Program-made: the position numbers and the translations under genes
Notes under the pieces: model-generated
What the model was told of the DNA's origin: nothing
Seen by the model: the letters and a program-made list of their open reading frames with translations, nothing else
The model's database searches: none
Assembly (NCBI GenBank): GCA_002717225.1
Contig: PBDG01000011.1
Span: 1 to 40,727, forward strand
DNA: 40,727 nucleotides
Origin: Rhodospirillaceae bacterium
GTDB lineage: Bacteria; Pseudomonadota; Alphaproteobacteria; UBA828
Direction of reading: 5' to 3'
In this document: positions 1-40,727 of the stretch, piece by piece
How the letters are laid out: every line of letters begins with the position of its first letter
Position numbering within the stretch: the first letter of the stretch is position 1

Positions 1-501
1 ATCGTGAGGCCATTTACCAGTGTGATACCACTGCCCTTCAAAACCACCTAGACCTTCAAATTGGGGTTCGTTTATCGCAGAAAGACAACCAGTAGCCATC
101 AAACAATAGGTTGCCGAAACTAAAAATCCATCTTCTGTCTTAACTACCCAGCGGCTTACTTTCTCATTGAAGTGCGCAGAGACAACCTTGGACTCCAATT
201 GAATGTCGCTTAGCAAGGAAAAACGATCCGCTACATACTCAAGATAACTTAAAATTTCTGGTTGCGTGGCAAACCTCTCTGTCCAATTCCACTCCTGTTG
301 AAGCTCCTCAGAAAACTGATAGGAATACTCTACGCTATCAGTATCACAACGTGCACCAGGGTATCGGTTCCAGTACCAAGTACCACCGACACCTTTTCCC
401 GCCTCTAGAACAAGCGTGGAGAGTCCAAGTCTGCGAAGGCTATACAACATATATAGGCCTGCAAATCCTGCTCCAACAATTACAGCATCATATTCACGCA
501 T
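1..501 (-). CDS. Flavin-containing (Baeyer-Villiger-type) monooxygenase, N-terminal part; C-terminus lies outside the window
   Basis: Reverse-strand reading from ATG at 501 stays open to base 1: MREYDAVIVGAGFAGLYMLYSLRRLGLSTLVLEAGKGVGGTWYWNRYPGARCDTDSVEYSYQF... with GxGxxG FAD motif and the BVMO-like GGTWYWNRYPGARCD signature. Absent from the ORF track because it has no stop in the window. Confidence 0.9.
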   Translation of the reverse strand, partial: MREYDAVIVGAGFAGLYMLYSLRRLGLSTLVLEAGKGVGGTWYWNRYPGARCDTDSVEYSYQFSEELQQEWNWTERFATQPEILSYLEYVADRFSLLSDIQLESKVVSAHFNEKVSRWVVKTEDGFLVSATYCLMATGCLSAINEPQFEGLGGFEGQWYHTGKWPHD

Positions 502-1114
502 CGACTAACCTCCGCCGATTAAAATTTCTCTAGAAAATTTCATTCAGTCATTCGATGATTATTCGTCGCCCATTCTCCTGCTCAAATTCTGATCAAATAG
601 CATATTCTATTCTTTGCAACTGCTCTCGTTGCACTCAAGATAGCCGGTACGGCACCAAGAGGGACACCAAAAACGGTGAGATTCAAAATTGACAATGTTT
701 GAGGGAAGAAGAAGTTACTGTCCAGCAATGGTATCTATCGCGAACCATGGCAAGGCGGATGGCTAATGCCCGTCGGGAATGTAGTTCAAATTTTTTCAAA
801 AAATTAAGACCGCTTGCCAATAAACTGAAGGGACCGACCGGTAATCAAAATATCATGCTGGCAAATCGGGAGGAGAGCGTTGAGTCAAAGAGAAAAGTAT
901 CTCTTGTGGGAATCATATCAACAAACACTTCAGAATATTCTACAGAAACTCGCCGATTATATCGGCGAAGCACGCGACGCAACTTAAATAATAGAACTGG
1001 TAGTTCGCAAAAAATTTACGGAACCACAACGAAAAAGCTTATTGAATAAATTATTATCGGTCAAAATATTTTCATTTATTTCTTAGACGGCTAAGTACGT
1101 ACTCTGCAATTAAT

Positions 1115-1834
1115 CTAGTGAGCACGTTCATTTCCCCAAACCATTACATGTAATTGGGGAAGAACGGTCACAGAAAACCATTTATCGCGAAAGACCCAAT
1201 CCAATAGTAGTCGATACTGTCTCATTAAGACGTCTTCTGATTTTCTGTCTGCCCCCAACATTTTGTTGTTAGGCAAAAAGTTTGGGTTCCCAACTTGTAA
1301 ATACATTGGAATGTCATAGTAACGTTCAGCTGTACTCTTGGCAAAATCGTAATCCTGTTCATTAAATACAGTAACCTTGAGCACTAATTTAGGTCCAACA
1401 CTCTCAGCAACGCATTTGTCAAATTTTTCCCAATCTACTGCCTCCGAGGAAGAAGGTCCCTTGGGGCTGAGAAAAAGCCAATCCAATTTACGAAACCATT
1501 TGCGGGGAATAGATCCCTGGGTTTCAAGTGCAAAGGTAAAATCCTCTCTCTTTCCCTTATCAAGTAACGGTTCCAGGTCATGCATAGCCGGGTTCCCACC
1601 GGACAAGGTGACAAGAATCGGATTCCCATCGGTATGTTTTTTCACTTCATTTAATATCTCGTCCGAGTTCATCCGCCGCCACTCGCTACTTTGCTCTGGA
1701 AGAACAGCGTACAGTGTATCACACCAAGTACAGCGGTAATCGCATCCCCCGGTACGAACAAATACCGTAGGTAATCCTATAAGTGCTCCCTCTCCCTGAA
1801 CAGTCGGTCCGAAAATTTCTGAAACACGAATCAT
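1115..1834 (-). CDS. queE: 7-carboxy-7-deazaguanine synthase QueE (radical SAM)
   Basis: EIFGPTVQGEGALIGLPTVFVRTGGCDYRCTWCDT: CX3CX2C radical SAM motif and QueE N-terminus; next to queD and queC. Confidence 0.93.
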   Translation of the reverse strand: MIRVSEIFGPTVQGEGALIGLPTVFVRTGGCDYRCTWCDTLYAVLPEQSSEWRRMNSDEILNEVKKHTDGNPILVTLSGGNPAMHDLEPLLDKGKREDFTFALETQGSIPRKWFRKLDWLFLSPKGPSSSEAVDWEKFDKCVAESVGPKLVLKVTVFNEQDYDFAKSTAERYYDIPMYLQVGNPNFLPNNKMLGADRKSEDVLMRQYRLLLDWVFRDKWFSVTVLPQLHVMVWGNERAH

Positions 1835-1843
1835 TTTATTGCC

Positions 1844-2407
1844 TCATGTACCGTTCTCGGTACTGACATAGTCAGAATAACAATTAGGAGTTTCCCGGAC
1901 ACGAACTCGAGTAAGCATCGCTACACCATTGCTACGTTCTCGAACAGGTCCGGCTAATCTATGGAACCAGTGTGCAGCCAAACTCTCGGCCGTTGGCTGT
2001 TGGACAATCACATAAATTTTTGTTGATAGCCGAGTATCTGTGGTTTCACAAAACCCAAATTGTTCAAGTTTGTCAGCGATACTTGAAAGCCATACCTCAA
2101 AGTTCACATCCGGGGCGCAAAACATTTTGAGAAGTTCAGCGTCCTCTATTGTGATGATAAACCCGTGATCGCAGGGTTCATCTATGTGCCGCATCATTTC
2201 GTCTTTGAGAAATGAAAAATCTATAACCATATCTGTCTGTTCGCCTGACTCGTGCAATTGCGCGTCACGTGCGCAACAAGTTGCCTCGATCGTATAGCGA
2301 TGACCGTGAAGGTGTCTGCACTTCGATCCATGTGTCATGACACGATGACCGGCATCTATACCGATAAGTCGTGTGACCGAGTAATTTTCGACTGCGGTGC
2401 TTATCAT
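1844..2407 (-). CDS. queD: 6-carboxytetrahydropterin synthase QueD-like
   Basis: DAGHRVMTHGSKCRHLHGHRYTIEA: Cys-x3-HGH zinc/catalytic motif of the QueD/PTPS family; operonic with queE/queC. Confidence 0.9.
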   Translation of the reverse strand: MISTAVENYSVTRLIGIDAGHRVMTHGSKCRHLHGHRYTIEATCCARDAQLHESGEQTDMVIDFSFLKDEMMRHIDEPCDHGFIITIEDAELLKMFCAPDVNFEVWLSSIADKLEQFGFCETTDTRLSTKIYVIVQQPTAESLAAHWFHRLAGPVRERSNGVAMLTRVRVRETPNCYSDYVSTENGT

Positions 2408-2467
2408 ACTTCATGGATTCCTTTTTCTATGCTAGCTAACCGGCAAAGGATAAGCGTGCGTCTCGCG

Positions 2468-3187
2468 TCAATTTATCGCAATAGATGTCGATGAGTTCCG
2501 ATATTCTTGATACCCCGACTTCCGAAGATCGCAGGCTGGGCAGGCAGCGCATCCGTACCCCCATTCGTGCCGGTTTGTGCGATCGCCGAAATAACACGAA
2601 TGCGTGTCTTCAAGAATCAGGCTTACTAGTTCTGAACCGCCAAGTTGTTCCGCGAGTTGCCAGGTTTGAGATTTGTTGATCCACATAAGGGGCGAGTCGA
2701 TCACGAAACGACCATCCATCCCGATATTAAGTGCCAGTTGCATCGCCTTAAGTGCGTCGTCGCGACAATCTGGGTATCCGGAGAAATCTGTCTCACACAT
2801 TCCACCAACAATATGCTTGGCGGCGCGTCTGTAGGCTACAGCGCCTGCCATTGTCAGAAAGATTAAATTTCGACCCGGGACAAAAGTTGATGGCAAACCG
2901 TTTTCTTCCATCTGGATTGCCGTGTCACGCGTAAGCGCAGTCTCGCTAATTTCACCAAGAACCGATATATCAATCATTTGATCCTGGCCAAGTTTGTCCC
3001 GCCAATTTGGAAAATCGTCCTTGATCCTATCTAAGATCCGAGGCCGACACTCAAGTTCAACAGAGTGGCGTTGTCCGTAATCAAAACCTATTGTCTCAAC
3101 TTGAATATATTGCTCCAAAGCCCATGCAAGACAGGTGGTGCTGTCCTGCCCCCCTGAGAAAAGTACCAGAGCCTTTTGATCCCTCAT
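2468..3187 (-). CDS. queC: 7-cyano-7-deazaguanine (preQ0) synthase QueC
   Basis: [22 protein letters not shown]-loop and C-terminal zinc cysteines (HSCYFGD...[11 protein letters not shown]). Confidence 0.95.
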
Positions 3188-3198
3188 CGCGAACTCCG

Positions 3199-4320
3199 TC
3201 AGTTTGTATGACTTGTCTGCGGCTCAATTTCGTCCGCGATAAATTTTAGTTTCATATTCTCTTCATCGTCTCCTCCTTGATCGCGTACGATGCGAACCAA
3301 AAAATCACTTAGCAGTCGTATATCTGGAGCGGTATTTTGAAGTTTGTTCCAAGGCCGATCTTCACCAGGAAACTTCCAATACCCAGAAGTCCACGCTACG
3401 TGCTCTTTCAAACACATTATCTTGTCTGCAAATGAATTCCGGTCACGAGCGGCGTGCCGAGCATAGGCCATTTCCATAGCGTAGCCCATTGACTGAATAC
3501 CTGCACCGTGGACCAAGCGCGATGTTTTTGGATTCATCCCCCCCCAAGCTTCAGGAAATACGTCCTGAACGGCACCATAGAAATCACTTATTAAACTAAA
3601 GGCACGGTCTTCACCGTCCGGCATATGAATAAACTCACGAATGGCTCCGTTGCTTCTTGAATTCATTATTGTTTTCTGAATCGCATTGCTTGACAAAATC
3701 CCGGAGGGATTTGTGTGCTGACGTATTACGCTAAAAAGTGAAGATTTTTTGTCAAAATTAAGCCTGGCAGTGAGGGCCGCGGCAAAAGACCTATTTGATA
3801 ACCGATAGGGAAGCCCTTTAACCGAAGGTAGTAGTTCATATATCAACTCTTTTGGAAGTGGGCGGGTATTATTAATTAAAATAAATTGGCGCCTTAATTC
3901 CTCCTCGTCCTTGCAAACGATTGCAGACACAAAAATTTGAAAATCGCGATCTGCAAGAGGCTGCAGGGCAGACAATCGTTGTTGACCATCAACAATCAAG
4001 CCACACGGGCCATTAGAAATATCAATTGTGACTTTTGCAGTGCCATCATTCGTATCGGTCATGGTCACACCATTCACGAAGGCGAGCACAACAGAATTCG
4101 GCAAAACAGCTTCATCACGCTTAAGGTAATCTCGTATTTCATGGATATGAGTTGAGATTTTTGGGCGCTGAAAGCCGAACAAATCACCCTGCTCAGAACG
4201 TCCTGCTCGCTTGACTTCTGCAAGTTCGAACACTTCTTGTGCGGTCGCGGCGAATACAAAAACGTCGTGTTTTTTACTCTGCCGCGCTTTGATCGCTTTG
4301 AAACTCAGATTCTGTGTCAT
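3199..4320 (-). CDS. dpdB: DGQHR-domain (DndB/ParB-like) protein, DpdB paralog a
   Basis: [34 protein letters not shown] and [20 protein letters not shown] motifs; next to TGT-like dpdA; clear paralog of 5629..6747. Confidence 0.82.
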
Positions 4321-5632
4321 TTAATGGGTGGCTTTCTAGTTGGGCAATGTGTTTGCCATAGACAGCTAGGTTATGAATTCCCCGTCTCTTGTTTCGGTTA
4401 CTTGCTCGAAAAATGACAACATCTATCGATATAGATTGGCAAATATTACAATCACAATATTTCCATGGTCTTGCGGATAGAGTGCGTGCGGTACGTTCTC
4501 GCACCGCATCAATCTTCTTTTTATCACGATCCGTTAAACCATTATCCCGCCCGAATATTAGTGCTTTATTGTAATGAATGACGGCATCCAGTGCCTCTTC
4601 CATCGCAGCCTCATTACGGTCATAGGCTCGTACTAAATCCAATGCGGTACTTTCCCTATTTTGCAAATCTTCCTGAGAATATGCTCCCTCTTTTACGAGT
4701 CTCATAAGGGCATTATTCTCCAGAGCCTGAGGAATTCTAATGGCTGTAAAATATTCAAGTTTTTTACCATCAGAAGGCATGAAATAATTATATCTGGTAT
4801 CTTTAAAAGCACGAATGAGCGGCGATGTGGTATCAAAACTAGACAATTTGTGCCTAAGGAATTCTGTAATCTGATCTGCTTTGGCAAACCCTAAGATGTG
4901 AAGTTGCGGCTTTTCTCCGATCTCATCACGAATGGCATCCAGAACAATATGTATTTGATGGGCTTTGAGGGGTGCCATACCACCAACAGCAAGATACTGA
5001 TAACCCATAGAAACAAGTTCGTTTGCGGCACTGGCCATGGATAGCGGAGACCACCCCTGAATAACACCGACCGGTGTAAATTGATTTCCAAGACGCTGGC
5101 TTCGTTCCAAAAATTCTCGAGCATTAGACAATGTGAGTTCATATCTACGACGGTTTTCAATATCCCCTGGTAGATTGGAGTTAGCTTTTGATTTTTCTTC
5201 AGAGGTGGACAACACTTCAAATGCAAAAATAATGTGATCGACCGAACATCCATGGGTGAAGCGCCCATCGCCATAAAAATCAACGGTATCTTCTGCCGTA
5301 AACGGTGGTTCGGTCATCTTATGATATGTGAACGCTCCACAATCGCCAAAAACCAATGAATTTGGGTAATCCTTTTCGTGATATCGCAGAAATTCCCTGG
5401 CACCGACCCTTCGGAATCGCATGGCCTGGGACTCACTGTATTTTCCCGAAAACATCCCTCCAACAATTCCGCGAGAAACTAAAATTCCATCATACGGCGC
5501 GTATCCGAGAAGCTCATGTGGAAACACGTCATCCCAATATATTTCACGTTCCGGCGGAGAACGGTCCGTCAAAAAATCGTAGTTTGGGTCAACATAATCC
5601 AGGCTATCCGCGAATATGAATTTCATATTCAA
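4274..5632 (-). CDS. dpdA: TGT-like DNA 7-deazaguanine transglycosylase DpdA
   Basis: TGT-fold sequence (LVFGDCGAFTYHK, GVIQGWSPLSMASAANELVSMGYQYLAVGGMAPLKAHQI) and C-terminal zinc site YCDCNICQS...H; sits among queE/D/C and DGQHR genes. Confidence 0.88.
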   Translation of the reverse strand: MNMKFIFADSLDYVDPNYDFLTDRSPPEREIYWDDVFPHELLGYAPYDGILVSRGIVGGMFSGKYSESQAMRFRRVGAREFLRYHEKDYPNSLVFGDCGAFTYHKMTEPPFTAEDTVDFYGDGRFTHGCSVDHIIFAFEVLSTSEEKSKANSNLPGDIENRRRYELTLSNAREFLERSQRLGNQFTPVGVIQGWSPLSMASAANELVSMGYQYLAVGGMAPLKAHQIHIVLDAIRDEIGEKPQLHILGFAKADQITEFLRHKLSSFDTTSPLIRAFKDTRYNYFMPSDGKKLEYFTAIRIPQALENNALMRLVKEGAYSQEDLQNRESTALDLVRAYDRNEAAMEEALDAVIHYNKALIFGRDNGLTDRDKKKIDAVRERTARTLSARPWKYCDCNICQSISIDVVIFRASNRNKRRGIHNLAVYGKHIAQLESHPLNDTESEFQSDQSAAE

Positions 5633-6747
5633 TCCTGTGATGCCGCAAAATCTAATTGAACGAGCAATTCAGCAAGAGACTTAATATGCTTGGGCAAATT
5701 CTGTACTTCATTCCACCGAAGTCCCAATCCCTCCCATGTTCCTTCAGTCCAACGACAGTGTTGTTCAATTCTATGTAATGCCTCTCTTACTTCTTGCTGA
5801 GGGTTATTGGACTTGTGTACCCGCGGCATTATTCGATCCATGAGTACGCCCATTGCTTCTATGCCTGCCGAATGCATTAAGCGACTCTCGGTGGGTTTCT
5901 TGCCCCACGCATCTGGGAACTCATCTTTTACGGCACTCCAGTAAATACACATGACCCGATACATGGCATCAACATTAGAATTTCCTTCGCCGAGATTCTT
6001 GAACAGCGAAAGCGCCCCATAATTGTTAATGGACCGTTTCATAACGTTGATCAGTGCAGTGTCATGAATTACCGCTTTTTTATTTGGGTCTTCGGCGGAA
6101 ATTCGCTTGATCAAATCATGGAACGGTGAGGAAGGATCTCGATTAAGAAGATTACATAGTTCGCTTGGTATTTTACGCGCTGTTAGGTCTGGTGGTAATT
6201 CCGCATCAATTTCAGGCAATAATTCATTGATAAGTCGAACCGGGAGTGGTTTTGCTTTGTTGACCAATATGAATTGCTCACGCTGCATTTCTAGGTCAAC
6301 TGCAGCAAACCCGACGACCGGTACTGGGATTTTTTGATTAGTGGTCTTGGATAGCGCCAATGACCGTTGTTGACCATCAACGATCCAAGCCATTCGCTTG
6401 CCCTCTTCGCGAATTGGAATTTGGAGGGTTCCAATACTCGAAATATTCATCAGACCCTTAGGTGAGGGACCGCGAGATTGCTTGAACAATGAATCAGATG
6501 AGAGCGCGAGAATAATGGCATTGGGAAACAAAACACTACCTCGGTTCAAATACTCCACAATTTGATTGACGTGACGTTGAATCTCTTTTCGCTGAAAACC
6601 TTTTAGATCATCTGCCTCGTCTCGATAGATGCGACTAATTTCTGCTACTTTCAATATGTCGGATCCTCGAAGAAAGAATGAATACACTGTCAATCCGTCT
6701 CCTTGGCTTGTCCGAAGCGCGCGAACCGAAATTACCTTTTTTTTCAT
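5629..6747 (-). CDS. dpdB: DGQHR-domain (DndB/ParB-like) protein, DpdB paralog b
   Basis: MAWIVDGQQRSLAL, QFILVNKAKPLPVRLINELLP and FPDAWGKKPTESRLMHSAGIEAMG motifs; 4-bp ATGA-type overlap with dpdA. Confidence 0.82.
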   Translation of the reverse strand: MKKKVISVRALRTSQGDGLTVYSFFLRGSDILKVAEISRIYRDEADDLKGFQRKEIQRHVNQIVEYLNRGSVLFPNAIILALSSDSLFKQSRGPSPKGLMNISSIGTLQIPIREEGKRMAWIVDGQQRSLALSKTTNQKIPVPVVGFAAVDLEMQREQFILVNKAKPLPVRLINELLPEIDAELPPDLTARKIPSELCNLLNRDPSSPFHDLIKRISAEDPNKKAVIHDTALINVMKRSINNYGALSLFKNLGEGNSNVDAMYRVMCIYWSAVKDEFPDAWGKKPTESRLMHSAGIEAMGVLMDRIMPRVHKSNNPQQEVREALHRIEQHCRWTEGTWEGLGLRWNEVQNLPKHIKSLAELLVQLDFAASQD

Positions 6748-6748
6748 T

Positions 6749-7699
6749 TTATTTTCCTAATTTCTTCGAGTGCATCTCGACTGCTTGTTTATATAGATTT
6801 TTAAATCTCCCTTGTTCACAAGCAATTTTGTGATGATCCCGCAAACGCCGAAGCAATTTCCCCGACCCTCCACCATAATTTTCTATATCAATAGAAATCA
6901 GACTGAGAATGTTTTCGTTGGTCTCAACAGGGCGTTTAATCCTTTTTGGAGGAGTCCAATTTCTGATTGCATCAGCAACGGCGTCTTGATCATTTCTAGC
7001 GTTAACACCAAGTGTCGTTGGATTTTCGATTACAAGGTCCACATAATGCCGCATTGCACGTTGCGAGAAATCTCCCATTGCGCCCTTGTAAGTGCTGTTT
7101 GGCCCATTTAATTTACTGTCATATGGCATAATGCATTGTTTAAATTTATCATCAAAAATGTCTTCTAGACCGCGTCCAAAAAACCGTACCATATCAATTT
7201 TTTTTTCGTGAATTCTCCCTATATCGTTTCGCACCATCTTGGCATAATTTTTTGACAAGGCAAAAAGTAGAACGCATTCCGAATTTTTATTATCGTTTAC
7301 TATATTAGCAATGGTCCGACCACCTCGTCTTGATGTGATCAAATCCCACCAACGCGTAGGGGACCAAGTATCATCCGATATTTTTTTAATAACACTGTCA
7401 GGACCATATGAAATTGTAAGATTGTAAGGTGTAATAGGTTCATTTCGACTACTAACTAAACCCATACCCGCAGATATGATCCACAAAGGCGCATCAAGTA
7501 TTCGCGCGGCAGCGGTGGCCTCTCGGTATGAACGACCAGCATACAGATCGTAAGCCTCAACCCTCATTTTGCTAAGGTCTACGCACTGTATCCATTTCTC
7601 AGCAACTTCTGTTATTGATCCAGTTTGCAGTTCTCTTACACAGAGAGACGGAGGGTGTCGTTTTCTGCTCGTGCACGTCGTGACTAAGCAAAAATTCAT
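6749..7699 (-). CDS. Candidate DpdC (conversion of dPreQ0 to dADG), YaaA/DUF6884-like N-terminus
   Basis: MNFCLVTTCTSRKRHPP...DLYAGRSYREATAAARILDAPLWIISAGMGLVSSRNEPITPYNLT: looks like a DUF6884/YaaA-type domain. The name rests on position in the modification operon and remembered family features. Confidence 0.5.
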   Translation of the reverse strand: MNFCLVTTCTSRKRHPPSLCVRELQTGSITEVAEKWIQCVDLSKMRVEAYDLYAGRSYREATAAARILDAPLWIISAGMGLVSSRNEPITPYNLTISYGPDSVIKKISDDTWSPTRWWDLITSRRGGRTIANIVNDNKNSECVLLFALSKNYAKMVRNDIGRIHEKKIDMVRFFGRGLEDIFDDKFKQCIMPYDSKLNGPNSTYKGAMGDFSQRAMRHYVDLVIENPTTLGVNARNDQDAVADAIRNWTPPKRIKRPVETNENILSLISIDIENYGGGSGKLLRRLRDHHKIACEQGRFKNLYKQAVEMHSKKLGK

Positions 7700-8332
7700 T
7701 ATCTAGAAACCCTCACGTGCGCAAATACACTAACAATAAATAACTTACAGTTTGGGGTGCTATCAACTCCAAAATAACTGACTTAATGACTATTCCATAG
7801 TGGCTCACATTTCGGCCAGAACTCGCAAAAGGGCAGGGCAACTCGATACTGAATTTCACGAGGAGCGCCTGATCCCGGCACTTGGGGAAGCCTCCACGGC
7901 GAATAGTGAAAGTTAAGCTATTGGCTTTTCTTCAAGCGACGATATTCATCCGACAATAAAACAATTCATTACGTGAAGCTGTTCATTGAAGAGTTTCTAC
8001 AGCCAGAACTGACTGCCAAGTGTTCCCCGGCCTTCGTGACTGTTAACAATGACTACCCCCTAGTTTGAATTCCCGTCCATAAGGGTTGTTTGTCTATCTC
8101 GAGCAACAATCGTAATTTGTCGGTCAGCATTGGATTGCTTTATACGATTTTAGGTGACGAGAATAAGAAATCCGGTCGTTCAACAATCGAAAGTACCTAC
8201 TGTCTTTGATGTGCGGGTTTAATGTTGCTGGTCAAACATTAATCCTGTTAACCTTGCTCGCGCAATTGTTGCTGAGAAGCAACCAGCGCCTATTTTATAG
8301 AGTGCGTGTGCGTTAGGTAGTCGGTTATAGAG

Positions 8333-11300
8333 ATGGAACCAGGCGACTTCGTACGTCTTGAGATTGAATGCCAAGAACCTTACGGCATTGGCAAATTTGA
8401 AAGCCATGAAGACGACGTAGTCACAGTTTCCTTTTTTGATACCCCCGTAACTGAGGCCGTTCGCGTTCAGGCACCATTTGCCGCACTTAGGCGTGCAAAA
8501 GTGCCGCGCCAAACACGTGCCTACTGGTTCGACCCCAGGCAAAGCGTGTGGCGTGTTGGACGCGTCATGGACCATGAAGTCGAAGACGACGACGTCGAAG
8601 TTCGCTTTCCAAACCAGGACGACAAATTCTTACCGGTGTCCGATGTCTTCGTTCGTTGGGATCGACCTTTGGAAGACCCCGCCGGCTATTTGGCGCAGAA
8701 GATCAATGAGACCCCTCTCTTCTCTGATGCGCGTAGCAGATATGTCAAAGCCCTGATGGCCCAACGAAGGGCGAGCATGGGCATGCCCGCCCTCTTCTCA
8801 TCCATCATCGACTTGGAACCTCATCAAATCGAGGTCGTCAGGCGCGTCCTTCAAGATCCGTTTCAGCGCTACCTGTTGGCTGACGAGGTCGGTCTTGGCA
8901 AAACAATCGAGGCTGGTGTCCTCATTCGTCAGTACGTTTTAGACGATCCTGTTGGACATCGCGTCGCGGTGATTGTGCCACCCGCCCTTGTTCTTCAATG
9001 GCGCGATGAACTCCGAAGGCGCTTCCTTCTCGAAACAGAGTTAGATGACACGGTCCTTGTGGTGTCTTCCGCAGACCGCGATGCAGTGGATGAAAGTCTG
9101 GACGGTGTAGGAATGGTGGTCCTCGATGAAGCCCACCATATCCATCAAGGCCACTGGTTATTCGATCTTCTTGTGAAGCAGACCGCGCAACTTCCCAGGT
9201 TTCTTCTGCTGTCAGCAACACCCGTGCTCGGCAATGAGACTGGATTTTTGGAGATGCTCCACCTCTTGGATCCTTTGGTTTTTCCACTTGATACGCCGGA
9301 CGCATTTCGTCGCAAGATCAGTAATCGACAAACCTTAGCCGAAGCCGTCGCTGGTTTGATTCCCGAGAATCACCTTCAACTTGAGGACTATATCGACGAT
9401 TTGGTCGAGATTTTTCCAGATGATGCAGAACTCGCTCGGTTGACCGCAGAGTTGAGCATCATTGTCGACCGCTTCCCGGACGAAAATGATCCAGAGTTAC
9501 TCGATGCATTGTCAGCATTGCGCTCCCATGTGGGGGAAACCTACCGGTTGGACCGCCGCATACTGAGAAATAGGCGCAAAGGGGTCCCTGGTCTAACGCC
9601 GGATCGTTCGGGAGTTACCTTTGTTGATTTCGCTCCGCCTTCAATGACTCAGGCTGTCGAGGCACTCGAAGAATGGCGTCGCACTGCTTCTGCACGACTC
9701 GCCGACACTCCGGAATGCGAAGAGGCACAGGCGCTCAGCGCTTGGTTCTTTGAGGTCTTAAAGTCCCTATCGTTGCGGGTTTCGCCCGAAACTCTGATCA
9801 GTTCATACATTGCACCAGGACTTGCCAATTCGAGTGGAGAGGAAGCCCGCGCGCTGGAGGATGTCCTCTATTGGTTTGAGTTACTCGGAGAGGAACAGGA
9901 ACCCTTTCGGGCGGTTGCAGAAATCATCGAGACATCGGACTTGGGAACAAAGTTCATAATTTTCTGCAGCGATCAGGAAGTTGCAAACAAACTGCGACAA
10001 GATCTCGCCTCCGGGTTGTCGGTGCCCGTTGATCGATACGAGGATAGCCTATCCGAGGACTACGCAGAAAGTGTCTTTGCAAGATTCCAAGACGACCCCC
10101 TGCACCGTGTGCTTGTGTGCGACCAACGCGCAGAGGAGGGCCTAAACCTCCAAGGGGGCGACAAGGTAATTATCCATTTCGATCTTCCCTATTCGCCCAA
10201 TCGCATTGAGCAAAGGATCGGCCGAGTTGACCGCTATGGGACAGGGTCTTCGGTTCAGTCGATCGTGATCCGGTGCGCCTCCAACTCCTTCGAAACGGTT
10301 TGGAGTGTCTGCCTAGAAAGCGGACTCGAGGTCTTCAATCGATCGATTGCAAGTCTCCAGTACTTGATTGAGGACGAAATGCGTTCGTTCGGTCATCGGG
10401 TCCTCTTTGAGGGCATTGAAGCGATCGAAGATATACAACAACGTCTAGGTGGTTCGGACGGTATGATCGCAAAGGAGTTACGACGCATTGACGATCAGGA
10501 TGCCTTGGACGCTCTGATTGTTCCCACTGAGGAGAGTTATGATGAACTCTTCGACGAGGACGATAATTGGCGTGAGTTCGAGGCAGCAGTCGACGGATGG
10601 CTCATCGACATCCTCAATATGCGGAAGAAAGACGGCCCCGATATAGGCGCTCTTCCGCCAGACGATGCTGTTTCACGCTACATGTTAGTGCGGAGGGGCA
10701 ACGAAACGCTTATTCCGCTAGATCGCTTTCTGGCCAGTTTTATGGAAGCCTTGGACCTTGATGCTCCCGGGTCTTCTTATCACACCCCTCTTTCTTATCC
10801 TTACAGTAGCAGGCGACGCACCTCGATGTTGCAGAAGGCTCGCGAAGAGAAGGTTCGCCTTCTCAGATATGGCGACACCTTCCTGAGAGGGTTGACCGAA
10901 TTGACAACACTCGATGATCGAGGACGGAGCATCGCGCTATGGCGTCAACGAACCAACTACCACTGTGAAGAATTGGCGGATCTCTATTTCCGTTTCGATT
11001 TTTTAATTGAAGCTGATACTGATGAGGCTGCGCGGAATTACGCTGACGCGACGGCCAGTGATCAAGAAATAGCAATCAATGCTCTTCGGCGACGAGGCGA
11101 CATGGCCTTTCCGCCCAGCTATCAACAAATTTGGTTTGATGGTGAATTGGAACCTGTCACCGATGAGAGTGTTCTGCAATTATTGCAGGAGCCATACCTC
11201 AAAGTCCCACGAGATGATGGTAGCAGGGATCTCAATTTGAACTGGGATCGATGGGCGAAACTCAAAACGATAGAGATCCAGGTTGTCGATTATTGGTCTG

Positions 11301-11620
11301 ACATTGTTCCGCATGCGCGTCAAAAAGCTGGGGTCTCACTTCGTCAGAGAAGTGATTTAGAGAGGAGGATTGCTCAAGCTCTCAAGGCGTCTAAAGAAGT
11401 CGACAGAGCACGCTTCGCCCAACTCCAAACACGGATTCGTCACTCAGACCACATGGATGCGGAATTCGAAGAACGTCTCCTCGAAATAGAAACAAAAACA
11501 GCGCAGGATTTGTACAGGGGCATAGAGGTGCCCCGCATAACCTTGGACATAATGGGCGCGGTCTTTCTCTCGCCGCACTCTCTTGATTATTTGGCATCCC
11601 GGCGCGGTTTGGTCGCGTAA
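8333..11620 (+). CDS. dpdE: SNF2/RapA-like helicase DpdE
   Basis: ADEVGLGKTIEAGVLIRQY (Walker A), VVLDEAHH, LLLSATPVLGNETGFLEML, QRIGRVDRYGTG; first gene of plus-strand operon. Confidence 0.85.
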   Translation: MEPGDFVRLEIECQEPYGIGKFESHEDDVVTVSFFDTPVTEAVRVQAPFAALRRAKVPRQTRAYWFDPRQSVWRVGRVMDHEVEDDDVEVRFPNQDDKFLPVSDVFVRWDRPLEDPAGYLAQKINETPLFSDARSRYVKALMAQRRASMGMPALFSSIIDLEPHQIEVVRRVLQDPFQRYLLADEVGLGKTIEAGVLIRQYVLDDPVGHRVAVIVPPALVLQWRDELRRRFLLETELDDTVLVVSSADRDAVDESLDGVGMVVLDEAHHIHQGHWLFDLLVKQTAQLPRFLLLSATPVLGNETGFLEMLHLLDPLVFPLDTPDAFRRKISNRQTLAEAVAGLIPENHLQLEDYIDDLVEIFPDDAELARLTAELSIIVDRFPDENDPELLDALSALRSHVGETYRLDRRILRNRRKGVPGLTPDRSGVTFVDFAPPSMTQAVEALEEWRRTASARLADTPECEEAQALSAWFFEVLKSLSLRVSPETLISSYIAPGLANSSGEEARALEDVLYWFELLGEEQEPFRAVAEIIETSDLGTKFIIFCSDQEVANKLRQDLASGLSVPVDRYEDSLSEDYAESVFARFQDDPLHRVLVCDQRAEEGLNLQGGDKVIIHFDLPYSPNRIEQRIGRVDRYGTGSSVQSIVIRCASNSFETVWSVCLESGLEVFNRSIASLQYLIEDEMRSFGHRVLFEGIEAIEDIQQRLGGSDGMIAKELRRIDDQDALDALIVPTEESYDELFDEDDNWREFEAAVDGWLIDILNMRKKDGPDIGALPPDDAVSRYMLVRRGNETLIPLDRFLASFMEALDLDAPGSSYHTPLSYPYSSRRRTSMLQKAREEKVRLLRYGDTFLRGLTELTTLDDRGRSIALWRQRTNYHCEELADLYFRFDFLIEADTDEAARNYADATASDQEIAINALRRRGDMAFPPSYQQIWFDGELEPVTDESVLQLLQEPYLKVPRDDGSRDLNLNWDRWAKLKTIEIQVVDYWSDIVPHARQKAGVSLRQRSDLERRIAQALKASKEVDRARFAQLQTRIRHSDHMDAEFEERLLEIETKTAQDLYRGIEVPRITLDIMGAVFLSPHSLDYLASRRGLVA

Positions 11621-14250
11621 TGACTGTATCTAACTCTATCGGCAGATCCTTGTTTGACTTCCGTCAGTTGGAACAGTCGCTAGCGGACTGGCCGCAGAAT
11701 GCTCGTAACTTGAGCGATGTTACGGGATTTAAAGACGGTATTTACAACCGCATCCATCAGATTCTGCTGCAAGCGAGTGATCTGCAGCGGTTGCCCAATT
11801 TTAATGACCTTTTGCCGCTTATTCGCCAGGTTGTCCTCGAGCGGTTGTATGGATCGGGGGTCGCAAAGCTAAAGGTTAACCTCGGCAAGGGATGGCCCGA
11901 ACGTGAGATCTGGGAATCTTTTGGCTTTAGGTGCCAGGATGCTGTGGACCACCGAGTGGTTACACCAACGGCATGGCACCCCGATTGGCTTCCATTTCCT
12001 TGGGGTGAACGAACCGACGAGAATGATCACGTCGACATATTTTCTGACTGCTTTAAGAAAACTGCGGTCCGGGCAGATGCCACAATCCCGATCGATCCTT
12101 TTGTCGGTGAACTCACCGACTACGACACTTACGTTTGCCCTGGGCAGAAGGAGGCCGTATTAAGCGCTTTGCTCATGCCAGAGGGGTCGACGCTGATCGT
12201 CAATCTTCCAACAGGCGCGGGTAAGACCCTCGTAGCTCAAATACCCGTCCTTATGAATGGGCTGGATAGAGGTCTTTCCATTTTTGTTGTGCCGACGACT
12301 GCATTGGCGATTGATCAAGCGCGCCGTATGCAGCAACTGCTGCTCAGGCGAACTCACGCAGAAGTCCCTCCACTGGCTTGGCATGGAGAACTAGACGAAC
12401 ACAAGAAGGAGACGATCAAGAGCAATATCAGACAAGGCAAGCAGGGGATTATTTTTGCCTCGCCGGAGGCTGTGACGGGTGCTCTGCTACCTTCGATTTA
12501 TATCGCCGCGAAGTCGGGACTGCTCAGGTACCTCATCGTCGATGAAGCGCATCTGATTGCGCAATGGGGGGATAGTTTTCGTCCGGCGTTCCAAACAATT
12601 GCAGGTTTGAGGCGTGGTTTGTTGGAAAGCGCCCAGGGATCTGCCTTCCGAACGATTTTGATGTCAGCAACATTTAGTCCTGAGAGTGTGGAAACTCTCG
12701 ATAAGCTATTCGGCCCACCTGAAAAAGTACAAATGGTTTCGGCCGTGCATCTTCGACCGGAACCGAGATATTGGGCCGTTGCCGCTGAAAACGAAGAGCA
12801 GAAGCAAGCGTGGGTCCTCGATCTACTGAGGCACGCGCCAAGGCCCTTCATTATGTATGTCACTCGGAGGGAAGATGCGAATAAATGGAAGTGCGTTCTT
12901 GCGAGAGGGTTGGATAATGTACGCATTGCCAAGTTTACAGGGGAGACCGCAAATCTTACGCGCGAACAAGTCATTCAGGATTGGGCTGAGAATAATCTCG
13001 ACGGTGTCATCGCGACGTCAGCTTTTGGTGTCGGCATCGATAAAAGCGACGTTCGCACTGTTATTCATGCCACGGTGCCAGAATCTCTTGATCGCTTTTA
13101 TCAGGAAGTTGGACGAGGCGGGCGCGATGGGTACGCCTGCCTTTCTGTCACGATCTATTCCCCAAGGGACATTTCTATTGCCGAAGGTATGTCAACGGGA
13201 GGCAGGCTTAGTAAGGAAAACGCCTTCTCCCGTTGGACAGCAATGTTCACTAGGGGAGAGCAACTTGGCGATCTAAGGAATGTAGATTTACAGACCGTGC
13301 CCCCCAATCTACAGCAGCAAACCGACTTCAATCAGAGTTGGAATATGCGAACGCTTATTCTGATGGCGCGCGCAGGATTGGTACAATTGGCGTCGACCCC
13401 CCCAGAAACGTTGGGACGTTTAGAGCAAGAGGATGACGCTGCTTTTGAACAACGCATCGAGAACCATTGGACCGAGTATTACGCGAAAATCCCGATTAGG
13501 ACCCTCGATGGCCAGCATCTCGACCAGAACTATTTCAACGAGATTATTGGTGCGGAGCAGTCTCGAAACCGTGAGGCGGCCAATAAATCGCTGGACTTGC
13601 TTCTCCGTGCACTAAGCGGAGATATGGGAATGGGCGAGGCTATTGCTCAACTCTACACGTCCAGGACACCGGGCCGGGAAATAATTGTCTCTCGGGTATG
13701 CAGGGGGTGTCCTGCACTCGGCAGAACGAAGGCGGCAGAAGAACTCGCTTATAATATCCCAATCGGCGTCGGCATTCACCATATTGCTGAGCAAAGAACG
13801 ACGGACTTGGGCGAGGATTTCTCCGAAAATTCTCACGCTTTGGTGATTTACTATCCAGAGGGAACGGATCGAATCACTAAGGAACTCGAGCAAGCCTTGA
13901 GGTCCCTCGTAGAAAATTACGGTGTTTGTGAAGTGTTTGCTTCGACGAAATTTTGGGATAGTGAAACCAGCTTAAAGGGTCTTCATAAACACGTGCCTCG
14001 GAATTTTATTGTTCGACGTGACTTAGAGTCTAAGGATGATCGAGGCAGTATACTCCCTCTACCAAGGGTGACTGTCCTACTTCCTTGGGGGCAGGAACCG
14101 ATCCCGTATGATGTCGAGTACTCAGAAAGGCCTATCAATGTGATACTGGCTCCAATAAATATACGTTCAGTCTATGATCATAAAAGTTACGTCGAAATTT
14201 CCACGAACTGCGTTAGTCTGAGGAAGTTTATCGAGAGATCTACGATATGA
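11620..14250 (+). CDS. dpdF: RecQ-like DEAH helicase DpdF
   Basis: PTGAGKTLVAQIPVL, IVDEAHLIAQWGDSFRPAF, MSATFSPES, ATSAFGVGIDKSDVRTVIHATVPESLDRFYQEVGRGGRDG; start overlaps dpdE stop by 1 nt (TAATG). Confidence 0.85.
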   Translation: MTVSNSIGRSLFDFRQLEQSLADWPQNARNLSDVTGFKDGIYNRIHQILLQASDLQRLPNFNDLLPLIRQVVLERLYGSGVAKLKVNLGKGWPEREIWESFGFRCQDAVDHRVVTPTAWHPDWLPFPWGERTDENDHVDIFSDCFKKTAVRADATIPIDPFVGELTDYDTYVCPGQKEAVLSALLMPEGSTLIVNLPTGAGKTLVAQIPVLMNGLDRGLSIFVVPTTALAIDQARRMQQLLLRRTHAEVPPLAWHGELDEHKKETIKSNIRQGKQGIIFASPEAVTGALLPSIYIAAKSGLLRYLIVDEAHLIAQWGDSFRPAFQTIAGLRRGLLESAQGSAFRTILMSATFSPESVETLDKLFGPPEKVQMVSAVHLRPEPRYWAVAAENEEQKQAWVLDLLRHAPRPFIMYVTRREDANKWKCVLARGLDNVRIAKFTGETANLTREQVIQDWAENNLDGVIATSAFGVGIDKSDVRTVIHATVPESLDRFYQEVGRGGRDGYACLSVTIYSPRDISIAEGMSTGGRLSKENAFSRWTAMFTRGEQLGDLRNVDLQTVPPNLQQQTDFNQSWNMRTLILMARAGLVQLASTPPETLGRLEQEDDAAFEQRIENHWTEYYAKIPIRTLDGQHLDQNYFNEIIGAEQSRNREAANKSLDLLLRALSGDMGMGEAIAQLYTSRTPGREIIVSRVCRGCPALGRTKAAEELAYNIPIGVGIHHIAEQRTTDLGEDFSENSHALVIYYPEGTDRITKELEQALRSLVENYGVCEVFASTKFWDSETSLKGLHKHVPRNFIVRRDLESKDDRGSILPLPRVTVLLPWGQEPIPYDVEYSERPINVILAPINIRSVYDHKSYVEISTNCVSLRKFIERSTI

Positions 14251-15149
14251 CGATTCTCAATATTGCGAATGACGGATATTACAATGTCCTTGTTACACTC
14301 TGCGGAGCTTTGGCCGTTGAAGGGGATACAAACAAGGATAAGTTGATTGATATTTGCTCTAACAAAGAGGAAAACGCGAGAAAAAGAGTTAGTCAAACGC
14401 TTTTAAGATGGACGCAATTGGGCTTCTTTGTTGAAAATGACAGCAAAATTTCTTTTTGCGACGACGCAAAAAATATTAAGTTAAACAAAGGAAATATAGA
14501 CAAATTTAGAGATCAACTAAAATCTGTGATTAGAAACATCCTATTTGATCAATCTAACAATAAATATTTTTGGGATAGTGAAAGAACAAAGGCGGCCGAT
14601 TTCACGAGGGCTCTATCGTGGGTCTTGGCCCAAGATATCTACAATTTCTCTCTCGCAAAAATCGATAAAGTTCAGACGTTTGAATCGCTACAAATAAAGG
14701 ATCCAGAAAAAAGGCCAATCCAAAACGATGTCAGGTTAAATGGCCTCAGAGTATGGGCAAATTATTTGGGATTTGCTTGTAAATTCAAGGAATTAATGGT
14801 CGATCCGACGGAAGCGATCAAGCAAGAGGTATTATGTCTATTTAAAAAGAATAAGGCATATGCAGCTGATGATTTCGTCAGCGGATTGGCCGAGAGATTA
14901 CCCGTTCTCGACGGAGGGGAGTATCGACTTAAGGTAGAGAGAGAGCTTGATCCTCAACAATGGCGGAAACCCCAGAATCCTGAGACGCTTTCTACATCGC
15001 TTTCCCGTGCACTCTGGAGACTAGAACTCTCCGGATTCATAGAGTTGGAGGCGCGGGCAGATGCTCGAAAGAACCGCGTAATCCAAAGAGAGGACGGGCA
15101 TCAGTTAAAGTCGTTCACTCACGTGGTCTATCGAGGAACGGGTCAATGA
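14247..15149 (+). CDS. dpdG: DpdG-like protein of unknown function, possible winged-helix segments
   Basis: Position between dpdF and dpdH with 4-nt ATGA overlaps at both ends; wHTH-like segments near both termini. Confidence 0.65.
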   Translation: MTILNIANDGYYNVLVTLCGALAVEGDTNKDKLIDICSNKEENARKRVSQTLLRWTQLGFFVENDSKISFCDDAKNIKLNKGNIDKFRDQLKSVIRNILFDQSNNKYFWDSERTKAADFTRALSWVLAQDIYNFSLAKIDKVQTFESLQIKDPEKRPIQNDVRLNGLRVWANYLGFACKFKELMVDPTEAIKQEVLCLFKKNKAYAADDFVSGLAERLPVLDGGEYRLKVERELDPQQWRKPQNPETLSTSLSRALWRLELSGFIELEARADARKNRVIQREDGHQLKSFTHVVYRGTGQ

Positions 15150-18100
15150 CCGCATTACATTCATATTGGCCCACAGAAGGCGAGATAAGCCGTTGCATCA
15201 AGACTGAGGCGGAGTCCATGTCAGATGCCGCCCTTCTCTCGGTCCACCAGGAAACTCCTCTTTCAATTCGCAATGCCGGCAGTAGTTCAAAGCGAGCGAC
15301 TACTGAAGACGAGTTGCTAGATAGTTTTCTAACGACCGATTTGCCTGAAGGAACATTGTTGCTGGTCATAACCGGCGCGTCGGGTGCAGGCAAGTCCCAT
15401 ATGATCCGATGGCTTGCCGCGCATTTAGAGCGCGACCCACGTGCGGAAAAAATGCACGTGATCCGTGTGCCCAAAAGCGCAAGTCTCAAATCAGTTGTTG
15501 AACTAATTCTTGAGCCTCTAAGCGGAGACGAACGGTTTGCGCAAGCTCGTAGTGAATTGGAAGACGCTGTTTCGTCGGTGAATCCAGAGGATGGGGCAAT
15601 TCACTTTCTAGCGAATCTTCAGATCGCTCTTCGGGAGGAAGCAAGAATACTGAAGGCAAAACTAGGGGGTGAACCAAATCATCCAGATATACGCGCATTA
15701 AAATCTAAACTTAATCACGCTCAAAATTTGCCAAATTATTTCAATGATAGTGCTTTAACTCAATATTTTCAGCGGGATGTCATGCCTAGGATCGTTGAAA
15801 GGGCTATCCGCGGTAAGGATGAGGCGCAAGACGAGCAATTTCCTCAGTTTAAGGTTGCAGACCTCAAACTACCCGATGACGTTGATCTGGGTGGGGCTGG
15901 CCAGTCAGTCAAACGTTATTACCAAACCATTCTCAATAGAGGCCAGGATGATGATGGTTACAAGGTAGCTGCTGAGGTCCTTAATTCTGTTATTGATAAG
16001 GCAATTCGTAATTTATTCCGTCTCAATCAAGCAATGGGGGGGGTGACACTTGAGGAAATAGTGTTGCGGATTCGGGATCTCCTCTTGGAAGAGGGAAAAG
16101 AACTAGTTCTCCTGATTGAAGATTTTGCAGCCCTGTCTGGAATTCAAGAAGTGCTTCTAAGTGTATGCATCCAAGAGGCGGTTCGCGATGGCCAGACGGT
16201 CAGATCGCCGATGCGTACCGCCCTTGCTGTAACAGACGGTTATGAGTTGACTAGTCGCGATACAATCAACACCAGAGCTAAACGGGAATGGGTCGTCGAA
16301 TCGATTTTGCCGAGTGAGGAGGACGTGCTCAAACGTACAGAATGTTTGGTCGCTGCCTATCTCAATGCAGCTCGATGGGGGGAGATGGAGTTGCTCCGAA
16401 AGTTTGAGCAAAGCCGAAACGATGGAACAATGGGCTTGACCAATTGGGTAGAGGTTTACCGCGATGAGATCGAATCCGAGGAAGAGTCGAAACTACTCGA
16501 AGCCTTTGGTAGCGTAAATGATGTGCCTCTTTTTCCCTACAACAAGCACGCAATCGGGAAACTGGCAGATGACTTTTTACGAAAGGGTGGCGACCTTCAG
16601 TTCAACCCACGTACGGTGATCAATCACGTTATACGTGACCCCTTAAATCGCCACAGAATAAACTTCGAGAATGAAGCTTTCCCACCCAGTAATTTTTCGG
16701 ATCATCCTGCAAAAGCGTCATTGGCGAGTTGGATATCGTCCAAAAATCTGGGTCAAGAAATTGAGGGTCGACTGCGACAGACTATAATCTACTGGGGCGG
16801 CAATCCGGATATGCCGGAAAACCTCGCCTCCATAAACAGCGGTATATTTAAGACCTTTTCACTGCCGACACCTGAAGAACTTGATATTGGGGCTCCCCCC
16901 GGGCCTGTCGACCCTCCGCCGGACATACCAATACCACCAGTCATCATAGCGCCGCCGGAAAACAATGCGTTCATTGAAGGCTGGCAAGAACGGCTTGAGA
17001 AGTGGGTTACAGGAGAACGCCTCCCTCAAAGGTATGCGAACGATCTTCGTAAATCGATTATTTCCGCATTGAATTCCGCAGTTGATTGGAACGCTGCATG
17101 CATAAAACCCGTTATTGCTAACCAAAATATAATTGAGCTGCCTCATGCGGCAGGAAACCGGCCTTCTAACGAAAAGAATCTAGTGATTGCGAAAAGTACT
17201 CGTGACGATGATGGCCAATTGCGACGAACAATGTTGGCTTTTTTAAGGTGCGATAACCAAGGTTCGACCTTGGATTACCCTGAAGCAGCTGAAGATACAG
17301 CTTTAATCGCGAACACCCTTGACAGGTTAGTTCCTGAGTATCTCGATGGCATCGCTAAAGAGGCCTCCAAGGACGCTTCTATCCTTGCGACAGCGTTAGT
17401 ACGCCAAGGGCGAGTTCTAGGTGTCGTGCCCAAAAAGGTCGCTGGGCGACCGTCGATTGTTGAAGCGGTGTTCTCGCCGGCGCCAGAGTTTGTAAGTTCC
17501 ACTCACCCACCCGACTCACCCGAAAAGCGATGGCTTGACCTAAAGACTGAAGCGGCGTCGGTCCGCAAAGCATTACAGGACCTGTTAGCCACCAAAATTG
17601 GTGCTTTTCAGGGGACAGGAAGCACTGTCTATGCGATCGATATCGCACGCCTCAAATTAATTGAAGAAGAAACGCTTCCCCCACTGAAGGAATTAGATCC
17701 TGACCAACGCGCTCATTTTCGCAACATTACAAAAAACCAGTTACAGTCGCGTAGTAATTCTATCGCGCGAAACCTTTCTGACCTGAATACATTGATCAGA
17801 AGCGCATTGGGTGAGGAATTTGACAAGCAAGTTATCGTCAATGAGGTAAGGCAGCTAATTGACCTCGCAGAGGAGGCTGGAGTTTGGCCCCCCCAATTCC
17901 CTCATCAAAAGCAGGCTCTTCTCAACCGATTAGACGAATTTCGAGACTCTCCCGTTTCTGACGCACTTGATAAACTCGAGCACATCACAACAGCGGTCTC
18001 TATAGAAAATTTGGACGATGTAATTTATGCACTGGGCAAGATCGACATCGATGAAACGCACCGGATCAATAAATTCATAGAGCTGCTGAACTTGTTCATG

Positions 18101-18232
18101 AAGGAGCTGGGAGCGGAGATTAATTCCCGCGAACAGGCAGACCAAGGTATGAGCATCGCCGACCTCGTCGCAAAAAACCAAACGGTACTCGACGAATTAA
18201 AGTCGATTTTTGCCAGTTCGAACGGATCATAG
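15146..18232 (+). CDS. dpdH: P-loop ATPase DpdH
   Basis: LLVITGASGAGKSHMIRWLAAHL Walker A, LVLLIEDFAAL Walker B-like; proline-rich linker; position in operon. Confidence 0.7.
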   Translation: MTALHSYWPTEGEISRCIKTEAESMSDAALLSVHQETPLSIRNAGSSSKRATTEDELLDSFLTTDLPEGTLLLVITGASGAGKSHMIRWLAAHLERDPRAEKMHVIRVPKSASLKSVVELILEPLSGDERFAQARSELEDAVSSVNPEDGAIHFLANLQIALREEARILKAKLGGEPNHPDIRALKSKLNHAQNLPNYFNDSALTQYFQRDVMPRIVERAIRGKDEAQDEQFPQFKVADLKLPDDVDLGGAGQSVKRYYQTILNRGQDDDGYKVAAEVLNSVIDKAIRNLFRLNQAMGGVTLEEIVLRIRDLLLEEGKELVLLIEDFAALSGIQEVLLSVCIQEAVRDGQTVRSPMRTALAVTDGYELTSRDTINTRAKREWVVESILPSEEDVLKRTECLVAAYLNAARWGEMELLRKFEQSRNDGTMGLTNWVEVYRDEIESEEESKLLEAFGSVNDVPLFPYNKHAIGKLADDFLRKGGDLQFNPRTVINHVIRDPLNRHRINFENEAFPPSNFSDHPAKASLASWISSKNLGQEIEGRLRQTIIYWGGNPDMPENLASINSGIFKTFSLPTPEELDIGAPPGPVDPPPDIPIPPVIIAPPENNAFIEGWQERLEKWVTGERLPQRYANDLRKSIISALNSAVDWNAACIKPVIANQNIIELPHAAGNRPSNEKNLVIAKSTRDDDGQLRRTMLAFLRCDNQGSTLDYPEAAEDTALIANTLDRLVPEYLDGIAKEASKDASILATALVRQGRVLGVVPKKVAGRPSIVEAVFSPAPEFVSSTHPPDSPEKRWLDLKTEAASVRKALQDLLATKIGAFQGTGSTVYAIDIARLKLIEEETLPPLKELDPDQRAHFRNITKNQLQSRSNSIARNLSDLNTLIRSALGEEFDKQVIVNEVRQLIDLAEEAGVWPPQFPHQKQALLNRLDEFRDSPVSDALDKLEHITTAVSIENLDDVIYALGKIDIDETHRINKFIELLNLFMKELGAEINSREQADQGMSIADLVAKNQTVLDELKSIFASSNGS

Positions 18233-18239
18233 GCCGGCC

Positions 18240-18959
18240 ATGACGCTTTTAGACAAGTGCGCAAGCCTTCACGAAAGAACGGAGCGACTGAAAAAAATAA
18301 GAGAAACGGCCGATGAGGCTGAAGCTCTATCTACCCGCTTGTCGGAGGCGCGCCGCCTCAAGGAAAGCGTTCAGATTGTCTCGAAGAGGGTGGGGTTTCT
18401 CAAAGAGCACGAGGTTGAGGTCGATCTGTCCGTCGCGGCACAACTCGCCCCTCTCGGCCCATTGGAAAAAATTATTCAGCAATTCTCGGAGAAGCCAGAG
18501 GCGGCGAGTCTGACGAAAAGAAAGTACTGGACGAAACTTCTCGAACAGGGGGCGGCGTGGCGAAAGAAACTAGATGCCGAAGCAATTGAATCCTGGGGAG
18601 GCTTTATTGACAAACAGTGCCGAGGGTCGTCACCAAAACAGCTACGCAAGACACTCGCTCAAACCGAGAGCAACAAAAGCGCCCTAGAAAAATACGGACG
18701 CATATATGACGAATTGACTTCTCTTCGCGACGAATTCCCTGAGTTTTCTGAGTTTTCGCAGACGGTAGAACACGCGCGTGACTTATCTGGAAATCTCGAA
18801 CGCACTGCTCGCGCGTTCGACCATGATGTCCCAGAGGACGTGAAAGTGTTTCTGGCGGCAATCGACCGAGGAGGTGCATCAATAGAACTCCTAACCGAGG
18901 AGGTGTTGACTTGGTTGCGCGAAAATAACTCTGAAGGTGATTACCGGATCGTCAGGTAA
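18240..18959 (+). CDS. dpdI: DpdI-like coiled-coil protein of unknown function
   Basis: MTLLDKCASLHERTERLKKIRETADEAEALSTRLSEARRLKESV...: heptad-like helical sequence; ATG at 18240 follows the dpdH stop and is preferred over the ORF-track start at 18210. Confidence 0.6.
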   Translation: MTLLDKCASLHERTERLKKIRETADEAEALSTRLSEARRLKESVQIVSKRVGFLKEHEVEVDLSVAAQLAPLGPLEKIIQQFSEKPEAASLTKRKYWTKLLEQGAAWRKKLDAEAIESWGGFIDKQCRGSSPKQLRKTLAQTESNKSALEKYGRIYDELTSLRDEFPEFSEFSQTVEHARDLSGNLERTARAFDHDVPEDVKVFLAAIDRGGASIELLTEEVLTWLRENNSEGDYRIVR

Positions 18960-18964
18960 CGTTG

Positions 18965-21900
18965 ATGTCAGAAGAAGAACTTCTCGAGAGCGTTCTGGAC
19001 CGTATCGAAGAGCAAGAGGCGAGATTGCTCGTCTGGGGACTGACGGACACCGCCATTAGTAGGGAAGAACTAATCGAGATTATTTTCCCCTTGCTCGATG
19101 ATGCGTTGGGGCAAGGTTTTGAAGGGTTCCTCGAGACCGAAGACGTCATAAGGGAAATGATCAATCGTTGCCTTCTATTCGAAACGCAAGATGGGCATTA
19201 CGAAGGCTATCGCTCTAGGATGGCAGAAACAGTTCGCTTGCTTTTTTATTTGCGCCAGCTTTTCCCTAAGCATTCTGGTCGAGATGGATGGCAACAAGGG
19301 CGCACACTGGTGTCGGACTTTAGGTTTTCTCGTCGTCAACGGCATTACCCTAAAAGGGATATTGATCCCGCCACGGCCATCAATGACTTAATCAAAGACA
19401 CCTCCTCGCAGACGTTGGAGCGTGCTTTGGAAGTTATGATTCTCAATAGAAGTGAGGATTTCAAGCTCTCCGAGTTTCAGGTGCGTGCGACCCGAAGAAT
19501 CATTTCGGGCATTGGACAAACGTGGTCAACCGGGACTTTGGTTAGTGCCGGCACCGGTAGCGGAAAAACTTTGGCTTTCTATATTCCCGCGCTTGCCCGC
19601 ATCGCTGCACACCTTCTGAGGGATCCACCGGACGATCCGAACTGGGTCAAATGTCTGGCGCTTTATCCACGCACAGAACTCCTCAAAGACCAATTCTCAG
19701 AAATCTACAGCGAAGCTCGGCGTCTTGATCAATTTACCAAAGAAAACCGACGCAAGATTCGCATCGGTGCGTTCTTCGGAGCGACACCACTCAACGCAAA
19801 AACTTTATTGGAGAAGCAGGTTGAGGGCTGGGAGAGAAAGGATGACGGATTTCGCTGCGGTTTTATGGCCTGTCCCGATCGGGATTGTAGCGGTCCACTC
19901 GTCTGGCCAGAAAATGCAATCAGAGAGAACCGGGAAATTCTTATATGCAGCAGTTGTGACTGGGAGATTACGAATGAAGAAGTGTCACTGACACGGCAAA
20001 CTCTTCAAAAAAACCCTCCTGACATTCTTTTCACAACAACTGAGATGCTGAACCAGAGAATGTCTGATAGTTGGTCCCGTCATCTCTTCGGCTTAGGCCC
20101 ATCCGCCTCCCGTCCACCTGAAATGATGCTCCTAGATGAAGTGCATACCTACGCGGGATTTCATGGCGCCCAGGTAGCGTATCTATTGCGGCGTTGGGCT
20201 TACCTAGTCAAATCGCCTGTCACCTTTGTTGGATTGTCCGCCACACTTCGTGACGGCAACAGGTTCTTTGCCCGATTGACGGGATTATTTGAGAAACGGG
20301 TTTTAGAGATTGCGCCAAAACGCGCCGACATGACCTCAGAGGGCACTGAATATTTGTTAGCCCTTAAGGGTGACCCAGTTTCGAAGACTTCTCTGCTCTC
20401 CACGACTATTCAGACAATCATGCTGCTCTCTCGGATGTTGGACCCGGCCCAGGAGCCTAGCCGCGGCTTATTCGGCAAACGGATATTTGCATTTACAGAC
20501 GATATCGACGTTACCAACCGTCTTTATTTTGGAATGCTCGATGCGGAAGGTCGCAAAAATACTGGGGAAGCGGACATGGTCCGCCATCCAAACGGTGGCC
20601 TGGCGCATCTAAGGCAACCACTCATTTCTAGAAGCCGAGAGCACTACGGGCAAAATTGGTCAGCACCCCAGTATATAGGACATGATCTTTCTGCGTGTAA
20701 AGAGATTGGGCGTACCAGTTCACAAGACCCTGGAGTTATTGCCAACCTGGATATCGTCGTCGCAACTGCGTCTCTGGAAGTGGGATTCAATGATCCGTCA
20801 GTTGGTGCCGTAATTCAACACAAGGCCCCGAGAAACACTGCCTCCTTCTTGCAGAGAAAAGGCCGAGCCGGCCGTTCGCGAGAAATGCGACCCTGGACAG
20901 TTCTGGTGCTTTCCGACTATGGCCGTGACCGGCAGGCATATCAGGCCTACGATCATCTCTTTGATCCTGAGTTGGACGTACAGTCTTTACCCCTTGAAAG
21001 CCGTTACATTCAGCACATTCAGACTGTCTATGCTTTGATAGACTATCTCGGACGTCGACTTTCCAGCCATTCAACAAAAGGCAGTGTGTGGACGGATCTT
21101 TCTGGCCCTGCTAACTGGCCCAAAAAACGCACTCGCCAAGAATTTCTTAGTAAAATTCTTACTGAAATTCTCGCAAACGAAAACGCGTCTGAGTCTCTCC
21201 AAAAATACTTGGAAAAAAGCCTCGATATAGATGACGCGGACTGCGAGGCCGTGGTTTGGAAACATCCAAGACCTCTTATGACGACCGTTATTCCTACGGC
21301 ACTTAGGCGATTGAATACCAACTGGAAACGGCATGGGGATGATCGTGACGATTTCTTCATCAAAAATTCTCCCCTCCCAGAGTTTGCACCAGCAAGCCTT
21401 TTTAGCGACCTAAATCTTCCCGAAGTTCGGATTAATCTGCCTTCAGATTGGGATAATTCCCCGGAACGAGATCCTGCTGCTATGCCAATCGCCCAAGCCT
21501 TGCAAACTTTTGCGCCAGGTCGTGTGTCGCGACGATTTGGTGTGGAGCACGCGCGCACTCGTCATTGGATAGCGCCTGAGCCTGAACAAATTAGCGGTGA
21601 AGCGGCACAAGACTTTCCGCTTGAGGGCCGATTTTCCGGCGACTTACTTGGAGAATGGCAGTCTTTGATTGGGGAGGAGATTACCACTCTGCCAGTCTTG
21701 AGACCTTATGAAATCAATCCAGTTCATCCCAGCCAATCGATCCGTGATACATCAAACGCGCGTCTGTTATGGCGCAGTCAGGTCGTGCGGCGCACATCTG
21801 GTAGTAGTCTTTCGCTGCCTAAAAAATCGATGTGGGGGAATGTTATCCAACAGGTGGATGCTTTCACGCACGGCCAGCAAAACCCCATTGAGATGCGTCG

Positions 21901-23545
21901 TTTTGCTGTAGGATCAGTTGCAGATATTCAAAGGAACCAGCAGGAAGGCATAAGAACTCAATTCAACTTCAAGTTTGAAAGCAAGCCGGCTTCTATCGGT
22001 TTTTCGCTCTCGGTAGATGCTCTACGTTTTCAACTATCGATCCCAGCTGAACTAGCCACGTCGTTCGGAGAGGAGACCACCGAAAGATGGAGGTCAATTA
22101 GAACAGCTCGGTTCCATGACTTAGTCCGGAAGGGAGAGAACCTATCGGACGTAGACAATCCTTTTTTGAGACAATGGCTTGGATCGATTTGCTTTTCGGC
22201 GCTTACGTACGAAGCCATTAGCCAAAATATTAATCTTTCTGAGGCTGCAGCAAAATTTGAGGCGGGGCAGTCAAGCATTACCTATTCCGAGGTATTAAGC
22301 TCGATTTTTCAATCTCCTCTCACTGGCGATGATGATGAAGATTCCGAAATCGACACTGTTATCAATCCAGATAGGCTCCGAGAGGAATTAGAGGTTCTTC
22401 TGAACGATAACAAGGTCAAGAAGGGCCTGCAGATTACAGCCGAGGTTCTTTGGAATCCGATTGATGCTTCGTGGTATGATTGGCTGGCTCAGCGTTATAA
22501 GACCACTATTGCAGCGGCAGCTTTCACAGCTATTGGCAACCTTTGCCCAGACATGAATGCAGATGGTCTGGTCGTTGATGTTGACCCGGGACCGCGTGCT
22601 CCTGACGATGTTGAACCTAAGTCGAATGCCGCGCAGGAAATTTGGATCTCTGAAACTGCGCCCGGCGGGACCGGGCACATCGAAGAGTTCATTCGTCGAT
22701 TTTCAGAAGACCCACGCCGCTTTTCCTCGCTTCTTACCGCGTCTCTCCATCAGAGCGAGCAGCAGTTGGTTGATTCCCAACTTTGCAAATTGCTGCGTGA
22801 ACTTGCAAGCGCAGGTCCAAACTCAGAACTGAGTACTGCGGTTGCAGATCTTCGTAACGCGCAAACCGCACAAAAGACGGAGGAACTTCTACAGCAGTTA
22901 CGAAAAACCCTCAGGAAACATAACTTCATCCAATTCCACGGTTTTTCAACGGCTGTTAGTTACAGAATTTTGCGCTCAGGCAGTTCAATAGAATCCGACA
23001 GGTTCCTTCACCGGGTTGTGTCTTTCTGGAATGCGCAAGAGTCACGGTTAGGAATCGAATTAGATTCGAGAACCATCGCGTACTGCCATAGTCACGACAA
23101 CCATGTCGACAACATGTTGACGACTGCGGGTTTTATACTGCCAGGAGAACCTCGAGAAAATTGGCGGTTCAATATGATCTCCGGAATGCTCTGGCCCCGC
23201 GGATCGATAAATCGCCGAAAAGGATTGGATCTATATAACCCGTTCGCCGATCTGGGTGATGCTGAACCACTGCTAGTATCGAGGTATTTGGTGAACCGAG
23301 CCGAACGAATTTCTGTAGCAAGTGAGAATTGGAAGGAAAGAGCCATCGACGCATTGTCAAAGTCAGGCATTGTGACACTCGTTTGTGAAACGGATAATGC
23401 AGACAAACTGGCAAACTCGGTCAATTTTTTCGCCACTAACCCCATTCCGGACGAGTATCTGTCGGTCTTTGCTCGGCTAGAATCGGTTAGGCGAACTGGT
23501 TCACTTTATGAAGTAAACCTCGAATTAGCTGAGGTCGCACAGTAA
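18965..23545 (+). CDS. dpdJ: Large DExH-box helicase DpdJ
   Basis: SAGTGSGKTLAFYIPALARI, MMLLDEVHTYAGFHGAQVAYLLRRW, GLSATLRDG, VATASLEVGFNDPSVGAVIQHKAPRNTASFLQRKGRAGRS. In-frame TTG at 18962 is an alternative start. Confidence 0.85.
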   Translation: MSEEELLESVLDRIEEQEARLLVWGLTDTAISREELIEIIFPLLDDALGQGFEGFLETEDVIREMINRCLLFETQDGHYEGYRSRMAETVRLLFYLRQLFPKHSGRDGWQQGRTLVSDFRFSRRQRHYPKRDIDPATAINDLIKDTSSQTLERALEVMILNRSEDFKLSEFQVRATRRIISGIGQTWSTGTLVSAGTGSGKTLAFYIPALARIAAHLLRDPPDDPNWVKCLALYPRTELLKDQFSEIYSEARRLDQFTKENRRKIRIGAFFGATPLNAKTLLEKQVEGWERKDDGFRCGFMACPDRDCSGPLVWPENAIRENREILICSSCDWEITNEEVSLTRQTLQKNPPDILFTTTEMLNQRMSDSWSRHLFGLGPSASRPPEMMLLDEVHTYAGFHGAQVAYLLRRWAYLVKSPVTFVGLSATLRDGNRFFARLTGLFEKRVLEIAPKRADMTSEGTEYLLALKGDPVSKTSLLSTTIQTIMLLSRMLDPAQEPSRGLFGKRIFAFTDDIDVTNRLYFGMLDAEGRKNTGEADMVRHPNGGLAHLRQPLISRSREHYGQNWSAPQYIGHDLSACKEIGRTSSQDPGVIANLDIVVATASLEVGFNDPSVGAVIQHKAPRNTASFLQRKGRAGRSREMRPWTVLVLSDYGRDRQAYQAYDHLFDPELDVQSLPLESRYIQHIQTVYALIDYLGRRLSSHSTKGSVWTDLSGPANWPKKRTRQEFLSKILTEILANENASESLQKYLEKSLDIDDADCEAVVWKHPRPLMTTVIPTALRRLNTNWKRHGDDRDDFFIKNSPLPEFAPASLFSDLNLPEVRINLPSDWDNSPERDPAAMPIAQALQTFAPGRVSRRFGVEHARTRHWIAPEPEQISGEAAQDFPLEGRFSGDLLGEWQSLIGEEITTLPVLRPYEINPVHPSQSIRDTSNARLLWRSQVVRRTSGSSLSLPKKSMWGNVIQQVDAFTHGQQNPIEMRRFAVGSVADIQRNQQEGIRTQFNFKFESKPASIGFSLSVDALRFQLSIPAELATSFGEETTERWRSIRTARFHDLVRKGENLSDVDNPFLRQWLGSICFSALTYEAISQNINLSEAAAKFEAGQSSITYSEVLSSIFQSPLTGDDDEDSEIDTVINPDRLREELEVLLNDNKVKKGLQITAEVLWNPIDASWYDWLAQRYKTTIAAAAFTAIGNLCPDMNADGLVVDVDPGPRAPDDVEPKSNAAQEIWISETAPGGTGHIEEFIRRFSEDPRRFSSLLTASLHQSEQQLVDSQLCKLLRELASAGPNSELSTAVADLRNAQTAQKTEELLQQLRKTLRKHNFIQFHGFSTAVSYRILRSGSSIESDRFLHRVVSFWNAQESRLGIELDSRTIAYCHSHDNHVDNMLTTAGFILPGEPRENWRFNMISGMLWPRGSINRRKGLDLYNPFADLGDAEPLLVSRYLVNRAERISVASENWKERAIDALSKSGIVTLVCETDNADKLANSVNFFATNPIPDEYLSVFARLESVRRTGSLYEVNLELAEVAQ

Positions 23546-24096
23546 TGCCTGTTGAGTCTTATAAGCTGCGGCGCATTTTTAAGAGTTCTTCAACGGGTCC
23601 CGCGGTCATCAAAGAACTTCTACAATTGATGTTTCTTTCCGAATTGCTCGCGCCGTCCGAGCGAATTTGGATAGTGAGTCCCTGGATCAGTGACGTTCCA
23701 ATTCTAGATAATCGCTCAGGTAGTTTTGATGTGATGAACCCTGAGTGGCATAGACGGGAGATCCGCCTAAGCGATTTGGCGCTACAAGTAATGACAAGCG
23801 GAACAAAACTTATTCTCGTAACTCGGCCGGACGAACATAATCTCACGTTCTTGGAACAACTGTGTGGGCGGGCCGAAGAAGCGTCATTGCGGCAAGAACT
23901 CACCTTTGTCCAAAGAGGGTCGCTCCATACGAAAGGTATCTTAACGAACACCGGACTTCTTCTTGGTTCGATGAACCTAACGTTCCATGGCTTTGAACTT
24001 AACGATGAAGTTATTGAATACGATACGGAACCCCAGCGCATTTCCGAAGCACGACAATCGTTCCACGATTATGAAGAGGCCACAGAGAATGATTGA
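23545..24096 (+). CDS. dpdK: Phospholipase D-like nuclease DpdK
   Basis: One HxK(x)n motif: GSLHTKGILTNTGLLLGSMNLTFHGFELNDEVIEYD; start overlaps dpdJ stop by 1 nt (TAATG). Confidence 0.83.
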   Translation: MPVESYKLRRIFKSSSTGPAVIKELLQLMFLSELLAPSERIWIVSPWISDVPILDNRSGSFDVMNPEWHRREIRLSDLALQVMTSGTKLILVTRPDEHNLTFLEQLCGRAEEASLRQELTFVQRGSLHTKGILTNTGLLLGSMNLTFHGFELNDEVIEYDTEPQRISEARQSFHDYEEATEND

Positions 24097-26368
24097 GGTA
24101 AGTTCGGCAAATGAGGCTTGGCTTTCAAAGTTTTTCTCTGGTCGCAACAGGCTTCACTGGGAACAGTTGAAATCAAGCACACCTCCGGAACCTTGGTTCG
24201 CGAAGGTGAATGGTTGGATTGTACTCCTTGAAGAGGGCGATAAGGCCGTTCCCATATGCCTCCCTTGCTTAGCGGAAGATGGATCCGTTCAATGGTATGC
24301 TGGTGCTAGAACGCCGCAAGGTTCTCACGCCTTATCAGACGAGTTGCGTGCCTTCGTCGGACCTTCGTTTTCAGATTACAACGACCGACCTCACGATATT
24401 GATCCTGCTGATCCTCAAGATTCGGCGATGGAAGATGCCTTTATTGGGCCTGTTTTCAGAATCGAGGTTCGTGGCCGGGAAGGGGTTGCCAAGTTAAATA
24501 ACTCAATTGCCCTCTATCAGTCATTGTTGAAACGTCGCCCATCATCACTAAAGGCTGCCATTCGTCCTTTTGGTATCGTTCGTAGCTTGTTTGATCGAGC
24601 CATTTCGGCGGGTGATGAAGATGAGGCTCGTCTGCTTCTCACAGAGATGAAAAATAGTGGAAGGCTCACACCCGAAAATCGGAATTTTTTAGAAGTCCGT
24701 TTACTCGCTGGATTAGGGCTTTGGCGCGAACTCGTTGTAGAGAGTAATCGCCTGAGGGCTCTCACTGACTTCCGCTTACCACCAATGGTGGTCAGGGATG
24801 TTTCCGAGGCTTTCTATAGGTTCTATGTTGAATCCTTCGAACAGAAAGGTGGTTTGGAAGCTTGTTTAGAAGTTCTGCGAACTTCGTCCATGATGCAGTT
24901 TGACCAGCTATTCTCCCTACGCCACAACATCCAACATCTGACTGTTATTAAGACCTTCTTGTTGCGTGAGTTGTTGCAGGACCCAATCGATCTCGTATAC
25001 GCTGAAACACTTTTCGCGGACCTTAATAACCGTGACGGTACGCCGTTGGTTCGTGAAATTTCAGAATTTCTGGAAGCAAAGAAGGCGAGTTCCGAAGACA
25101 CGGATCTCCGTGCTAAAGCGGAAACGGCCTTTACGGATCGTGACTTTGATAAAGCTATGGCGCTCTACCTCCAAGCGCCCGCAGACCTCAAATCGATCCT
25201 TTCCTTGATCGCCTGCGCTCGGTTTTCCGCAGATGGGAAGTCTGCTCGTACCGTTCTTGACTTCGTTTCTATGCAATCGGGAATTGATTTAAATGAAGAG
25301 ACCGAAAAGGCACTCGAGGCACTTGAGGTCCAAGCGGGTTCTGTTCCCAAGCCAGTAGCCCTCCCCATTTCAGGTGAAACTTCCCCAGCAACCGAACCCT
25401 CGGACTGGCTTAGTTGGGCCAAATGGGTTGTGGAGGGCGCTGATAAGGGTATAGCTGTTGACCTCCTTCGTCGGAACTCAGATGCCTGGCCTATAGACCA
25501 ATTTTGTCAGGATCTCACGAAAGTTGCCGCCTTCACGGATTTGCTAGAAAACGCTAGCGGCAATGCAGAACAAACCTTCGAAATTGTATTCGATGAAATA
25601 TTTCAACGCTTCCTTCTGAATTTTGAAACACCTCCCCCTTCATTGAAACCGCTGTACCGTGTCCTCTTGTTTCTCTTGGTTGCATCATCGGGCCTTACCC
25701 GAAATGACCTGAGTGTTGTGATGCAACTAACTTCGAGCCTCCTGGATATTGGTCTAACTCAAGGCGAATATGACGAACTCATCGATCTGTTGGTCGATCT
25801 ATTTGAGAACGAAAAGGCTATCAGTTCCCTCGACTGGGCTTTGGATTTGACGGAGAGCCTTGTTCTGGAACGTTGCCAAAATGAGGAAGCGCGCCTCAGA
25901 TTCTTCACGAATGTATCCTCATTTGTTCAGCAGTGGGTTCGTCGTATTTCGAAAAGTCAAAGACATTCTGTCGAGACGCTGCACCATGACTTTGGCATTG
26001 AGTTGCCCGAGGTTTTGAGAACACCTGCTACGAATGACCAACAGGTTGAGGCAGACCCTGTATCAGTTCGACTAGCTGGTAAGCGGATAGCGATCTACAC
26101 GCTGACTGAACCGGCAGCAATAAGGGCGCGCGATAATCTGAAAGCTCTAGCGCCTGAGGTTGAGATTTTCCTAAACAGCGATCATGATTGCAGCCGAAAC
26201 CTCTCGTCCTTGGCCAAGTCGGTTGACATATTTGTATTTGTTTGGAAAAGCGCCAAACACCAGGCGTTCTACTGTGTGAAGCAACACCGACCACCAGAGC
26301 TTCCTCTGGTACAACCGACAGGTGGAGGAAGTTCGAGCATCACTTCTGCGGTGCTCAAATGCATATAG
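24089..26368 (+). CDS. Candidate DpdD-like protein with DUF2325-like C-terminal region
   Basis: In-frame ATG at 24089 (MIEVSSANEAWLSKFF...) overlaps the dpdK stop and gives 759 aa; ORF-track start at 23987 is buried in dpdK. DpdD is the expected member not otherwise accounted for; assigned by position and elimination. Confidence 0.55.
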   Translation: MIEVSSANEAWLSKFFSGRNRLHWEQLKSSTPPEPWFAKVNGWIVLLEEGDKAVPICLPCLAEDGSVQWYAGARTPQGSHALSDELRAFVGPSFSDYNDRPHDIDPADPQDSAMEDAFIGPVFRIEVRGREGVAKLNNSIALYQSLLKRRPSSLKAAIRPFGIVRSLFDRAISAGDEDEARLLLTEMKNSGRLTPENRNFLEVRLLAGLGLWRELVVESNRLRALTDFRLPPMVVRDVSEAFYRFYVESFEQKGGLEACLEVLRTSSMMQFDQLFSLRHNIQHLTVIKTFLLRELLQDPIDLVYAETLFADLNNRDGTPLVREISEFLEAKKASSEDTDLRAKAETAFTDRDFDKAMALYLQAPADLKSILSLIACARFSADGKSARTVLDFVSMQSGIDLNEETEKALEALEVQAGSVPKPVALPISGETSPATEPSDWLSWAKWVVEGADKGIAVDLLRRNSDAWPIDQFCQDLTKVAAFTDLLENASGNAEQTFEIVFDEIFQRFLLNFETPPPSLKPLYRVLLFLLVASSGLTRNDLSVVMQLTSSLLDIGLTQGEYDELIDLLVDLFENEKAISSLDWALDLTESLVLERCQNEEARLRFFTNVSSFVQQWVRRISKSQRHSVETLHHDFGIELPEVLRTPATNDQQVEADPVSVRLAGKRIAIYTLTEPAAIRARDNLKALAPEVEIFLNSDHDCSRNLSSLAKSVDIFVFVWKSAKHQAFYCVKQHRPPELPLVQPTGGGSSSITSAVLKCI

Positions 26369-26488
26369 CTTTAATGACCTTACCCCCAATTTTGTTCCCT
26401 CTCAGAAGATAGTTCTGTTGTCTTATCCCCCTATAACAAATCCACGCCATATTGAAATTGATCTGGCGTCAGGCAGAAACATTGAGAA

Positions 26489-26554
26489 ATCCTGCCGTAC
26501 AACCAGCACTAGCGACGCGACCTACTAAAATTGGCGTAAGCGACACGGCAGGAT
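26489..26554. repeat. Inverted repeat with perfect 10-bp arms (ATCCTGCCGT / ACGGCAGGAT) downstream of the dpd operon
   Basis: Arms read directly at 26489-26498 and 26545-26554; 46-nt spacer. Confidence 0.7.
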
Positions 26555-26734
26555 AGGAAAGTCTCAGCTTCAGAAATTCAGGGGTCTCGAGAACGAGAGC
26601 ATCGATTGCCTAAAACCGAAGGTCTGACCGTTGCCTATTTACGTCAGGCTTTAATCCATGTAAGCCAGAAACTCTGATCATCCGAGCGGCGAACTTTCAG
26701 AACGAAGACAAATCAAAGCGATAAATTATGTGGC

Positions 26735-28375
26735 TCAAGGCAGGTGGTGTGGCGCTGGGATCACATTCCCCACGATGAGATCGGCCGCCTTTTCCGCAAT
26801 CATCACCACGGCTGCGTTAATGTTGCCGCGCACCAAGGTGGGCATGACCGAGGCATCAACTACCCGAAGACCCGTTACTCCGCGCACTTTCAACTCGCTA
26901 TCCACCACCGCCATTTCCTCACCCTTGCCGCCCATGCGACAGGTGCCAAGGGGATGATGCACAGTTATCGCTGTATTGCGGATAGTCTCGTCAAGATCAT
27001 CGTCCGAGGTCTTGTCGCTGCCCGGCAAGATCTCCTCGGCAATAAAGGAAGCCATTGGTTTCTGAGCCGCGATATCGCGGGCAAGTCGCATGCCGGCGCG
27101 GAGGGTTCGCCAATCGGAGTCATGAGCCATGAAGTTCTGACGGATGAGGGGATGCTTTGTTGGGTCGGCCGAAGAAAGGCTGACCGTCCCTCGACTTTCA
27201 GGCTGAAGCATGACGAGGCGGGTGGCGAAGCCATCGTCGAAGGGCTGCTTGAATGGCCTAAAATACGGCCAGGCTCCCAGCGGGGCGGCTGTAAAAAGAT
27301 ATTGCAGGTCTGGCAGCGTGACATCAGGACCGCTTCTGAGGAACGCTGTAACACCGCCCGGGACGTCCGATGCGAAGCCACTGCCGAAGAGATAAGCCGT
27401 CACGAGCGCGCGAATGATGCGGTCTGCGCGCATATGACGATGGAAAGGTCCGGGCTCCCGTCTCCGATACATGAGGACGACCGAAACGTGATCACGCAGA
27501 TTCTTCCCTACACCGGGCAGCGCAACCGCGATCGGAATATCCAACGCTTTGAGTTCGTCCGCATCGCCAATACCCGACAGCATGAGCAATTGTGGAGTAT
27601 TTATCACGCCGCTGGACAGTATCACCTCGCGCGCCGCGCGAACGTTATAGACCTGCCCCCTTGTGATATATTCAATACCCACTGCCGCGTCACCTTCCAG
27701 GGTAACGCGGGTGGTAAGCGCTTTTGTAACAACAGTAAGATTTTTTCGCCGGAGTACCGGACTTAAGTAGGCAGTGGCACCGCTCGACCGCCGGCCACCA
27801 CGAATCGTCATCTGCAGCCGGGCAAAGCCTTCTTGCTTGGCACCGTTATAATCCTCGGTCCAACCATGGCCAGCTGCCTTGCCAGCATCGGCAAAAGCTT
27901 CAATCAAAGGATCCTGATAACGGCAAAACTGAGTGCCGAGAGGCCCAGAGCCGCCACGATAATCGCCAGCCCCACCTTCCCAACATTCCTGTCTTTGAAA
28001 ATAGGGCAGAACATCGCCATATGCCCAACCATCAAGGCCAGACGCAGCCCAGCCATCGTAATCTGCCCGATTGCCACGCACATAGGCCATAGCGTTAGTC
28101 GACGAAGAACCTCCTATAACCTTGCCGCGAGCGCATTCCACTCGGCGGCCCGCGACATTCTCCTCTGGCTCGCAGAAATAACCCCAATCGTGCAGCCGCC
28201 CCTGGAGGATTTTGCCCCAGCCGAGAGGAATGTGAATCCAGGGGTCACGGTCCCAGCCACCGGCTTCAACCAACAGTACGCGGGTGGCGGAATCTGCAGA
28301 AAGCCGATTGGCTAAAGTGCAGCCCGCCGAACCCGCCCCGACGATCACATAATCGTACTCCCGGACGCCGCTCAA
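26735..28375 (-). CDS. GMC-family FAD oxidoreductase, candidate 4-pyridoxic acid dehydrogenase
   Basis: [41 protein letters not shown] and C-terminal [10 protein letters not shown]; role inferred from surrounding B6-degradation genes. Confidence 0.72.
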
Positions 28376-28779
28376 TGTAATTTCCCAATCACAATTCGTA
28401 GTTCCGTAGTCTTACCAGATCGCAAGCCCGTAAGATCAAGATCGATGCGTGTCTCGCTCCAAGCACCGGAATGGCCACACAGTATATTTTCGATCGCCAT
28501 AGACCGTCCTCCTGTATGCCGAAAGATCAGGGCCCCCTGATCCATATCCCGGTCGAGCGCAATGATTAGCTCTCCCCCCGGTAAGATCGGTGCAATATCC
28601 TGCGTGACAAAATGAGCAAGCACAAGCTGGCAGCGGAGGGGAGACCCAACATTGTTATGGATCTCGAGTCGAACCGCTGTGCGCGGTCCTTTGAACTCAC
28701 CGGCAGACACATGCGCCGATACCGCCATGAAGAAGAAGGCGACAAGCACAATAAATTTTGCGATTGGAAGAAACGGCAT
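28372..28779 (-). CDS. Small exported protein of unknown function, translationally coupled to the GMC dehydrogenase
   Basis: From the ATG at 28779: [29 protein letters not shown]... signal-peptide-like N-terminus; 4-nt overlap with the 26735..28375 start. The longer 231-aa ORF start is unlikely because it is antisense to the AA_synth gene. Confidence 0.65.
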
Positions 28780-28849
28780 ATGACTTACAAAAGCTGATAG
28801 TCTTAATGATGATTGTAACAGCCGCGCAACGGCAAGGGGAGAAACTAAG

Positions 28850-29395
28850 ATGACAGCGAGGAAAACTGTGTTTGTAAAGGAGCGGATCACCGCTGAGGCG
28901 GGCAGCCCAGCTATCAAGCCCATCAGCCGGATCGCAGCCATCGCCATAATCGCCAACCCTTTTGCCGGGCGCTTCGTGGAAGATCTCTCACCACTGTTTA
29001 ACAAGGCCCTCGTGCTCGGCGAAGAGCTGATGCCGCAAGCGGCTGCCATGCTTGACGGGCCACCCATCGCCTATGGAAAAGCAGCGATCGTTGGGGTAAA
29101 CGGCGATCTTGAGCATGCCGCCGCGGTAATCCACCCTACTCTCGGCAAGCCAATGCGTGCGGCGCTTGGCGGCGGTGAATCGATCATCCCGCACACGTCT
29201 AAGGTTGCCAGCGCGGGCACGCCCATCGACGTGCCGCTGGCCAACAAGGATAATATCTGGTCGTTCGACGATTTTGAAACTATCACTGTAGCGGTCGCCG
29301 ACGCTCCGCGGCCAGACGAGATCATGATTGTCATGGCCATCGCCGATAGCGGTCGGCCCCATCCCCGCATAGGCCAGGGACGAGCGGCCACCTAA
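28850..29395 (+). CDS. Amino acid synthesis (AA_synth / DUF1185) family protein
   Basis: MTARKTVFVKERITAEAGSPAIKPISRIAAIAIIANPFAGRFVEDLSPLF...GKAAIVGVNGDLEHAAAVIHP...GGGESIIPHTSKVASAGTPIDVPL: matches remembered AA_synth family features; GGGGAG Shine-Dalgarno-like sequence upstream. Confidence 0.8.
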   Translation: MTARKTVFVKERITAEAGSPAIKPISRIAAIAIIANPFAGRFVEDLSPLFNKALVLGEELMPQAAAMLDGPPIAYGKAAIVGVNGDLEHAAAVIHPTLGKPMRAALGGGESIIPHTSKVASAGTPIDVPLANKDNIWSFDDFETITVAVADAPRPDEIMIVMAIADSGRPHPRIGQGRAAT

Positions 29396-29397
29396 GC

Positions 29398-30948
29398 TCA
29401 GTGTGGGCAGACGGTATGGATCGGCGCAAGCGGCGCACGGCCCTGGAGGAGATCGCTCGCCCGCTCAGCAATGGCGATAATCGCCGCGTTTACCGGCCCG
29501 GTGGTAATTCTCGGCATGATGGAGCCGTCAGCGATGTAGAGTCCGTCTACGCCAAGCACCTTGAGGTCGGGCCCGACCACCGCACAATTGCCAATTCCCA
29601 TGCGGCAGGTGCCGACCGGATGGTGATGGGTGTGCGCAGCGCGGCGCAGGAACTCGTCGCGCGTACCCGTGAAATTGGGCCCAGGAAGCAATTCGCTTTC
29701 GCACCAATCGACAAGGGCATCCGCGTGGCCGATCTGTCGCGCTAAATCAAGCGCAACAGAGAACATTTCCACATCCTCCGCCGCACTGAGATATGCCGGA
29801 TCGATCAGCGGCGGCACGCTGGGATTGTCGGAAATCAAACGAAGCGCGCCCCGGCTTTTTGGATGGGTGAAACCGAACATCAACGTGTACGCACCACCGA
29901 CCTTAGGCGCCTCAAAACATTCGGTCACAACAGGCAACAGCACGCAAGCGATCGATAATTCCGGCGCACCGTTATGATCGCCAATACGGGTATACAGAAG
30001 AGATTCAGAATGTTGATAATTAGAGGACGGCACCGGCCGTGCGGCGGCATAGAGGTTTCCAGCACCGAGCAGATGATCATGCAGATTGCGACCTACTCCC
30101 GGTAAATTGATGCGCGGTGTAATACCCAATGCGCTCAATTCTTCTGCCGCACCGATACCAGAATGCATCAGCAATAACGGCGAACCAATGGCGCCAGCAG
30201 CAAGAATAATAGCGCGCCCGGCTGCAACCTCCCCTTTAGCGCCCAAGTCGACACCACAACATCGCTCACCCGCAAACAACAGGCGACGCGCTTGGCAGTT
30301 GTCAAGAATCGTCAAATTCTCCCGCCCCGTCACGGGCATAAGGTAAGCATCAGCAGTGCTTTGCCGAAGGCCGCCATTAATGTTGAGCGTGTTAAGGGTC
30401 GGTCCACAAAAATAGGCGCCATTATGCTCATCGATAGGCGCAAAACCGCATTGATCAACCGACGCCATAAAGGCCTGGGTAACCGGGTTAGGCGCATCGG
30501 GCGTAAGTAATGAAATCGGACCCTCGGCGCCATGATAGGGCGAAGGCACAAACTCGCTTGATTCCGAGCGGATGAAATAGGGCAGCAGATCGCAATAGCC
30601 CCAACCAGTGCAACCAGCCTCCACCCAGCGATCAAAATCCGATGGGTGACCACGTATGTGTGCCATCGCGTTTAGGCAGCTTGTACCGCCAATCACCCTG
30701 CCGCGGGGCCAATTATGAACCCGCCCAGCAGTGCCAGTTTGCGCGGCGGTGCGGTAATTCCAATCAAAGGTTGAGCCACTCAAAAATGGCCACTTCTTAG
30801 GGTCAGCGATATCGGGTTCATTCGCCGACCCACCAGCCTCAATCAATGCGACGCTGTTATCTCTATCCTCACTGAGACGTGAAGCAAGCACTGAACCGGC
30901 GCTACCCGCACCAACGACGACATAATCATATTCCCTCGCTTGTGCCAT
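29398..30948 (-). CDS. Pyridoxine 4-oxidase-like GMC oxidoreductase
   Basis: YDYVVVGAGSAGSVLASRLSEDRDNSVALIEAGGSANEPDIADPKKWPFLSGSTFDWNYRT...HNWPRGRVIGGTSCLNAMAHIRGHPSDF closely resembles remembered M. loti pyridoxine 4-oxidase. Confidence 0.8.
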   Translation of the reverse strand: MAQAREYDYVVVGAGSAGSVLASRLSEDRDNSVALIEAGGSANEPDIADPKKWPFLSGSTFDWNYRTAAQTGTAGRVHNWPRGRVIGGTSCLNAMAHIRGHPSDFDRWVEAGCTGWGYCDLLPYFIRSESSEFVPSPYHGAEGPISLLTPDAPNPVTQAFMASVDQCGFAPIDEHNGAYFCGPTLNTLNINGGLRQSTADAYLMPVTGRENLTILDNCQARRLLFAGERCCGVDLGAKGEVAAGRAIILAAGAIGSPLLLMHSGIGAAEELSALGITPRINLPGVGRNLHDHLLGAGNLYAAARPVPSSNYQHSESLLYTRIGDHNGAPELSIACVLLPVVTECFEAPKVGGAYTLMFGFTHPKSRGALRLISDNPSVPPLIDPAYLSAAEDVEMFSVALDLARQIGHADALVDWCESELLPGPNFTGTRDEFLRRAAHTHHHPVGTCRMGIGNCAVVGPDLKVLGVDGLYIADGSIMPRITTGPVNAAIIAIAERASDLLQGRAPLAPIHTVCPH

Positions 30949-30963
30949 GCCCTGGATAATGAC

Positions 30964-30992
30964 TTACAGGCTTTAGCGATGCACGGTATATT
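30964..30992 (+). promoter_or_regulatory. Sigma70-like promoter upstream of the aminotransferase gene
   Basis: TTACAG at 30964-30969, 17-bp spacer, TATATT at 30987-30992, in the short divergent gap before the ATG at 31022. Confidence 0.45.
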
Positions 30993-31021
30993 AGCGCACA
31001 ATCAACTGGAGACCGGACCCG

Positions 31022-32200
31022 ATGGAGAATTTTCAGATCAAAGCACCAACCATGACGTTGACCACCGGTCCGGTAGCGATCTATCCGCGCGTCCAGGAAG
31101 CCCTGTCACGGCCCGTGCCTTACGATTACGACCCCTATTTTTTAGAACTCTACGAACAGGTCTGTCGTAAAGCAGGGCAAGCAATGCGATGGGATGAGCC
31201 AGCGCTGATCTTACAAGTTGAGCCAGCGCCAGCGATTGAGGCCGCAGCAGCCTCGCTGATCTCGGCCAAAGACACGGTGCTCAACGTGGCGTCTGGCGTC
31301 TATGGCAAAGGCTTCGGCTATTGGGCGCAGCGCTATTGCAATCGCCTCACGGAAGTCGAGGTACCCTACAACCAAGCAATTGATCCGGAGCAGGTGGCCG
31401 AGGCGCTTCGCGCCAATCCGGACGTCACCATAGTCTCCGCCGTGCACCACGACACGCCGTCAGGCACGCTCAACCCAATTAACGAGATCGGCGCGGTGGT
31501 CAAGGAACATGGCGCACTCCTTCTGGTCGACGCCGTATCCTCCTTCGGAGGCATGGATATTCATCCCATTGATTGCTCGGCGGACATCTTCATCACCGGA
31601 CCAGGAAAATGCCTCGGCGGCTCACCAGGTCTTTCGGTGCTCGCGGTGAGTGAGGCCGCCTGGGCACATATGGAAAAGAACAAAGACGCGCCTACTGCCT
31701 CGGTGCTGAGCTTGCTCGATTGGAAAAATGCCTGGCGCAAGGAAGAGAATTTTCCCTTCACCCCATCAGTAGCGGAAGTAGTCGGCCTCAATGCGGCTTT
31801 CGATCAATATTTTGATGAAGGGCCGGAAGTAGTGTGGCGGCGCCATGCGCTGACAGCACGGGCCTGCCGCGCTGGAATTAAGGCGATGGGCCTTAAACTG
31901 TGGCCTAATCCAGAATCTATTGCAGCACCCTCGACCACGGCAGTCACCATCCCAGAAGGCCTGACTAGCGAGCAGATCATTTCCACTGCGCGCAAAATTT
32001 TTGGCGTTACTTTTTCTACTGGACGGATGGAGACCTACGATAAGCTAATTCGCATTGGCCATATGGGCCCAGTTGCTGAGCCAATCTACGCCGTCAGCGC
32101 TGTAGCAGCGTTTGGCGCCGCAGTGCGCCACCATGGTATCAGCGTGAATATTGGCACAGGCATCGAGGCTGCAATGGCAGAATTGCCCAACGGTGGGTAG
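31022..32200 (+). CDS. Pyridoxamine-pyruvate aminotransferase (class V)
   Basis: LTTGPVAIYPRVQEALSRPVPYDYDPYFLELYEQV...LNVASGVYGKGFGYWAQRY...VEVPYNQAIDPEQVAEALRANPDVTIVSAVHHDTPSGTLNPI...DAVSSFGGM...TGPGKCLGG...IRIGHMGPVAEPIYA closely resembles M. loti PPAT as remembered. Confidence 0.85.
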   Translation: MENFQIKAPTMTLTTGPVAIYPRVQEALSRPVPYDYDPYFLELYEQVCRKAGQAMRWDEPALILQVEPAPAIEAAAASLISAKDTVLNVASGVYGKGFGYWAQRYCNRLTEVEVPYNQAIDPEQVAEALRANPDVTIVSAVHHDTPSGTLNPINEIGAVVKEHGALLLVDAVSSFGGMDIHPIDCSADIFITGPGKCLGGSPGLSVLAVSEAAWAHMEKNKDAPTASVLSLLDWKNAWRKEENFPFTPSVAEVVGLNAAFDQYFDEGPEVVWRRHALTARACRAGIKAMGLKLWPNPESIAAPSTTAVTIPEGLTSEQIISTARKIFGVTFSTGRMETYDKLIRIGHMGPVAEPIYAVSAVAAFGAAVRHHGISVNIGTGIEAAMAELPNGG

Positions 32201-32231
32201 CGACAGATTCAAAATCGGGGGGCTTGGAGGT

Positions 32232-32972
32232 ATGAATCGGTTTGATGGACAAACAGCTATCGTTAGCGGTGCAGCTCGCGGCATCGGACGCGCCATTGCC
32301 GAGCGGCTAGCGTCGGAGGGTGCGACGGTCGCGGTCGCAGATATTGATGCCAACGGTATAGAGGGTGTGGCAAGCGATATTGGTGGGAGCAGCTTCGCGG
32401 TTGCTACCGACGTCGCTGAGCCGGATTCAGTGGCTGTGCTGCACAACGAGGTTATCAATAGAACAGGGCGGTTAGACGTGCTCGTCAACGCCGCTGCCAT
32501 CGTTCCCTTCGTGCCATGGGACGACCTCACTTTCAAGGAGTGGCGCCGGGTTATGCGAGTCAATCTCGACGGCATCTATCTAATGTGCCGTGCTGCCTCG
32601 GACATCATGCGGCCCAAGCAATATGGCCGAATTGTCAATATCGCCTCCAACTCGATCTTCGCCGGCACGCCAAATATGGCACATTACGTTGCCGCCAAAG
32701 GCGGCGTACTAACATTCACCCGTTCATTGGCAACAGAGATCGGGGGAGACAAGATCACCGTCAATGCTGTCTGTCCTGGCCTAACAGACACCGAAGGCGT
32801 TCAGGAATCACCACATAAGGATATGTTCAACTTTGTCGACATGCTGCAGGCTATTAAGGGTACCGGTACGCCAGCGGACATTGTACCTGCAGTATGTTTT
32901 TTGGCATCAGGAGAAGCGCATTGGATCACCGGACAGGCTCTTGCCGTCGATGCCGGCATGATTCGTCACTAA
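32232..32972 (+). CDS. Pyridoxal 4-dehydrogenase-like SDR
   Basis: SDR motifs TAIVSGAARGIGRAIAERLA, NAAAIVPFVPWDDL, YVAAKGG; NSIFAGTPNMAHYVAAKGGVLTFTRSLATEIG...WITGQALAVDAGMIRH resembles M. loti PLDH. Start revised to ATG at 32232 behind GGAGG. Confidence 0.83.
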   Translation: MNRFDGQTAIVSGAARGIGRAIAERLASEGATVAVADIDANGIEGVASDIGGSSFAVATDVAEPDSVAVLHNEVINRTGRLDVLVNAAAIVPFVPWDDLTFKEWRRVMRVNLDGIYLMCRAASDIMRPKQYGRIVNIASNSIFAGTPNMAHYVAAKGGVLTFTRSLATEIGGDKITVNAVCPGLTDTEGVQESPHKDMFNFVDMLQAIKGTGTPADIVPAVCFLASGEAHWITGQALAVDAGMIRH

Positions 32973-33779
32973 CTACGAATAGAAATTTGGTGCGAGTTGG
33001 TAGTCCGGATAGCTAGCCGGGTCGTGTGAGTAAAAAAGCTCAGCATCATATTTTTCTGCAAGGTCCTTTAAGCGCTGCATAGAGTTGAGACTAGCCACCG
33101 GGTCAAGGTGGAAGCTCGAGATACACATTAGGTCCATGTTTTTCTTGCTGTAACACGCATCCGCCGTAAACAGCATTGGCCTGCGGTTCTTTAGCTCGAC
33201 CATCAGGCTGTAATGGCCTGCGGTGTGGCCTGGGGTCTCGAACAGCCACAAGCCCTTAGCTATCTCCTGATCACCGCCGAGGGTCTCAAATTTTGGTGTG
33301 TAAATATCGAGAGGCAGCGCATTAAGCACCTCACTGCCGCGCTGCTGCTGCATTTCAGGCGAAAAACTGAGATCGGAATAGCCCAACACCTCGAAAGGCT
33401 GCGGACAGCCACAAGCTTCAAGTTCTTTTGCATGACAGAGCGTAGAGGCTTCGGTCAGGTGAATGTTTCCGCCGCAATGATCGAAGTGATAATGCGAATT
33501 GATGACATAATTGATGTCGGCAGGCTTGAGGCCAACAATTTTGAGCTGGCCGGGAATGGTTTGTGTCTCGGTTTGTAGCGGTTTCTCAAAAGGCAACACA
33601 CGCTCAACATGGGCATGATCGTAACCGGTATCAAAAATATAAAGGCCATCTGGGTGATCAATCAGCACCGCATAGCAAGGGAAACGCAGCTCACCGCCGG
33701 GGCCGCGATTCCAGAACGCGTGATATCCATCGATCACCAAAGTACCGCCATCCAGTAGATAAACCTTGTTTGCGCTCAT
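32973..33779 (-). CDS. 4-pyridoxolactonase (MBL fold)
   Basis: MSANKVYLLDGGTLVIDGYHAFWNRGPGGELRFPCYAVLIDHPDG...VINSHYHFDHCGGN...TPGHTAGHYS; HxHxDH metal motif and strong resemblance to remembered M. loti 4-pyridoxolactonase. Confidence 0.85.
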   Translation of the reverse strand: MSANKVYLLDGGTLVIDGYHAFWNRGPGGELRFPCYAVLIDHPDGLYIFDTGYDHAHVERVLPFEKPLQTETQTIPGQLKIVGLKPADINYVINSHYHFDHCGGNIHLTEASTLCHAKELEACGCPQPFEVLGYSDLSFSPEMQQQRGSEVLNALPLDIYTPKFETLGGDQEIAKGLWLFETPGHTAGHYSLMVELKNRRPMLFTADACYSKKNMDLMCISSFHLDPVASLNSMQRLKDLAEKYDAELFYSHDPASYPDYQLAPNFYS

Positions 33780-33796
33780 CCTATCCCTCCTACTCC

Positions 33797-34732
33797 TCAA
33801 CGCTCGCCGCGATGATAAGGCAGCCCCAGGGCCGGCGGCAAATAGCTGTGCCGAGCAAAGAGGATCAGAACCACGATCACCATTGCGAAGGGCAGCATCT
33901 GTACCACGTCAGTTGGAATATTGAGTCCAGCGACTTGTAGTGCGGTAGTGAGCGCTAGGCTAGAACCAAATAAAGCCGCGCCGAGCAGTACCCACAACGG
34001 CTTGCCGCGCGCCAGCATGGCTAGCACAATCCCGATGAATCCTGCGCCATGGGTCATGTGTGGTACAAACAACCCGGCCCCGACGTTAGCCATAAAAGCT
34101 CCGCCGATACCAGCGAGGAAACCGGTCGTTAATACGGCACAGGCGCGCGTCAGCTTAACATTGACGCCAGCGGCGTCGAGCGCGGCAGGCTTGTCGCCAG
34201 CAGCCTGCAGATTGAGTCCTATTTGTGTTCGTCGAAAAATCCAAGCAACAAATACAACCAATAATATCGACAGATAGACCAGCGGGTGGCGCTCAAAGAA
34301 AGCCGGCCCAATCACCGGAATGTTTTGCAAGCCAGGGATATCCAGGGTCGGCACCTCTGGCATACGGGGATAAGTGCGGCTGAACTGAAAATGATGAAGG
34401 AGAGCTGTCAACCCTTCGGCACCTATGGTGAGTGCAATGCCGATGACAATCTGATTCATACTGAGAAGCACGCAGAACAGCACCATAAGAAAGGCAACCG
34501 CCATTCCGAGAAAGCCGCCGGCGAGAAAGCCGAACCAAAAGGACTCCGTGTAATAAGCGGCGACGAAACCGCCATAGGCACCCATCAACATCATGCCCTC
34601 GATGCCTATATTGAGCACACCGGACTTCTCCGAGATCTGCTCCCCAAGGCCCGCGAGAAGCAACGGTATGCCAACCGTCACCGCCCCAAAGAGAAGCGAG
34701 GCGATGAAAACTTCGGTGAGGAGACCACCCAT
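33797..34732 (-). CDS. ABC transporter permease (BMP/nucleoside-type, YufQ-like)
   Basis: Polytopic membrane protein: VGIPLLLAGLGEQISEKSGVLNIGIEGMMLMGAYGGFVAAYY; adjacent permease, ATPase and BMP binding protein. Confidence 0.88.
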   Translation of the reverse strand: MGGLLTEVFIASLLFGAVTVGIPLLLAGLGEQISEKSGVLNIGIEGMMLMGAYGGFVAAYYTESFWFGFLAGGFLGMAVAFLMVLFCVLLSMNQIVIGIALTIGAEGLTALLHHFQFSRTYPRMPEVPTLDIPGLQNIPVIGPAFFERHPLVYLSILLVVFVAWIFRRTQIGLNLQAAGDKPAALDAAGVNVKLTRACAVLTTGFLAGIGGAFMANVGAGLFVPHMTHGAGFIGIVLAMLARGKPLWVLLGAALFGSSLALTTALQVAGLNIPTDVVQMLPFAMVIVVLILFARHSYLPPALGLPYHRGER

Positions 34733-34735
34733 CGC

Positions 34736-35788
34736 TTAGGCCTTTTTGCGTTTGTGCGATAGATGGTCGAGATATTCGACCAAAGCCAAAAAAATGAGCA
34801 GCAGGGCAACAAGCACGAGGACATAGAAATTAGGCACGCCCATGCGCCGGGAAGCACTCTCTCCACCGATCATCAGAATGGCAAACAATAAAGTAAAGCC
34901 TATTACTGCGATGCCGTGGAAGCGCGCGAGAAAGACCAGCGGAATGACGAGCAGACCATAGGCCGGATTCCAGTCCGCCCTCATGGTACCCCACACCCCG
35001 AGAATTTCTACCGCTCCGCCGAGGCCAACAAGGCCAGCACTAATAGCAAAAGTGGCGAAGGTGAGGCGCCCGACATTGAGGCCAGCATGCTTGGCGGCTC
35101 GCGGATTGGAACCAACGATCTGCAGCTTCAGGCCAAAAGCAGTGCGAGTCATGACAAAATGCACTGCGAACACGGCAACTAGGGAGATAATGATACCGCT
35201 ATGAATGGTGGTATCGAACAGACGCCCGAGCCGATCCGTCACGGGCAAAGTCATGGTCTGCGGTACTGTATTATCTGGATCATTGAACGGCAGCTTAACC
35301 AACACATTTGCGAAACTAATGCCAAGAAAAGTCATCATCAAAGTGGTAATAATCTCATTCAGTCCATAGCGCGTCTTGAGAAATGCGGGCACCACCGACC
35401 AAGCCATAGCGACTGCAATTGAAACTCCGCAGCAAATGATGATGGTGAGCCATGATGGGAGCGCAACGATTAGCACCGGCGCGAGCGCAGCGGAGGCTAC
35501 AGCGGCAAGCAAAAATTGCCCGTCGACACCGAGATTCCAGATGCCCGCCCGAAAGGCTACGATTAACCCTGAAGCGATAAGAAGAAGCGGCGCAGAACGG
35601 ATGAGAGTTTGCTGGAAGCCCGACCAACTCAATAGCCCGCGCTGCACAACATATTCGTAATAGGCGAAGGGATCCTTCCCGAGAGCAAACAGAATCAATC
35701 CGCCCACAACAAGCGCCATAATGATCGGCACAAGCACCCGAGCAGTCGAGAAAATCACGGACGCAATCTCCTCATGCGGCCTTAGCAC
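34736..35788 (-). CDS. ABC transporter permease (BMP/nucleoside-type, YufP-like)
   Basis: Polytopic; LIASGLIVAFRAGIWNLGVDGQFLLAAV, YGLNEIITTLMMTFLGISFANVL. Confidence 0.88.
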   Translation of the reverse strand: MLRPHEEIASVIFSTARVLVPIIMALVVGGLILFALGKDPFAYYEYVVQRGLLSWSGFQQTLIRSAPLLLIASGLIVAFRAGIWNLGVDGQFLLAAVASAALAPVLIVALPSWLTIIICCGVSIAVAMAWSVVPAFLKTRYGLNEIITTLMMTFLGISFANVLVKLPFNDPDNTVPQTMTLPVTDRLGRLFDTTIHSGIIISLVAVFAVHFVMTRTAFGLKLQIVGSNPRAAKHAGLNVGRLTFATFAISAGLVGLGGAVEILGVWGTMRADWNPAYGLLVIPLVFLARFHGIAVIGFTLLFAILMIGGESASRRMGVPNFYVLVLVALLLIFLALVEYLDHLSHKRKKA

Positions 35789-37364
35789 CAGTCATCAGCC
35801 GACCGATTTCAGACTCGGCTCCAGCACGATTTTCGACTATGCCTGACATCTCACCGTTAAATATCACACCGATGCGGTCGCTGAGTTCCAACAATTCGTC
35901 GAGCTCGGTAGAGATGACGATGGTGGCAATGCCGGATGCTGCTGCCTTGACGATGCGGTCGCGAGCAAGGCGCGTGTTATGTATATCCAGACCATAGGTC
36001 GGCTTGTTGAACACCACTACCGAGGCATTTATAGAGATCTCGCGCGCAAGCAGCACCTTCTGGATATTGCCGCCGGAAAGGCGGGCAAGCGGTGTATGTT
36101 CCGATGGGGTGCGAACGTCATGAGCCACTATGATCTCGCGCGCGTGTCGAAATATGCGTTGCCAGATCGTCACGAAGAACCGCCAGAAAGGCGGCGCGCC
36201 AATTCCCTTAAGCACCAGATTGGTCGCCACCGAATGGCCGCCCACGGTGCCCTCGCCCAAGCGCTCGTCGGTGATGTAGCGCACACCGAGACGCCGGCGC
36301 GCAGGCACGTCGGCATCGGTTGTCAGCTCGCCACTCACCTTGATGCAACCCGAGAGAACGGGGCGCTGCCCGGCGATAACCTCGGCAAGATGTTTCTGGC
36401 CATTACCATCGACCCCAGCGATGCCGAACACCTCACCGGGCATGACCGAGAAGCCAATATCGTGGAGCGCACATTCTCCAGGCTCGGCGCGGGTCGAGAC
36501 ATGTTCCAAACTGATCACAGGAGGTCCCGATTTATTGATAACGCCACGTTTATGTCGCTCCTGACCCTCTCGCAAAAAAATCTCGGCCTCGGCACTTTCT
36601 GCCCCATGCACCGCGCTTTTGAACATCAGCTGGATAATCTCGTTAGTAGCCTGCTCCTCGTCCATGTCGTCGAGATGCTCCGGCAAGATATCACCGACTA
36701 ACTTCCCCTGACGTAACACCGAAATGCGGTCGCCGAAGGCGTAGGCTTCCCGCAATTTATGGGTGATAAAAACAATCGCAACTCCCTGGCCGGCAAGACG
36801 GCGCATCAACGCGCCGAGCTCGTCGACCCCTTGTGGCGTCAGCATGGAAGTCGGCTCGTCAAGCACCAACACTTTACCGCCATGCCACAATGCCCGGATG
36901 ATTTCGACTTGCTGCTGTTGGCCAAGGGAAAGGCGTCCGACCGGCACGTCCGGTTCGATCTTGACACCAAGCAATTCCGAGATGTCGCGGAGGCGAGCGA
37001 GTGCTGTCTTGCGGTCATGAATACGCCACCAGGCACCGCCTAACATGAGATTTTCGATCACAGTCAGGCTGTGGACTAACACTACATGCTGGAACACTGT
37101 ACCAATCTGGAGGCGCAGGGATTCGCGCGGCGAATGAATCTTGACCCGCACGCCTTCGATCTCGATATGACCAGCATCGGGCTGCTGCATTCCGGCAAGA
37201 ATACTAATCAAAGTGGATTTTCCGGCGCCGTTTTCGCCAAGGAGCGCATGCACCTCACCGGCATGAATATCAAGAGAGATATCGTTATTCGCGAGAACGC
37301 CGGGGAAGCGCTTGGTGATGCTATGAAGCGAAACCGCGGGCGTTTGGCCGGCAGCCGAATTCAC
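35772..37364 (-). CDS. ABC transporter ATP-binding protein, tandem NBD (YufO/RbsA-like)
   Basis: Walker A ALLGENGAGKSTLISIL, signature LSLGQQQQVEIIRAL, Walker B VLVLDEPTSML; second NBD with GNGQ and LSGGNIQKVLLARE. Confidence 0.92.
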   Translation of the reverse strand: MNSAAGQTPAVSLHSITKRFPGVLANNDISLDIHAGEVHALLGENGAGKSTLISILAGMQQPDAGHIEIEGVRVKIHSPRESLRLQIGTVFQHVVLVHSLTVIENLMLGGAWWRIHDRKTALARLRDISELLGVKIEPDVPVGRLSLGQQQQVEIIRALWHGGKVLVLDEPTSMLTPQGVDELGALMRRLAGQGVAIVFITHKLREAYAFGDRISVLRQGKLVGDILPEHLDDMDEEQATNEIIQLMFKSAVHGAESAEAEIFLREGQERHKRGVINKSGPPVISLEHVSTRAEPGECALHDIGFSVMPGEVFGIAGVDGNGQKHLAEVIAGQRPVLSGCIKVSGELTTDADVPARRRLGVRYITDERLGEGTVGGHSVATNLVLKGIGAPPFWRFFVTIWQRIFRHAREIIVAHDVRTPSEHTPLARLSGGNIQKVLLAREISINASVVVFNKPTYGLDIHNTRLARDRIVKAAASGIATIVISTELDELLELSDRIGVIFNGEMSGIVENRAGAESEIGRLMTGAKAA

Positions 37365-37415
37365 GATAGAACCCTCACTTCTGGGCAGCGTTTTTGAAAC
37401 GACGCCGGAACAGCC

Positions 37416-37442
37416 GGAGGCGGCCCCGCTGGGGCCGCCTCC
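37416..37442. terminator. Strong GC-rich hairpin between binding-protein gene and ATPase gene (attenuator/mRNA-stabilising stem)
   Basis: GGAGGCGGCCCC-GCT-GGGGCCGCCTCC: perfect 12-bp arms, 3-nt loop; no obvious adjacent U-tract. Confidence 0.65.
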
Positions 37443-37458
37443 ACAATTAGTACCGGTA

Positions 37459-38517
37459 TTATTCTGCAGGTACCTCGACGGAAGTCATTAGCGCACGTAC
37501 ATCCTGTGCGTCATACACCTCCGCGACCGTGACAGAGCCATCAATGATCTGCTGGCGCACCTCCATCAACTCGCCCCAGGTATCGCTAGGAATATGCTTG
37601 GTCTTAAGCAGGCGCACCGAATCGTCCACGAGACCTATCTTATAGCCAACGGTACCGAAGGCGCCCGATTTCAAATCTTCGACCATAGCGCTGTAGACTG
37701 GCACCATGTCCCAAAGAACCGAAGACAAAAGATGGCCCTTATCGAGGCCGGTTTTGTCGCCAATCACGTCAATGAACCAAGCTTTGCCCCCGTCGATTGC
37801 CTTAGTAGTCTCAACCGCCTGGATCATACCAAAGCTGGAACCGTTGCCCTGACCAAACACCACGTCAGCACCGGCGGAGATCACAGACTCGGTCACCCGC
37901 CGGCCACCAGCGGCATCCGCATAAGCTGCCGGGCCAATCACGGCATAGAGGATCTTGGTGCCCGTTCCAGCTGATTTGACGCCCATCGCAAAACCGGCAG
38001 ATTGCGAATTCCAGGAGGGTGGTTCACCGGAAACGACTATTCCGACGGTGCCCGTTCGGCTCATCTTGGCGGCAAGGATGCCAGCAAGATAGGCGCCGTC
38101 ATGGCCGCTCAGGGTATAGTCAGCGACGAGGCCTGCTACCAGTCCGTCGGGCTTGTCAACGACCGCTACCGGCACACCGGTTTCTTGCGCAATTTCAGGT
38201 GCGGCCGTGTTGTAACCACTGGCATGAGCAATCATCAGACTAGCGCCTTCATCGGCCAACTCGCGAAGCGTCGGGCGAACATCGCCATAGCCGAGACCTT
38301 CAGCGGGAAGGAACTCAAGGCCAAATTTTTCAGCCACAGCTCGCGCAGCATCAACACCCTGCTGGTTCCAGCCATAGTCGGTACCTTGCTCCGGGACGAG
38401 TACGGCGATTTTCTTCACATCGCCTGCTTGCGCGCCGGCCGAAACCGCAGCTAGAAGGGCTATACCCGCCCCCATCATCAAAACACGCCGCGTTACTTGT
38501 ATCATCAAACTACGCAT
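37459..38517 (-). CDS. BMP (PnrA-like) family ABC transporter substrate-binding protein
   Basis: Signal peptide MRSLMIQVTRRVLMMGAGIALLAAVSAGAQAG; KKIAVLVPEQGTDYGWNQQGVDAARAVAEKFG, YLAGILAAKMSRTGTVG; GGGAGG RBS upstream. Confidence 0.9.
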   Translation of the reverse strand: MRSLMIQVTRRVLMMGAGIALLAAVSAGAQAGDVKKIAVLVPEQGTDYGWNQQGVDAARAVAEKFGLEFLPAEGLGYGDVRPTLRELADEGASLMIAHASGYNTAAPEIAQETGVPVAVVDKPDGLVAGLVADYTLSGHDGAYLAGILAAKMSRTGTVGIVVSGEPPSWNSQSAGFAMGVKSAGTGTKILYAVIGPAAYADAAGGRRVTESVISAGADVVFGQGNGSSFGMIQAVETTKAIDGGKAWFIDVIGDKTGLDKGHLLSSVLWDMVPVYSAMVEDLKSGAFGTVGYKIGLVDDSVRLLKTKHIPSDTWGELMEVRQQIIDGSVTVAEVYDAQDVRALMTSVEVPAE

Positions 38518-38608
38518 TGTCTTTTTGCCTCCCTAAAATTTTGCTGACCTGAATCCACACTTTGTAACGGGTAGCGCGCCGGGTCAACGACGGCGCGCTT
38601 GCTATAGC

Positions 38609-39529
38609 TTAATCATTCTCCAGCGCTTTCCGCACTGCTATCAGCTTTTGTGCGCGCGCTTTGCGCAGCGCTACGATCTTTTCTGGTGTATAATTGAATA
38701 TTCCACTGCCACTCTTGATGCCGAGATGGCCCTGGGCTGTCTTTTCGGTAATGACGGGGTTAACATCGGCTCGTGCGCTCAGTTCTTTGTTCAGATAGCT
38801 GCCGACGGCCTGATAGATATCGAGCCCTGCCATGTCCAAGAGCGCCATCGGCCCAACGACACTCAGCTTATAACCGATGCCCCATGAGACGCATTGATCG
38901 AGGGCCTCAGCATCAATGACACCTTCTTCCACCAGATCCACGCATTCGCGCATGATGGCGTAGAGCACCCGGTTCTCGACAAAACCCGGTACGTCCTTCT
39001 TGATGGGAATCGGAATGAGGTTGATATCGGAGATCAGGGTCGTGATTCGTTCAACCGTCTTAGGCTCGGTCTCGGCTCCGGCAACGACCTCAATGATCGG
39101 GATGATATGCGGCGGATTAGACCAGTGCATGCCGATAACGCGGCCAGGATGGGAGTTACCTTTTTGAAGCTTGGTAATTGGAATACCGGATGTGTCGCTT
39201 GCCAACATACAATCCGGCGAGACTAATCCATCGAGGCGCGTCAGCAGATCGAGCTTGAGTTCGAGGTCCTCCGGTATAGTTTCAATCACCAGGTCAGCCC
39301 CTGCGACACATGCCTCAAGTGTGTCATGCAGAGTGATCGCCGTATTGTCACCCTTAGCCGGCATTTGAAGCGCATTAAGCACGCTGAATGCACCTTCTAT
39401 CAGGCTGCTCGCTTGCGCGAGCGCCTCCTGTCTGGTGTCGGTAGCGCGCACTGTCATGCCGCCACGCGCAAGTGTCGCAGCAATGCCGGGGCCCATGGTG
39501 CCCATGCCGAGGATGGCTACATTTTTCAT
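38609..39529 (-). CDS. HAD-like dehydrogenase, candidate 5-formyl-3-hydroxy-2-methylpyridine-4-carboxylate (FHMPC) dehydrogenase
   Basis: VAILGMGTMGPGIAATLARGGMTV (NAD fold), SDTSGIPITKLQKGNSHPGRVIGMHWSNPPHIIPIIEVV, KKDVPGFVENRVLYAIMRE, CVSWGIGYKLSVVGPMALLDMAGLDIY; resembles M. loti FHMPC dehydrogenase. Confidence 0.8.
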   Translation of the reverse strand: MKNVAILGMGTMGPGIAATLARGGMTVRATDTRQEALAQASSLIEGAFSVLNALQMPAKGDNTAITLHDTLEACVAGADLVIETIPEDLELKLDLLTRLDGLVSPDCMLASDTSGIPITKLQKGNSHPGRVIGMHWSNPPHIIPIIEVVAGAETEPKTVERITTLISDINLIPIPIKKDVPGFVENRVLYAIMRECVDLVEEGVIDAEALDQCVSWGIGYKLSVVGPMALLDMAGLDIYQAVGSYLNKELSARADVNPVITEKTAQGHLGIKSGSGIFNYTPEKIVALRKARAQKLIAVRKALEND

Positions 39530-39544
39530 GCTTCCTCTGCTCCC

Positions 39545-40666
39545 CTACATCACCGTGGTCGAGATAATATCAACGCCGTTCTGACGATCGACAAGATAGA
39601 TTAGACCGCGTTCATCGATGGTGACGTCGTTTGACGAAGCGCGATCAAAGCCAGTCGGCGGATCGGGTTCATAACAGCCGACCTCACGTGGATTATAGGG
39701 ATCAGCAAAATCGATCAGCCTAAGGCCCTGAGCAAACCATGCGAAGGGCACCACAGTGCCTGCAAAACGCTCGGATGGTTGATGGCACCCGGTCATCGGA
39801 GGTTGTGCCTTACCGTCTTGATCAACGCCCTCAACCTGAAAAGTCGAGATCGGTACCGGCATTCGCTCGTTTGAAATATCGTAGACCCAGGTGAAGGCCG
39901 GTGCCGACGGCCACAGCTTCGCGACATCCTCGTCAGCAACGATCATCACTTGGCGGCCCTTAAGGGGTTCGGGAAAAGGCAAGCAGGTGTGGGTTGGATG
40001 CGGAAAACTGGGCGAAGTGTTGAGGCCGGAGATCGCCACCGGCTTGGACATGTCGCTGATGTCGAGAATGAAAAAGCCGTGATGCCAGTAACTAACATAG
40101 AGCCTTTCTCCGACACGTATTGGATGGTGGCAGCGCGGCGGGGTCCACTCCTCCCAGGGATACTCTTCGCCGCCCGCTTGCCACTGACCGGGAATCCACC
40201 AACGCCCAACCTCCTCCGGATTTGCCGGGTCCTTCAGGTCGAGAATCATAACGAAATTGCCAATATAGCCTTCTGCGGTCGGCGAAATGTAAGCGTAACG
40301 CCCGTCAAAATCGTAGCGATGCACGCCACGTCCTTGGGTACGCCATTTGGTGATTTCTCTTGGCTTAGCCGGGTCTGTCACATCGTAAATACCAAGCCCA
40401 CCACCGAACGTTTCATCACCGCCCTGGCTTTCATGATTGACGATCATGACGCCGTCGGCGACCCGCACCTTGTGCGAATGCCATCCCGGAGGCATCTCGA
40501 TGCGGCTCAGAACCTTTGGGTTCTTCGGGTCGGCAACATCAACGATGGTCGTACCACTAGGGTCGCGCATATGGCCGATATACAACGTGCAGCCATCAAC
40601 CCAAACCTGCCCACCCCCGGGGCAGTCGATGTGAGAAATTCGCTCGGTGTTAACTGCTTTTGCCAT
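39545..40666 (-). CDS. LVIVD-repeat (beta-propeller-like) protein
   Basis: Repeated [VI][VYI]D[VI]xDP..P motifs: TIVDVADPKNPKVL, GIYDVTDPAKPREI, MILDLKDPANPEEV, FILDISDMSKPVAI, RLIDFADPYNPREV. ATG at 40666 preferred. Confidence 0.75.
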   Translation of the reverse strand: MAKAVNTERISHIDCPGGGQVWVDGCTLYIGHMRDPSGTTIVDVADPKNPKVLSRIEMPPGWHSHKVRVADGVMIVNHESQGGDETFGGGLGIYDVTDPAKPREITKWRTQGRGVHRYDFDGRYAYISPTAEGYIGNFVMILDLKDPANPEEVGRWWIPGQWQAGGEEYPWEEWTPPRCHHPIRVGERLYVSYWHHGFFILDISDMSKPVAISGLNTSPSFPHPTHTCLPFPEPLKGRQVMIVADEDVAKLWPSAPAFTWVYDISNERMPVPISTFQVEGVDQDGKAQPPMTGCHQPSERFAGTVVPFAWFAQGLRLIDFADPYNPREVGCYEPDPPTGFDRASSNDVTIDERGLIYLVDRQNGVDIISTTVM

Positions 40667-40727
40667 CTCAGTCGAGCCTAACAATGTCGCCCTCAGGCGT
40701 CCTACCATGCTTCTGGTAAAGCGCGAG

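Follow-up and report, generated by a model that had tools for sequence, protein, structure and literature searches.

Two ancient DpdB paralogues flank dpdA in a widespread layout of the Dpd DNA-modification cluster

The Dpd cluster of a Rhodospirillaceae bacterium carries two DpdB paralogues, one on each side of dpdA, and represents an ordinary case of a widespread, old and under-studied two-DpdB layout. The window, i.e., the whole stretch of DNA analysed here, comprises 40,727 nt of contig PBDG01000011.1, from an assembly of 2.78 Mb. The comparative evidence leans to an NTPase cofactor in which DpdB1 and DpdB2 would form a heteromer and DpdB2 would be the direct partner of DpdA; this is the most likely reading of the pair (probability of about 0.45).

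In Salmonella Montevideo, DpdA acts with a single DpdB and ATP to give dPreQ0, from which DpdC yields dADG. DpdA and the single DpdB are reportedly enough for preQ0 insertion in Salmonella. Parts of the Salmonella DpdA/B/C biochemistry are summarised in PMC12839542 and PMC11888242, and a DndB-like protein of the ParB fold binds ATP and GTP (PMC12704722).

Gene organisation

The window contains a complete Dpd (7-deazaguanine-in-DNA) system, dpdA-K with queC, queD and queE, in which dpdI is the sole weak assignment. The genes dpdC-dpdB1-dpdA-dpdB2-queC-queD-queE follow one another on the minus strand, and dpdE-F-G-H-I-J-K-D run divergently on the plus strand:

1115..1834, minus strand, queE (NCBIfam QueE, 303.5 bits)
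1844..2407, minus strand, queD-like 6-carboxytetrahydropterin synthase (Pfam PTPS, 95 bits)
2468..3187, minus strand, queC, preQ0 synthesis (Pfam QueC, 232 bits)
3199..4320, minus strand, dpdB2, DpdB paralogue downstream of dpdA, 373 aa, placed like the lone dpdB of E. coli, where the order is dpdA-dpdB (NCBIfam DpdB, 372.6 bits; B2 clade, 100/100)
4274..5632, minus strand, dpdA, DNA-guanine transglycosylase (NCBIfam DpdA, 521.9 bits; profile match to PDB 7UI4, 'DNA-guanine transglycosylase', E 1.5e-182)
5629..6747, minus strand, dpdB1, DpdB paralogue upstream of dpdA, 372 aa, between dpdC and dpdA (NCBIfam DpdB, 466.1 bits; B1 clade, 100/100)
6749..7699, minus strand, dpdC, 1 bp upstream of dpdB1 (PADLOC DpdC, 257.9 bits)
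8333..11620, plus strand, dpdE (NCBIfam DpdE, 936.8 bits)
11620..14250, plus strand, dpdF (NCBIfam DpdF, 848.6 bits)
14247..15149, plus strand, dpdG (NCBIfam DpdG, 261.3 bits)
15146..18232, plus strand, dpdH (PADLOC DpdH, 416 bits)
18210..18959, plus strand, probable dpdI, a weak match (PADLOC DpdI, 25.5 bits, E 2e-6)
18962..23545, plus strand, dpdJ (PADLOC DpdJ, 1662 bits)
23545..24096, plus strand, dpdK (PADLOC DpdK, 185 bits)
23987..26368, plus strand, dpdD (PADLOC DpdD, 246 bits)

The genes dpdC-dpdB1-dpdA-dpdB2 and the que genes are the modification half of the system and show the widespread two-DpdB layout. Both dpdB genes abut or overlap dpdA, the overlap of dpdA and dpdB2 being 47 bp. 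The listed start codon of dpdA is TTG, with an ATG two codons further in.

The G+C content is mostly 0.41-0.52 within the Dpd cluster and 0.56 to its right, as expected for a mobile island; no tRNA genes were found within the window. The right flank (26735-40708) is occupied by ordinary metabolism and transport genes of higher G+C (GMC oxidoreductases, a branched-chain-type ABC transporter, a Bmp-like binding protein), marking the right edge of the island near 26.4 kb.

The two DpdB proteins

The initial annotation placed two DpdB reading frames around dpdA, and their coordinates, strand and lengths (373 and 372 aa, both minus) are all exact. Every conserved block that it quoted (VDGQQR, QFILxNxxxPLPxxLIxELLP and FPxAWG...SRLxHxAGIxxMG) is found in both proteins, with QFILVNKAKPLPVRLINELLP, SRLMHSAGIEAMG and FPEAWG among the forms that the blocks take, and its description of the paralogues as widely divergent agrees with the alignment, in which 112 of 348 residues are identical (32%). 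The similarity of DpdB1 and DpdB2 is nevertheless far above chance: the local alignment scores 430, compared with a mean of 35 for shuffled sequences (standard deviation 4.5, maximum 50), and the profile-profile comparison gives a probability of 100% (E 4e-75). Family membership was judged with NCBIfam NF041060, whose curated cut-off of 300 bits is exceeded by both DpdB1 (466.1 bits) and DpdB2 (372.6 bits); the PADLOC DpdB model matches the two copies with 463 and 407 bits, respectively. The assembly holds no DpdB-family member besides these two, and a PDB sequence search with the DpdB profiles gave nothing relevant.

The VDGQQR motif, the form in which both proteins carry the DGQ(H/Q)R core of the family, is retained in 88 of 89 B1 and in 91 of 91 B2 relatives, GFQR is invariant in the relatives of both copies, and so is the N of the QF.L.N block; altogether 46 alignment columns carry the same residue at ≥95% in both B1 and B2. 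The median dN/dS over 128 close pairs is 0.087 for B1 and 0.091 for B2 (0.069 for dpdA), and both copies are under purifying selection. Decay of either copy is ruled out by the motif conservation and by the dN/dS of ~0.09. The initial annotation regarded the pair as retained, and at the sequence level no loss of the fold or of the active residues is seen in either copy. Single-chain AlphaFold2 models have a mean pLDDT of 85.2 for B1 and 88.5 for B2, with pTM values of 0.56 and 0.78, respectively. The best PDB match of the B2 model is the pNOB8-like ParB-N (probability 0.99, E 1.4e-3), with ParB and sulfiredoxin next in rank, but the TM-scores are low; the matches of the B1 model include ParB-N, ParB-CDP, PadC and SspE, all with E ≥ 0.15.

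Phylogeny

The initial annotation suggested a phylogeny of the DGQHR proteins from dpd loci. A tree built from 85 DpdBs contains two ancient clades, B1 (36 sequences) and B2 (39 sequences), each monophyletic with 100/100 support; six single or orphan DpdBs, the single-copy E. coli type among them, fall outside both. The nearest relationships are mirrored in the two clades, the window grouping with a Kiloniellaceae locus (74% and 71%) and then with locus L078. With two fully supported clades and mirrored near relationships, the pair must have arisen once and been inherited or transferred together. A recent or lineage-specific duplication is ruled out by the separation of B1 and B2 in the tree. 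The single E. coli DpdB shows a mean identity of 0.359 to B1 and 0.360 to B2 (the tree leaves the relationship of the three groups open), and being equidistant, it does not tell by its sequence which copy is the 'original'; by gene position this would be B2.

Distribution

The initial annotation knew one dpdB per Dpd cluster, implying that a pair is rare, and this part found no support. A public-genome scan was performed with a DpdA alignment, and the best 80 of 322 candidate dpdA loci were retained. DpdB1 upstream and DpdB2 downstream of dpdA are present in 76 of these 80, a figure that describes this branch of DpdA rather than the prevalence over all Dpd systems, since the loci were picked by similarity to the query DpdA. 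The order is dpdC>dpdB1>dpdA>dpdB2 in 72 of the 76 and dpdB1>dpdA>dpdB2 with no separate dpdC call in the other four, one of which has dpdC fused to dpdB1. The two-DpdB loci are spread over Alpha-, Beta- and Gammaproteobacteria. Nine alphaproteobacterial plasmids encode a close DpdB1, and every one of them has the pair; RefSeq annotates both genes of such plasmids as DpdB. In the GATOR-GC survey (2025), dpdB has 801 additional copies, more than any other dpd gene (PMC11888242). Multi-copy dpdB is thus already on record and annotation of both genes is routine; in the literature, no discussion was found of why dpdB is multi-copy. Class- and phylum-wide scans with DpdB found few genomes with a protein above the cut-off, and the scan of viral_contigs with DpdB1 found no relative.

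Losses within the pair are one-sided. DpdB2 accompanies dpdA without DpdB1 in two genomes: Novacetimonas maltaceti, with dpdC-dpdA-dpdB2 and no other DpdB in the genome, and Azospirillum oryzae, with dpdA-dpdB2, no second DpdB above the cut-off, and neither dpdB1 nor dpdC in the cluster. No genome was found with an intact DpdB1 alone. In a Mesorhizobium MAG, dpdB2 is broken by a stop codon, and a second cluster of the same genome encodes two DpdBs above the cut-off. In Acetobacter pomorum (1899-4076 of its locus) dpdC-dpdA is present and DpdB-family genes are absent from the whole genome, so either the cluster is dead or insertion is independent of DpdB.

DpdB-family genes are also observed in unusual contexts. 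In Variovorax plasmids from linuron soil (L150, 29997-31564; also L019), a B2-type DpdB stands as an orphan next to type I-E cas genes; a DUF6884 gene follows it, and no dpdA is annotated within the ~49 kb shown around it. Further family members with no annotated dpdA nearby occur on a Nonomuraea plasmid (L128, 25190-26296), a Euzebya plasmid (L129, 10219-11364) and in the Myxococcus phage Mx4 (L127, 4743-6149). The arrangement dpdC-dpdB1-dpdA-dpdB2-queE-queC is found on a human-faecal scaffold (L126, 6072-12205) deposited as 'Bacteriophage sp.' (MT835580, unverified), which may be a misclassified bacterial contig.

Gene coupling and covariation

Of 89 loci, 73 have a dpdB1-dpdA junction of -4 bp. 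In 89 of 90 loci dpdA overlaps dpdB2 or adjoins it, and dpdC is the gene immediately before dpdB1 in 83 of the 85 loci measured. Such tight packing of dpdB1-dpdA-dpdB2 fits a stoichiometric assembly. An in-frame DpdC-DpdB1 fusion of 703 aa is encoded by a MAG of Candidatus Accumulibacter adjunctus (L068, 4896-7004), as a single case. An 814-aa frame in locus L147 that looked like a DpdA-DpdB2 fusion was rejected as one, since it is an open frame that overlaps dpdA but is read in a different frame.

Across 47 dereplicated loci, the distances correlate at 0.87 for A-B2, 0.83 for B1-B2 and 0.71 for A-B1, the bootstrap 95% interval of the difference between A-B2 and A-B1 being 0.11-0.20. The partial correlation of A-B1 given B2 is -0.04, and that of B1-B2 given A is 0.62. 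These values have the pattern of a chain A-B2-B1, as far as can be read from mirror-tree statistics, which are indirect and affected by differences in rate.

Discussion

We know of no settled mechanism by which the NTPase of DpdB aids a transglycosylase in swapping a base within duplex DNA. The initial annotation put forward three roles for the pair: a heteromeric cofactor, two target specificities, or a regulatory copy. In the reading that we prefer, which is the first of these, DpdB1 and DpdB2 would form a heteromeric ParB-like NTPase cofactor for DpdA. DpdB2 would contact DpdA and drive the exchange of guanine for preQ0 in DNA, with DpdB1 as its obligate or strongly preferred partner subunit, and the heteromer would replace the DpdB of single-copy clusters, which is presumably a homomer. 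The pair is not strictly essential, since two genomes have DpdB2 as the only DpdB beside DpdA and one has dpdC-dpdA but lacks DpdB, although those clusters may be defunct.

The position of dpdC next to dpdB1 in 83 of 85 loci, the natural fusion of the two genes, and the joint absence of both from the A. oryzae cluster would also agree with a step-wise division of labour, in which DpdB2 serves DpdA in the insertion of preQ0 and DpdB1 serves DpdC in the conversion of dPreQ0 to dADG. We consider this unlikely, as DpdC correlates no better with DpdB1 than with DpdB2 (difference 0.016, interval -0.06 to 0.07), the Novacetimonas cluster retains dpdC without any DpdB1, and the fusion is known from one MAG. 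DpdC is also found in the absence of B1: in L124, a cluster with just one dpdB that is nearly the same as the E. coli cluster, a DpdC match precedes dpdA. It is less probable again that each DpdB forms a homomer of its own and that the two homomers direct DpdA to distinct sequences or strands of DNA. Two such specificities would account for a long-standing divergence (32% identity) with both copies kept, but the entropy along the two proteins shows, outside the termini and loops, no confined hypervariable stretch that would resemble a recognition region, and the same core is retained by both. Moreover, no locus has an intact B1 without B2, except for the Mesorhizobium cluster with the broken dpdB2, whose genome has a second intact pair.

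A regulatory role of one copy (DpdB1 more probably than DpdB2), similar to that reported for DndB in the phosphorothioation systems, seems improbable, and the leads for it are faint. Both copies match the Pfam DndB family; in Salmonella, DndB regulates the transcription of its own operon (PMC4507180). The divergent intergenic region of dpdC and dpdE has two ACTAN5TAGT palindromes (7789-7801 and 8052-8064), the whole 2.78 Mb assembly having 12. The two are possible candidate operators, but the motif was chosen post hoc and other loci lack it upstream of dpdC. Pfam and NCBIfam scans found no DNA-binding domain in either copy, and the only DndB-type TACGN10CGTA site of the window lies inside dpdA, at 4615. 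Plain redundancy, with the duplicate retained for dosage, is the reading to which we give the least weight: the copies belong to the same family and share the same core residues, but the B1/B2 split is older than the spread over three proteobacterial classes, purifying selection acts on both, and the losses are one-sided.

In the broader form of the heteromeric reading, put forward equally tentatively, the two-DpdB clusters would constitute a Dpd subtype of their own. In place of a DpdB homomer, it would use a heteromeric ParB-like NTPase assembled from the two ancient paralogues; DpdB2 would drive DpdA, and DpdB1 would connect the complex with a second partner, either DpdB2 itself or DpdC. 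A subtype with two specialised DpdBs, together with the natural losses of one copy and the DpdC-DpdB1 fusion, offers a genetic handle on the mechanism of DpdB; separate deletion of the copies could separate recruitment, insertion and dADG formation.

Comparison with known systems

DndB, the DGQHR protein of DNA phosphorothioation, belongs to the ParB-like nucleotide-binding family, and both window DpdBs score above the gathering threshold of Pfam DndB. With the NCBIfam model DGQHR_dnd_1, in contrast, they reach 45 and 60 bits, the cut-off being 450. No Dnd modification genes were found among the window proteins scanned, and the locus does not combine Dnd genes with a TACGN10CGTA operator in a promoter, the features of a DndB regulator. 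The clusters of E. coli strains and of Enterobacter pPOL9A (Salmonella Montevideo type) have DpdA, DpdB and restriction genes that belong to the families found in the window, but only one dpdB, downstream of dpdA, whose product is ~36% identical to the B1 and B2 clades and falls in neither. Plasmid B of Sinorhizobium americanum CCGM7 and pSR-1 of Skermanella rosea resemble the window in having dpdB-dpdA-dpdB followed by que genes, with both copies called DpdB by RefSeq. Many two-dpdB relatives have no dpdE-K/D restriction genes within the flank fetched, whereas the window differs from the alphaproteobacterial two-dpdB plasmid clusters in its queC-queD-queE order and in its complete, divergent dpdE-K/D restriction set.
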